DNA from: Lunularia cruciata
Taxonomy: Eukaryota; Streptophyta; Marchantiopsida; Lunulariales; Lunulariaceae
DNA length: 64,000 bases
Assembly: GCA_948567375.1 (NCBI GenBank)
Contig: OX419758.1
Location: forward strand, 36,657,473 to 36,721,472
Direction of reading: 5' to 3'
In this document: positions 1-64,000 of the stretch, in pieces
Position numbering within the stretch: position 1 is the stretch's first letter
Layout: each line of letters begins with the position of its first letter
The notes under the pieces: model-generated
Database searches by the model: none
Told to the model about the DNA's origin: nothing
What the model saw: the letters and a program-made list of their open reading frames with translations, nothing else
Translations under genes and position numbers: made by a program

Positions 1-65
1 ATAGTGTAGCTAGACCCTTACCTTCATTTTTGGGTCAACAATAGCCAATGAGTGGTGGTCTTACT

Positions 66-200
66 TGTTGGACTTGTGGTGGACCTCACCTTAAGAGAGA
101 GTGCACTCAAGGTAATGGACATGATATCTTTGGTGCATAACAACCAGCACAAAGACAATGTGACCATTGCCATAGATTTGGTCACACTAGTGATCTATGC
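66..200 (+). pseudogene. gag nucleocapsid fragment with two CCHC zinc knuckles
   Basis: Two zinc knuckles are readable in one frame: positions 66-104 give C-X2-C-X3-H-X4-C and positions 159-200 give C-X2-C-X4-H-X4-C. A stop codon sits in the linker. In LTR retrotransposons such knuckles lie at the C terminus of gag and bind the RNA genome. They mark the gag/pol boundary of element A; the rest of gag is left of the window. Downstream to about 1000 no motif is recognisable, although the DNA still aligns with copy B from about 545. Confidence 0.8.
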
Positions 201-1029
201 TTTGAACTTCACCTAGAGTTATGGAGTGGTAGGTGGTAGGTGGTTACTATGGTAGGTGGTAGAGAAGCTCTAGGTCATGGAGAACTTGGTGGTAAAGGAC
301 CCACACCTAATAGGAGCACAATACCTATCCTTGCTTATGATAGAACAATAACTACTTGGATTAAGTAGTTGGAGCAAAGATTGGCTGGCATGGCCATAAC
401 TTAAAGGAGATCAAATTTAGGTGTTGAGGCTTCCATCTCTTATGTTGGTATTAGAGACGTCTTGGACTTTATGTGGAGAGTAGCACAAGTAGATTCATCT
501 ATAGCAATAACTAGGAGTGCAGTATGTGCTTCAGAGCCTAGAGGAGCATCAATGGAGTTGGATCCACAAAGAGGAGAGGTTGGTAGATAGGTCAAACTTC
601 CCCAATCTTTCACACTCTTTGAGGCACTACAAACAATATCCCTAGCTCCAAGATGTCCTAATGCAAGTGTAGTAGGTGCTAATGGATTGCATGATGGATT
701 AGATGCTAGTCAACCACCTACTACTACACAAATTGAGTCTTGCACAATGTTGGGAGTGGCTTAGTTGATTATGCACTTCCTTTTGTTCTCAACTAGTGAC
801 ATGCTACATTGGAAGGTGACCCAACTCCATTGTTCTGATTAGTTGCCATACTTTGTGAAAGTAAGGATGATGTGGTTCCTACTTTGAGGGCAAAGGTGGT
901 AGATAGTGGAGCTAACTTGGTTAAGGAGCATGGGATTGCTCAATGACCAATAGTTTATGGTAGGCAATAGTAGCTATGTTGGAGGAGTTATGAGCTAGAT
1001 TTGCCTTTGAGTGAGCGCAATTCACACCT

Positions 1030-1643
1030 AGAGTTGTCCTATTGGATAACTAAAGGGGGATTTCTATTTTGGTTGGTCTTGAGCTACATAAGATTGATAT
1101 AGAGAGGTATTCATTTCAAATCTCGACATCTTTAGAGGTGGTTCTTTACAATAAATCACATGTGGAGAGCTCATTGTCCAAATTCAGCTTAGTCATCCAA
1201 TTGATAGCTCTGTGGTGAGAGCTCAAGCTATTATAACAATAGCAAAGTTATATGATGTGCTAATTGGTGGAGTAGTATTACCATGGGTTTTAGTATTGAT
1301 TATTGGGAGGAGATACCTCTTATAGACCAAGTTGGTAGTTAGGTGAGGAATGGGTATGTTGCCTACTAGTGCACTTTAGTAGTGGTAGTCTTGGCTCACT
1401 ACAATCAGGGACTATGGTATCATTTTTAACTTTAAGTGGTTCCATTATTTGACCTATAGAAGTATTGAAGGGGAATGCTCATGTAGAGAATACTTCAATA
1501 TCAAAGGAGATCACTTTTGGAGTACAAGTGAGATCATTCCATCCACCTTGGATGTTCCATTGTGGAGTTCTAAGGAGGCATTGCAACATCATGCGGATCA
1601 ATTAATGCAAAAGGCTTGCATTCAAACCTTTGTATCACCATGA
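1030..1643 (+). pseudogene. Protease/linker region of element A
   Basis: This stretch aligns with the inverted copy B near 62.8-63.5 kb and keeps short open patches, the longest being 1449-1643 (64 codons). Its position between gag knuckles and the methyltransferase is where a gypsy aspartyl protease and linker are expected. I cannot point to a clear D-S/T-G active site, so the assignment rests on position and on conservation between the two copies. Confidence 0.45.
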
Positions 1644-1736
1644 GATTGATGTGAGGATGAGCCTTTGAAGTCTATTACCTTGTCACCTTTGTGCACCACA
1701 CTCATTTCTTGGTAGTATCCAATAGAGAAAGTATAT

Positions 1737-2686
1737 CTATTGGAGTTGTTTGGTGGGATTAGCACTGGACTAGCTATGGTATTATATGCAAGTATACGAG
1801 TACATACGTACTTGTATGTGGAGAGAGATGAGATTTTTAAGTGAGTCTCTCTACATCATGTGGCACATTTGGCTTATCAGTATCTTGAGTTATTATCAAT
1901 GTTAATAGTCAAGGGTTACGAAAAGACCACTACCAACAAAAAATTTCTTGTTGGGAGCATAGTATTTGGAGAAACATGATCCCATTCATTTGGTGATTTT
2001 TGGATAGCCATGTTGGGGATATACCCGTGTTGGCTAAGGTCAAGGTCTACATGATCCCTATTCTTGTATGTTTTAGGAGATGTTACGTATATTACAATAG
2101 CTCTAAGTTCATCAATCCATTTCTCTAGCCTACATTTTGGAGAACATCCCTTTAATGGGTGATTCTTGTACACAAGTGGTGGCAAGTACACATTAGGTTC
2201 ATTCTTGGATGGGACCTATATGTTTTTGGATGCAGCTAGAGTGGGATCACGGGCTCATTGTCTTCATCTTTGGTGGACAAGCCTCTTACCTAGAGAGGTT
2301 CTAAAGTGTGCCTATGATGGTATTTAGTTACTAACCACCTTATTGTTGATGACATTTTGGATATTGGGCACAAATCTCAAATGGTGGTAGTAGCTAATAG
2401 GTCACCTATGGTAGTGGTCAACCTCGTTGGATACCCGAGTCGCTTTACCTACACTTATGAGTTTCTCAAGCTTCTATGCTTTTCAAGAGGGAGGTTTGGG
2501 ACTTTAGGACTCACAATTATAGCAATTGGTGGAACCCAATGCCAATAAGAGGGAGTAGGCAATGGGTTTTTGTACCGGTATTACTGCTATTATGATAGTG
2601 TTAGAGGCATACATGCATCAAGTGTAAGGTAAGCTATGGACTTGAATTGTTTGACCTGGATTGTGAGCCTTGGCTTGGCTGAGTAA
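1737..2686 (+). pseudogene. C5 cytosine DNA methyltransferase-like domain carried by gypsy element A
   Basis: Read through frameshifts, this roughly 317-codon stretch shows the motif order of a C5 cytosine methyltransferase. Motif I (SAM binding) reads LLELFGGI at 1737-1760. The motif IV Pro-Cys catalytic pair lies at 2008-2013, followed by G-x-T and a glycine-rich segment. Motif VI reads ILENIP at 2131-2148 in the same frame as Pro-Cys. DAARVGSRAH lies at 2229-2258, then RE-stop-AMGF at 2550-2570 in the position of motif IX, and a conserved C-terminal segment ends at 2686. At least three frame changes and several stops make it non-functional. The residue before Pro-Cys is a stop and the usual Gln after it is Trp. 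Retrotransposon-borne methyltransferases are published for charophyte algae and dinoflagellates; a plant-genome copy pair is the notable point. The domain sits upstream of reverse transcriptase in both A and B, so it belonged to the ancestral element. Confidence 0.82.
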
Positions 2687-2864
2687 TGTAAGATACACTT
2701 TATAAGCATCACCACTTTGACACTTGTGAGTTATGTGTCTATCAAGATGATTTAGGGACATGCAAGGGACTATGGATTGAATGGGTAGGGTATTCTTGGG
2801 ATACAACTAGTGGCTACTAGTGAGAATAGTCTACTTGGGGTCCATCCATGTGAACATGGTCTAC

Positions 2865-3612
2865 TATAATGTTGTGAAGATAGCAAGGAAACACAAACGC
2901 ACAAACACAAGTTTCACACTCAAACTCCGATGCCCCAAAGGAGCACCTTCTCTTTATTATATAGACAAAGAGGATCTCCTCCAAGGACGCTCCACCATAG
3001 GATTAGGCACATAGATAGGTGATATGTCAGTAAGCTCCACCCTTGGATTACTTACTTGGATGGGTGACATGTTAGTCTTGGTCCTATCTGGTTGGTCAAA
3101 CAAGCTTTGATCAAAGGGAATCTTTTAGAGAATCTTCTTGTAGAGTCTCAAAATCACATGGGTGCGGTACTGTTGGAAAGCTCTCAATGAGACAAACCAA
3201 GGGAGAGGAAAGGTTAACCTTTCCATTAATTGGAGGTGGGGAAAACTTGTACATTTTTAGGCCTAATTCATCCGTTTAGGCCTCCAAAATTGCCTTCAAA
3301 GATTTCAAACATATTTTGATTCCTACTCTATTAGTAGAAGTCCACTTTTGGTGATATGTCTTTTTGATCTATGTAGTCCATCATGTGTAACATCCTTCTA
3401 GATGTTACCAAACCAATTCTCACCTTTAAATCTTATGTCTAGCTATTGGTTCTAAGTTTTTCAAGTCTATTTTGGTTTTTGCCATATTAGTAGAAGTACT
3501 CTTTTGGTGATACTTCTATCTGATCTATTTTTTCCATCATGTATAAAATCATTCCAAATATTACCAAACCAAATTTCACATCTAGATCATATGGCTAGCT
3601 CTTGGTATTACA
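2865..3612 (+). repeat. Solo LTR, family T, copy 1
   Basis: A 748-bp block flanked by a perfect 5-bp target-site duplication, TCTAC at 2860-2864 and 3613-3617. It ends in GGTATTACA and starts with a degraded form of the TGTAATAC terminus seen in the copy at 11570. An internal TATA-like stretch follows the conserved segment CTCTTTATTATATAGA near 2950. No internal domain is attached on either side, so this is a solo LTR inserted into element A after the methyltransferase region. Confidence 0.85.
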
Positions 3613-3990
3613 TCTACTTGGGTTACACCTTTGGTCTACTTGGGATGTAGCTAGAGGATGTATGGAGCTTGCAACCAAAAAAAGGGAGTTTTCTACATTA
3701 AGGTTGTGTATTCTAGTGATTTGGGGCATGACATTACTAATCCCAAGGGCCCGGTGTAGCAGCCAGTCTGTGCATCTTCCATGCCTACATTAGTTACAAA
3801 GGATACTTGGGAGTTAGACATTGGACCCAAGCTTACAAGAGTAGAAAGATGGAGTTTAGAAGTTCTTGAGGAGCTACATGAGTTGTTTTGCCTTTATTAT
3901 GAAGGATTGGGGGGCTCTGAAAGGACCTTGTATTCAAATTGAGCTTACTAGCAATACATCTTTTTTTGACATCCCTATAGATATAGTGAC
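3613..3990 (+). other. Element A linker between methyltransferase and reverse transcriptase
   Basis: No motif is visible. The segment is colinear with copy B and resumes element A after the solo LTR. Confidence 0.5.
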
Positions 3991-5240
3991 ATGGAGAGAG
4001 CATTGATTCAGAGTCAAAGTAGAGACCTTTTTGAGGCTAGTTTGGTAGAGATTTCACATAGAGAGTATGCTTTAGCTATAGTTATGCCAACCAAGAAAAA
4101 GAATATGCATGGCAACTACACAAATAGGCAGATGTGTGGAGATTATTGTCCTATCAACCAACCGACTAGGGTTGATTGGTATGCTATGCATACATCAAAG
4201 GTGATCTTTGATGTGATTGGACATGCAAAAGTCTTTAGTAATTTGGATCTTTGGGTATGATATCATCATTTGCTGATCAAAAAAGAGTGCAAGTCCAAGA
4301 TAAGATTTTGGGCTATTGATCCTCACGACAAGGATGTATTATATCAGTGGAGGTTCTTACCATTTGGGTTAAAGAATGTTCTTGCCAAGTTCCAAACTGT
4401 CATGGATAAGATCCTAACACGATTAGATTTTGCTTGGTGTTATACTGATGATATTTTGGTCTATAACACTACTATGGAGAAGCATGAGAAACATTTGTGG
4501 AGGTGTTTGAGAGGTAAAACTATCATGGACTCAAATTACATCTTGGAAAGTGTAGATTCTTCTACAAGTAGGTATTTGGATTACACTATCTACCTTGGAG
4601 GACTTGATGTTTAGCAAACTAAAGTGGAAGCTATTTCACGTATTCCTTAACCTATAGATGTGAGTAGAGCATGAGCATTCATTGGATTGGTAAACTTCTA
4701 TTGTTGATATGTTAGAGGATGTAATGCCATTGCCAAGGCCTTGACAAAGCTGACCAAGCTTACACAAGAGTGGTGTTAGGAAGATGAGCAAAAGAGAACT
4801 TTTATAGAGCTCAAGAAGAGGTTGACATATGCTCCTATTCTTAGGAGACCAATCAAAGGACAGCCATTTTAGGTTCATAAGATTAGAGTATATTAGGGTT
4901 TGGAGTAGTGCCAATAGCCAATAGGATGATGAGGAGAGGGAGTTTGTGGTGGTCTATTATAGTCAATCTAACAATTCAACACAAGCAAAGTATAGTTCAT
5001 ATGAAGGAGAGTGCTTGATAGAAGTATGGCAAATAGCACATTTCTATTGTTACCTATTTGGTAACCCCTTCACTCTCATCATTGATCATCAACCACTGAA
5101 GTGGTTGATGTAGTCAAAAAAGCTTACATGATGAGCTCTGATTTTACAAGAGTATAATTTAATGGTTATTCACAAACTTGGAGTAGCAAACCATGATGTA
5201 TATGGATTGAGTAGAAACCAATATCCCAACTAGTAGGATC
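3991..5240 (+). pseudogene. Reverse transcriptase and RNase H of element A
   Basis: The reverse transcriptase spans 3991-4614 in two open pieces separated by stops. The catalytic motif reads YTDD at 4441-4452, in the gypsy context before ILVY. Upstream are the PTKKKN finger segment and the FLPFGLKN motif near 4350. RNase H follows at about 4880-5240, with a recognisable ESYSSYEGE-like segment, the IIDHQPLKW motif near 5080 and the conserved NxxxDGLSR-type end near 5200. In Ty3/gypsy elements these convert genomic RNA to cDNA in cytoplasmic particles. Stops at many positions rule out function. Confidence 0.85.
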
Positions 5241-5434
5241 AGATTGGAGCATGTTGGTATGGTGAGACAAATGAGGAGATGGTGCCAGGTTGGCATGCAT
5301 CTACATTTTTATGTATATTATTTGAGATCTTGGTACTATCTCTCTTAGCACATACATAAGGAATTGTTTAGGTCTTAGATCCAAAGGTTGGAGATATTGG
5401 TACAATTAAGCAAGACATACATTATGATGTCTTA

Positions 5435-6335
5435 GTGATGGATTATCTTTGCACTGGTCTTGTGGGTGGCACACTTGGTGCCAAGGAGAGAGATCGTGTT
5501 CTTCAGCAAGTTAGGTGGTTTAGATTAGAAGATAGACATCTTCTTTGTGTATGGGAAGATGGTAGAATGCAAGTAGTACCATTTTCATCTCATAGACCAC
5601 AGTTGGTTTGTTATGCTCATGAGGAGCTAGGACATTTTGGAGTAAAGTGTACCTATAGCTTACTCTAGAGTCATTATTGGTGTATTATGTAAACCAATGT
5701 ATAGTAGTTTGTTGCTAGATGTGTGGTTTGTGATTGAGTTAGAGCATCATTTAATGCTCCTATGTTAGAGTCATATCCATTATCTATCATTGGATTAGGT
5801 TACTATTGGAGTTTGGATTTTGTTGTACCTTTACCATTGACTATGAGACATCATCAATATGTTTTGGTTATGGTGAAATAATTTTCTAAGTGGATTGAGT
5901 TGGTGGCACTTCCTGACAAGTCCAATGAAGGGATAATTTACTTGTTCTTAGATAACAGTCTTAGTCATTTTGGTACACCAATTGAGGTTTTGATTGATCA
6001 AGGTATGGATTTCTTGTGGAAGTTCTAAGTCTTATGTGATAAGGCCTTGATGGATCATCATACTACCTCCCAAGATCACCTTGAGGCAGATGGCTTAGCA
6101 AAGAGTGTTTCAAATGATGACGAGAGGATTACATAAGTATGGTTTGCAAACATGCCACTCGGGAGATTGGGATCTCTAGTTACCTTTGTTGTCCATGGGC
6201 TATCAGTTCAACCGGCAAGCCTCCTTAGCATCCTTCCCTCCTTAATTTTTACTCTATGGATGAGATCCAAATTTACCTATAACCATTTGTTGTGATGCTA
6301 TTGTAGTTCTGGACTTGGATGATCCAAACATGTAA
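5435..6335 (+). pseudogene. Integrase of element A
   Basis: The N-terminal zinc-binding region is represented by HEELGHFG near 5617 and a CVVCD segment near 5725. The catalytic core follows: SLDFV near 5815 (first Asp), LIDQGMDF near 5990 (second Asp) and an H-T-T/S-D-H-x-E-A-D-G-L-A segment near 6080 (Glu region). A C-terminal piece aligned with copy B ends with VVLDLDD near 6325. In-frame stops interrupt it repeatedly. The PHD finger present downstream of the same segment in copy B is absent here; the homology simply ends, implying a 3' truncation or replacement. Confidence 0.8.
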
Positions 6336-6812
6336 ATTGCTCCCGCAATTGCATGCTCTTTGGAAAATTGTACAGAATCTGTCATTTCTTCAATTTTCAA
6401 TGGATTGTAATGAAACCTCCCAAGAAATTTCAGTGCATTGTATCCTACCTTTTGACACAAAAATTAGACATAGATCATTCTTGAGTAAAGAGTTATAAGT
6501 TTTTAAAGTGAGGGTAGTGGTTTTCACACCAAATCTGAAATATGTGTGCTAAATAGAAAGGTGCCTAGGCCAAATGGCTCAATGAAAAGATTAGAAATTT
6601 TGACAAAAGGATACCCTGAAGTTTTAATCAAGTGTGCTAAATTTTAGGGGATTGTGAAACAACAATTGCAAGATTTGACTAACATTGTGAGGAAAGGAAG
6701 GCTCAATTCTGCAGAGTTTAGATTTCATGCATGAGGAGTGTGAGAGCAACAAAAAACATGTTTGAGTGTTTAGACTCATCTTGGGAACATAGAGGGTCAA
6801 CAAGAGTGGAAA

Positions 6813-7262
6813 TTGAGGCTATGCAAGGTTCTTCAAGGGTTTGAGATGATTATAGAGGTGGATTTAAAGAAAAGAGAGTTTAGAATAGAATTTGAAGAGA
6901 GTGTTGCGAGGATCCAAAAACCTACACTACTTGGAGGAAAGAGTGAGTCTAAGTGCTTTTTATGTGGAAAGAAGGGACATAAGGCAAGTTCATTTCCATT
7001 GACTATTGAGAGCAAGAGATTGAGAGAAAGAAGAGGCTTACTTGACTTGGGTTTGCATGTTGGACCTTCTTCACCAAGATTCGGAGGGAGAAGATTTAAG
7101 ACCAAGGAGTTGTGTGAAGTTTGTGGAGTGGAAGGACTTCCAAAAGGACATGAGTGTAGTGGAGTAAAAGCAATTTTGGAGACTTTAGTGAAGGATCTTG
7201 GAGAGAGTCTTAATACAACTACAAAAATACTACCACCTTCATCAGCTAGTTCTCAAGATTAG
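6813..7262 (+). pseudogene. CCHC zinc-knuckle protein fragment, probably gag of another retroelement
   Basis: An open frame of 149 codons. Residues about 48-63 form a zinc-knuckle-like C-X2-C-X4-H motif in which the final Cys is Phe. A second Cys-rich piece (CEVCG...GHEC) lies near residues 100-113. Ser/Thr-rich residues end the frame. Zinc knuckles of this kind occur mostly in retroelement gag proteins; no reverse transcriptase is attached, and the DNA differs from elements A and C. It lies immediately left of a solo LTR. Function otherwise unrecognised. Confidence 0.4.
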
Positions 7263-7288
7263 TGATGAAGACAATCTTTCAATATATG

Positions 7289-7713
7289 TGTAAAAGACCA
7301 AATCCGAGGAGAGAAATAGGAGAATGTAAACTCACATTGGGAAACTTGAATGAGGGAAAACTCCAAATGCCTAGCATGAGCTTTGGCTTTGGTATTTATA
7401 GGTAGCATACAAGGCCTTTGAGAAGCTTCTCAAGAAGCTTCCTCAAGCCGCTTTCTTAGAGTGCAAGCCAAGTTAACTAGGAAGCTTCTCAAGAAGCTTC
7501 ATTCTAGAAGCCATCTACTTGGCGTGCAAGCTAAGCTAGTTGGAAGCTTCTAGAAGCTTCCTTCTAGAAGCTACTTACTTGAGATGCAAGCTAAGCTAGC
7601 TGGGAAGCTTCCCAAGAAGCTTCTTAGGTACTTCTGGAATATTCTAGGCTAATTTGTCTTATGTGCTACTTTGTAAGCCCGACTAACTTTGTCGCTCATT
7701 CCATATTGTTACA
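7289..7713 (-). repeat. Solo LTR of a heat-shock-element family (family H), copy 1
   Basis: On the minus strand this 425-bp block starts TGTAACA and ends TTTTACA. It is flanked by ATATG (7284-7288) and TTATG (7714-7718), a 5-bp target duplication with one change. Copy 2 at 54873-55297 is exactly the same length, and the homology stops at the same two termini in both. No gag or pol is joined to it, so it is a solo LTR. It contains four tandem units of about 61 bp rich in GAA/TTC blocks, followed by a TATA box. Confidence 0.88.
7393..7623 (-). promoter_or_regulatory. Heat-shock-element array plus TATA box in family H LTR, copy 1
   Basis: On the minus strand the LTR has TATAAATA (7393-7400). 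Upstream of it are four blocks at 7422, 7482, 7543 and 7604, spaced 60-61 bp. Each contains alternating GAA and TTC. The block at 7543-7560 is GAAGCTTCTAGAAGCTTC, four perfect alternating units, i.e. an ideal heat-shock factor site; 7562-7569 adds TTCTAGAA. Blocks at 7422, 7482 and 7604 have two GAAGCTTC dyads separated by four bases. The array starts about 20 bp upstream of TATA, a normal promoter arrangement. Binding and heat induction are inferred. Confidence 0.78.
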
Positions 7714-7916
7714 TTATGGATAAACTGTCCATGAGAGTTTGATTAATATGCACTCTAGGATTTGATGTTGCTATAGAAATCTTGGAGCAACCTAAACCTT
7801 TTGTGTTCCCCAGGGTGGATTATTCTCAAATGGTGTTAGTCATGTATATACTCTATTAGTTAGAGAGTGAGACAAAAGAAAAGAGAAAAAAAATTGAGAG
7901 AAAAGAAAGATAGTGA

Positions 7917-9366
7917 GTGGTTAAGATGAGGAAACTTCTGATTTTCTTTGGCAAGGATGAAGAAGATGTGGAGGTTTTTGTGAGAGACTTCAAGAGAGCT
8001 TGCATAGGAAACAATGAGAGGAGGAAGAATGAGTGGGCCTCATTATTACCAGATTTCTTTGAGGATGTAGCACTTACATGGTATGAGTCAGAAAACCAAA
8101 AGAGAGAGAGGAGAGATGGGCAAGAAGAGTCTTGAAAGATTTTTACTTCAACACTCATTGAGAACTTTCTTCCAAATGAGAGTTATGAGAGATTGATGAG
8201 TGAGGTTACCTTTCTCAAGCAAGGAGATGGAGAGAAAGTGAGAGTATATGTGGAAAGAGTGGAAAAGTTAGAGTCTAGATTTTACATAGTGTTGAGGAAG
8301 AGGTGGGGATGATGTGGAGAATACTATGATTGGCATAGGGACCATACTCACCAAGAATTTTGTGGGAGGGTTGAGACCACAAATTAGAAGCAAAGTGAGA
8401 TATGAGAAACCTTCTTCCAAGGTTGAAGCTATCAAGATCGTAATTCGGATAGAGGAGAGTTTGGAAGGAGATGAGAGTAATTTGGTGGTGAAAGAGGTTG
8501 TGCATCCTCCTTAAGGTTACAAGTATGGTGGAACTTCTGATACTTTGGTGGCAAGGGTTGCACCACAAGTAGTAGTTGCTCAAATTCTTGCACCTCCACC
8601 AAAGGATCCACTTCAAACCATCATAGAATAACTTGCAGATCTCAAGATCAATGTGGTGCAACTATGGGAGAAGAGAGAGGTGGATCAGAATGTGTGGAGA
8701 GGGCCTAGGAGTTATGGAAGTTATCCATATAGAGGAGGCCAACCAACCAACAATTTCAATGAGAGAAATTGTTTTGGTTGTGGAGGAAGAGGTCACATCC
8801 AAAGGAATTGCCCAAATTCCACCTACCATAGAGGAAGTGGTTATGAGAGAGCCAATAGAGAGGAAGAGGGAGGTAGTGAAACCCAAGTGGCTCCTAATCC
8901 AAACAAAGTTAAGAGGATAACATCTATAGATGTGGTTGAGAGCAAGTATGAGAAGGGAGAGTGCTCAAACTCCAAGAGTCTTAATTTGGAGCTTTTGGCA
9001 CAAGAGAAGAAGAGAGCTAGTTTTGAAGAGGATGTTCATTCTTCTCAAGGATTTACTCCTAGCCAAGATACTCCCATGCCTACTAGGAGCACTTGCACAA
9101 GCACTTCAACACCATCAACAACAAAGACTCCAAGGAAGAAGTTAGGGATGGAGGACTTCTTGATCTCAAAGCAACAATGGAACTACAATGTCTCGGAGGA
9201 TGTTGGTAGTCACAAGGCTAACATCACAATGGGCCAATTGTTTGCTTTGAATCCTACTTTGAGAAAGGAGCTTAGAGGTGGTTTGAGTTCTACAAAGAGC
9301 AAGAGGAAGAAGAAGGCAAAAGTTCTAGTATCAATGGGGGTGGTGGATGCCAAGCCAGCTCCATAG
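7917..9366 (+). pseudogene. gag of element C
   Basis: The N-terminal gag region (7917-8135, continuing in other frames to 8520) shows the typical W-Y and leucine-rich capsid-like pattern. The open frame 8653-9366 (237 codons) holds a perfect zinc knuckle C-X2-C-X4-H-X4-C at about residues 42-55 (CFGCGGRGHIQRNC, near 8776-8817). A Ser/Thr-rich tail and a basic KSKRKKK stretch follow. Gag forms the particle and packages RNA. Frameshifts near 8140, 8310 and 8520 disrupt it. Confidence 0.8.
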
Positions 9367-9399
9367 GAGGCTTGTGAATATGCTCCAAGATTGATGTGA

Positions 9400-9747
9400 G
9401 AGTGAATGATCACAACATCAAGGATACATTGGTTGATGGAGGATCAGCAGTGAATGCCATGTCAGAAAGGTTGATGAAGAAGTTGGGTGATACCCTCAAG
9501 ACCTTCAACATTTGTGGTGAGCATGGCAAATAAACAACAAGTTCGACTAGTAGGGGTGATAGATAAGGTGGTAGTTTCAATTATGGGAGTTCAAAATCTC
9601 ATGACTTTCCAAGTCTTGAAGGATTCAAGCTATGACTTACTTCTTGGGAGGCCATGGTTGAGAGCAGCACACACAATGGATAGATGGCACAAAGGGTACT
9701 TGAGGATTGGGCCATCAAACTATAGAGTCATAGTTCCTGTGACTTAA
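9400..9747 (+). pseudogene. Aspartyl protease region of element C
   Basis: The active-site segment reads LVDGGSAVN near 9430-9456, with Asp-Gly in place of the usual Asp-Ser/Thr-Gly; this variant occurs in some plant gypsy lineages. A frame change follows, and then the frame 9487-9747 contains LLLGRPWLR (near 9640), the conserved flap-to-C-terminal segment of retroviral-type proteases. The enzyme cleaves the gag-pol polyprotein. It is broken by at least one frameshift and a stop. Confidence 0.7.
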
Positions 9748-9952
9748 CTCCACCAACACTTCACATTTAGATACACCATCTTCTGATTATTGGGAATCAA
9801 ATTCTGAAGAAGGAGCTTCAAGTGTGGATACAAGCATGGAGGAGGAGACTTCCATGCAAGATGATTCTGAATCAGACTCAGATGTGTATCCCTTGTGTGC
9901 TATGGATTTTGCACCTAAGCCAGAGGTTTTCAAGGACCTAGATAAATAACCA

Positions 9953-11510
9953 TTGACACTTGAGGAGATAGAGAGAAGGTTAGCTACCCTCAAGTATGGC
10001 CTAAATGTTACCAAGGAGGAGAAGGTGAGATTTGAGGAGATTTTTTGCAAGTTCATCCATGTGTTTGCTTTCAGTTACAAGGATTTGAAGGAAGTCACCT
10101 TGGAGGAGCACAAGATAGAGGTGGAATCACATGTAAGACCAATCTGCCAAAAGCAACGTTGCATTGGCCCACCAATTTCTTTGGTTGTGAAGGAGGAGAT
10201 TGAGAATCTCAAAGAGGCCGGATTTATCTTTGAGGTGGAGAATTCAGAATGGGTGTATCCAATGGTTATTGTGAAGAAAAAGAATGGCAAGCTTTGAGTA
10301 TGTGTGGGTTACAAGAAGCTCAACGTTGTTACCAAGAAGGACTACTACCCATTGCCATTCATTGATGAGATCTTGGAAGAGGTTAGAGGTCATGAGAGGT
10401 ATAGTTTTGGAGATGGTTATAGTGGATAGAACCAAATCAAGATACACCAGAGCATCAACAACTCATCATATTCACCACACCTTGGAGGACTTATGCTTTC
10501 AAGGTCATGCCTTTTGGGCTTTGTAATGCTCCAATCACATTCCAACGGTTCATGAACAAGGTATTTGAACCTTTCATTGGGAAGAGAATTCATTGATGAC
10601 TTTTGTATCTATGGGAGCAAGGAGGAGTACTTTGAGCACCTAATCAAGGTCTTGCAATGCTTGGATGAGGCAAATGCATCACTCAACCTAAAGAAGTGCA
10701 TTTTTGGATGTGAAGAAGGTCTAATTTTGGGGCACATCATCTCCAAGGATGGAATAGTAGTTGATCCTGAGAAGGTGAGGAAAATCTTAGACCTTCCATT
10801 CCCTTCAAGCTTGACAAAGTTATGCCAATTCTTAGGGATGGTTAGGTACTATAGGAGGTTCATCTTCTCATTTTCTAACAAGGCTTATGCATTGACAATC
10901 TACATGAAGAAGGGTGTAGATTACATGGTGATTTAGAAGACAAGGAGGCTCTCAAAGCTTTTGAGGAACTCAAGCAATCCCTTGTTGTAGCTCCAATTCT
11001 TGCTAAACTTGATTGGAGTAAGCCTTTCATCCTCTACACTGATGCTTCTAATGTAGCTATAGGATGCACTCTTAGTCAATTAGACCAAGATGGGTATGAT
11101 CATCCAATAGCTTATGCTAGTAGGTAGATGGTTTCAATAGAAAAGAACTACTCTATCATGGAGAGAGAAGGGTTGGTAGTGATCTTTGGTCTCAAGAAGT
11201 TTAGACACTACTTGATTGGAGGGAAAGCCACCTTTGTCACGGATCACAAGGCTTTGAAGTACATCTTCAACAAGCCTAATGTTGAAGGGAGACTAGCAAG
11301 GTGACTGATACTCTTGTCTGAGTATGACTACCTCATTAAGAATAGACCAAGAAAGAAACATGCAGATGCTAATTTGTTATCTAGAGCTTATGATCATGAT
11401 GGAGATGAGCCAATGGATGATTCCTTTCCGGATGAGGAGCTCATGACAATCTCAGTCACTCAAGAGTTCCAATGGAGTACAAGGAGATTATGGATTTTGT
11501 GACAAGAGGT
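9953..11510 (+). pseudogene. Reverse transcriptase and RNase H of element C
   Basis: Reverse transcriptase begins in the frame 9953-10297, which ends at VKKKNGKL. The palm continues in other frames with a PLPFIDEIL segment near 10350. The catalytic motif appears as FIDD at about 10590-10601 (Phe in place of Tyr), inside an open frame to 10936 that contains the LGMVRYYRRFI segment. RNase H follows near 11030-11400: YTDAS (11036), the DHKALKYIF motif near 11242 and the HADANLLSR end near 11360. Several frameshifts and stops make it inactive. Confidence 0.84.
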
Positions 11511-11569
11511 AACTATCCAAAAGGGATGCATGCTAGGGAGAGGAAGGCCATTGTAGCAAGATCTAGACT

Positions 11570-12266
11570 TGTAATACTCCGAGGACAAGAGAAGAGAGAA
11601 AACATCGATTGCACACTCAAACATCCGATGCCCCAAGGGAGCACCTTCTCTTTATTATATAGATAAAGAGGATCTCCTCCAAGGAAGCTCCACCATAGGA
11701 TTACGTACTTGGATGGGTGACCTGTCTTGTCTAGGTCCTTTCTGGTTGGTCAAACGAGCTTTGACCGGAGGGAATCTTTTAGGGAATCTTCTTGTAGGAA
11801 TCTCAAAATCACATGAGTAACGTACCGTTGGAAAGCTCTCGACGAGACAAAGCAGGGGAGGAGGGAAGGCCAGCCTTTCCTCCATTGGGGGGGGGGGATC
11901 TGCACATTTTCAAGGCCTAATTCATCCGTTTAGGCCTCCAAAATTGCCTTCAAAGATTTCAGGCATATTTCGGTTCCTACTCTATTAGTAGAAGTCCCCT
12001 TTTGGTGATACCTCTTTCTGATCTGTTTAGTCCATCATGTGTAACATCCTTCCAGATGTTACCAAACCAATTCTCACCTTTAAATCATATGTCTAGCTAT
12101 TGGTTCTAAGGTTCTCAAGTCTATTTTGGTTTCTGCCCTATTAGTAAAAGTACTCTTTTGGTGATACTTCTATCTGATCTATTTTGACCATCATGTATAA
12201 CATCATTCTAGATGTTACCAAACCGAATTTCACATCTAGATCATATGGCTAACCCTTGGTATTACA
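11570..12266 (+). repeat. Solo LTR, family T, copy 2
   Basis: A 697-bp block with short inverted termini, TGTAATAC at the left and GTATTACA at the right. Flanks are AGACT (11565-11569) and AGACC (12267-12271), a 5-bp target duplication with one change. It matches 2865-3612 across its length, including the TTTATTATATAGA TATA-like stretch. It interrupts element C between RNase H and integrase. This copy defines the family termini best. Confidence 0.87.
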
Positions 12267-12269
12267 AGA

Positions 12270-13485
12270 CCTTACACAATGGTGGAGGATATTCTTTTTC
12301 ACCAAGGAGCAGATGGTCTACTTTGAAGAGCAGTGGGTAAGAAAGAGTATATCCTACTTATAAAGGAGTTTCATGAAGGGTTAGTGTGTGGAGGACCTTT
12401 GCATGAAAGGTGACTGATTTCAAGATTCTAGATGCATGTTACCATTAGAGAGGGATTTTCAAGGATTGTCTTGATTACTGCAAAACTTGTCATGTTTGTC
12501 TAGCTTTTGCTAGAAAGTCTACATCCACTCCACCACTTAGATCAATTTTATTGCTAGGACCTTTTGAGAAGTGGGGAATTGATTTTGTAGGTCCTTTCAA
12601 TAGAACCTCAAGGAAAAATTGGTATATTGTGGTAGTTATTGATATCTTACCAAGTGGGTTGAGGCTAGACCATTGAGCGACAAGAATGAAGATGAAGTTT
12701 GTAGACTTCTTTATGAACGCATTATCACTAGGTTTGAATACCCTTTGGAGTTGGTTTTTGATAGAGGAGGAGACTTACAAGAAGCATTACTACAGCCATG
12801 CTATGACATTTCTCCATCACACATAGAGTAACTACATCCATATAAGCCAAATTCCAATGGCTTGGCAGAGAGAACCAATCAGATCTTGTGCATGATGTTG
12901 GCCAAAGATGCAGAAATGGAGGGGGCTAAACATCATGGGGACAAGAGGATTCATGTGGTTTTGTGGGAGTATAAGACAACCATGAAGACTTCCATCGGAT
13001 ATTCTCCATTTCAATTGGTAAATGGTATTGAGTCTACCCTATTTATTCACTTTGATCTTCCTACCTTCTAAAGCATTCATAGGAGATTGAAGAAAGCACA
13101 AGGAGGTGATGAAGAGAAGTCAAGGAAGGAACAACTCATGGAGTTGGAAGAGGCAAGAGCAGTTGCTATGGTTCGAGTGGAGCAAGCCCAAAGGAAACAA
13201 AAGGAGAGTTATGACAAGAGGTAAGGCAAGAAGAAGGTGGAGCCTTTCAAAGAGGGTGATCGGGTAATGTTGTTTGATTCTATTTGATTCAAGAGAGTGC
13301 AAAAGAAGTTTTTTGCCTAAGTGCTTTGACCTTTCATTGTGGAGAAGATGTGGGGCAATTACACCTATGATCTCAAGGAGTTGGGAGGAAGACACTTTGA
13401 TAGAATTAACCATGATAAGTTGAAGATGTATCATAGAAGGTAGAGAGACCTTCACTTTGAGGACAAAGTGAAAACTTAGTCCGTA
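12270..13485 (+). pseudogene. Integrase and C-terminal linker of element C
   Basis: The zinc-binding CKTCHVC segment lies near 12480. The core begins with GIDFVGPF near 12575 (first Asp). The frame 12862-13071 carries the AERTNQ segment and the SPFQLV motif typical of the core's end. After 13080 a Lys/Glu/Gln-rich linker leads to a GD-R-V-MLFD segment and a HDKLK motif near 13410, the conserved C-terminal domain of this gypsy type. Integrase inserts cDNA into the genome. In-frame stops disrupt it. The coding region ends about 25 bp before the LTR. Confidence 0.82.
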
Positions 13486-13491
13486 AGTAAA

Positions 13492-14172
13492 TGTAACACC
13501 CATTTGTGCATGTATGTGGTATTGTTATATTTAGCTTAGTATTACAAGTACTTGAGAGATATTATTTATATAGAGATAAAAGATGGTTCTACATTAGTCA
13601 TGATTAGTTAAAGTTAGTCATAGCTAAGATAGAGGGGATCTTAATTTAGAGGAAGTGGAAAAGATGAGCATCACTATTTTGGATTCTAGTGTGTTGACTT
13701 GGTATTATTCTTAGGTGTTTGGCTTTGAGGAAAGAGTTGAGAACTCTTGGGCCCGCAAGCCTTTTTGTTTTGGATTTTTCTATAGTCCAAGGATAGCCCA
13801 TGTGAAGGAATCCTTGACTTAGTAGTTAGGTCAAGATAAGATCATATGCTTAGTGGAATATGCCCATGTGTATGAATATTCCTTTATATATTTTGACTTT
13901 GTTTGACTTTTAGTCTAGTAACTTGAATTACTACGGTAATTAGTAACTTTGCTGTGTAATTATTTTACAAGTATATAAACAAGGGGTGAGGAGGTACTCA
14001 TCATCCTTTCATTTGCAACTATCTCTTTCATTGAGTTCTCTAGTGAGCAGTGTCTTGAGTCTTGGAGTGTTAGCCTTGCAGGAGTATGATGGAGTCTTTG
14101 CCTTCTTAGTCCATGGTGCACTAGCATAATAGCAATAAGAGTTTTATCTTGTGAGAGACCGGCCGGCTCACA
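13492..14172 (+). repeat. 3' LTR of element C (family G)
   Basis: A 681-bp block starting TGTAACACCC and ending GGCTCACA. It is matched along its length by 59082-59772 (plus) and by 54771-55899 (minus, interrupted). It has a TATA box, TATATAAAC, at about 13973, conserved in all three copies. It begins directly after the C-terminal integrase linker of element C, so it is called as its 3' LTR. Confidence 0.85.
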
Positions 14173-16149
14173 GTTCATCATAATTGAAATTACTTCTTGA
14201 CAATACATAAGCTTTTGTCTTGGATGAAGTAATTGAGGTCAATGCAACCCTATCACCTTCTTGAGTTTGTGGAGATTCCCTAACATCTAAATATATACTT
14301 GAAAATGGTGATCCAAGATTGTTAACTTTCCACTAATGAACTAATGAACAAACCGAAGCTTAAATAATAAACAAAGTCTGAAGATTAATGTGAGAAAATA
14401 ATTGTTCATTTGTTCTTAGTGTCACTTTCAATGGTTATGGTTTAGAACAACCACAATTTAATTCTTGCGCTTGACAAAGATCTATAAACTCTCTTTTTGC
14501 TTTATTTTAAATAAAATATAAACTACTTTTCATCAATAAACTTCAACTGATTTACTATAACACCGAGATAACTGAAAATAAATCCTTTTCAGCTCAAAGC
14601 ATGTACCTTAGCCAACAACATATATCAGTTTTTCTCTCTTATAAGAATTTGGTCAACCCTCTCCAAAAGCTCCGTAACTCTTTTTTTCATTTGGAGCAAA
14701 GATTATTATCTCCTTGATCAATTTCCTTGAGAATGTAATTGTATTACCCAATATTTACATAAACACAAATGGAATGGCGATCTATCCGCCCTCCGCAAGA
14801 TATCCGGTAAATACATCATGGTTATATTTTGATTCGTAGATTCCTTTACTAGTACTAGTTCCATGATAATTTTTACAAGTAAATTTCAACAGTAATCAAA
14901 CTTATCAAACAGGAAAATGCAATCGCTTACACCTTTGGATCGGTATTGTATTACAGACGATATGGAATCTACTTGGTAAAAAATTGATGTTAATTAAAGT
15001 TGTATCCTTGATTAAATTCCTATATAAGCTCAAGCATTAATTGTTTGCTTGGATTCTCATTTGTAATTCATAAAATTAGATCTAAACTTACGTTCACTTA
15101 AATTGGAATAATACAAAACATCAATCATTAATATTATAAATTGTGTCTTTAATATTAATATTTTTTTATAATAATATAGATATTCTTAATCATGCCCAAA
15201 TATACACTCCAAACCATATATCGTAAAGGAATTAAGATCATATATGACCAAGAGTTCTATCATAAAGAAATCTATTATATGTATAATTATTAAAATGGAT
15301 GAGAAATTATATGAAAATTGTGGGATTTTTAAGAAAAATGAAAGTAAATACATGTAGAGTGCATTTGTTTTTGAGAGAGATATATATAATTTAAAATATA
15401 AAAGATTATATACCTATCTACTTAGGTTAATTCACTAAAAATATATATAAAAACTTAGACTGTTCATTTATTGAAGATTACTAGAGTTTATATTTATAGA
15501 TTCAAACTCTCCAAGAATCATGCATTACTTTCCTATTTTGTAAAGATCATTTAAAATAATACTATTAACTTGACAAAAGGGTAACATGAAAAAATACTTA
15601 TTATTACGTTTGACCAATATGTTAAAAAGATATTCTACAAAAGAAATTTTTATCAAGCATTTGTAATTTATAATATTTTAAAGTGTATCAAGTATAAAAT
15701 ATAGTTCAAAAGAATCATTTTTATAAGAATGCTTTGGACTTTTGATCTACTTTGAACTGTAGTAATTAAACTATAATATTTTTGAAGTTGTTCAAGTATG
15801 CAAATTAGTTTTATAACATATTATCACAAGTACTTTTTCAAATATCTGATGCAATTTTTTCTTTTGTATATTCTATTAACTTATCTTAAATATGCAAATT
15901 TTAGAAATTAATTATATTTAAGCTATTAAATTTTTTTCTCTCTCCCTTGTACAGCTTGATGGGGTCTTCCCATCTTTTGAGTTTGCTGCATGGTCGCCTT
16001 TTCTATAAAAGAACTTTATCTTTAAAGCTCCAAGAAAGACTTCAAATTCAAAAGAGTAAAGTATGATCTTCTATAAAATCCTCTACCTAAAACTTGATTC
16101 TTTAGATAAAAGAGTATCTTAATATTAATTATCATCAAATTTCAGAGAG

Positions 16150-16167
16150 AGAGAGATATAGATATAT

Positions 16168-16209
<42 letters not shown>
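16150..16209. repeat. (TA)n microsatellite
   Basis: An uninterrupted run of about 20 or more TA units preceded by GATATA repeats. Confidence 0.95.
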
Positions 16210-16212
<3 letters not shown>

Positions 16213-17622
16213 TTTATTTTTTTTCCTTCATTTGAAATATCTTTGATAATTTTAAACTAATAAGTTATAAACTATTTTGACCTCTGATCAATTTATATAA
16301 TTTCTTTCTCTTACATCATAACTCTATTTTGAAGAGAAGACTATGTTTTGATAAGTTTGTTTTATTTTATTTTACCAAAAGAATAAATTAGGAACTCATC
16401 CTTTTCTTTCAATTTTCCATGTTAAAAATGTATTTCTATTATGGATATTTCATAATCTACAAAGCATACATACCTAAATTTTTATTTCTAAATTAATTTT
16501 ATATATTTGATAAAATTTAAACTACTTATTAAAACTTAAACTTACCCTAGCTTTGTAGGTTTGTATTATTCATAGATATTTGAGCTATAATGGATAGTAA
16601 ACTTAGAAAAAAATAATATTATAATATATTCATAATATTTAACTATCTAAAAAATTAAATATATATTTATCAATATATTATATCGATATTTATCACTAAT
16701 AAGAAAGTATATAAATTCTCAAAATAAATTGTAATAATATAAATTACAGATATATAACTAATAAATAAATAAATATGTTATTATAATAGATTTAGAGTGG
16801 TATACAACTACTTGAAGAAAGAGTTGTTTGGAAATAAAAGATTGATTCACTTAATTTTAGTACTTACATAATATAATATTAAATATTTATTGGTTTTAAT
16901 TTCAGTTTATAATCATATATAATTATGAAAAATAATAATTAATATTAAGCTTTTATTTAAGGATATTTAATAACTGAAAATTAATTCTATAGTTGAATAA
17001 TATGACTATAATAAAAATGGACTTACATGCATATTAAAATGTTGATTTAGTTATGCAAAATTTAGATATTTTATATTTGATTATGAACACATTTAAATGA
17101 AAATAGATCTTTCACACGATGTAACTCATGAAATTATAAATTTTTTTTATTTTTAATATCAAATTTTTAGCTACAGATATGAAAAATTTAAAAATTCATC
17201 TTCTCATACTATTTTTGGTTAGACATAATTAAAGGTAGAGCTCTCCTTTAGTTGAGTATATCAAATAGAAGAAAATTCTTCTTAATTAAATAGTTGAATA
17301 GTAAATTAATTATGACTAGTTTATATTAGATTCTATCAAGTAAGAGATTATTTTATCATAGAAATGTATAATGGAGCTTTTAGTTTTGATTTTGTGTCAA
17401 TAAGATTAGGTTTTTTTGTCTTATATCTCAGATTATCAATCCATTTAAGGGATGTACTATATGATTTTATTTAAGTATATATAAAAGTAAGAGTGGTTAT
17501 TAGAAGTATCTCACCTCTAGAGTTTATTAGGAGAATTCTTCATATCACCTAGAATAAAGGGTCTTCATTTTTAAAGAGAATGAATTACTTACTTTAATTA
17601 TATAGTGGGACAATCTTATCAT

Positions 17623-17686
17623 TTATACTCCAAATATATTACCTCATAATAATTAATAATAATGAGGTAATATATTTGGAGTATAA
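17623..17686. repeat. Perfect inverted repeat, 25-bp arms
   Basis: Arms 17623-17647 and 17662-17686 are exact reverse complements, separated by a 14-base AT-only loop. No element around it is recognised; it could be the core of a small foldback or MITE-like insertion. Confidence 0.9.
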
Positions 17687-20461
17687 TAATACCAAATATA
17701 TAATCATCTGATATAAAATATTTATTATAGTTATAATAACCAATATAAAATAATATATTTGAAGATGTATAAATACTTTCTTTTGCATTCTTTGAGTTTG
17801 TCTTAGCTTTTTAAGTTTTAAAATAAATTTTATAGAAGCTAAATTATCTTTTACAATAGTGGTCATGGAGGTAAATTGGAAGTTACAAAAGTGATTTAAT
17901 ATAAAAAGATTTCATATCAACATAGTTCCAAATGTTGTGAGTTGGAGGGAAGGGTAATGAAACAAGCTAATGGTCTCCAAATAGACTTTCGTTGAAGAGG
18001 TTTATAAGAGTGTCAAGTATTTGCTTGCCGGAGTGAAAAAATAGATAATAATCAATACTACAAGTTTATATCAATATAAAAAGACAAAACGAGTGATGAA
18101 GGAGTACACATTATCTCTATCTTTCCACTGTCTACAACTTTGTACATCATAGTTTAGTTTGGCAACACTTGGTTAGTTTATCAATAAGCATATCTGGAGA
18201 TAACATTTAGTGCATATGTCTAGCAAGGACCTCATGATGTAAATGATGAAGTCTCCTAGCCTACATTTTAAGAAGAGAATATGGATTGATACTTAAATAT
18301 AAATTTAAATATTCAAGTTGATAGGTACTTTTATGCAAAATAATAACATAGAAAGACTGGATTACTCTTTGCACAATCTTTACATCATTAGAATGAACTT
18401 ATCATGATGTTTCCAACTATACCAATATCATTACAAGAGCACAAGTTATAAAGTGTTAAGTGAATAGACACATTAACTAATCTTAGTGCCACTAAATAAG
18501 AGCTTGAATTATTATGACCATAGAATAAGACAAAATCATATTTGGGATTTAATTAGAGAACCCAATGTCCAATGTAAATGCTTTAGTAACATAGAAAGCC
18601 ATTGAAAGAGATTTATAACATGATCAAGTTTGACCCAAATCTATGAGAGGAGGAAGGTCTTATAATTTGGGATTTATTTATTTTGGTTTGGTTTTCTTTT
18701 TGGGAGACCAAAAGAGTAGAGTGACTTGGGTAGTCTAGAACTATATGTAAAGAAGGTCCCTAAAGCTAGACTGGAACCCAAACCTGACCTTGATAACTCT
18801 AGGAGGTGATCCAAGAATATAAGGTTAATTTTAGGTTAAAATAAAAGCTTATCTAACAAGTGCATATTGAGTGTCCAAGAGATGATATCTTGTCCTTAGT
18901 TTTAAAGTTGCATTGTGGTACTATTTTGACTGATCTATGATCCATCAGCTAGGAATGATGTGTCATAGCAAAACATGAGTTAGACATGATTGATAATCCA
19001 ATTGAGCCATTAGGTGCAAGAGATATACTAAACTCCTTTGGAAATTGCATTTATATACAACTCTTGAACCAATATCACAAAATTTTTCCAAAGATGATTC
19101 AAAGTTATACTATGAAGATTAAATTTTGCATGAGTTGAGCTCTTAACACATTAGACAAAATTATACTCCTAATAAGCTACTTGGATAATCTTATTATGCA
19201 TTAGATTTTTCTTGATCAATATACTCTTTCACTTTATGTAATTTTTTGTGTAATTTGTTTATGTAATTTACGTAATTTCAGTTTATGTAATTTCTTGAGT
19301 TTATCTTATTTGATTTGGACAATCTAAAATGTGATATCCAAGTTATTGGTAATAGAAATATTCTTTATACTAATATTGTAGTTCTTGGAAAACATTAGAT
19401 AAATTTTTTATCTAATGACATTATATATTGGATAGCATCAGTCTTGATGTGAAATGCTTCATTCTCTTTTTATCAAAGGGTTTGTATGACTTCTCAAGGC
19501 TATGAATGTAAAAATGTTGAAGAGATAAGAAAGTCAAATCACTTAACCATTTGAATGACTTCTTTGGATTGCTAGATTACCTCATGATTATTGGTATCTT
19601 TATACAATGTTTTAATTGATAAATTAAGTGATCTAATGCTCCTTCTTCATTCATCTCCAAAATACTTATAAGATTATTTTGGAATGGAATGATATAATTC
19701 TTCATCAAGCCTATCCATTTTAGCTCCATTAGACTATCATTTGTTGCTCTTGCTATTTTGATGACTTATAATTTTAATGTATAGATAAAAAATATTACCA
19801 AGGTAATTTTCTAATATAGGTCAAGTTTTAGATAAATTTTTTAACCTTTTAGGAGATACTCTAGAAGACACCTTCAAAGTTTCATCTAGAAGGTACCTCA
19901 GGGACCAATAAAAAAATTTCATTAAATATTATGTAGAAGGTACCTTAGGGACAAATAAATCTGGTAAGTAACTTAGTGAACCTTTTGGTAGACTTTGGCT
20001 CTTAAATGCTTTGGAATTGAGTTACTTCAATAGGAATTTTTGTTTGCTAGAAATTTAATACTTAAATTTTTAAGAAGCAAGCTTATGCTTATTCAAGTAC
20101 AGATAATAATGCCTTGGTTCATCTTGAAATTTTAAAAGAGGCATCTGTTATATTAGATGATAGTTTTCAATATTGAAAACTTTTTTGGATCAACCTCAAT
20201 CAACTTATTAAAATTTTATTTTGAAAATGATTGATATTAGTAATATAATTATGTATGTCAACCAATTAGATTGGTAGTTTTATTGTATTTAAGGTTAATG
20301 AGAAGATTGTATTCAATTCTTCATTCCTTCTAAAAAAAAACTTTGATGATAAGACTAATAGTATAATAGAGAAGTGTTATGAGTAAAGAGGAGATACACA
20401 TTTTGGTCTAACTACAAGATGCTCTTTATACACAAACTCCAAGTTTTTATTCAAATTAGAT

Positions 20462-23400
20462 GTGTTGGACTCATTTTTAACAAATAACTTTGATAGGTGG
20501 AAGGTGACATTATATAACCACACTTGTAAAGCTATTGGCATTGGTACAATACACATGAAGATGTTTGATGGTATTATGAGGACTCTTGCTGATGTGATGC
20601 ATGTTCCTGAGTTAAGGAAGAATTTGATATCACTAAGCACTTTGAAATCAAATGGTTGGAGGTGGGTAGGAGAAAATGGAACACTCAAGGTATCAAAAGG
20701 AGCATTGGTTGTAATGAAGAGCAAGAAGATAGGAAATCTTTATGAGCTTTTTGGAGAGACAATCACTAGAGGAGTGTCAAGTACCATTTCTGAAAATGAA
20801 GATCACAAAGATCTTACTCAATTATGGCACCTATGTTTGGCTCATATCAGTGAAAGGGGTCTAATTGAATTGTCCAAGCAACAACTTCTGAAGGGCCTTA
20901 AAAGTTGTAAGTTAAAATTCTGTGAGCATTGTGTAATAGGAAAGCAACGGAGGGTAAACTTTTTCATAAGAGTTCATGCACAAAGGGAATTTTAGACTAT
21001 GTGCATTTTGATGTTTGGGGCCGTGCACCTATAGCTTCAAAATCTGGAGCATTATATTTTGTATCTTTGGTTGATGATTACTCTAGGAGAGTATGGGTCT
21101 ACACCATGAAGCAAAAATCAGAGGTTTTCTCTATCTTTAAATAATGGAAGGTGATGATGGAGAAACAAACTAGAAGGAAAGTGAAGTGTTTTAGATCTAA
21201 TAATGGTGGAGAATACAAATCTGGAGAGTTTGATAGATATTGTAAGAGTGAAGGGATAATTCATCTCTTTACTATACCCGGTACCCCTCAAAATAATGGT
21301 GTGGCAGAGTGGATAAACCATTCACTCTTGGAGAAAGCAAGAGGTATGTTAAGCAACACCGGATTGGAGAAGAGTTTTTGGGCAAAAGCTATAAATACGG
21401 CTTGTCATTTGGTAAACATTTCTCCCCCTACTGCTATTGAGTGTAAGACACCTATGGAAAAATGGACAGGTAGGCATGTTGATTACTCTTCACTTAGAGT
21501 GTTTGGATGCATAGCTTATGTTCATATTGAAGAAGAACAAAGGACAAAGTTAGATCCCAAATCTAGAAAATGTATATTCTTGGGATATGAGAAGGATACA
21601 AAGGGATAGAGATTATGGGATCCAGAAAGGTGTTGTCTTGTTGTGAGTAGGGATGTAGTTTTTGATGAGACTAGTACAATGAAGACTATTACTATAGCAA
21701 AAGAAAAGAAAAAAAAGTTTCAGTCAGATTTTGTTAAGGTATTGATCTTGGAAATGAAAATTTTTTACCTCTTGTAGATATACCAAGTGAACCATTGGAA
21801 GAGTAAAGTCCAGAAGTGATTCATGAACGTAGGTATCCAAATAAGGATAGAAGGCCTCCAAAGAGATTTGATGATTCATTTGTAGCTTATGCTCTTCTTA
21901 AGGAGAATGTTGAGATTCTTCATATGAAGAGGCAATGCAAGATCAAGAGTGTCAAAAGTGGCATTGTGCAATGGAAGAGGAGATGAAGTCTTTGGCCAAA
22001 AACCAATCTTGGAGACTTGAAAAATTGCCTATGGGAAAGAAGGCAATTGGTTGCAGATAAATATTCTGGAGGAAGGAAGGATTTCCAAAATCAGGTGGAG
22101 ATCAAGACAAAGCAAGGCTTGTAGCAATGGGTTATAGCCAAAAAGAAGGTATTGACTTCAATGAGATTTTCTCACCATTGGTAAAAATCTCTTGAATTTG
22201 TGCACTATTGGCAATAGTTGCATTGCATAACTTGGAGTTGGAGCAACTAGATATTACAACCGCTTTTTTACCTAGAGAATCGGAGGAAGAGATTTACATG
22301 CATCAACCTGACGGCTTTGTGGTACCTATGAACCAGAACCTGGTTTGCAGGTTACAAAAGCCTTTATATGGACTAAAGCAAAGTCCAAGACTTTGGTACA
22401 TGAAATTTGATGCTTTCATGTTGAAGCATGGATATAACAGAAGTGAATCAAATTGTTGTGTGTACCTCAAGAAGCTACATGGACCTAGAGTATTTGACTT
22501 AATCATCTTGGTACTATATGTGGATGATATGCTGATTGCTGTGGAGTATATGGTTGAGGTGGAGAAATTGAAAGCATAACTTGGTAAGGAGTTTGATATG
22601 AAGGACTTGGGTTCTTCAAAGAGGGTCCTTGGGATTGAAATCCATTGGAACAAGAGCAAGGGAAAGTTATGGATATCTCAAAGGAGATATTTGGAAAAAT
22701 CACTCGCTTGGCTTGGCATGGAGAATGAAAAACTAGTGAACACTCCAATGGCAAATCATTCCAGGATATCATTGGAGCAATGTCCATCAAATGAGGAGGA
22801 GAGAAAAGTAATGTCAAATATTCCTTATGCTAGTGCTGTTGGGAGTTTAATGCATGCTATGGTCTGCGCTAGACCAAAAATCTCATATGCTGTGAGTATG
22901 GTGAGTAGATATATGGCAAATCCAAGGAAACAACACTAGGAAGTTGTGAAGTGGATACTTTGTTACTTGAAAGGGACTGTAAATATTGGCATTACCTTTG
23001 ATGTGGAGAAGGACAGAGAAGGAGGAATTACAGGGTATGTAGATTCTGATTTTGCCAGACACTTGGATAAGAGAAGGTCTACAACAGGATTTGTCTTTAC
23101 ACTTGTTGGTGGTGCAGTAAGTTGAAAGTCTACTCTCCAATCTACTGTTGCTCTTTCTATTACAGTGGCAGAATATATGGCAACAACTGAGGCTGCCAAA
23201 GAGGCAATATGGCTACAAATATTAGCCAAGGATGTAGGGCTCCCTAACATGAAGTCCACACTTTTTTGTGATAGCCAAAGCACTATTCACTTGGCCAAGA
23301 ATCAAGTACATCATTCAAGGACGAAGCATATTGATGTCAGACATCATTTGATCAGGGAAGCTGTGACAAATGGTAATATCAATTTGCAAAAGATTGGCAC

Positions 23401-23500
23401 GGAGGAAAATGCAGCTGATATGTTGACTAAACCTGTTCCTGTTGAGAAGTTCAAGTTATGCATGAACTTGCTCAACGTTCAATGTTGCTCTTTGGGATGA
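20462..23500 (+). pseudogene. Integrase, reverse transcriptase and RNase H of copia element 1
   Basis: The frame 20462-20995 holds the GAG-pre-integrase region with WHLCLAH and the FCEHC zinc-binding pair (H-H-C-C). The integrase core follows: FDVWG near 21010 (first Asp), SNNGGEY near 21200 (second Asp) and NGVAEW near 21300. Reverse transcriptase runs 22000-22600, with the YVDD catalytic motif near 22516 and PLYGLKQ near 22365. RNase H follows, with DSQS near 23270, TKHIDVRHH near 23320 and ADMLTKPVP near 23410. At least one in-frame stop (21142) and several frameshifts (21610-22200, 22580, 22940-23160) disable it. Many frames are long, so decay is moderate. Confidence 0.87.
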
Positions 23501-23529
23501 TATGGTGGATACAAGCAAAAGGTGGAGAT

Positions 23530-24185
23530 TGTTATGTTTGGCTTGTTATCAGTGACTTGACTGATCAAGAGCAAGAGCAAACTCGATTGATGAAACATGC
23601 AGTGAGGACAGGGACTGTCACTTGTCTAGATATGTTCAGTCATTATTAAGGCTAAGTATAAGATATCTTGAGTGGTCAATATTCTTGAAGTCCTGCAGTC
23701 AATATTCAGGAGTTCAGTTCGGATGACAGTTGCTGAGGGAATATCTGTGTTTGTGTGTATATATATATCTATGTGCAATGAGAAATGTGTATATATATCT
23801 ATGTGCAATGAGAAATAAAGGTTCGAAGGCTGATGTGAGCCTGTTTCAGCCGTGGGATAGCTTCCGGGACAAGGAGTGAACCACGTTATTTCCTTGAGTG
23901 GTCAATATTCTTGAAGTCCTGCAGTCAATATTCAGGAGTTCAGTTCGGATGACAGTTGCTGAGGGAATATCTGTGTTTGTGTGTATATATATATCTATGT
24001 GCAATGAGAAATGTGTATATATATCTATGTGCAATGAGAAATAAAGGTTCGAAGGCTGATGTGAGCCTGTTTCAGCCGTGGGATAGCTTCCGGGACAAGG
24101 AGTGAACCACGTTATTTCCTGTTAGTCCTCTGATTTATGTTTAATGTGCAATTGCGACAGGTCCTTGGGATAATATTTTCTAACA
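23530..24185 (+). repeat. 3' LTR of copia element 1
   Basis: A 656-bp block beginning TGTTA directly after the polypurine tract and ending TAACA, so the termini are inverted 5-bp repeats. Its middle holds a 226-bp tandem duplication (next entry). The target duplication cannot be checked because the 5' side is missing. Confidence 0.8.
23667..24118 (+). repeat. 226-bp tandem duplication inside the copia 1 LTR
   Basis: Positions 23667-23892 repeat at 23893-24118 with no difference that I can see by eye. Each unit itself contains two copies of a phrase of about 29 bp (GTGTATATATATCTATGTGC plus AATGAGAAA). The near-identity implies a recent event relative to the decay of the adjacent pol. Confidence 0.9.
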
Positions 24186-24210
24186 CTTTCAGCATACGCT
24201 CAAGTATGGC

Positions 24211-24733
24211 GAGCTTGTGCATTTAGCTTGACAACATTCAATCTAGATCTGCAGCCTACAGTCCTTCACATGTCAGCAGCTCGGTCAATCCTACAAATTT
24301 ATTCGTTAGTCCTGCCACGAATCCGTCGCATGATCACAGTGCATCTGATCCGAAAGACTCGTGATGATGCTTACCGACTTCAGGTCTTTTAGTCTGGACA
24401 GATCAAGCTCGCAGTCCATGATCAAAAGAACATCGGCTGAGTAGAAAGGGTATAGCTTTTTAGCAACAGAAACAGGAAACCGGACAGAGCACAGAAAACT
24501 ATTGTTGTGGCCATTGAAAGGTGTTGCAAATATGTCCACATACTGAAAGATCTGAAGTCGGTAAGTATCATCATGAGTAACTTCCAAGTGGGATTTACTG
24601 TGATCATGCAATGGATTCCTGGATGACCTCAAGAGAAACACTGGAAGAAAAAAGTTAGTAGAACTGTTCGAGTGTAAAGGACTCTAGGCTGCAGATCTAG
24701 ATTGAGTGTTTCCAAGAGAAGTGCAAAAGCTCG
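24211..24733. repeat. Long inverted repeat of module-family sequence
   Basis: Arms 24211-24390 and 24546-24733 are reverse-complementary at perhaps 70% by eye, with long exact runs around CATGATCACAG and CTTACCGACTTC. A 155-bp spacer separates them. Both arms derive from the module family at 48240-48440. A transcript across them could fold into a hairpin. Confidence 0.75.
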
Positions 24734-24837
24734 AGAAACTTCAGTGTAGGCTGAAAGTAAGTGTGAACCGAGACACTACAGGAGAACGAGAGAACAGTGT
24801 CTAGGATTAAGACAGGCCGCCCATGGAGGCCTTGCAA

Positions 24838-24848
24838 GTATATATGCC
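24838..24848 (-). promoter_or_regulatory. TATA-box candidate of the inverted module copy
   Basis: The minus strand reads GGCATATATAC about 30-40 bases before a segment shared with 48170-48200 (block II). Upstream on the same strand lie RY-type ATGCATTTGCATGC sequences near 24945. It could be the promoter of the module family. Inference from composition and position only. Confidence 0.4.
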
Positions 24849-25899
24849 TTCTTCTCTTTTGCGTAAGTCGGCTCTCCATCATCATGCGGACCTAACCGTC
24901 GCCATGTATTGTGACCGTTCATAAAATTTTGTTTGGGATATGCATTTGCATGCGTCATAATCCGTACGAGTTTGGTCGAGTATTTCATTGACCATGACCG
25001 GTAGCTTAACACTTCCACAAGTCGCGTATTAACCGTGAAAGAGATATATCTTTTACGAGCCGACTGTGCTAAGATATCCAAGAGTAAAGTTAGTACTTCT
25101 GTGGACTTCCTCTTGTCACAATCTAGTCATATGAAACGAAGAATGGATGCAGGTTCTGAGCTAGTATGCAGACTAGTTTGCAGGTTCTGAAATGGAACAA
25201 TTGGTCGTGTTGCTTAGCCTTGCCTCTCCTGACTATTGCTCTCATATCCTTGGTGTTCAAACTTTCTTGACTGTGCCACTAGGATCTAGATGGAATAATT
25301 ACTTTTTTCACTTAAAGGTAAAAACCTAACTGGGTGCTCTAATACTAACTACCGCTCCACCAGGTGTTATGTGCAAACCCTAACGTCTACAGTGTACTGT
25401 ATAAACTGTGCCAATCTCAACTATCACATGGCATATATATTACCATCTGCAAATGCAATGCAATTTCAACACCAATTATGCTTCCGAGGTACAGGGATCA
25501 TCTACCATGACAACTCCCAATTACGCTTCCAGAGGTTAAGGGGATTATCGACCATAACAACTCCCAAAAATGATGAGAAGACGGTCTGGAAGTGTACTTA
25601 AGCAGCGACTAATACAGGACTTCCAAGCTGGTCTTCCGAGGTTTGCAAAGAGACGAGTCCAGATCTAGATGCAATAGCACCAGCATATACTCAGGAGACT
25701 AGGATCCCTGAAGATGGCATAATCCAGTCCGATCTTAAACAACTCTTTACATCAACAAGCGATACGACGAAGGAATATTGTTAAGCTTGTTACCATCGGA
25801 ACTGCTGGATAGAGCTGAACTTGAAAGACAGAGAAGGTCACTCGATATTTTGAGGAACTAGAGGTTTGCAGGCGTGCGTTTTATTAGATTAGACAGAGA
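24849..25899. other. Spacer left of module block I
   Basis: To about 25090 it matches (inverted) the start of block II near 47950-48100. From 25090 to 25780 no homology or motif is visible. At 25784-25850 is a phrase, AAGCTTGTTACC plus GAACTGCTGGAT, that recurs at 28443-28520. Confidence 0.5.
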
Positions 25900-26455
25900 C
25901 TGGGACATGGTAAATGAACACCTATTTAAGACCTGTAAATGTAAAAGGATCTGTTCTTGAAGTCGCTCTTCATGCCTAAACTACAAATTAATTCTCGTTA
26001 AAAGAGTTATAGCTACGGGGACGAGCCAAATCGACCGCGTTTTTCAGAGAAATGAAAGATAGCTTACTATCCCGACAACGGAGATCCCCACTGGCTATTG
26101 TTCTCTGACCATAAGCATCAGTTATCTGCAGGATTATTGCAGAATTCGTATCCATTACGAGCACAATTTCGACTTTTGACCAATAAAAGTTCCTGAATTT
26201 TTTGTAAGGGAGGTCAGGCCTAGTGCCATAAATGTTCCCAGGCCGATACATGCAACGACTTCCTGTGTCTGTTGTGTGGCTGATGAGTGGTGATGAGTGC
26301 CGCTGTTGTTTGTGAACAAGGCCACTTCTACGCCGGTCACCTCCCGTTACAAATTTTCATATCCAATGGGAATTCAAGCTAGCGTTTACTGCTGGATATG
26401 TTAGCATAGTCAACTCGTAAAAGATACAACTTCTTCACAGTTTAATCCACGACTT

Positions 26456-26896
26456 TTGGAAGTGTTAAGCTACCGATCACGGTCACTGATATACTCTGTC
26501 TACTCTGACGTTTCTAGAGATTGTGCACTTCTCTCGGAAACACTCATTCTAGATCTCCAGCCTTCAGTCCTTTACACGCCAACAAGTTTATTACCTTCCG
26601 TCCTCCGAAATTTCTCATTAGGCTATCCAGGAATCCATCGCATGATCACAGTGGATCCGATTAGGAAGTTACTCATTATGATGCTCACTGCCTTCAGATC
26701 TTTCAGTATGGAAATATTTCCAACACCTTTCAGTACCCACAACAATATTTATCTGTGCTCTGTCAGGTTCCTGTTTGTGTTGCTGAAAAGCTATAACCTT
26801 TCAACTCCGTTTCTTGATGAGGTGCATGGGTGGCCTTTAGTGGGTTTTCGTTCGTCGTTGCTGAAGAGTTCCTCCAGTATCTTTGTGCATTTTTAA
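26456..26896 (+). CDS. Open frame in block I with a hydrophobic segment, unrecognised
   Basis: 146 codons. The homologous frame at 48240-48812 shares the same reading frame over about 90 residues (ITV-x-P, LL-MM-LT-FRSF, CALSGFLFLLLK versus CSVRFLFVLLK, then GWPLVGF). A hydrophobic stretch followed by a Gly-Trp-Pro-Leu-Val-Gly hinge resembles the membrane anchor and proline hinge of microsomal cytochrome P450s. No other P450 motif follows, so this is only a resemblance. The copy at 24422-24607 (minus) keeps the same frame. It may equally be non-coding. Confidence 0.25.
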   Translation: MEVLSYRSRSLIYSVYSDVSRDCALLSETLILDLQPSVLYTPTSLLPSVLRNFSLGYPGIHRMITVDPIRKLLIMMLTAFRSFSMEIFPTPFSTHNNIYLCSVRFLFVLLKSYNLSTPFLDEVHGWPLVGFRSSLLKSSSSIFVHF

Positions 26897-27348
26897 GCAT
26901 TTGTTGAGCTCCAAGCGTGGACAAGCAATCTTCTTCTTCTTTGATCTGCTTTTGGAACATTAGCAGCATTGGCGAAACAATTTTGTGCCACTCATGCATA
27001 GTGATATCACATGGGGATTTAACTTCATAGTGTCTTTGCCAAAGTCAAGCACATTTTGAAACTGTATGCAAACTACTTGAAGTCCAACTGCATGATATTA
27101 TACGGAGTTATTGTATCTCGCTAAGTTTGCTGCCACTATAATTTTTATTGAGTTAGTCCTAGACGTCTTACCTTGTATATACATGTGCTGGCTTACTATG
27201 TCATATGTACTATAGCGCAACTCAACCAAACTGAATATTCTATTTTATTTCATTTTATTGCAAGGCAGATTTTCATCATTCGAATGAAGGTTCTGCTTTC
27301 AATAAGTATTTTAAGTCTTCTGTTTCCACAGAGCAAAGCTCCCAGCCC

Positions 27349-27747
27349 ATGATTGAAACATCATCGGCTGAGCTTTACTACCCATTGCCGCGTGATTCGT
27401 GTAGCTATATTGGATTTCACAACCACGGCTGCAAACTTGCGGGTCTTCTACGCCACATTTGTGTTGTTGTCAAGCTTATGCCCACTGTATTCACGAGAAG
27501 ACCATCAGAGTTCTGTGTGAGATCATTGATCGAATGGAGTTGGAGCCAATTTCAGGAATACTCCTGCAATCTTCCAGGTCCTCCACATATCGGCCAACCG
27601 TCTCCGACATCGACTCCCGCCAGCAGCAGCTCCTGTGGTAAGAAGATCATAACTTGTCCTTTCTTGATCTCTCTTGCTTTTGTTAAGACTTCCTTAATCC
27701 GGTTCTATCCGGTTCTGCGTTATAGGGAATCAGGATCTGGAAATTGA
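27349..27747 (+). CDS. Open frame in block I, conserved in block II, unrecognised
   Basis: 132 codons, downstream of an acceptor-like TTTCCACAG. The homologous block II frame (within 48843-49568) keeps the same reading frame over about 100 residues, including SAE, LPR, RRPSEF, VRSL and FQ-x-YSCNL-x-GP-x-HIG. Frame conservation between diverged copies is mild evidence of past coding. No family recognised. Confidence 0.3.
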   Translation: MIETSSAELYYPLPRDSCSYIGFHNHGCKLAGLLRHICVVVKLMPTVFTRRPSEFCVRSLIEWSWSQFQEYSCNLPGPPHIGQPSPTSTPASSSSCGKKIITCPFLISLAFVKTSLIRFYPVLRYRESGSGN

Positions 27748-28679
27748 TCATAACGGGAGATGCAACGAATGAGGAAAAAATGCCAATATTTTTCCTTGTT
27801 TATTCTAACTCGTAAAGAATTACGAGGAGTGGGACTAGCTATAAACTTTATGAAAGAGGCGTGCAAAGAGGTCATGATAACTAGCACGCCTGCAAACTTC
27901 TGGGTCTCAAAAGCCGAGCATCTCCTTTGAAAACTGAAAGTCAGCTACATCAGGCAGTTCCTCCGGTATGAAGCTTATTGGGCCTATCTTGATGTCACTT
28001 GTAATACAGAGCGATCCCTTTTCCAATTCTATTCTCAAGGACTACATTGGACCAGGTGATCTGAATATGAATCATCAGAGGATCCAAACACGCAATTTTA
28101 TAGTAACCTTTGTCCTTATTCTATTTTACTTGTAGAAAATCATAAGCAATGGAACTAGCTCTATACCCGATGAAACACACTTTCAGACTGAGTGGTGATA
28201 AGACGCACGTTGCATGCTTTTTATCATCAAATGAATAGTCAGTTCTACTGCTTGTTATGTTGTGTAAGTTGGAACGCAAAAGGACAAACTTTAGGCTAAG
28301 ATAGAACTTTCATGATAGAACCCATCCTTTCATGATAAAAATCCAAATTACATATTAGGTCCACCTCTGTATATTCGTTAAGAATTTATTTATCAGGTTT
28401 GTGATAAATAAATTCCTTACATCGACAATAGACACCACCATGTTGTTAAGCTTGTACCGTCGAAACTGCTGGATGGAGCTGAACTGAAATACAAAAGGAA
28501 AAGATTGCTCCATATTTCGAGGACCCGAAACTCTTCTGCACGCGTGTTTCGTCTAGTATACAAGCAAGTTCTATAATCGCATTTGGGTTACCAAAGGGGA
28601 TGGTTGGCCAATATTTTGAGGGCCCGGAAGATTAAAGGACTATTTCTGAAATAGACCCAGCCCCATTCGATCATTGATG

Positions 28680-29010
28680 TGTTGTGAATCTCTACTGATT
28701 TATCTGTTCCTCTTAAGACAGACTTTTAACTGTTCCCCTTCCAATCTGCTCCTGTGTTTACCTTGATCCGCCCTGATTATCTCTGGCTCGTCCGATAAAA
28801 ATAAGACCTCGCCTAACCAGCTTCATGCGAATCAAAGTTATTAAAAGTTACACTTATTCTTTTTCACATGCACACATATATTCAACTCGCGAAAAATCCC
28901 TCTTGTTCTTTTTCACATGCACACATATATTCAACTCACTAAAACTCCCTCTGCAGGTTGCAGGGTTACATTCTACAGTTGCACAATGAAGAACGAGAAA
29001 CACACTCACA
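28680..29010 (-). repeat. 3' LTR of copia element 2, distal piece
   Basis: Plus-strand start TGTTGTGAATCTCTAC matches TGTTGGGAATCTCTAT at 42633 and follows the 5' LTR to about the point where it reads CTCACATTA. A phrase of about 45 bp around TTTTTCACATGCACAC is tandemly duplicated here (28855-28880 and 28910-28935). Confidence 0.85.
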
Positions 29011-29013
29011 TTA

Positions 29014-29029
29014 GGGGTTTCAGAGATAG
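29014..29029. repeat. Left terminal inverted repeat of the Harbinger-like element
   Basis: GGGGTTTCAGAGATAG, preceded by TTA. Pairs with 38437-38452. Confidence 0.78.
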
Positions 29030-29508
29030 ATTTGACGGATGTCTAAGGGATTCTTAACAAACTTTGTAATATATTTTAGTGAACTCTGTAACCAGACTAG
29101 AGTGTAATAACTGAACACTCTGTAAATTCAGTTACGGGATATTTTATCCAAATTGCATTCATTTATAAAACTCAAGCATGATGTTTAGTATGTTTAAGAA
29201 TGCTGTAACTAAATAAATGATTGTGAGCAAAGTGGCTTGTTATCTCAAGAGGATGGACATGTGGTTAGATGGGTCAAAATTTTTTATGATTTGGTTTGCG
29301 TATTCAAGATCCAAATGCACCACCTCAACAATTCAAAATTCAAAATTCAAATTCACCACCCTCCTGAGCAAATGTGAGAGTTGTCAGTCAACTAATGCTT
29401 TTGTAGTTTTTCATTGGTGTGGGAAATGATCAGCGCCACCGAGCGGCAACCAAGAAATTGATTAGGGGTCGAGGAATTTGACGCCGGGAGTGCAACAAAT
29501 TTTTTGCG

Positions 29509-30820
29509 ATGGGAGATCAAGTACCTTGTTTTAGTGCAGGAGATTCACTTTTTGATGCTGATCCAGTACCTATAGAGTCATCTTTAGATTTGCAACCTCA
29601 ACAACCATTAGGGAAATTTGGAGACCTGTTGAGGATGGCTTCATCTGCACCAGTCAAAACAAAGGAGGATGAACGATTTCACACAGCAACACACCATTAT
29701 AGCCAAATACTGGATTATTTGGAGGACCTCAAGCATTTTGCACAGATTCATGGTGGGAATTGCCAAAAAGCCCATTCAGAAATCTACCACATTTAGTTTC
29801 ATGGCAACCTTTTTGATTAGCGAGGGACAAGGATTTCCTACTTCTATGATAGGTGACAGGCTTTACAAGAAATGGTTGCGGTACATGGAACAGTACAAAG
29901 AAACTCAAGAGCTTAAGAACAAGTCTACTGGAGAAGGTCTCAAGGAGAAAGAATATGCCAAGAGGTGGAGAACTATGGAAGATAAATTGAATGAAATGTG
30001 CCCGCATTTTGCAAGTATGGAAGGCATGTTTGGGACCAGAGCAAACATTAGTCCACCTGCAATGGTAAGTTTAGGAGATTTTAATCCCACTTTGAGCAAG
30101 ATTTGTGGCGAGGGGGAGGTCCATGAAGGTGCACAAGAGTGCTCGCAATTCACATCTCCTCCAGAGGTGGTGCTCCTTGACTTGGGCCCCCAATTGGTTG
30201 CAAACATCCAAGGGGTGGAAAGTATACCAAGTGGCATGGAAAATGGAATCCTATCACCCAAGGATGAGTCTCCATTTGTTTCACCTATTGAAGACTCACT
30301 TTTCATTACACCACTGCCTTTAACTTCTACAAGGGATAGATCCGAGGGTGCTTTCATTGACCAAGAAGGGGAACGCAACCCAAAGAGGAGGAAACGTGGA
30401 ATATCAGCAAGTAAGGTACACAGGTTGTCACCTAGTATGTCATTGTCTTATGATTTAGCAAAAATAACAATGTTGAAGGCAGATACTATAGAATCCAAGG
30501 AGAGGTTTGGACTAGCTGAACTAGAAGCCACCAACATGAGGAAAAGAGAGAAAAAAATGATGAGAATGGAAGCAAAGCGGGTTAGATTAGAGATAAAGAA
30601 GATGCAAATTGAAATTGAGAAAAAAATAAGCGCAGATAGAAGGAAAGCTAGGGCAGACAAACACAAGTTTAAGAGGAAGAGTTTGGTATCAAAGTGTACT
30701 TATGAAATCAAAATGAGTCTCATACAGGCTGGGAAAACTCCCAAGGAGATAAGTAACTATTTCAAAGTGCTCACTCACATTCAATGTCAATCCTACTCTA
30801 TTGATAGTGATAGCAAATAG
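29509..30820 (+). CDS. Myb/SANT-like DNA-binding accessory protein of the Harbinger-like element
   Basis: A long open frame runs 29669-30820 (383 codons). A second frame, 29509-29796, supplies a more plausible N terminus (GDQVPCF...), so there is either a frameshift or a missed intron near 29750. Residues about 60-130 show a trihelix-like pattern: KKW, an EYK-type helix, N-x-STGEGL, EDKLNEMCPHF, then FG-x-RANI-x-PP. A basic PKRRKR nuclear-localisation-like cluster follows near residue 240, and a strongly basic Lys/Arg/Glu-rich helix of about 60 residues lies near the C terminus. PIF/Harbinger elements encode such a second protein, which brings transposase into the nucleus and to the ends. It converges on the transposase. 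Start uncertain. Confidence 0.6.
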
Positions 30821-30999
30821 TATACCAACATGTAAGATTTATTATGATTATAATAAAGATGAGTTATGGAAACTTTGATAAATTCTGCTCTTCACTAGTT
30901 GTTACTTCCCATGTTTTTTCTCCCATGTTTTTTCTTTGCTCCACCTTGTCTGCCCAAGATGCCACAAGTTGCCCCTCATTGCCGCCCATAACTCTTTTC

Positions 31000-31412
31000 T
31001 ACCACCGCTTGTCCTTGCTTGTCGCCGCTCGTCGGCACTCATAGGTGCTTGTAAGTGGTGGTAGGCACTCGGGTTCAATAGGTGGCGCTTGTCTTGGCTT
31101 GTTGGCACTTATTGATGCACGTAGATGCTTGTTGGCATTGAGGGACATCCGTATTGGGTGAAGTGTGGTGACTCATGATGTGGGTGGCGTAGATATGTGC
31201 TCTCTTGCACATAGGTGGCAAGTGATGTCCCATTTAATGTACAAGGCACAGTTGAGTATATAATGCATGAAAATATGAGAGTTAAACAAAATTATGAGAA
31301 TTTCACAAGTGTAAACTAAAATATATATGAGTATAAAAGATAAATGTATAAATGGGGATAAATGAACAAAAGATGCATATAAATGGGGAGCCAATAGAAC
31401 CTAAATGTGTGA
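31000..31412. other. GC-rich spacer within the Harbinger-like element
   Basis: A GC-rich patch (31000-31160) full of short GGCACT/GCTTGT phrases, then AT-rich sequence. Similar GC-rich patches lie at 33990-34400 and 35290-35560. No gene is visible. Confidence 0.5.
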
Positions 31413-34400
31413 CTATGGTAGAGGAGGAGGTGAAGAAGAAGAGGGAGATGCATCATGGTGTCTAAGTTCTACTATTGTGTCCTCAAGTCTATGATGATAT
31501 ACATGATGTTGGATCCTAAATGGACTCAATGACCACCATAGGGGCCACTTGCTCTCATCCAAGTCTTGGTACCTTATACCACTAGCAAGAAGAGAATATG
31601 GGTCACTACTATAAGAACTCAGTCTACCTGATGTCCACTCCTCTTCTGCCCAACTAACAGCAGGCTTATTGTCATGGAAAAATCTGTCCAAAGCACTCAT
31701 CAAAGGGTCAAATGACCAAGTGTATGATGCTCTTTGTACCCTATAAGGACGGGAAGTGGGTAGGGTGGATAGCACCATGTGGATGGTTGCTATAATAATA
31801 GAGTGCATAACTATCTATGATCAAAAGATCACAAAGAGATAAACCTAATGAAGTAAGATGCTCATATGATCTAACTCTAAGTCCTCTAAACTTAGAATTT
31901 GGCTAGATATCTATAGAACACAAACATGCCATGAGGAAAGACATGGTGTGAACTCCTTTTGGGAGTTTGAACCACTACCACAAGCTCCATAGCAACCACT
32001 TTACTACATCTAGAGTAAGATCTATCCACAAGATAACCTCAAAGCGTAGCAAACACAACTGGATGAAATGGTTAACACCAAGACGGGCTACCCATCCTAC
32101 AAGCCCGGCTTGTGTGTGAGGGCATCATCCATGCCTAGTCATCTTGCTCTCCCATGCACGAAAACCAATAGAACCACAAATCCATAATGATGCCAAACAA
32201 GTAACATCCACAATAATAATCTCCTTCCATAAGAAGCTTGAGAAGAGGATACATGGAATATACTCTCTTGATAGAAAATCCTCTCTCTAAACTCAGTCTG
32301 AGTGCCTTGAGTCTCCACACTATGAGGTAACACATCGGTGGCATCAATCTGGGCCTGCATCTCATGACGAGTATGGGTCTGGCGAGCCATAGTATGGAGT
32401 CTTGGTCCAAGATAAGCCACATGAGCCCTCATCTTAGCTAGACTACTCTCACTCTCCTCTACCTTAACATGTGCACTCTTGCACCTCTCTATAGAATATG
32501 CTAACTCTTGTGCCTGATTCTGTAATTGGACCCTATAACCGCCCGCCATGGCAGTGGCACCTAGTATGTCCAAGTCTAAGTCAGCTAATCTCTGCTCTCT
32601 CTCCATCTCAGAAGTAAGCAAGGTCTGATGTGCCTCTTCCTTTGCAGCAATTAAATCCTCTCGCTCACAAAGGAGTCTCTCTTGCTCTATTAATAATCTC
32701 TCTCTCTCCTCTACACTCTCTAATCTACTCTTGCGCTCAAGAAGTAATCTCTCTCTCCTCTACACTCTCCAATCTACTCTCGCGCTCAAGCACTAATCTC
32801 TCTCACCTCTACACTCTCCAATCTACTCTCATGTTCTAGGAGACTTCTCTCTCTACACTCAGCTACTCAAACACAATCATCTAAAATACAATTGATGTCA
32901 ACTGAACAAGGAGGTGAAGGTACTTTGAAATGCATGGGGTCACCAACCCTCTCCATAGATGGAGAAAGTGGTGAAGGAGAAGAAGAGGGAAAAGGAGATG
33001 TCTCAACAAAGGGTAAGGGCGGTGTCTCAACACAAATCTGTTGAACACCTATTCACAAGTGGTACATTTAGTTATCCATCAAGTACAAATTCATATTAGA
33101 ATTTCAGAAATACACCAAGTTCACAAGTTCATTAATTAAAGCTTCTTAAATCAACTCATTTATTAAATCCGGTAATGGTATATACAAAAGAACTTTGTAT
33201 GTTTTCCAACATACAAAAAAAATAATAGAAAAAAATAAAATATATTTTTGTATATTGGAAAACATACAAATATAAACATGAAAAAACTCAAACCTAATTT
33301 ATCACTCACCATCCTCATCCTCCCCATCATCAGTAGTCTTGTCCTCATCCTAGCTATCTACATCTTCATGATCATCAGCATGCTCTCCCTCATGTATAAT
33401 CTCCTCCTCTCCATCATTCAAGTACATCACGTCCTCCTTTGGAATGAAACCTCTCTCCACAAAGAGGTGAGTGAGTATCTGCCCACTGAAGGTGACCTTG
33501 AACCTGTGCTCCTTCACACTACTCAATTGGCTTTGCAAAGTCCCCATCTTTGCAATGATAGCTCTAAATGCTAACTCTCTCCAATCATAATCCTCCACAC
33601 CAAATCTCCTCAACTTGGTCTTGGTGTTGAGTACCAAATGCCTATGTACAATCTTGGACCTAATAGTAGGTGTAACAAGTGCACCCATCAATTGGAAGAA
33701 AGCTCTAAATGCATGATACATACATTGCCTTGCAAGATATCTTTTTGCAACCTGGTCCCTTTGTGGAAACCAGTCTGAAATAGCTATGTAAGGAACTATC
33801 CTCCATCTTGGTGTTCTCCTCCTTGGCATGGCAAGTGCATCTCTAACTATATCAGCGGTCGATTGAAACTGTCTCCGTCTTACCAAACCTATGCAATAGA
33901 CCTTGTCCCACAAACTCCGTACATGGAAGGACCTGCAAAACACACCAAGAAAATTGTCTTAAACCTCAATGACATAGACTCAAGTCACTAGGTGCTGCTT
34001 GCACTGCCCAAAGCCGCCCCCAGATAGGAAATGCCGTTAGGGGCCGCTTGTCACTCCCCCGAGGCGCCACTCGGGGATGCCCAAAGGTGCGCATGGACAG
34101 TCCCCCCTCATGGAGTGGCGCTCAAAGACGCCCAAAGGTGCACTATGACAAGTCCCACCACATGGGGTGCTGAGAGGTCACCCAATGCCGCACGTTAATG
34201 CCCGTTGACGCGCCCGAGGGCACAACAGCACTAGAAGCCGCTGCAAGATAGAGGTTTTTGACAAGGACCGCCATATGGCACTGGGTGACGCTCGGAGCCA
34301 TTAGAAGGTGCTCATGCAAAGGGTTTAGGGTTTAGGATCGGCATTGGATCGCACTGGGGGACAGTGGGGGATGCAGGGAGGCACTATGGGACAAGGCTGG

Positions 34401-34743
34401 GAGGTGTTGACAATTTTGAGGCCTAACATGCAAAAATCATAATCCTAACTTGCAAAAAAGTGTGAAAGTAGAGAGAAATGAAAAGAAAAAATTAAGGAGG
34501 TTTGAATAATACCTCTAGACATGGGTAGTGAAGTCCAAGTGTAATTTTGAGTCCAATTACATCCAGATTGACCTCACAAATCCCAGAGACAGCAGTTTGA
34601 ATCTGATGTTTGTCCAGCCAGCACCACTTGATGAAATTTGCGGGGTGTTGAATGGTATGGAAAGCTATGAGCCAATCTCCCTCCTGAGTATTTCTCATTT
34701 CAGGCCCGTCAACTATCTTTTCATATCCCCAAATATCTGCCAT
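31413..34743 (-). CDS. Unrecognised spliced gene inside the Harbinger-like element
   Basis: Minus strand, candidate exons. Exon a (34743 to about 34516) starts MADIWGYEK and ends at a GTATTA donor. Exon b (33932-33310) follows a strong TGTTTTGCAG acceptor, is basic in its first half, ends in an acidic Glu/Asp run and is closed by a GTGAGT donor; a stop (TAG) interrupts it near 33351. Exon c (from 33048 after GTGAATAG, to about 32139) encodes a Glu/Arg-rich coiled coil with repeats of ESRLESVE, then an alpha-helical stretch open from 32621. A further open segment, 31808-31413, may be the last exon. The exon a to b phase does not fit cleanly. No protein family recognised. It lies between the two transposon genes and could be captured cargo or a nested element's gag-like gene. 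Confidence 0.4.
32692..32840 (-). repeat. Coding tandem repeat of about 50 bp, three units
   Basis: Three units built on CTCTCCTCTACACTCTC plus AATCTACTCT. On the minus strand they encode repeated ESRLESVE heptad-like blocks of a coiled coil. Confidence 0.8.
33990..34490. other. GC-rich intron or spacer of the unknown gene
   Basis: GC-rich sequence with repeated GCGCC, CGCTC and CCCAAAGG phrases between exons a and b. No open frame of note. Its composition differs sharply from the AT-rich neighbours. Confidence 0.5.
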
Positions 34744-34818
34744 GGTCCAAATTCAGTCTGCTTTCCTGGAAAATGTCTCCTCTATCTCTTGAATGCTCTC
34801 TTTCTCTCCTTCTCTTTC

Positions 34819-34899
34819 TCTCAAATCTCCTTCTCTTGCTTTTTCTCTCAAATCTCCTTCTCCTGCTCTTTCTCTCAAATCTCCTTCTCCTGCTCTTTC
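34819..34899. repeat. 27-bp minisatellite, three units
   Basis: Three consecutive 27-bp pyrimidine-rich units starting TCTCAAATCTCC; the last two are identical. It lies just upstream (minus strand) of exon a of the unknown gene. Confidence 0.92.
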
Positions 34900-35859
34900 T
34901 CTGGAATCTTGAATGCTCTCTTCCTCTCAAATTCTGATTTTTGCCAACTCTCTCCTTCAATAGCTAGTTTTTCTGCCTCCTTTGAGTTACCCTCTCTCGA
35001 GTTTGCACCCTTCAAACACACTGCACGCAGCGAAATGACTCCTTCCCACACCAACAAAATGCCTCCTTCCCACACCAACACAATTACTCCTTCCCACGCC
35101 AGCAGCAAAGTAACTCCCAAACACCCCACACCCACACACTTGCAAAATGACACACTCACAAAATGACTTATGTTCAAATCTGAAGTTTTATATAGCCCCA
35201 TGCTGGAAAGGGAGTTTCAATATCCAAACATCCAAAATGTGCACATTTGGTGGAAAAATCAATTTTTGAGACGAAAGAACTGAACTTGTGAGTGGCAACA
35301 TGCGGCACTCCATGTTGCCAACATGTGCACCCAAGCGTTACAATTATTTCACAATGCCTACCAGTGCCCACCGGCACCCTTGCGTGGCGCCTACCAGCGC
35401 CACTCGGCACCAACGGGTGCAATAATCTTTTCAGTAGGAGGCCAGTCCCCAACATCTTTCTTTGTCGATGAGCACCATTGCATGGCACCTTATGGGCTGC
35501 ACCAACCGGCATCAACTAGGGCAAAAAAATATTTTCTTACAAGTTTGAGAGTGGGGCCCGAGCGTGTACCAGAGCAATCCGTCTACCACAGTCATGGGAC
35601 CACTTGAATTTTTTTCCCAACAACATATAGTTACTTTGAAGTGTAAACTTGCCAAGCACCATAGGGTGTGTTAGCTAGGGCAATACAAATGTATAGGTTA
35701 AGCTCTTGAGAATTCTTTTTGCATCACGTGAAATTCTTATTCCAATATTACATAAAGATACATTCATGGTCTAAGTTAGAGACTGATGGTTTAAGTTACA
35801 AGAGTATGGAATATGAGATGAGGAATTGAAAAATAAATAATTTTTATATGGAAACTCAC
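34900..35859. other. Spacer between unknown gene and transposase
   Basis: Pyrimidine-rich to 35000, then repeated CCTTCCCACACCAACA phrases (35035-35100), then a GC-rich patch with GGCACC/CAGCGCC phrases (35290-35560), then AT-rich DNA. No gene recognised. Confidence 0.5.
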
Positions 35860-37080
35860 TCAAGCAAGTATATAATCATTGTGATAATCAAGGTAGTGTT
35901 GCATCACCCTTGATCTACTTTCTTCTCTACCAAGTTCTATACCATGAAAAGACATTTTTGAATATATTTCTATTTCCTCTGAAAATCTGCCATTGTCATC
36001 TAACCAAAGGTCTGACCTATTGATTAAAAAATTATGTAAAATAATGCACACGGACACCCACTTTAAAAAATAAGCATTTTTACTATTGTCTTTGAGTTGC
36101 ACTCTTAACTCACAAAAAGAATGCAATCTAGCTTTCAATACTCCTATAATGCTCATTTATCACTCTTGCCTTTGCCAAATATTTATTAAACTCTTGCTTT
36201 TCCTTTGATCGGGCTTTGCTTGAAATCGTGGACTAGGTGATGCATGGGTACATAGCCCAAATCATCTAAAAGGTACTCCTTTGCCTCAAAAGTGAGACAA
36301 CTTCCTCTTTGGTTCAAATCATTCCATGGTAATGATTTTTTCAAACAAGTCATGTCATGACATGATCTTGGCATTCCTGCAAATAAACAAATCAACTTAT
36401 ACTTTTAGTAAACCATACAAAGAGGATCACCAATGCATTGAAAAAATACCTAACAAAACAACACATATGTACCTTCAGAAAAATATATAATTCTCCTTTT
36501 ATCATCACAAATCACTTGACCGTTTATAGAATATGAACCCTTGTGGCTGAAAAATATATTCCCAGTCCATTGTTGGTTGAGCTGCAAGAGGAGAAAATGT
36601 TCTATCTACCAAACCAACACAACAAAGAAAACCTTTGTGTGCAAAAACATTAGATATCCTCTTCCTCTCCTCGAGCTCAGGCCAAGCAACTTCACTCCTC
36701 ATCACATCTAATATAGCTGTCATAACTCTATCAATAAAAGTAATTGTTGAACCAACACTAATGTCCCAAATATCTAAACCCCGTGCAACACAAGCTCCAT
36801 TGCCGTGATGCACAAATCTATCCAAGGCTAGGGCAACTTGGATCCACACGGGTGTTTGCTCTCTTTTGTACCTTTTTTCAAAAATTGTGTGAGTCTTAAT
36901 CAGATCCACTGATGTTGAAAAAGAATTGACATCCATTCTAGTAAGTTGGCAAAAGGCCTTAGTATCAGGATTTCTAAAATACTCCATCACAAACTCTCTA
37001 CTACAAGGGTAATTAACACAGGGTTCCAAGTATTGATGAGTATGTGCATACTCCCACCTATTACTAAAAAATTCTAGCAT
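35860..37080 (-). pseudogene. PIF/Harbinger transposase (HARBI1-like, DDE nuclease) pseudogene
   Basis: Minus strand. Exon 1 runs from 37080 (MLEFFSNRW) to 36473 and contains GLVDRT, whose Asp (36604-36606) fits the first catalytic residue. A 1-base frameshift near 36540 moves the frame before the SEG end. A 96-bp intron (36472-36377) has a GTACAT donor and a TTTGCAG acceptor and rejoins the protein at G-M-P-R-S-C-H-D, whose Asp (36354-36356) fits the second. The third, a Glu in N-E-H (36152-36154), is read in another frame after a further indel near 36190. The end shows GVLKAR and CIILHNFLI, the C-terminal signature of this family. All three catalytic residues survive but in different frames, so it is inactive. 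Confidence 0.85.
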
Positions 37081-37400
37081 ATCTAAATCTCCTCCTAATT
37101 CTTAGTCTTCATCTTCTAATCCTTGTAGCAATATCTCCAAATCTAACCAAATCATCCACTGAATACATTTTTGAATATTTCTAGTTAGTTCTACATGAGT
37201 GCTCTCTCTTGGCATGACTTTACTCTAGATTTTTATTCACCTCCTTCTCGGCATGACTAGACTCTGGATTTTTATTCACCACATATAACTCCTTATTTGG
37301 CAAAGTTGTATCTCTATTCTTTGTGTTTATTCACTCCCTTTGGGTATGACTTGACTTTGGATTTTTATTCACCACCTATAACTCCTTATCACTCCTTATC
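37081..37400. other. 5' flank of the transposase
   Basis: Short repeated phrases GACTCTGGATTTTTATTCAC (37260, 37350) form imperfect tandem copies. No gene. Confidence 0.5.
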
Positions 37401-37765
37401 GGGCAAAGTTGCAACTCTTTTCTCTGTGTGCATAGAAAAAAAACAACCTCGTAAATTTCAGCAAAGTGGCATTTCTATTCTCTGCACACAAGAAAGAAAA
37501 CATCTCTATTCTCTACACACAGAAATAAAAACAACCTTGTACATTCCGGCAAAGGGGGATCTCTATTCTCTGCACACAGAAAAAAATAACCTCATAAATT
37601 TTGGCAAAGGTGCATCTCTATACTTTGTGCACCAAAAAAAAACAACCTCGTAAATTTTGGCAAAGGTGCATTTTTATTCTATGCGCACAGAACAAAAAAA
37701 CAACCTCCTAAATTTTGGCAAAGGGGCATCTCTATTCTCTGCGCATGGAGAACAAACAATCCCAT
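37400..37765. repeat. Minisatellite of about 57 bp, six to seven units
   Basis: Imperfect units carrying CTATTCTCTGCGCACAGAA, an A-run, CAACCTCGTAAATTT and GGCAAAGG. Located between the transposase and the right end of the Harbinger-like element, where subterminal repeats are common. Confidence 0.85.
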
Positions 37766-38436
37766 AATTTTCATTCCGTAACAAGAAAACAAATTCATGA
37801 ATTTCATTTCATCACTCAAGGGAGAACAAGTGCATACATTTCATAGTCGTACCAAGAGACAACTATCATAAATTAAACATTTTTAGTAATGAAATCAAGA
37901 ATTTTGGAGAGTAACACTTCAAACAAAAGCACTCCTCCTTCTAACCTTCCAAAACTTGCACTCAAATCTTCCCACTCAAAACCAATTCACTCCCTCTTCC
38001 AACTCTAGCTATGGGTATCTCAAATCTTTTTCCCGCTGTCATGTTTTGCATGCCCTCAAACCTTTCAACTCATGGTCCCTCCAATATTCCTCCGTGGTCA
38101 AAAATCTTGTTTTGGGTCATCTAGTGCATAAATCTGTCAACTTTTGATTACCATGGGTGTTCTTGAACATCATGGATGCTCCCTTTGGTGGCCGCCACTT
38201 TCACAATATCCTAAACAATACTTTATTAACCCTAATATGTAATCAATGCACTATGGAGTGATAACTGAAAATTCCTTATCCTTCATTTTTACAAACCACC
38301 TCATATGGAGTGTGCTAATAATAAGGAAATTTTCCCAAACTCCATAGCAAGACCTTTTCTACCCCGTTCACACTCCATACCAATTTAATCAACGCTTTGT
38401 AACTATCTGTATGAAAAGTTATGAAACTTTTTATAC
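37766..38436. other. Right subterminal region of the Harbinger-like element
   Basis: AT-rich with no gene. The right inverted repeat follows at 38437. Confidence 0.5.
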
Positions 38437-38452
38437 CTATTTTTGAAACCCC
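38437..38452. repeat. Right terminal inverted repeat of the Harbinger-like element
   Basis: Reverse complement GGGGTTTCAAAAATAG; followed by GTA and TTA, then copia LTR sequence. Confidence 0.78.
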
Positions 38453-38455
38453 GTA

Positions 38456-38585
38456 TTATCACACCAATATCATAGATTGTCAAACACATGTCTCAACCCT
38501 TGACTATATCCCATGGATGATCTGAGCCACTATCTCAGTATCACAGATAGGATACAATGGATAGATCAGGCTCCACATCCTAATA
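38456..38585 (-). repeat. 3' LTR of copia element 2, proximal piece
   Basis: Matches the first 110-130 bases of the 5' LTR at 43034-42905 (GGATGTG, GCCTGATCT, ATCATCCATGGGATAT). It starts after a purine-rich CTCCTAGTGGGAGAG tract and is cut off by the Harbinger insertion. Confidence 0.82.
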
Positions 38586-38599
38586 ACTCTCCCACTAGG

Positions 38600-41500
38600 A
38601 GACTTATACTTCTTGACTATACATCTCTCAAAATAGATAATAAACTTCTTGTGCTTGATCTACATACTATGTACAGCCTTACTATCTAGTGATTGTTGGA
38701 GGCCAAAAAAAAAGATGCTATACATAACCTTAATTTCTTGGAAGTGATAATCTTTGTCAACATATCAATAGAGTTCTTGGAACCTTGAATCTTTCCAAGT
38801 AACAAGCTGCCATCTTCAAGTAACTCCCGGATGAAATGATATCTCAACTATATGTGTTTTGATCTAGCATGGAACATTGGATTCTTTGCTAAGTGAATGG
38901 CACTTTGATTCTCCAAGAATAAAAAACAACAATTCTACTCTTGGCCTAGCTCCTTTAAAAGGTTCTATAACCAAATCATCTCCTTACTAGATTCTGTAAT
39001 TGCAACATATTTTGACTCAGTTGTGGACAAAGTGACAACTTTTTGCACCTATGAGAACCAATTCACTGCTGTCCCACCTATGGTAAAAACACACCTTGTG
39101 ATGCTTCTTCTGGTATCCATATCACCTCCCAGGTTTGCATCCACAAAACCTTGTAGTGTATGGCTGCCTCTATTATAACACAAATCTATATCTTTGGTAT
39201 CTCTTAAATATCTAAAAATTCCATTTGACAGTCTCCCAATGTTGTCTTCCTGAATTGGCCATGTACTTGCTCACAACTCCCATTGCATGTGCAATATCTG
39301 GTCTAGTACATGTCATTGCATGCATTAGGCTGCCTACAACTTAAGCATAAGGTACCTTTGACATATCCTTTAGCTCTTCATCATCCTTGGGCAACTGTTC
39401 CTTTGATAGCTTAAAGTGACTTGCCAAAGGTGTCATCACAAAACTTGCATATGTCATTTTGAACCTTTCTAGCACCTTTCCAATGTAGCTACCTTGAGAG
39501 AGCTTCAATGTTCCAGCCACCTTGTCCCTTTCAATCTTCATCCCAAGTATCTACTTTGCTGCACCCATGTCTTTCATTGCAAACTCTTTTGATAATTCTT
39601 TCTTCCATTTCTCAACCTTTAGTATGTTTGGTGTAACTATCAGCCTGTCATCAACATGCAAAAGTAAGATGATAAAACTATTATCAAGAAACTTGAGATA
39701 AAAACAATGATCCTCTTGATATCTTTTGAATCTATTAATGATCATGAACTTGTAAAACTTCTTGTACCATAATGTTGGTGCCCATTTCAGACCATATAGG
39801 CTTTTCTGCAACTTGCATACCAAAATCTCCTTGTCGGGGACTGCAAAGCTAGCAGGTTGTTATATATAGATATCTTAATCAATCTCACCATGTAGAAAAG
39901 AAGTAGTGACATCCATCTGCTCCAAATAGGTCTTTTTCCGCCACTATACTAAGAACCATTCTAAGTGTTGAGTACTGACTACCATTGAAAAAATTATCAG
40001 TGTAATCAATCCCCTCATTCTACTAGAAGTCTTTAACAACTAACCTTGCCTTGTAGAATTTGCTACCATTGTGTTCCTCTTTTACCCTATAGAACCACTT
40101 GTTATGTAATGCCTTCTTGCCTTCTGGTAGTAAGTTGAACTTCCAAGTTTGATTTTTATCCATGGAACTCATCTCATCCTTCATGGCAAGCTCCCACTTT
40201 ATCGAGTCTTCACTTTGCATGGCTTCTTCATAACATCTAGGTTCACCTCCATTTGTCAATAGCAAGTAATGTAGAGAGAGAGAATACCTCATTGGTGGTC
40301 TTGTAATTGTTGTAGATCTCCTCAGCTATGGTGCTCATGGTTGAGGTTGTGGAAGAGTAGTTTTTGAGCTTTCAAGGTTTCCCTCAACCCTTATGATAAC
40401 ATCTCCTTCCATGATCTCCTATAGCTCAACTTGATTATTTTCTTTGCTTTGCTCATATACACTATCAAAATCTAGAGTGCTATTATCCTTGTAAAGAAGA
40501 CACTCAATGAATATCACATCTTTGCTTCTAATGATTTTCTTGCTCTCTACATCCCAAAACTTGTACCCAAATTCATTTGCACCATATCCAATAAACACAC
40601 ACTTTATGGATTTTGCATCTAGCTTGTCCTTTTTCTTTGCATTGACATGCACGTAAGAAGACACACAAGACACACCCGAAGACTCTCAAATGCAACAAAA
40701 TCAGTGGTTTTCCTATCCACTCCTCTTTGGGAAACTTGTGATCTAAGGGAATTGATGGACTCCTATTTATCAAGTATGTTGCAATGTTGATTGTTTCAAC
40801 CCAAAACACCTTGGGCAGACCAGCATAGATCCTCATGCTATTAGTTCTTTCATTCAGAGTTTAATTCATGCACTCAACCACTCCAATCTATTGTGGTGTG
40901 CTTGGTAAGGTCTTCTCCAATCTGATTCCATGTACTACATAGAATTCCTTGAACTCACTATTGTCATACTCACCGCCATTGTCAGATCTTAGTCGCTTTA
41001 CCTTTGCATCGGACTCATTTTTGACCAAGCTTTTCCACTTCTTGAAAGTGGCAAATACCTTGGATTTGTGCTTGAAGAAATATACCCAAATCTTCTTGGC
41101 TGAGTCATCTACAAAGGTGACATAATACTATGAACCCCCAAGAGATGCAACTGGAGAAGTACCCCACACATATGTGTGTACAAGCTCTAGCTTCCTTGTC
41201 ATAGGTGCTCTTCCACCTTTCAAGAAGCTAATCTTTTTTTGCTTCCCAATTATGCAATCTTCACAAAAACCTACATCAATGGTTTCCAAATTTGGTAGCT
41301 TGTCCTTCTTCACTATCACCTTCATGCCATTTTCACTCATATGCCCAAGCTTGCAATGCCAGAGATTATTGTTTGATATTGTCTTTGCAAGAGCCACCGC
41401 GTCCTTAGTGTTGTTGGTCATGTAGAGAATCCCCATCTTGTTCTCTTTTGCAACCACCATAATGCCTTTGGTGATTTTCCATGAATCACCTACAAATGTT

Positions 41501-42600
41501 GTGACATATCCTTCATTGTCAAGTTGCACAATTGTCAATTAGGTTCCTCTTCAAGCCTAAAACATGCCTAACATCCTTCAGTTTCCACATACACTGATCA
41601 GGGAATTTAATCTGAACGTCACCTCTCCCCACAATATCCAAAGGCTCATCATCTGCAAGATAAATTTTTCCAAAATCACCAACAATGTAATGCAACATAC
41701 ACTCCTTTTGTGAGGTAGAGTGAAAGAAGCTCCTGAATCAATTATCCATGACTCCATAGGACTATATGAACTAAGGATCAAAACATCATTGATGTCTTTT
41801 GCAGTTGCATTCATTGAGTCCTCACTTTGCCCCTTGCTTGGATTCTTCTTTATGAGCAAACAGTTTTTTCTTGTGTGCTCCTTCTTACCACAATGCCAAC
41901 ATCTATCACCTTTTGACCTGGACTTGCTTCTCCTCTTGGAATTGGATCTACTTTGATTGTCACTACATTATATAGTTCTTCCTTTGTTTTCAAGAGTATT
42001 TAGGGCCAATCTAGAGTTTATGCTTGACTCTCCTTCTAATATCTTCACTCAGTATCAAATTTTGGATCTCCTCAAACCTCAATTTGAATGACCACAAGAA
42101 CTGCTTACTACTATCAAGTTGCACTCCAACTTTAAGGTAAAGAGGATAGGAGAATTAAAGCACTAGCTTCATCCTCAAAACTGATTTCCACTGAACTTAA
42201 TTGGCTTGTGATCAGGTTGAACTCATTAATATGATATGTGACAAAGTGACCTTCATTCATTTTCAGGTTGAAAAGACGATGCATCAAGTACACCTTGTTG
42301 GAAGCTTATGGTTTTCCATACATGTTAGACAAAGCTTTCAATAGACCTGCAGTATTCTTCTCCTCTAGAACATTGAATGCCATATTTCTAACTAGTGTCA
42401 TGCGTACAACTCCCAAAGCTTGTCTATCCATCAAATCCCAATCTTCCTATAACATGATCTCTAGTTTCACACCTCCAAGAGCTACATGAAACTTTTTCTA
42501 ATACAAGTAGTCTTCTATTTTCATTTTCCAAAAACCAAAGTCTTTACGATCTGATCTATCTATCCTGACCTTTACTTCCTCTCCCGCCATTGCTCTCGCT
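38600..42600 (-). pseudogene. gag-pol of copia element 2
   Basis: Minus strand. Gag's zinc knuckle C-X2-C-X4-H-X4-C lies near 41905-41865. The protease active site reads WIIDSGAS (near 41740). Integrase follows in 41538-40573: the H-H-C-C region with LWHCKLGH and FCEDC, then the SPSIPLDHK-type target region. Reverse transcriptase in 40292-39341 shows SLYGLKWAP and a catalytic HVDD (near 39650) in place of YVDD. RNase H runs 39330-38700 with STTESKYVAI-, NQSAIHLAKNP- and IDMLTK-type signatures. Numerous stops and frameshifts. Confidence 0.85.
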
Positions 42601-42618
42601 TTTTCCTTCAAACCTATT

Positions 42619-42632
42619 GCTCTAATACACGT
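42619..42632 (-). other. Primer-binding site of copia element 2
   Basis: Immediately after the 5' LTR the minus strand reads ACGTGTATTAGAGC, close to the TGGTATCAGAGC initiator-tRNA-Met primer site common in plant copia elements. Decayed by a few substitutions. Confidence 0.65.
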
Positions 42633-43034
42633 TGTTGGGAATCTCTATTGATTTATCTGTTCCTCTTACTACAAACTTTTCACTTGTCCCTTGTCCAATT
42701 TTCTCATGTGTTTATATTGATCTGCCTTTCTCCCTATTATCTCTTGCTTGTCTGAAAAAAATCAGAACTCGCCTAACCAGTTTCATGCAAATCAAAGTTA
42801 CCAAAAGTTCCATTGATTTTTTTTCACATGTGCACCTATATTCAACTCACAAATACTCCCTCTATAGGTTGCAGAGTTATATTCTACAGGTGCACAACAA
42901 ATAAAAAGAAACACATTCACATTGTCATCCCAATGTCATGGATTGTCAAACAAATATCCCATGGATGATATGAGCCACAAATTTCAGCATCATTGATGGG
43001 ATAAATCGGACAGATCAGGCTTCACATCCTAACA
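42633..43034 (-). repeat. 5' LTR of copia element 2
   Basis: 402 bp on the minus strand, TGTTAGGATG to ATTCCCAACA. Followed by the target duplication TGATG (43035-43039). Confidence 0.87.
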
Positions 43035-43039
43035 TGATG

Positions 43040-43659
43040 TGATGGAGAACTATGATGGTAGTCTTGTGAAGACCATTTGTAGAGTTTTTTAGAATAGGTT
43101 CCAACCATTCACTTGACGGGAACTCTGATTGTATAGGAAAACCATGGTGATGACATAAATAAATTTTTGTTGCGTTGTTTTAGTTTAAATATCTCTAAAA
43201 TTTTAATATCTCATTACTGTAAAGTGTGATGTAGCTATATTTAAGGCTAAATATAATAATTTTATAAATTTACTTATATGTATTTTGACCTTGAATAGTC
43301 CGTTTTCTAATAAGAATCATTCCTGATACTTTATATACGGTTTTAGTAATTTTTTATGCTATTTACCTCGGATGTTTATCATAATGCATGGATGAATTTT
43401 TGTGTATTTCCTCTTAAAGCTAAGAGAGAGAGAGTAATGTTGAAAGCAATAAAGAGTGTTTACCTTTTTTTCTGGTGAACCAAGGAAAGTTGAGTGCTAA
43501 GATGTCCGGTGCCTTTGAAGTTAGAATGATACATGGATAGACCTTCAACTTCATTAGGAGGAAAAACATTTTCTTTTGGTAACTTGCTCCACACCAAAAT
43601 GGACCTTTTGAACAATGGAAATTTGGGGGATTATGCCTTGCAAGTTTGCAAGAAAATTC
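43040..43659. other. Spacer right of copia element 2
   Basis: AT-rich; no gene or repeat recognised. Confidence 0.5.
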
Positions 43660-43840
43660 CTAAAATCCAATGCCGCTGAATGAATTGCTTGGCAATGGAA
43701 TGCAAAAGTCCGCCAATGCTATTTTGGTCATGGGTTGTGAGCTTGATCTGAAGGATCTGAAGTCTGTAAGCATCTTCCGGATCCCATGCTCTGTGATCAA
43801 GCGATGGTTTCCTGGATAGCTTAAGAAATAGATCCGTAAG
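43660..43840 (+). repeat. Module-family fragment
   Basis: Plus-strand phrases GGTCATGGGTTGTGAGCTTGATC and GAAGTCTGTAAGCATC match (in inverse sense) parts of 24370-24560, 48390-48440 and 49085-49190. A truncated copy of the unrecognised module family. Confidence 0.6.
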
Positions 43841-45185
43841 GTGGAAGTTGACAGAACTGCTGATGTGTGAAGGACTTCACAAACTACATTAATTATTAAT
43901 TCCTCCAAAGAATTAGAGGAGTACAATGGAGTGACTAATCTTGCACCTTCTCTATCCATGTCTACATGGGGTTAAATCTCCTAACCAAGGCAAAGAGAAA
44001 GAAGTTCCCCACATACTAATCTACTAGTACCTAAAGGATCACTTCATTTCACAACCTAAAGGTTAGTTGCTCATTCAAAATATCAATTGGCAAACAAAGA
44101 ATATAAGGTGATAAGGAAATTTGTGAAGGTAGACAAAGAGGAATGACCTTGATAAAGAAAAAGAGTTCAACACTTACAAGATTGCCAAAACCTACGAAGA
44201 TGCAAAGAACCCACAAGTCACGGAGGTATCTTTGGAGGAAGAAGCCAAAGACATAAATCATGAAGAAGAGGAAGAAGAGAACTCCTTCACCCTATAAAAA
44301 TCAGCATTTGGGTCCAAGGAAGCTGACCATTACAAAGATGCACAATTTGCCCCATTGGAAGAAGAGCACTTAGCACAAAGAAGAAGTTGGTCAAAGAAGA
44401 GGAGGATCAAGAAAGTCCTTATCCCAAGAAAGAACTCCATCCCAAAGGTACACATGATCAAGAAGCGGGGCCATTGGGTTTGAAGGTAGAAGATCACAAC
44501 CAGGCCAAAGGAGAGCAGCAGAAAGAAGGAGAGAGGGAAGACTAAGATGCAAAGCACAAGCATCCCAAACATCAAGTAAAAGATAGAATAAATATTGAGT
44601 GGATCAAAGTGGACCATTTAAATGGGTGTGCCTCTCTTACAATTATGAGAAAGAAAAGCCACAATTATAGAGCGATCTAAGTTAGTTATTCATTTGGTGT
44701 AATCCAATTCATTGGTTCTCCTTGCCACATGTATCTAAAGAAGATAGCTTGGTTACTATTCAAATAGATTTGACATTTTAGAGTAGATAGTTAATTCTCC
44801 ACCATTGTCCTTTAGGATGGGTCATTGTAACCATCCAGCCTCTATCCATTGTTGGTTCTTGTATCCTCAAAGGAGATAACTATGATCTTCTCCATCTTTA
44901 CATTTGGTCTATTTTTTAATATCGATTGTCATTTCTGTAACCCAATGTTAATGTACCTACAAAGTAATTGGTAAGAATGAGTTGACCACAAAAAGATATA
45001 ACTTAGAAATGACTAAAGTGAAAGGAATGTGTCACAAGATACAATTCATTTATTTTTGCTGGTTAACCTCTTTGGCAGAAACAACTCATAGTTTGAGGGC
45101 AGAGACACCCATTGTGGCACTCTATTATAAACCAAAAAGATCCTAATCACTCTCAAAACTACTGTAACCAAAGTTACCTTGAATG
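43841..45185 (+). other. Lys/Glu-rich open stretch, unrecognised
   Basis: Between 44140 and 44470 one plus-strand frame stays mostly open and encodes a very Lys/Glu-rich sequence (NHEEEEEEN, KKRRIKK), interrupted by few stops. It may be gag-like or a decayed host fragment. The rest of the interval shows nothing recognisable. Confidence 0.3.
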
Positions 45186-45706
45186 TGTAATACCACTAGT
45201 TAGACCAATTACCTAGAGGTGAAAATTGGCTTGGTAGAACTTTTAGAGATATCACACATAATGATCTAAGAGATCAAATAGAGGAGTCACCAAAAGAGGA
45301 CTTCCACTAGTAGAGTAGAGGTCAAAACTACACTAAAAAATTTAGAGCTAATTTTGGAAGCCTAAACAAAAGAATTAGGTCTAAAAAATGGAATCTTCCA
45401 TATCTTTGGGAAAAATTATTGTCCTCTCCTCCCTCAGTTTGTCTTGCAAAGATCTTTCCAATGTTACCTCTTCCATGCTATTTTGAGCTTCCTATAGAAT
45501 GATTCTCAAAAGATTCTCTTTAGTCAAACTTGTTTGACCAACCAAATGGAACTTTGGTTGACATGTCAACAATACATTTATCTAATCTAAGGGTGTAGCT
45601 CCCTTGGAGGGGATCCTCTTCACTATATAATAAAGACAATGCTGCATTGGGGCATCAGAGTTTTTGAGAATTTCAATCTTTGTGCTTTTGTCTTTAGATT
45701 GGTATA
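45186..45706 (-). repeat. Solo LTR, family T, copy 3
   Basis: Minus-strand homologue of 11570-12266, shortened to 521 bp. It keeps the 3' end TATTACA, the TTTATTATATAG TATA-like region and the CGATGCCCCAA-like segment. Flanks GAATG (45181-45185) and GAAGG (45707-45711) resemble a target duplication with one change. The 5' terminus is degraded. Confidence 0.72.
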
Positions 45707-46990
45707 GAAGGTGATGGTCCACTTTGATCCAAGGTTTGCTTCATCCCAAAGCCTTCAACCTTGATGATATGTACTACCCTTCCTAGAAGGCATGCCACCA
45801 AAGGAGTCCTTTTGGCAATTGAATGTCCATGACTTTAGTTCCATGTTACTTGTGGCACTTTGAACGGATCAGATCCATCATTAGGCCACTTACACCTTTA
45901 GGCAAACCCTCTTCTCAAGATTCAAACAATTAAATTCCTATTGTGCAATTGCAATCCTTGTGCATTATCATTTGAAGCCAAACACAAGGTGAATATAAAT
46001 GAATCAAACTAGGCTTTGGTGTATATACAAAGTTGTATGGAAAAGTGGACATTGAGATTACCAATGTCAAAGCCATATATAACATTTTCTATAACTACTC
46101 CACTTTGCCCCAACAGATCTTTGATGGCTGAGCAGCTTCCTTGCCAAAGCTAACTACCTCACTGCCACCAATTATAGCTTAATTCCTATCTTATCCTATT
46201 GTAACTAACTAATTCCGCTTCTTCTAACAAGTGTAAGGGAAGGTGTTAGTTCTGCCCTAGATTATGCATTTGAATCACAAATCCCCCCCATCCCCCAATG
46301 GGTTATTGCAGCAAAGTCGTACCAAGAAGGTGGTACAAACCTGAAGGTCATTTGCTCTGAAATCTACAAGGCCAAAGTCTTTGGTTTCATTCTTATCTTA
46401 CAATCTTACAAAGAACTTCTTCCTCTTGGTGATGTTTGGAGTTGTTGCAAGTGCTTGCTAAGGTCCATATACAATGGCTGGAAGGCATGGCTAAGAACAT
46501 ACTAGTCTAGCACTATGGTTCCATCTTCTACCAAGCAAAATATTCTCAGCTCTATACTCTATTGTGAAGAGCATCCTTTGCCCTTGAATTGCCAAAGTAT
46601 TTCCTTGGTACACTCATTGTAATCTACAATCTTCAACATATAGGAATTATAAACTTTGTTGAACTTCCTATTAGCATGTCCCTTGAGGCGAAGAGCAAGC
46701 TGGTCCATTTGCTCCTCCTCGTAGACTCTTTCCCTCCAATTTCGATGCCTACAACTTAAGTTCGGGAATCTTAGTTTTCACCACTTTGCCTTTGGCTTCC
46801 TCTTGGAGCAGTTACACAAACTGGTTTTGGATTTTCCTTCACTTATCGGATGCTCTACTACTTTGTTTCTTCTGGCACAAGCACTTTGCTTGAAAGTCTC
46901 CTTGGAATGCCTTCAATAACCTCTTATTTTAGTTTAGATCTCTTTCGAGGTGTAGAAGGAAGTATAATCGTAGCACTGAAGAGTTGAACT
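45707..46990. other. Unrecognised stretch with open patches
   Basis: One plus-strand frame between about 46230 and 46480 stays open and looks protein-like (KVICSEIYKAKVFGFILIL), but I cannot place it in a family. No splice pattern or neighbouring domain helps. Confidence 0.3.
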
Positions 46991-47014
46991 GCCGCTGAAG
47001 GGTTAGGCCTTGCG

Positions 47015-47054
47015 CAATTATACGATTACTCAGCTCTGAGTAATCGTACAATTG
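47015..47054. repeat. 40-bp near-perfect palindrome (19-bp arms, 2-bp centre)
   Basis: Left arm 47015-47033 and right arm 47036-47054 are reverse complements except for one position (A against G, which would be G-U compatible in RNA). Core ACGATTACTCAG/CTGAGTAATCGT. It lies 370 bp before module block II. Confidence 0.9.
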
Positions 47055-48239
47055 GTATCTGTGTAGGGTGCCCCACTCTCCCATGGACTATGCAGGTTAG
47101 AGAGCCGTGTGATGGGCCACTGTATATCGTCTTGCCTTATAGCCTTCTGTGATTACTTCGGATCTGCTCGAGCTTTTGTCGATCCTTCTTATAGTAGACG
47201 GCTCTCGGACTGACCCTACTTTGTATTGGTGACACCATGTTATGCGTGAATCCGGAATCCTTACTGACAGCTCTAGCTGTTTGGCCTTTGAACTGAATCC
47301 AAATGAATCCAGATATACTGGAATAAAAACTGTCGGAATCGAAGCACATGGATTGAAAGGGCGGAGACTAGATAAAGAGTGAAAAGTAGATGAACACTTA
47401 ATTAAACCTGTAGAAGGTTCTGTTCTTGAAGTCGCACCTTATGCTTAAACTACAAAACGATTCCCTTTCGAAGAGTTCTAGCTTTGCGGGCCAGCCAAAT
47501 CGCCGCCTCCTAGATTCTGCAATCGCATTTTGCACAGGAATGAAAGCACACTTTTCCAATAATGGAGATCTCCATTGCCTATCGTTCTCTGACCAAAAGC
47601 ATCAGTTCTCTGTAAATACCGGTGTTCATTATGAGCGCAATTCTGATTTCGGAGCGGATTCTGATTTCTGAGTATAGTATGTCAATCAAGGTTTCTGAGA
47701 ATTTTTGTAAGGGAAGTAAGGCCCAGTGCCATAAATGCTCCCAGGTCAATACATACAATGTGTTCTGACTTGGGCTGATGTGTGGTGATGAGTGCCGCTG
47801 TTGTTTATGAAGAATGCCTCTCCTACGCTGGTCGCCTTCAGTTACGAATTGTTAGATCCAATGAGAATTCAACCTAGCGTGTACTCTGGATGTCTTTGAA
47901 CAATCGGCTCGTCAAAGAAATACCTCTCTCCCAGTTTAATCCGCGACTTGTGGAAGCGTTAGGCTACCGGCCACGGTTACTGATTTACTCGTTCAAAAAG
48001 AACAGATATGGTACGGGTTGTGAGGTATGCAAATGCATATCCCAAACAAAATTGTTAACGTTCAAAGTATATGGCAACGGTTAGGTCCGCAAGGTGGAGG
48101 GGAGCGGACTCACCTGCAAGAGCGGAGGGCATATCTACCTGCAAGGCCTGCATGCGCGGCCTGTCTTAATCCTAGACACTTTTCTCTCGTTCTCCTGTAA
48201 AGTCTCGATTGATACTTACTTTGGGCCTACTCTGAAGAT

Positions 48240-48812
48240 TTGAGAGCTTGTGCACTTCTCTTGAATACACTCAATCTAGATCTGCAGCATACAGTCCTTT
48301 ACACTCCAACAGTTTTATTAGTTTTGATCTTCCAGAGTTCCTTATTAAGCGATCCAGGAATCCATCGCATGATCACAGTGCATGCGATTTGGAAGTTACT
48401 CATGATGATACTTACCGACTTCCGATCTTTCACTATGTGGACATATTTGCAGCAACTTTCAATGGCCACAACAGTAGCTGTCTGTGCTCTGTCTGGTTTC
48501 CTGTTTCTATTGCTGAAAAGGTACACCCTTTCCAGTCCGTTTCTCGATGAGGTACAGGGGTGGCCTTTGGTGGGTTTCCTCTCGTCGTTGCTGAATAGCT
48601 GGTACAGTATCTCTGTGCATCTCTATGTATATGGGAAACTCCAAACATGCACACGCGATCTTCTTCTGCCGTTTGATCTGCTTTTGGACCATTACCAGTA
48701 CTGGCGAAGCAACTCGGTGCCACTCATGCTTACTGATATCGCATGGGGGATTAACTTCATAGTTCTCTTTGCCAAAGTCAAGCACATCTTTGGAAAGGTA
48801 GTGCACTACTGA
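48240..48812 (+). CDS. Open frame in block II with a hydrophobic segment, unrecognised
   Basis: 190 codons; homologue of the frame at 26456-26896. Residues about 75-95 are hydrophobic (ATTVAVCALSGFLFLLLK), followed by GWPLVGFLSSLL and VYGKL. Anchor plus hinge recall a cytochrome P450 N terminus, but no heme-binding Cys region, I-helix or ExxR motif occurs nearby. Treat as unknown. Confidence 0.28.
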   Translation: MRACALLLNTLNLDLQHTVLYTPTVLLVLIFQSSLLSDPGIHRMITVHAIWKLLMMILTDFRSFTMWTYLQQLSMATTVAVCALSGFLFLLLKRYTLSSPFLDEVQGWPLVGFLSSLLNSWYSISVHLYVYGKLQTCTRDLLLPFDLLLDHYQYWRSNSVPLMLTDIAWGINFIVLFAKVKHIFGKVVHY

Positions 48813-48842
48813 CGTTCAGCAGCATGACGTTGTTTGAAGTGA

Positions 48843-49568
48843 TTGTATCTCGTCAAGTGTGTTCTCATAATGATTTCGGTTGGGTTAACCCCAGACGTGT
48901 TATCTTGTACATTTACAAGTGATGGCTTACAATATGCCAGATGTATTATAGCCCAACACAACCAGACTTATATTTTATTACATTTCATTCTATTGCAGGG
49001 CAAACTTTTCATCATTCGAATAAGGGTGCTATCAATGAGTAATTTTCAGTCTTCTATTTCCACAGGGCAGAGCTCCCAACCCATGATCAAAACAGCATCG
49101 GCTGAGTTTTCCATCCAATTGCCTCGCAATTCGTTTAACTGCATTGGATTTCACAAACAGGCCTGCAAATTTGCGGGCCTTCTCTTCCAAATTTATATTG
49201 TTCCGAACATCCGTTTTGGTGCTCAGCAAGTTATCAAGCTCGTCCCCACGGTATTCATGAGAAGACCATCAGAGTTCTTCGTCAGATCATTGGTCGAATG
49301 GAATTGGAGCCATTTCCAAAACTACTCCTGCAATCTCCTTGGCCCTCGACATATCGGCCGACCTTCTCTGTCGGTAATCCGACTTCGGCTCCCTCCAGCA
49401 GCTCCATTGGTTAGAAGCTTAACTTGTCCTAATTTGATCTCACTTGTTAATGTTAAGAGTTCCTTAATCTGGTTATGCGATTTATTTAGGAATACAGGAT
49501 CTGGAATCGATCATGACGGGATGCAAAGGCGAAGTTTCTGTTCTAACCTTTTTCCTTGCTCATTCTAA
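48843..49568 (+). CDS. 241-codon open frame in block II, unrecognised
   Basis: The longest open frame of the module family. It spans two acceptor-like sites (48990, 49070), so it is unlikely to be translated as one piece. The part after 49070 keeps its frame in block I (27349-27747). Family unknown. Confidence 0.3.
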   Translation: MYLVKCVLIMISVGLTPDVLSCTFTSDGLQYARCIIAQHNQTYILLHFILLQGKLFIIRIRVLSMSNFQSSISTGQSSQPMIKTASAEFSIQLPRNSFNCIGFHKQACKFAGLLFQIYIVPNIRFGAQQVIKLVPTVFMRRPSEFFVRSLVEWNWSHFQNYSCNLLGPRHIGRPSLSVIRLRLPPAAPLVRSLTCPNLISLVNVKSSLIWLCDLFRNTGSGIDHDGMQRRSFCSNLFPCSF

Positions 49569-50689
49569 CTAGTAGAAAATGATGAGGAATGGAACTAGCT
49601 CTATACCCGACGAAACATGCCTTCGGACGAGTGGCGATAAGGAGCATGTTTGCAAGCTTTCAAGTTCTCTAAATATTGGCCGACTGTTCCCTTCCAATTT
49701 TCAAGTTCCGCTCCACCGACCAGTTCCCTTGGTAAAGAGCTTGACACTATTCATATTGTGGTCTCCATTTGTTGATATCTAGTTGCTTGTTTCTGTCTTT
49801 TGGGAATAGAGGTTCAGCTATGTACATCTTCTCTGTGTATCGATCTGCAGAAAAGGAGACCCTGATAAAAACGTGATGTTCTATTCTAACCTTTGTCCTT
49901 TCTCATTCCAATTTATAGATAATCCCAAGCACTGGCGCTGGCTTTTCACCCAATGATACATGCGTTCAGGAAAGTCGTCATGAAAAGCACACCTGGAAAT
50001 CTCCTGGTCCTCGACATATTGAGCAACCATTTCCTTCGTCAATTCAAGTCCGGCTCCATCCAGTGGGTCCCTTGGTGAAAAGCTTATGAACAATATTCCT
50101 CTCGTGGTCTCACTTGTTAATATAATAAGAGTTGCTTTATCTTGTTCTGTTCTTAAGGAATGTATAGAGGGGACCGGCTGTAACCTGGATTTCAATCATG
50201 AGAGGATGCAACACAAAGGTACTATCTTAACCTTTTTCCTTTTCCATGCTCACTTGCAGAACCTTTTCAGCGATGGAATTGGCTCTTTACCCGATGAGAC
50301 GAAGCACGTCTGCAAACTTGCGGAAGTTCTATCCAGATCCTTGTACAGTGGCCAGGTTAAAAATTATTCTTGCAAACCTTGGGACTTCACGCTTCAACAG
50401 TCTACATCCTCAATATTCGAGGTCCGTTCAGCAGTTCATGTGGTACGGAGCTCATATGCATGCTCAACAGTCTTGTATCGAATAGAACTAGAATAGAACT
50501 ACTTGCTCTTATCAAGAAGATATTGAAGGCCTGAAAAGGTTCAGTGTTCGGTAATTCAATCGTTCCTCTGGGAACATTTCATCTGGCTTAGGACAGCCGG
50601 AGGCGGGACATTACGGAAGGCTATGACGGAACTTCTATTCTAACTTTCAATTCTTTGATATTCTACCTGATAGGACCACAAAGACCATG

Positions 50690-51009
50690 TCATCGTCGAC
50701 AACGGTACCCTGCCCGATGAAATCCGCTTGCAGAATGCACAATATTCACAGTGGTGGTGCACGTCGTGGAACGTTTCAATCTGGGGTTCGGATGCTTTGA
50801 AATCCACATTAGAGAGGAGACAGAATGGTGAGATCGGGCGCCCACCAATCTTTTCTAAGAGGTTGATGGATTATTCGGGTGTTGGAGCGAACGGTACAAG
50901 AAGAAACTTTCATGCTCCGAAGGCTGTTGGGATAGCAAAACGGAAATTGAAAGGATTCAAAAGCAGACTCATCAGAAGTTGCTACGTGGGTCCACTACCC
51001 ATTGAGTGA
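50690..51009 (+). CDS. Terminal open frame of block II, unrecognised
   Basis: Open from an acceptor-like TACCTGATAG (about 50672) through 51009, roughly 106 codons. It starts with a segment related to the repeated modules (NGTLPDE), then becomes basic (KRKLKGFKSRL) and ends at TGA. It could be the last exon of the block II gene-like structure. No homologue in block I or elsewhere in the window. Confidence 0.3.
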
Positions 51010-51567
51010 TGTTAGCATTGTTAATCATTGAGTGATATTAAGCAGCGATTCATATATGCCGTGGTTTGAGGGGCCCGCATTCGATGGCATTTATGAAGCA
51101 TATGTGGAATGTTTTCAGCTGGACAGAGCAATTTCTGGATAGTTTGGCTTTCTTATATTAAGGTTTTCGAGTCAAAAAGGTCTTAGTTACGGTGCATAGG
51201 AGTTCCCATATCGGGGGATGATCATTGTGAGGACCATGCTTGTCAGACTTTTGCATATATTTGGGTTGTCTTCATTCATTGCATTTACATCTTGGAAAAA
51301 AATAGTATACATAATTGGAAAGTCCCTGCCATGAAAATGTTGAACTTCTGCCGAGATGTGTACAAAATTTTCAGGCTTAAAATGATTTTCCTACATAGTA
51401 CATAGTATCAAGGAGTTTGTATACAAGTCTTATGCCCTGGAAATCCAAATTCTACATGGCCGGTGGCTAAGTTTTCTATGACTCTTACTTTGGCCACAAA
51501 TGGGAGTTGGTTAGTTCAAGCACTAACCATTGACATCCCTGCATAAAACCTATTTGATGTCCGGAAA
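51010..51567. other. Spacer
   Basis: No gene, repeat or motif recognised. Confidence 0.5.
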
Positions 51568-51945
51568 TGATGGCAACATGTCACGGTATAAGGGGTGTTG
51601 ATTGCTAAGAATTAATCCATCAGCCGTGTGGAAGGTGTAGAAAATATAAGGAAAACTCATTTACCTACATGAGAGTAAGGGATGTAAGGCCACATGCCAG
51701 CTTACAAATGGTTTGTATTGCTGATGAAGATTTGATCCATTAGCCACATGGCCGGTGAAAAACATGTAGCAAATCTCATTTCACTACTTGGAAATATAGA
51801 TAAATGTAAGAAAAATATTGCCCCATATCACCTTATAAATTGTTGGATTGCTTGCTATGATTTGAACCATCCTCCATGTGTACAATATAGAGAACATAGT
51901 AAAACTCATTTCCTATATTTTCAGGTGGAGAAAACTCATTGTAGG
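51568..51945. repeat. Imperfect tandem repeat, period about 126-132 bp, three units
   Basis: Units start near 51568, 51694 and 51826. Shared phrases are GATTTGATCCATTAGCCACATGG-like, CTTATAAATTGTT-like and GTAAAACTCATTTC. Strongly diverged units. Confidence 0.75.
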
Positions 51946-52365
51946 GACTCAATGTTGCCCTAAATGAAGTTAAAACAATAGGGACCTCTTGTTCCCATGG
52001 AGATGAGAGTCTAAAATGACTAGCAGATGAAGGACATGTGTCATAATGGATAATTCTATGTTGCTTCCTATTTTACCACTTGGGCGGACTTGGGCGGAAT
52101 CGTTCTTGGATAAGGTAATGTCATCCTTGTGCCGCACTATGAGAAAGGGGAAAAAATCACTCTCACTAAAGGTCCTATCCAAATTATTCCTGAAGGTGAT
52201 GATTCATCCATCACAAAGGTCATTTTGCTTTGCAGTTGGTCCCCATTGAGGCCATAACTTGGCCAATGATAGCTAGCACTTGCTCTTTGTTAATGACTTA
52301 AACTTCAGGAACTTTGTTGTACTTTTCTTTTCTCTCTTTGAGAACATACTAGTTTCCTAGAACTA

Positions 52366-52677
52366 TTAAGTACCTTTCTCTCCATCCTCACCATTGTTAT
52401 GAATGGTTGTCCAAGGATATGATGTAGTCTCTTGTCTGGTAGCCACATCCCCAACCTTCATCCTCACATTTAAGCAATCACCATAAGGTTCTCCCTTTGT
52501 GTTGTTTATTGCCTTGATCACCCAACCATATTCTATATCAATTGGCCATTTCCCACACTTATAGAGCTCCTTGTAAACAATATTGAGTTCAAATCCATGA
52601 TCAATAAGAACAACCACAAGATCTGTCATGTTGCCAACCTTGACCAAGGTTTCAATGGTAGCTCTAGGCCAATGCAT
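52366..52677 (-). pseudogene. Retroviral-type aspartyl protease of fragment D
   Basis: A 103-codon open piece. The active-site region reads VVLIDHGFELNI (about 52612-52580) with Asp-His-Gly in place of Asp-Ser/Thr-Gly, followed by GKWPIDIEYGW and a GDV segment near the end. The pattern matches the gag-asp-protease type found in several gypsy lineages and differs from the protease of element C. Confidence 0.7.
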
Positions 52678-52899
52678 TCTAATATAATGACTAGAGATTC
52701 CATTGTCATTGTCATTCTCATCCTCTGAAAATTTGACTATGATTGTTGCAACATTGAGCTAATACTAGCTCCTCCTCTTTTCTAACCACAATATCAAGAG
52801 CATTAGATAGAGCAATTTCTCTTATCAATTGTGCTTGATGGTGTCTATGTTGATCTAATGAAACTCCTTCTTTGCAATCCCAAGGATCTTTGAAAGAGT

Positions 52900-54713
52900 A
52901 AACTCTACCTTAGTGTTGAGTACTCTTTCTTTTAGTACTCCTTTCAAGTTGGTAACAACTTCAACATCAAATTGAAGCTTGTACGTAGGCAACTAACCCT
53001 TCTCTTTCCCCTTTCACTTCACTGATATTCAAAATCAAAAGGTAAATCATCCTCCATGACCTCCTCCCATGAATGAATAACTCCTTGCCTTTATGGAGCA
53101 CACTCTTGATGGATTCTATCTCCCCTTTATTATCTCTTTTGATTTGTTCTCTCTTCACCAATCTCTATGTCATCTCTCCTTTGTTTCTCCTCAATAAGGC
53201 CTTCCTAGTGGCTTCTTGCCAAGGAAGCATGAACAGACCTTGTATCTATTGGATCAGCCATTGAGTGGCATGCCTGATTTTTGTAGCAACTTGCAAGGTT
53301 TCTCCTCTTGTGATATTCCACTTCTCCATCATGTGCATAACATGGCTCCACATGTTCTTTGTATCTACATGCCTTACAAATGCTTCCTCTCTATCTCCTA
53401 CTACCTCCACTCCATATGTTATGGCCTCAATTGATGTTGGAGCTTGTTGTGATAAGTAATCCTCCAAGACCTTCTCCATCCCTCCTTTCACAAAAGTATT
53501 TTTCAAGTTTCCCCCATGTCTTTCAAAGCAATCTTCCAAAAAGTTCTCCCACTCCTTCTTGGTGTGTTCAATACCATCACACCAAATACATCTTTGCATG
53601 TAAGCTTTCTTTTTCACAATTCTTGTTTCAAACCCACTTTCTTTCTCCTCTAACCTTGCCAACTTGATTTGCAAGTCTCTCATTGCTTTCACCAAATCAT
53701 CAATGACAGTTTTCTATAATTGAGTTGTGATAACAAGATTAGGAACAATTGGTGTTGTGGAAAGAGGTATCATTGGTTGTCTTGGAGCCTTTGTGACCAT
53801 TGGTGGTTTTTTTTTGGGTCCTACCACCACTTTCACTCTATGATGTGCTCTCTTGGCAAGAATACTCATCACTTTTGAGACTTTCTTCAAATTAGTTATC
53901 AATCTGTTGTCTTCTCTCCCATCCTCCATAAAGACCTGCACTCAAACTCATCTAAAACTTATTATCTGCTGATTTTAAGAATACTTCCACCTTGTCACTC
54001 TCAAGCATGAGCTTCTCCATTTGAGATAATTGTGAAAATTCTCTCAAAAATTCTTAGAATAGCTTGGTTGCACTTAACTAATTGGCAGATTTTTTTACCT
54101 ACTCTATGAATGACTTCTTAGTCACTCTATCCACATCCAAGCAATACTCATCCTGCATATGAAGAGAAAATCTTTGCCAATTACTCCCATGAGCTTGGAT
54201 GACTTTATTTACATGTACATAGAGCTCCATAATAACCATAAGCTCAAATGTGTATACCATCTTCTATTCAAGAACCTTATTCATCTTGATTTCCCCCAAT
54301 TAATACTTAAGGTATTTGAAGATGTTTTTCCCATCAAATTCATCCAATATCACCACAATAATTGCAAGGCTTTAGTAGCCAATGCCTCCTTACACTCTAA
54401 AACTTGTTTTTGTTGCATATAAAGTGCAAATGCTCAAAAAATCTACACTATAGCCAGATCAAGATACAATGATAGTGTCATGAAAGGGCTTCTAGCCCCC
54501 TAATCCTTTATACTCATGTATGATCTCCTTCCCATATCCACCAATAACCTCCTTTGCAACTCTCCATCCAAGAAGTTGCATATTGAGTTCACCAACTATC
54601 ATACCTTGCTTTTCTTTGCAAACACACCAAGTGCCTGGCAGTAGAGCTTGTGGATAGGAGATCACATGTAGATACATCATTAATTTTTTGAGCCCACTAG
54701 TTTTCCAAACCAC
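52900..54713 (-). pseudogene. gag-like region of fragment D
   Basis: Minus strand, several frames. Near 54150 is a segment DEYCLDVDRVTKKSF, then QLSQMEKLMLES and DKVEVFLKSAD near 54030-53960, a gag capsid pattern. The open frame 53695-53246 (149 codons) holds a zinc-knuckle-like C-X2-C-X4-H-X4-W (final Cys lost) near residues 37-50. Upstream, 54713-54492 is open and matches nothing I recognise. Confidence 0.6.
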
Positions 54714-54872
54714 CGGAACCTTCTAGCCCTATTTCTAATATTCTTTCTATTTGGTAGGGATATAATGTGCTATGAGCAAACATATCTCTCACTCAAGATG
54801 AACATTTGATGGTTATTAGGGTAGCACACCATGGACTAAAAAGCCAAAGAACCTCAAGTCCATCACACTCTT

Positions 54873-55297
54873 TGTAACAATATGGAGTTTAGCAATGAAG
54901 TTAGTTAAGGTTAATGAAGTAGCAAATAGACCAAATTAGCCTAGAATATTCTATACATATCTAGGAAGCTTCTTGGGAAGTTTCTTAACTAGCTTAGCTT
55001 GCACTCCACATAGATAGCTTCTAGAAACAAGCTTCTAGAAGCTTCCAATTGGCTTAACTTGCATGCCAAGTAGGCGGTTTCTAGAAGGAAGGTTCTTGAG
55101 AAGCTTCTTGAATAACTTGGCTTGCACTCCAACAAAGCGGCTCAAGGAAACTTCTTGAGAAGCTTCTCAAGGGCCTTATATGTTCCCTATAATACCAAAG
55201 CCAAAGCTCATGCTAGGCACTTGGATTTTCCCACACTCAAATGTCCCAATGTGACCTTCCATCTTCATATATTTCTCCTTGATCTTGGTCTTTTACA
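54873..55297 (+). repeat. Solo LTR of heat-shock-element family H, copy 2
   Basis: 425 bp, TGTAACA to TTTTACA, with a perfect 5-bp target duplication CTCTT at 54868-54872 and 55298-55302. Same length and ends as copy 1 (7289-7713). Inserted into the family G LTR of fragment D. Confidence 0.92.
54965..55194 (+). promoter_or_regulatory. Heat-shock-element array plus TATA box in family H LTR, copy 2
   Basis: Four GAA/TTC blocks at about 54965, 55018, 55078 and 55146, with the TATA-like TATAATA at 55188-55194. The second block carries TTCTAGAAGCTTCC (from 55034). Some units are mutated compared with copy 1, but the spacing is kept. Inferred heat-shock factor binding. Confidence 0.72.
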
Positions 55298-56727
55298 CTC
55301 TTCTAAGGCTAAACTCCAAGGCACCCCTAAGACTCAAGCCATTGCTCACTAGAAAACTTACTGAGAGAGAGATAGTTGCAAATATAAGGATGAGGAGTAC
55401 CTTCTCATCCCTAATTTATATATTTATGAAATATTTACACACCAAAGTTATTAATTAGTATAGTAACTCAAGTTACTAAGCAAAAAGTCATATAGATCAA
55501 AAGTCTAAGGGAATATCCAAACTCATGGAGAATAATCTGCTAAGCATGTGGTCTTATTTTGACCCAATAACTTAGTCAAGGGTTCCTTCACATGAGCTAT
55601 CCTTGGACTATAGAAGAATCCAAACCAAAAAGACTTGTAGACCCAAGAGTCCTCAACTTTTTTCTCAAAGCCAAACATCTAGAAATAATACAAAGTCAAT
55701 ACACTAGAATGTAAAATAGTGGTGCTCAACTCTTTCACCTCTCTAAAGTAAATTCACCTTTTTCTTGGCTATGAATAACACTAGCTAATCATAACTAATA
55801 TAAAAACTTGGTTTAACTCCATATAAGTAATATCTTCAACTACTTGCAATGCCAAACAAAATATCCCAATAAAACATACATGCACCAACGGGTGTTATGA
55901 AGCAACCTAAATTGTCATCTCAATACTCACTCTTGGTTTTTTGGTCATAACTTCCAATGCTACCAAGGAGAGATACACAACACATTGAAAGAAACAACAA
56001 AAGAAAGAATTTTTGAAAGAAAGAATCTAAACGCAACACCCACACACCAATCCAAAACCAATGGGGCATACAATGAAGCATGTGAATCATGGAGAAGATC
56101 TAAACACAATGAAGCTAATAAGAATTCTCCATGATTTTGATAAGAATGTGCTTCAAAGAGCACTTGTTCTATTCAAGACATGTTCTCCATCTTTATTCCA
56201 AGAATTAAACTTTGATACCTTTTGACAAGGAAATATGCAAGGCTCAAATGTGGATAAATTTTTTCTAAAGCTCTGATTCAGATTTTCTAGGACTCAATAG
56301 AAAGCTTGTGAGATAATTTTCTCAATGATATAAAGCAAACCTCAATCTAATTATTGCAACTCTCTTGATAAGGTCTTAAACTTGGAAATTTTTTGTAGTT
56401 TAAACTCTAATTTTGAAACCTTGAGTAAGGCTCTTGTCTTTATTATTGGACAATTTTTGGCTAAATTTTAGTTCAAAGACTCATGTAAAAAATAGGAAAC
56501 AAGTGAGAGAGCTATAATATTTACACTCATGACTTCAAATTGAAGGTTTGATATTCAACTATGGTCAGAGATACAATTGCTCCACCAAGCTAATGATAAT
56601 ATTTTTAGCAATTTTTGTTGCATTAGATCTCACTATTTGTAGACCCTAAGCCAGCTAAATTTTACAAAATAGTTGGTGGTGTTCTTATCAAAATCTATAT
56701 AACATTTGATGGTTGAATCTAAATTTT

Positions 56728-56882
56728 AATACTTTGAGGACAAGAGAAGAGAGGAAACATAGATTTCACACTCAATCATCCGATGCCCCAAAGGAGCACC
56801 TTCTCTTTATTATATAAACAAAGGAGGATCTCCTCCAAGGAAGCTCCACCATAAGATTAGACACATAGATAGATGACATGAA
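56728..56882 (+). repeat. LTR fragment, family T, copy 4
   Basis: Matches only the first 155 bases of 11570-12266, including CCGATGCCCCAA and CTCTTTATTATATA. It breaks off after GATAGATGACATG. Confidence 0.8.
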
Positions 56883-57752
56883 CAAAAATTTGAGATGCAA
56901 TCAACCTCAAATTTGATCATAATCTACTCCTCAACACCTTAATTTCCAAGACTCTAACTTCAATTAATCAGATTAGTTTTGAGATCAACTCAAATGTAAG
57001 AAATCTTAGACTAAACATTACAAACATGTTATCTACTTTCCAACTCCATTGACAAATCATGCAGAACTATAATGGAACTCTCAAAATCCTCTAATTTTTG
57101 CACTTACTTGGGTATGAATTTGGCTCCCCTTGCTTCAATTGATCATATCCCTCTCATAATATGCTTAAATCCCTTTATTCTTGTTTCCAAACCAAATCCA
57201 TTCTACTCTTCTCCCAACCGGTGTCTTCTATCTCCAAATACCCTATTTTAACTTCCTTAAGCATTAAAAGGTCCAAATTTCCACATGTTTGCACCCAATT
57301 TCTTGCACTTTTGCCATTTCTCCTTCAGACACTCCAACTCCACCATGAAGGACTTGAGCAAAATTTAATTTCTCTCCTTTTACAAGAGCAACATAAATCA
57401 TTAAATCCTAAATCTATTTATAAGTAGGCATAGCAAGGAAAATATGATCTAGGGTTTCTATCAACCCCAATATGTATTACCATCCAAGCATGGAAGTGAT
57501 CATGGTGTAAAATTTGAAGTTTCATGAGAAATTAGATTTGAGAGTGGCAGATCAAAAGCACAAAACATCTCTTGTTCAAACTCTTCCTTGACACTCTAGC
57601 TCCCACACTTTACTATAACTCTCACATCCTAATGTTTTCCTCTCACTCTAGGCTCCTTATACTAAAAATCCTCCTCAGCTATCAAGTCTCTACCGTCTAT
57701 ATACATTAAAACACTTATTACAAACAAGATTGTAATCTACATTATCATGTGT

Positions 57753-57848
57753 ATGTACATTGCTACACAACATACATCATTTTCAACATCATACACTATA
57801 AATGCACAACTCATACAAAAGTCATACATGAACTCTAAAGTACCATAA
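57753..57848. repeat. Direct repeat, copy 1 (partner 58291-58386)
   Basis: About 96 bp sharing GTCATACATGAACTCTAAAG and CATACATCATT phrases with 58291-58386, 538 bp away. Possibly LTR or tandem remains at the 3' end of element B. Confidence 0.7.
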
Positions 57849-58290
57849 TAATCAATTCAATTCACACTAAAATTGGATCAGAACTCAACCCTCAACATAA
57901 TAATCTACCAAAAATGGGTACTAATTTCAGTAAGGTTATCCTTTCTAGCTAAGAAACTCTAGGTGATACTTATTGGCCTCTATTTACCATAGCCAAGAAC
58001 TCAAAAGTTTAGCTCAACATTAGAGAAGTGAGCACTTTGGAGTTGCATTTTAAAGGTATACCCCTCTACTGAACCTGAAACTCTAATGGTGCCTCTTGTG
58101 ACCTATGTATGGTACAAATAGTGAAAGTGATGGTGGGTCCAAAGGTGTGATCATAGCCCTAACATGAAATTTGGCCGCCACTAAGTAGTCTTTGAGCAAC
58201 TACTAATATATCTCTAATTACCAAAACTATCATTCTAGCATCAAGCAAACTAGCTTTGGCACTGCAAATGTCATGATATTTATTGTGCTT

Positions 58291-58386
58291 ATAGACATTG
58301 CCACACATCATACATCATTACCAACATCATAAAATATAGAAGCACAGCTCATACAAAAGTCATACATGAACTCTAAAGTACTATAG
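58291..58386. repeat. Direct repeat, copy 2 (partner 57753-57848)
   Basis: Partner of the previous entry, in the same orientation. Confidence 0.7.
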
Positions 58387-58553
58387 TTGCCTCCTAGTTG
58401 GCAATTAGGTCCCTCTAACTCCAAGTAGCCATCTACTCCAAGTATGTGATGTGATCTATGGTGGGCAAAGACCAAGAGGCCAAGTACTATCAAGCCTTAT
58501 TGTTAGTCACTTGTTTGTAATCTATATCACATAAAGACTGAACTAACTAGATG

Positions 58554-58937
58554 TCAAATACATTGAGGACATAGCCATTGTCCTTGAGGAACTACCATGA
58601 GAGGAATATTCAAACATACCATATGCCATCCTCTCAAACAACCATCACACACCAACATAATAGTAGTTCCACTAGAAGACCCCCATAATATACATTGCAA
58701 GCTTACACATACAATAGCCAAGCCATCAATAATGTCATCAATGTTTGAGAGGTGGTATGGCATACAATTGTGCACATGATCCTTCTTAACAACATCATCA
58801 TGTTTTTCAAAGATGAGGACTCCAAAAAGCAAAAGCTCATGCACTTTCAAGATAGTACGGCTTATAGTTACATCAAGTCTCCTTGATGGAGTATGTTGTA
58901 GATATGCATAATCACTCAAATGAAATTGATAGATCAA
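58554..58937 (-). pseudogene. PHD-finger C terminus of element B integrase
   Basis: 127 open codons. The first half (YAYLQ, LDVTISRTILKV, FEKHDD) is the integrase C-terminal region. Residues about 80-127 show a PHD-type zinc finger in C4HC3 order: a first pair reading C-I-L-W (second Cys replaced), MLVCDGC, RGWHMVC, and CPQC. Seven of eight metal ligands are present. PHD fingers read histone H3 tails; fused to integrase they could guide insertion. Upstream (minus strand) the same protein continues on the other side of the family G solo LTR, at WVSTC near 59070. Confidence 0.75.
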
Positions 58938-59081
58938 GGGTATACAAATTTCTCCTCAAATAATAGCATAGCATAAGGTATCCTTATGTTGATCAATCAC
59001 TAAGTTCTCAAAGGCTATCTACATCACTCTCCAAAAGGTCTCTACTCATTGAGAACATGTACTCACCCATACATCTAGATC

Positions 59082-59772
59082 TGTAACACCCATTTGTGCA
59101 TTTGTGTGATAATGTGATATTTAGCTTGGTATTATAAGTACTTGAGAGATATTATTTATTAGAGATAAAGAATGGTTCTACATTATTCATGATTAGCTAA
59201 AGTTAGTCATAGCTAAGATAGAGCGGACCTTAGTTTAGAGGAAGTGGAAAAGATGAGCACCACTATTTTAGATTCTAGTGTGTTGACTTGGTATTATTCC
59301 TAGGTGTTTGGTTTTGAGGAAAGAGTTGAGAACTCTTGGGCCTGCAAGCCTTTTTGTTTTGGATTCTTCTATAGTCCAAGGATAACCCATGTGAAGGAAT
59401 CCTTGACTTAGTGGTTGGGTCAAGATAAGATCACATGCTTAGTGGAATATGCCCATGTGGATGGATATTCCTTTATAATTTTTGACTTTACTTGACTTTT
59501 AGCCTAGTACCTTGAGTTAGTCCAATAATTAGTAACTTTGGTGTGTAACTACTTCACAAGTATATAAACAAGGGGTGAGGAAGTACTCATCAGCCTTTCA
59601 TTTGCAACTATCTCTCTCTCATTGAGTTCTCTAGTGAGCAATGTCTTGAGTCTTGGAGTGTTAGCCATGGAGGAGTATGATGGAGTTGGGGTTCCTTTCC
59701 TTCTTAGTCCATCTTGTGCTACCATAATAGCCATTAGAGGTTCATCCTGAGTGAGAGACAGGTTGGCTCACA
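59082..59772 (+). repeat. Solo LTR, family G
   Basis: About 691 bp, TGTAACACCC to GGCTCACA, closely similar to 13492-14172. Flanked by AGATC at 59077-59081 and again at 59772-59776 (the A is shared with the LTR end). It splits element B between the VVLDLDD and WVSTC segments of the integrase. TATA box TATATAAAC near 59561. Confidence 0.88.
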
Positions 59773-61140
59773 GATCATCTAAGTCCAAAACTACAATAGT
59801 ATCATGACAAATAGCTTTAGATAAATCTAGATCTTGTCCATAGAGTAGAAAGTAAGGAGAGCATGATGCTAAGGAAGCTTGTTAGTTGAACCAATGGACC
59901 ATGCCCAACCAAGGTACAAGGACAAGGTCCTATTGGTTGGTACATGGGTTTTTATTGTATCCATTTGCATCATAGTTCACCACTCTCGGTTTGTGATTAA
60001 CCATGAATCATACTCTTGTAAAATTAGAGCCCATTGTGCAAACTTCCTTGAAAGCTTGTCAAACTCCATCAACCACTTCAATATTTGATGATCAATGATG
60101 AGAGTGAAGGGTTACCAAATAGGTAACCCTAAAAATATACAATTGCTCACACTATTACCAAGCACACTCTCTCTCTCTCATATGAACTATACTTCATCTC
60201 CACCAAAATTTTAGAGCAACTAGCATAGGCCATTGCAAACTCCTTCCTCTCATCATCCTATTGGGTGAGCATTACTCCAAGCTCCAATGCACTACAATCA
60301 ATATGAACCTAGAATAGTCATCCTTTGATCAATATTTTAAAAATAGGAGTAGATGTCAACCTCTCTTTGAGCTTTATAAAAGCTCTCTTGTCCTCATCTC
60401 CCCAACACTACTCTTGTGTAAGCTTGGTCAGCTTCATCAAGGACTTAGCAATGGCACTTCATCCTCTAATACATCAACAATAGAAGTTTGTAAACCCAAG
60501 GAATGTTGGCACTTTGATTACATCCATATGCTAAAAAATACATGCAATAGCCTCCACCTTAGGTAGATAGTGTGACCCAAATACTCAACTTGATTTTGGA
60601 AGAATCTGTACTTCCCAAGATATAATTTAAGTCCAAGAGATCTAAATCTCTCAATCATCTTTAACAAATGTCTCTCATGCTCATTTGCAATAATGTTATA
60701 GACCAAAATGTCATCAATGTAACACTAAGCAAAATCCAATCATGGTAAGATGTTATCCATGACCCTCTAGAACTTGGCATAAGAATTCTTTAACCCAAAT
60801 AATAAGAACCTCCATTGATATAATACAACCTTACCATGAGGATCAATAGCACAAAATGATATCTTGAAATTGTCTTCCTCCTTGATTGGCAATTGATGAT
60901 ATATTGCTGGAAGATCTAAAGTACTAAAGACCTTTGCATGCACCATCACAACAAAGATCTCCTCCAATGTAGGCATAGCATACCAATTAGCAATATTTTA
61001 TTGATTGATAGGCAATAATCTCCACACATCCACTTATTTGTGTAATTGCCATGCATATCCTTCTTGGTTCGCATCATTGTAACTAAAGCATACTTTCCAT
61101 GAGAAATCTCCACTAAACTAGCCTCAAAAAGGTCTCTACT
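59773..61140 (-). pseudogene. Reverse transcriptase, RNase H and integrase remnant of element B
   Basis: Reverse transcriptase reads from about 61100 to 60510, with HAKVFSTLDL, FCAIDPHGK and FLLFGLKN in 60976-60767 matching A. RNase H follows at about 60480-59980, with the HQ-x-LKWL-like region near 60090. Directly after it the sequence jumps to the integrase segment NXQASLAS near 59880, so the integrase core is missing. Stops occur throughout. Confidence 0.8.
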
Positions 61141-61689
61141 CTAGCTCTAAATCAATACCCTCTCCATTTCACTATATTTGTAAGGAGTTTGAAATTTTTT
61201 TCTATCACCAATAAACTCAATTTGAATACCAAGTCCTTTGAAAGCACCCAAATCTTTCATATTGAAGGCAGAACAACTCATGTAGCTTCTCAAGAATCTC
61301 CAAATTCTCCATCTCTCTCCTCTTGTAAGCTTTAATACCAATGTATAGCTCTCAAGTATCCTTTATAATTGATGTAGGAGTGGAAGATGCATCAATTGGC
61401 TACTACATTGGGCCCTTGGGAGCAGTAATGGCATGCTTCTAAGTGTTGGAGTCCTCAACCTCAGAGTAGAAAACTCCTTCTATTCCACATATCCTCTAAT
61501 TGCATTCCAAGTAGACCACACTCACTTAGATGTACCCCAAGTAGACCATTCTCATTAGTAGTCAATGGTTTCATCCCAAGAATGTCATGCCCACTTAGTC
61601 CATCATCCCCAACATATGCCTTAATTGTCTCAATAGGCATAGAGCTCACAAGTATCGCAATGGTGATACCTATCAAGTCCATCTTACAT

Positions 61690-62694
61690 TGCTTAACAAA
61701 TCCAAGGCTCACAATCTAGATCAAATAGTTTAGTTCAATAGCTTGATCTAACACATGATGCTTGGATGTCTCTAACACTATTGAAATGGTAGTAATACTA
61801 GTATGGAAACCCATTGCTTTCCTTCTCTCTCATTGGCATTGGGCTCCACCTATTGCTTTAATTGTAAGTCCCAAACAAGTCTAGGACCTTCCTCTCAAAA
61901 AGCATGTGAGCTTGGGAAACTCATGAGTGTGGGTAAAGTGGCTTTGGGTTACTCAACAAGGTTCTTTGGGTTACTCAACAAGGTTCACCACTACCATAGA
62001 TGGTCATGGATAAAGTGACTTTGGACTACCTAACAAGGTTCAGCCACTAACACTATTTGAGACTAGTGCTCAACATCTAGAATATCATCAACAATAAAGT
62101 AGGCTAGCCATTGAATCCCATCAAAGGCAAGTTGTAAAACCTTTCTAAGTAAGAGCTTTGTTTACCAAAGACAAAGATGATGAGCCCATGATCCAATTTT
62201 GGCTGCATTCAACAACATGGTAGGTCCATCCAAGAATGGACCTAATATGTAGTCACCACCACTTGTGTGCAAGAATCACCCATCAGAGGGCCATTCTCCA
62301 AAATGTAGACTAGAGAAATGGCCCAATGAACCAAGAGATGTCATAGTATACATAACATGTCCCAAAACATACCAAAAAAGGATCATGTGGACCCTTACCT
62401 TGGCCAACACAAGTATGCCCCTAACATGGCCATTTAGAAATCACCAAATAAATGGGACCATTTCTTTCCAAATCCTATGTCTCCAGTAAGGAAATAACAA
62501 GGGTCTTCTAGTAACCCTTGACTATTGACATCAATAACAACTCAAGATATCAATAGGCAAAGTGGGCCACATGATGTAGAGAGACTCACCTATTAGTCTC
62601 ATCTTTCTCCACATACAAACACCTATGTACACGTATGCTTGCTTGTAGTATACGTAGCTAGTCCAATGTTGATCCCACCAAAAAATTCCAATAG
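61690..62694 (-). pseudogene. C5 cytosine DNA methyltransferase-like domain carried by gypsy element B
   Basis: Minus strand. Motif I reads LLEFFGGI from 62694. The catalytic Pro-Cys pair (62429-62424) is preceded by Trp, as in C5 methyltransferases, and followed by a stop where Gln is expected, then GHT and a GQGKG run. Near the end, RE-stop-KAMGF and a conserved C-terminal stretch (QAIELN, IVSLGF) run to about 61690. The frame changes several times. Its order and position match the copy in element A, which shows that the domain belongs to the element and is not a chance insertion. Confidence 0.78.
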
Positions 62695-64000
62695 GTATAC
62701 TCTCTCTACTAGATATTGTAAAGCAATAAGTGTGGTATCCAAATGTGACAAGGTAAATAGATTCTAAAGGCTCATACTCACACTAGTCTCTTGGTGGTAC
62801 AAATGTTCCACTCTAAGCTTGTTGCACCAATTGATATGCATATTGCTACAATGTCTCCTCAAAACTCCTCAATAAAACATCCAAGGTGGATGAAACAACC
62901 CCATTTGTACTCCAAATCCAAGTGATCTCCTAAAGTATTGAGGTATCCTCTACATGAACATTCCCATCCATTAAATCACCAAGCAAAGTAATAGAACCAT
63001 TGAATTTTGAAACTAATGCCATTGTCCCTAACAATTGTGAGCCAAGATTACCACTACCAAAGCGTATGAGTAAGAACTATACACATCCCTCACTTGATTG
63101 CCAACCTAGCATATAAGAGGTTATCTCTTCCCAATACTCAATGCTAAAAGTCATGGAGTATAACATTATTCCACCAAACATCACATCATATGACTCTACT
63201 ACTATAGCAATGGCCTAAGCTCTCACCATAGAACTATCAATTAGATGACCAAATTGAATCTAGACAATGAGCTCCCCACATGTGATGTACTATATAAAAC
63301 CACCCCTTCTAGTTGTTTGGATCTGAAATGGATATCTCTCCACATTGGTCTTTCATAGCCCGAGTCCAACAACTACAACTTTCCCAAACATAAGGGGTCG
63401 CACGCACACTAGAATCTAATAAGTTTAATAACCCTTTGTGGTGTACAAACCTTCCTTGAAGGTCCCACCAAATGAAAAATCCACTCTAATTGTGCAATTG
63501 GACAACTCCAAGTGTGGACTAAGGTCACTCAAAGGTAAGTCTAGTTGGTCACTCCTCCAACCTAGCTATTATTACCTGCCATAAACCATTGGTTATTTAG
63601 CAAATCCCATGCTCCTCAACCAATTCAACTCTATTATCAACCACTTCTACTTTAGAAGCAAGAACCCAATCATCCTTACTCTCACAAAGTATGGCATCCA
63701 ACCAAAACACTACAGTTGGGTCAATTTCCAATGTAAACATGTTACTAGGTGAGAACAAAAGGAGTGCATAATCAATTGAGCCGCTCCCAACATCATGCTA
63801 GACTCAATCTCTGTGGTAGCAAGTGTTTGACTAGTATCTAGTCCATCATGCATTCCATCATCATCTACCACATCTGCACTAAGATGCCTAGGAGCTATGG
63901 ATGTTGTCTATAGTGCCTTAGAGAGTGTGAAAGACTAGGGAAATCTGACCTATCTACCAACCTATCCTCTTTGTGGGTCCAACCCCACTTATGCTTCTCT
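62695..64000 (-). pseudogene. Protease/linker region of element B
   Basis: Aligns with element A about 545-1730 in reverse orientation. No clear active site is readable. The gag zinc knuckles would lie beyond 64000. Confidence 0.5.

What the first reader, a model, noticed from the sequence alone, without database searches (positions are those of the whole stretch)
1737..2686. Cytosine methyltransferase domain inside a plant Ty3/gypsy element
Seen: motif I (LLELFGGI), the Pro-Cys catalytic pair, ENI of motif VI in the same frame, and a motif IX-like RE-x-AMGF, in the correct order between protease and reverse transcriptase. Established: retrotransposon-carried C5 methyltransferases are reported for charophyte algae and dinoflagellates. 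Inference: this lineage also populated a vascular plant genome and may have methylated its own DNA, either to hide or to mark it.
Basis: partly seen in the sequence, partly recalled or inferred. Interest (0 to 1): 0.92.

Follow-up and report, generated by a model that had tools for sequence, protein, structure and literature searches.

The report
Methyltransferase-carrying gypsy retrotransposon in a bryophyte
Two decayed copies of a jumping gene in this plant DNA carry an enzyme gene for marking DNA, and the same genome holds many intact copies, which gives a good place to ask why a genetic parasite would carry the very kind of enzyme that is normally used to silence it.

Summary
A frameshifted, stop-riddled cytosine-5 DNA methyltransferase (MTase) lies at window 1708-2683, between protease and reverse transcriptase of a Ty3/gypsy element; its stop-masked reading matches intact proteins at up to E 1e-100. 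A second decayed copy lies on the minus strand (57745-64000). The same genome (566 Mb) has many intact relatives: all 111 scored matches span nearly the whole MTase, 66 of them without a stop. In 20 copies read at length, gag, protease and MTase precede an in-frame TAG; RT, RNase H, integrase and a PHD finger follow. The TAG has the readthrough context UAG-CAR-YYA in 40 of 40 copies from two samples and in a distant relative, so the MTase is probably made with Gag, not with Pol. Ends are split direct repeats with exact 4-bp target duplications in 15 of 17 testable copies. The MTase is under purifying selection much like RT. The kind is known (KnitGypsy-Dnmt3, de Mendoza 2018); the Gag-side position, leaky stop, PHD finger, target duplications and abundance in this host are additions. 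The host looks like a bryophyte, perhaps a liverwort, not a vascular plant. Self-methylation is plausible, not shown.

The parts
15..395 (+). copy A: Gag zinc knuckles (two CCHC, seen by eye), decayed
   Evidence: tblastn P0046 43% id, E 3.6e-21
1027..1380 (+). copy A: protease, decayed
   Evidence: blastn to the protease segment of copy L013, 80-82% id
1708..2683 (+). copy A: cytosine-5 DNA methyltransferase domain, frameshifted, many stops
   Evidence: blastn to L013 78.5%; protein search E 1.3e-100; HMM best 6e-12
2866..3613 (+). copy A: foreign insertion in the stretch after the MTase (related repeats at 11569-12207 and 56724-56882)
   Evidence: gap between the two halves of the post-MTase match; repeats D2, D7, D17, D18
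3757..3765 (+). copy A: in-frame TAG CAG CCA, leaky-stop context between the MTase frame and the RT frame
   Evidence: same place as in 40 of 40 sampled copies
3760..5146 (+). copy A: reverse transcriptase and RNase H, decayed
   Evidence: blastn to L013 82%; Pfam RVT_1 4.7e-12 on pieces
5147..6325 (+). copy A: integrase, decayed; match breaks off at 6325 and the PHD end is not found
   Evidence: tblastn L001 ORF2; blastn 83.8% for 5706-6325
63056..63510 (-). copy B: protease, decayed (Gag remnant 63525-64000 runs off the window)
   Evidence: blastn 75.7%
61699..62727 (-). copy B: methyltransferase domain, decayed
   Evidence: blastn 72.8%; tblastn P0001 E 3.3e-39
61397..61405 (-). copy B: TAG TAG CCA at the junction (CAG of the live copies reads TAG)
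60019..61387 (-). copy B: reverse transcriptase and RNase H, decayed
   Evidence: blastn 78.5%
59775..59916 (-). copy B: integrase part
   Evidence: blastn 84.5%
59076..59774 (-). copy B: foreign insertion inside the integrase/PHD part
   Evidence: gap in match; repeats D1, I7, I11
58554..58955 (-). copy B: integrase C-terminus with PHD finger
   Evidence: Pfam PF00628 E 5.3e-8
58285..58379 (-). copy B: terminal repeat B1
   Evidence: blastn to L013 83%
57852..58276 (-). copy B: terminal repeat A2
   Evidence: blastn 67% to A1 of L013
57745..57848 (-). copy B: terminal repeat B2, end of the element
   Evidence: blastn 85.6%

Best explanation
Window 1-6325 and 57745-64000 hold two old, decayed members of a Ty3/gypsy retrotransposon family that carries a DNMT3-like cytosine-5 MTase. 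Shown: many intact relatives in the same genome; the order Gag-zinc knuckles-protease-MTase, in-frame UAG, RT-RNase H-integrase-PHD; catalytic motifs kept and a codon pattern of purifying selection in the MTase; the CAR-YYA readthrough context after the UAG; split direct repeats bounded by 4-bp target duplications. Inferred: most ribosomes stop at the UAG and make Gag-protease-MTase, a minority read through and make the full polyprotein, so the MTase enters the particle at Gag-like dose together with RT; there it methylates the new cDNA, mostly at CG, before or at integration, and the PHD finger on the integrase steers or tests the chromatin of the target. Inferred: reverse transcription makes a repeat of the form B-A (purine tract before B1, possible primer site after A1), and integration uses the palindromic CA-GC-TG joint inside it, which gives the A-body-B-A-B form. 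The host later silences copies by CG and CHG methylation, which is what rotted the two window copies.
For: MTase identity. Architecture in 20 copies. Leaky stop: TAG 40 of 40 and CAG-YYA 40 of 40 over two samples of 20, with 0 of 1961 other in-frame stops around it in the second; distant relative L001 has TAG CAA TCA at the same place. CAR YYA as readthrough context: PMC2754532 (passages seen). Selection over 20 copies: dN/dS MTase 0.355, RT-RNase H 0.30, protease 0.33, linker 0.83. PHD. Terminal structure and target duplications: and in the window. CG-type activity of two SymbioDIRS MTases in yeast: PMC5890265 section 10. Live copies are CG-poor (0.40-0.47) but not CHG-poor (1.14-1.23), window copies are poor in both.
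Against: No expression, methylome or enzyme data for this host. The K. nitens relative gave no methylation in yeast (inconclusive by its authors). A gypsy element in the window without a detected MTase is as CG- and CHG-depleted (0.13/0.35), so the decay needs no element-made methylation. Polyproteins P0084 and P0089 run from MTase into RT without a stop, so the leaky stop is not universal; P0054, P0084, P0089, P0090 and P0096 have Glu-Cys in place of Pro-Cys. The 20 copies were chosen by MTase profile match and long open frames, so integrity in them is biased; whether close relatives without MTase exist here could not be tested (searches unanswered). The tree does not place the element MTases inside DNMT3.
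Confidence: 0.45

Rival explanations
1. The MTase acts on RNA: it methylates the packaged genomic RNA or a primer tRNA rather than cDNA, and the DNMT3 likeness reflects ancestry only.
For: Gag-side position fits an RNA-packaging role; PMC5890265 raises RNA methylation for its LINE elements and saw no DNA activity for the K. nitens MTase.
Against: Best PDB matches are DNMT3A/3B; the tRNA MTase comes only at E 0.0069; two other retrotransposon DNMT3s methylate DNA; live copies are CG-depleted.
Confidence: 0.2
2. The MTase is self-limiting or host-serving: it helps silence siblings of the element or other elements, which lowers damage to the host and so keeps the lineage alive.
For: In the window copies C-to-T type changes per CG or CHG site are about 11 times (copy A) and 8 to 9 times (copy B) as frequent as transitions per A/T site; named as an option in PMC5890265.
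Against: CHG decay points to host enzymes, and the MTase-free gypsy in the window is equally depleted; many insertions with near-identical repeats do not look self-limited.
Confidence: 0.15
3. The MTase is needed only as a structural or DNA-binding part of the particle, catalysis being incidental.
For: Gag-level dose (inferred); five relatives have Glu-Cys in place of the Pro-Cys pair.
Against: Catalytic Cys and the Glu/Asn of ENV are kept in 20 of 20 copies (sample chosen by MTase profile) and are invariant in the 14 relatives aligned.
Confidence: 0.1
4. Passenger: a captured host gene without function that has not yet been lost.
For: Capture of host genes by retrotransposons is common (recalled).
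Against: dN/dS 0.355 against 0.83 in the neighbouring linker; nonsynonymous to synonymous 15:17 among shared variants against 69:39 among singletons; present in liverworts, Sphagnum, Closterium and a desert-crust contig.
Confidence: 0.03

Closest known systems
KnitGypsy-Dnmt3 of Klebsormidium nitens (PMC5890265; sections 9, 10, 11 read, passages elsewhere)
   Same: LTR Gypsy domains with an intronless DNMT3-like MTase, purifying selection on the MTase, repeats laid out as in DIRS elements
   Different: Published as part of the Pol ORF in an alga with fewer copies than Symbiodinium; a term search of the main text finds no PHD and no readthrough, and its one 'stop codon' passage concerns premature stops in LINE copies. 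Here: MTase on the Gag side of an in-frame UAG-CAR-YYA, PHD on integrase, 4-bp target duplications, bryophyte-like host with many copies
SymbioDIRS-Dnmt3 of Symbiodinium (PMC5890265)
   Same: DNMT3-type MTase in a retrotransposon with terminal repeats of DIRS kind
   Different: Tyrosine recombinase there; rve (DDE) integrase and target duplications here
Host DNMT3, DRM and probable CMT of the same genome (L003, L006, L004, L005; named by eye from motif order)
   Same: C5 MTase motifs; host DRM and DNMT3 (L003) match the element MTase at E 3e-8 and 2e-6
   Different: Element MTases form their own clade and match human DNMT3A better (1e-11); motif order not rearranged as in DRM
Readthrough junctions of UAG-CAR-YYA type as in tobacco mosaic virus (PMC2754532, passages), and readthrough Gag-Pol junctions (recalled)
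   Same: In-frame UAG followed by CAR YYA between the upstream and downstream parts
   Different: Here an MTase domain is added upstream of the stop; readthrough itself is not measured

Membership tests
C5 DNA methyltransferase, DNMT3-like | Ordered motifs I, IV (PC), VI (ENV), VIII, IX/X | tested here: met
   window pieces in two frames; relatives aligned; 20 copies
C5 DNA methyltransferase, DNMT3-like | Closest solved structure is DNMT3A/3B | tested here: met
   P0001 vs PDB: DNMT3A 6.1e-12, 3B 1.4e-9, 4onj (a DRM, recalled) 1.2e-8, DRM2 1.6e-4, HaeIII 3.5e-4
C5 DNA methyltransferase, DNMT3-like | Nested within the DNMT3 clade | tested here: inconclusive
   element clade 87/80, separate from DNMT3A + host DNMT3 + DRM 99/97; bacterial outgroup on a very long branch
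DRM | Rearranged motif order (VI-X before I-V) | tested here: not met
   host DRM L004 is rearranged, element MTase is not
Ty3/gypsy retrotransposon | Protease, RT, RNase H, rve integrase in this order | tested here: met
Ty3/gypsy retrotransposon | Complete identical LTRs at both ends | tested here: not met
   A1-body-B1-A2-B2 split repeats; termini TG..CA and 4-bp target duplications in 15 of 17 testable copies
Ty3/gypsy retrotransposon | tRNA primer binding site after the left repeat and purine tract before the right one | tested here: inconclusive
   purine tract before B1 in 20 of 20, 16 with the same 12 letters; the site after A1 (CATCAGAG) only partly resembles an initiator-tRNA site (recalled)
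DIRS retrotransposon | Tyrosine recombinase, no target duplication | tested here: not met
   rve integrase and no recombinase among Pfam hits of the two L001 frames; target duplications
KnitGypsy-Dnmt3 | Gypsy domains + intronless Dnmt3-like MTase + DIRS-like repeats + purifying selection | tested here: met
   definition from PMC5890265 section 9
KnitGypsy-Dnmt3 | Sequence groups with the K. nitens elements | not tested
   no row named K. nitens was returned; the only charophyte name is Closterium (P0097), not in the tree
KnitGypsy-Dnmt3 | MTase in the Pol ORF | tested here: not met
   MTase lies upstream of the conserved TAG, in frame with Gag and protease
UAG-CAR-YYA readthrough signal | UAG followed by CAR YYA, frame continuing | tested here: met
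   40 of 40 copies and L001
UAG-CAR-YYA readthrough signal | Measured readthrough | not testable with these tools
   needs an assay

The most novel reading that the evidence does not exclude
The element packs a DNA methyltransferase as a Gag-dose component of its particle and writes CG-only methylation on its own body while its repeat promoter stays CG-rich, so that a new insertion looks like a body-methylated gene and slips past CHG silencing. In support: in live copies CG is depleted in the coding body (0.40-0.47 in 20 copies, 0.21-0.27 at the free codon joint in four frames) and in the 5' leader (0.40-0.47 in three copies) but less so in the terminal repeats (0.77-0.83 in those three; 0.6-0.85 in 17 of 20 in a looser stretch), and CHG is not depleted, whereas the two window copies are poor in both. 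Host methylation, codon use and selection on the promoter could give the same picture.
Probability: 0.15. Interest if true: 0.92.

Novelty: new variant of a known kind. Interest (0 to 1): 0.72.

Why it matters
What a DNA methyltransferase does for a retrotransposon was called unclear by the 2018 paper that described it. This genome offers many young copies with intact MTase, decayed copies for comparison, an MTase-free gypsy element as control, and the host's own DNMT3 and DRM genes. The leaky stop predicts the dose at which the MTase is made and the compartment it works in, which turns the question into simple assays. Target duplications on a DIRS-like repeat layout also raise a question about how such elements integrate.

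Tried and rejected
Viral contigs: 25 pattern matches, none confirmed. Bacterial genome collection: 27 pattern matches, 2 confirmed: L001, a 9.3-kb self-overlapping contig in a cyanobacterial metagenome bin that is a gypsy-type retroelement (bin contamination by inference; 'desert crust' is my reading of the isolate name), and L002, a bacterial MTase. Capture from this plant's own DNMT3: not favoured by the tree, but the root is unsure; two rows meant for that tree fell out (Marchantia P0083 and own copy L030, their motif was not found by the script). Ordinary-LTR reading of the ends: rejected because B follows A2 but not A1 where both ends could be read. The repeat pair given for L022 was a neighbouring sequence; one search replaced it. 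Copy number and an unbiased test for MTase-free relatives were not obtained (genome search did not complete); 13,363 first-look candidates is not a copy count. No copy was dated in years, as no rate for this host is at hand. Structure prediction was off, so the fold was not modelled.

Literature: searches within open PMC papers (30 of 51, 19 of 20, 1, 5, 2, 1, 12 of 14, 2, 10 of 79 and 10 of 428 listed); by title and abstract start none of the listed papers is about an MTase-carrying gypsy in bryophytes, which does not prove that there is none. Passages seen: PMC12344493 says DNMT3 members sit in LTR Copia and DIRS elements of streptophytes and dinoflagellates; PMC5784723 lists five Marchantia MTases and, in the passages shown, none in retrotransposons; PMC6453930 finds DNMT3 in non-flowering plants and gymnosperms, not in angiosperms; PMC8616336 had nothing on this.

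Full report
What was checked. Pfam alone is weak on the broken frames (E 0.0061 for one piece of four, below cut-off). A stop-masked reading of the MTase finds 60 proteins at E <= 0.01, best E 1.3e-100 at 55% identity over the whole query; 10 of 10 relatives scanned pass the Pfam DNA_methylase cut-off. An HMM from relatives and own copies, without window rows, gives 16 hits in the 64 kb, all inside copies A and B; 20 dinucleotide shuffles reach at most 6.4 bits.

Two copies in the window. Copy A (+) runs from the window start to 6325: zinc knuckles, protease, MTase, RT, RNase H, integrase, with a 748-base insertion at 2866-3613. Copy B (-) runs from 64000 to 57745 and keeps the PHD finger (E 5.3e-8) and the terminal repeats B1-A2-B2. 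Their aligned segments are 72.5-84.5% identical to copy L013. At columns where at least 18 of the 20 sampled copies were readable and agreed, 622 of 4283 (A) and 649 of 3836 (B) changed; C-to-T type changes hit 0.41 and 0.43 of CG and CHG sites in A (0.455 and 0.394 in B) against 0.13-0.145 of CHH sites; transitions hit 0.037-0.048 of A/T sites. This is what decay by methylated cytosine looks like. A gypsy element without a detected MTase at 8600-13300 shows the same CG and CHG loss (0.13 and 0.35; copies A and B 0.04-0.25 and 0.07-0.35), so the decay is explained by ordinary host silencing and does not by itself show self-methylation.

Intact relatives in the same genome. The assembly has 566 Mb in 74 contigs. 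The MTase protein P0001 gave 13,363 first-look candidates; the 111 scored all match residues 2 or 3 to 366-368 at 72-74% identity; by my count of that table 66 of 111 have no stop inside the match, and of the other 45 only one stop is a TAA, the rest TAG or TGA. These are the top of a ranked list, not a random sample. Twenty copies, taken for long open frames (so biased for integrity), show the same layout, several with frameshifts or stops. Full-length A1/A2 pairs could be compared in 16 of 20; 15 of 16 differ by K2P at most 0.035 (lowest 0.0022), L015 by 0.11; L012 has only a 74-base match, L018, L019 and L026 none. These are recent insertions.

The leaky stop. Gag-protease-MTase and RT-RNase H-integrase-PHD lie in one frame, parted by TAG. 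In the first 20 copies TAG is present in 20 of 20 and followed by CAG and CCA, CTA or TCA. A second set of 20 other copies, taken down the ranks, gives 20 of 20, while 0 of 1961 other in-frame codons around it are stops. The copies share recent ancestors, so this is not 40 independent events; the independent points are the absence of other stops, and L001, a distant relative from a metagenome assembly, with TAG CAA TCA at the same place. Window copy A has TAG CAG CCA; copy B has TAG TAG CCA. CAR YYA after UAG is described as essential for tobacco mosaic virus readthrough, with 32% measured in plants (PMC2754532, passages). Against universality: P0084 and P0089 have MTase and RT in one frame without a stop. 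If readthrough holds, the MTase is made with Gag.

Ends. Where both ends could be read, the order is A1 (about 449 nt), body, B1 (106 nt), A2, B2; A begins TGTCAC, B ends ACGACA; a purine tract stands before B1 in 20 of 20 (exactly CTAGGGGGGCGA in 16); B1 and A2 meet as CA-GC-TG in 12 of the 18 copies with a second B, with a changed letter in the other 6. Exact 4-bp flanking duplications: 15 of 17 testable (L021 and L022 had two candidate ends), not in L015 and L023; L018, L019, L026 untestable; no 5-bp match. PMC5890265 states in a legend that the K. nitens element has DIRS-like repeats with Gypsy domains. My model: reverse transcription makes repeats B-A, and integration uses the joint inside them, as from a two-repeat circle opened at that joint. 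This is inference.

Selection. Over 20 copies dN/dS is 0.43 gag, 0.33 protease, 0.83 linker, 0.355 MTase, 0.58 after the MTase, 0.30 RT-RNase H, 0.485 integrase-PHD; in the MTase, nonsynonymous to synonymous counts are 15:17 among variants shared by three or more copies and 69:39 among singletons. Catalytic Cys and the ENV Glu and Asn are kept in 20 of 20, all eight PHD ligands in 20 of 20 (the MTase part is biased by the choice of copies).

Relations. The element MTases form one clade (87/80, weak); this genome's are sister to a group with Calypogeia and Marchantia (98/100); host DNMT3, host DRM and human DNMT3A form another (99/97); the root is unsure. The element MTases tested (6 of 6) match human DNMT3A better than the host's DNMT3 genes, two of which were at hand and one partial. 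Names among the 97 proteins (in one search only the 8000 candidates sharing most words were scored): Calypogeia, Marchantia, Riccia, Sphagnum, Closterium; most rows have no name. P0090 and P0096 carry the MTase between RNase H and integrase, a second layout.

Host. Plastid accD is closest to bryophytes, though some mosses rank below some ferns; eight contigs of 60-85 Mb make up 558 of 566 Mb. A bryophyte, perhaps a liverwort, is likely; a vascular plant is not supported.

CG but not CHG loss in live copies. Coding CG observed/expected is 0.40-0.47 and CHG 1.14-1.23 in the 20 copies; a looser 3' stretch with the terminal repeats has CG 0.43-0.85; L001 has 0.78, and four host MTase loci 0.61-0.82. 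The free codon joint has 0.21-0.27 in four frames, the 5' leader 0.40-0.47 and the exact terminal repeats 0.77-0.83 in three copies. This fits CG-only methylation of the live lineage's body, by the element or by the host; codon use or promoter selection are alternatives.

Verdict. A real, functional-looking, numerous MTase-carrying gypsy family of a known kind in a new host group, with new anatomy. What the MTase does remains open; cDNA self-methylation at Gag dose is my best reading (0.45).

Noticed in passing
window 57745-64000 (-): Second decayed copy of the same MTase-gypsy family, with PHD finger and terminal repeats, not in the finding.
   Followed up: yes
window 8600-13300 (+): Another gypsy-type element (zinc knuckle, RT and integrase remnants, RT 28% to L001) without a detected MTase; equally CG/CHG-depleted.
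   Followed up: partly
window 2866-3613, 11569-12207, 56724-56882: A repeat of several hundred bases that inserted into copy A and recurs in the window.
   Followed up: no
window 59076-59774, 13571-13870, 55329-55741 (inverted): Another repeat inserted into copy B and recurring in the window.
   Followed up: no
window 20387-21609 (+) and 41128-41538 (-): Copia-type remnants; 20387-20992 has GAG-pre-integrase and Pol beta-barrel Pfam hits, the rest is judged by eye.
   Followed up: no
window 24000-28000 and 47000-51000: Two stretches 80-86% alike in several blocks, with a high CG ratio (0.70-0.73) amid depleted DNA; no Pfam hit in the four frames tested.
   Followed up: no
window 14000-20000: Very AT-rich stretch (down to 20.5% GC).
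   Followed up: no
L001: A 9.3-kb self-overlapping contig filed under a Synechococcales metagenome bin is a complete-looking MTase-gypsy element: probably eukaryotic contamination of the bin.
   Followed up: partly
P0090, P0096: Polyproteins with the MTase between RNase H and integrase and Glu-Cys instead of the Pro-Cys pair: a second architecture.
   Followed up: no
L013 about 475-495: The joint of A1 and the following leader reads TCTGAT-TAC-ATCAGA, a perfect hairpin; a possible priming feature, seen by eye.
   Followed up: no
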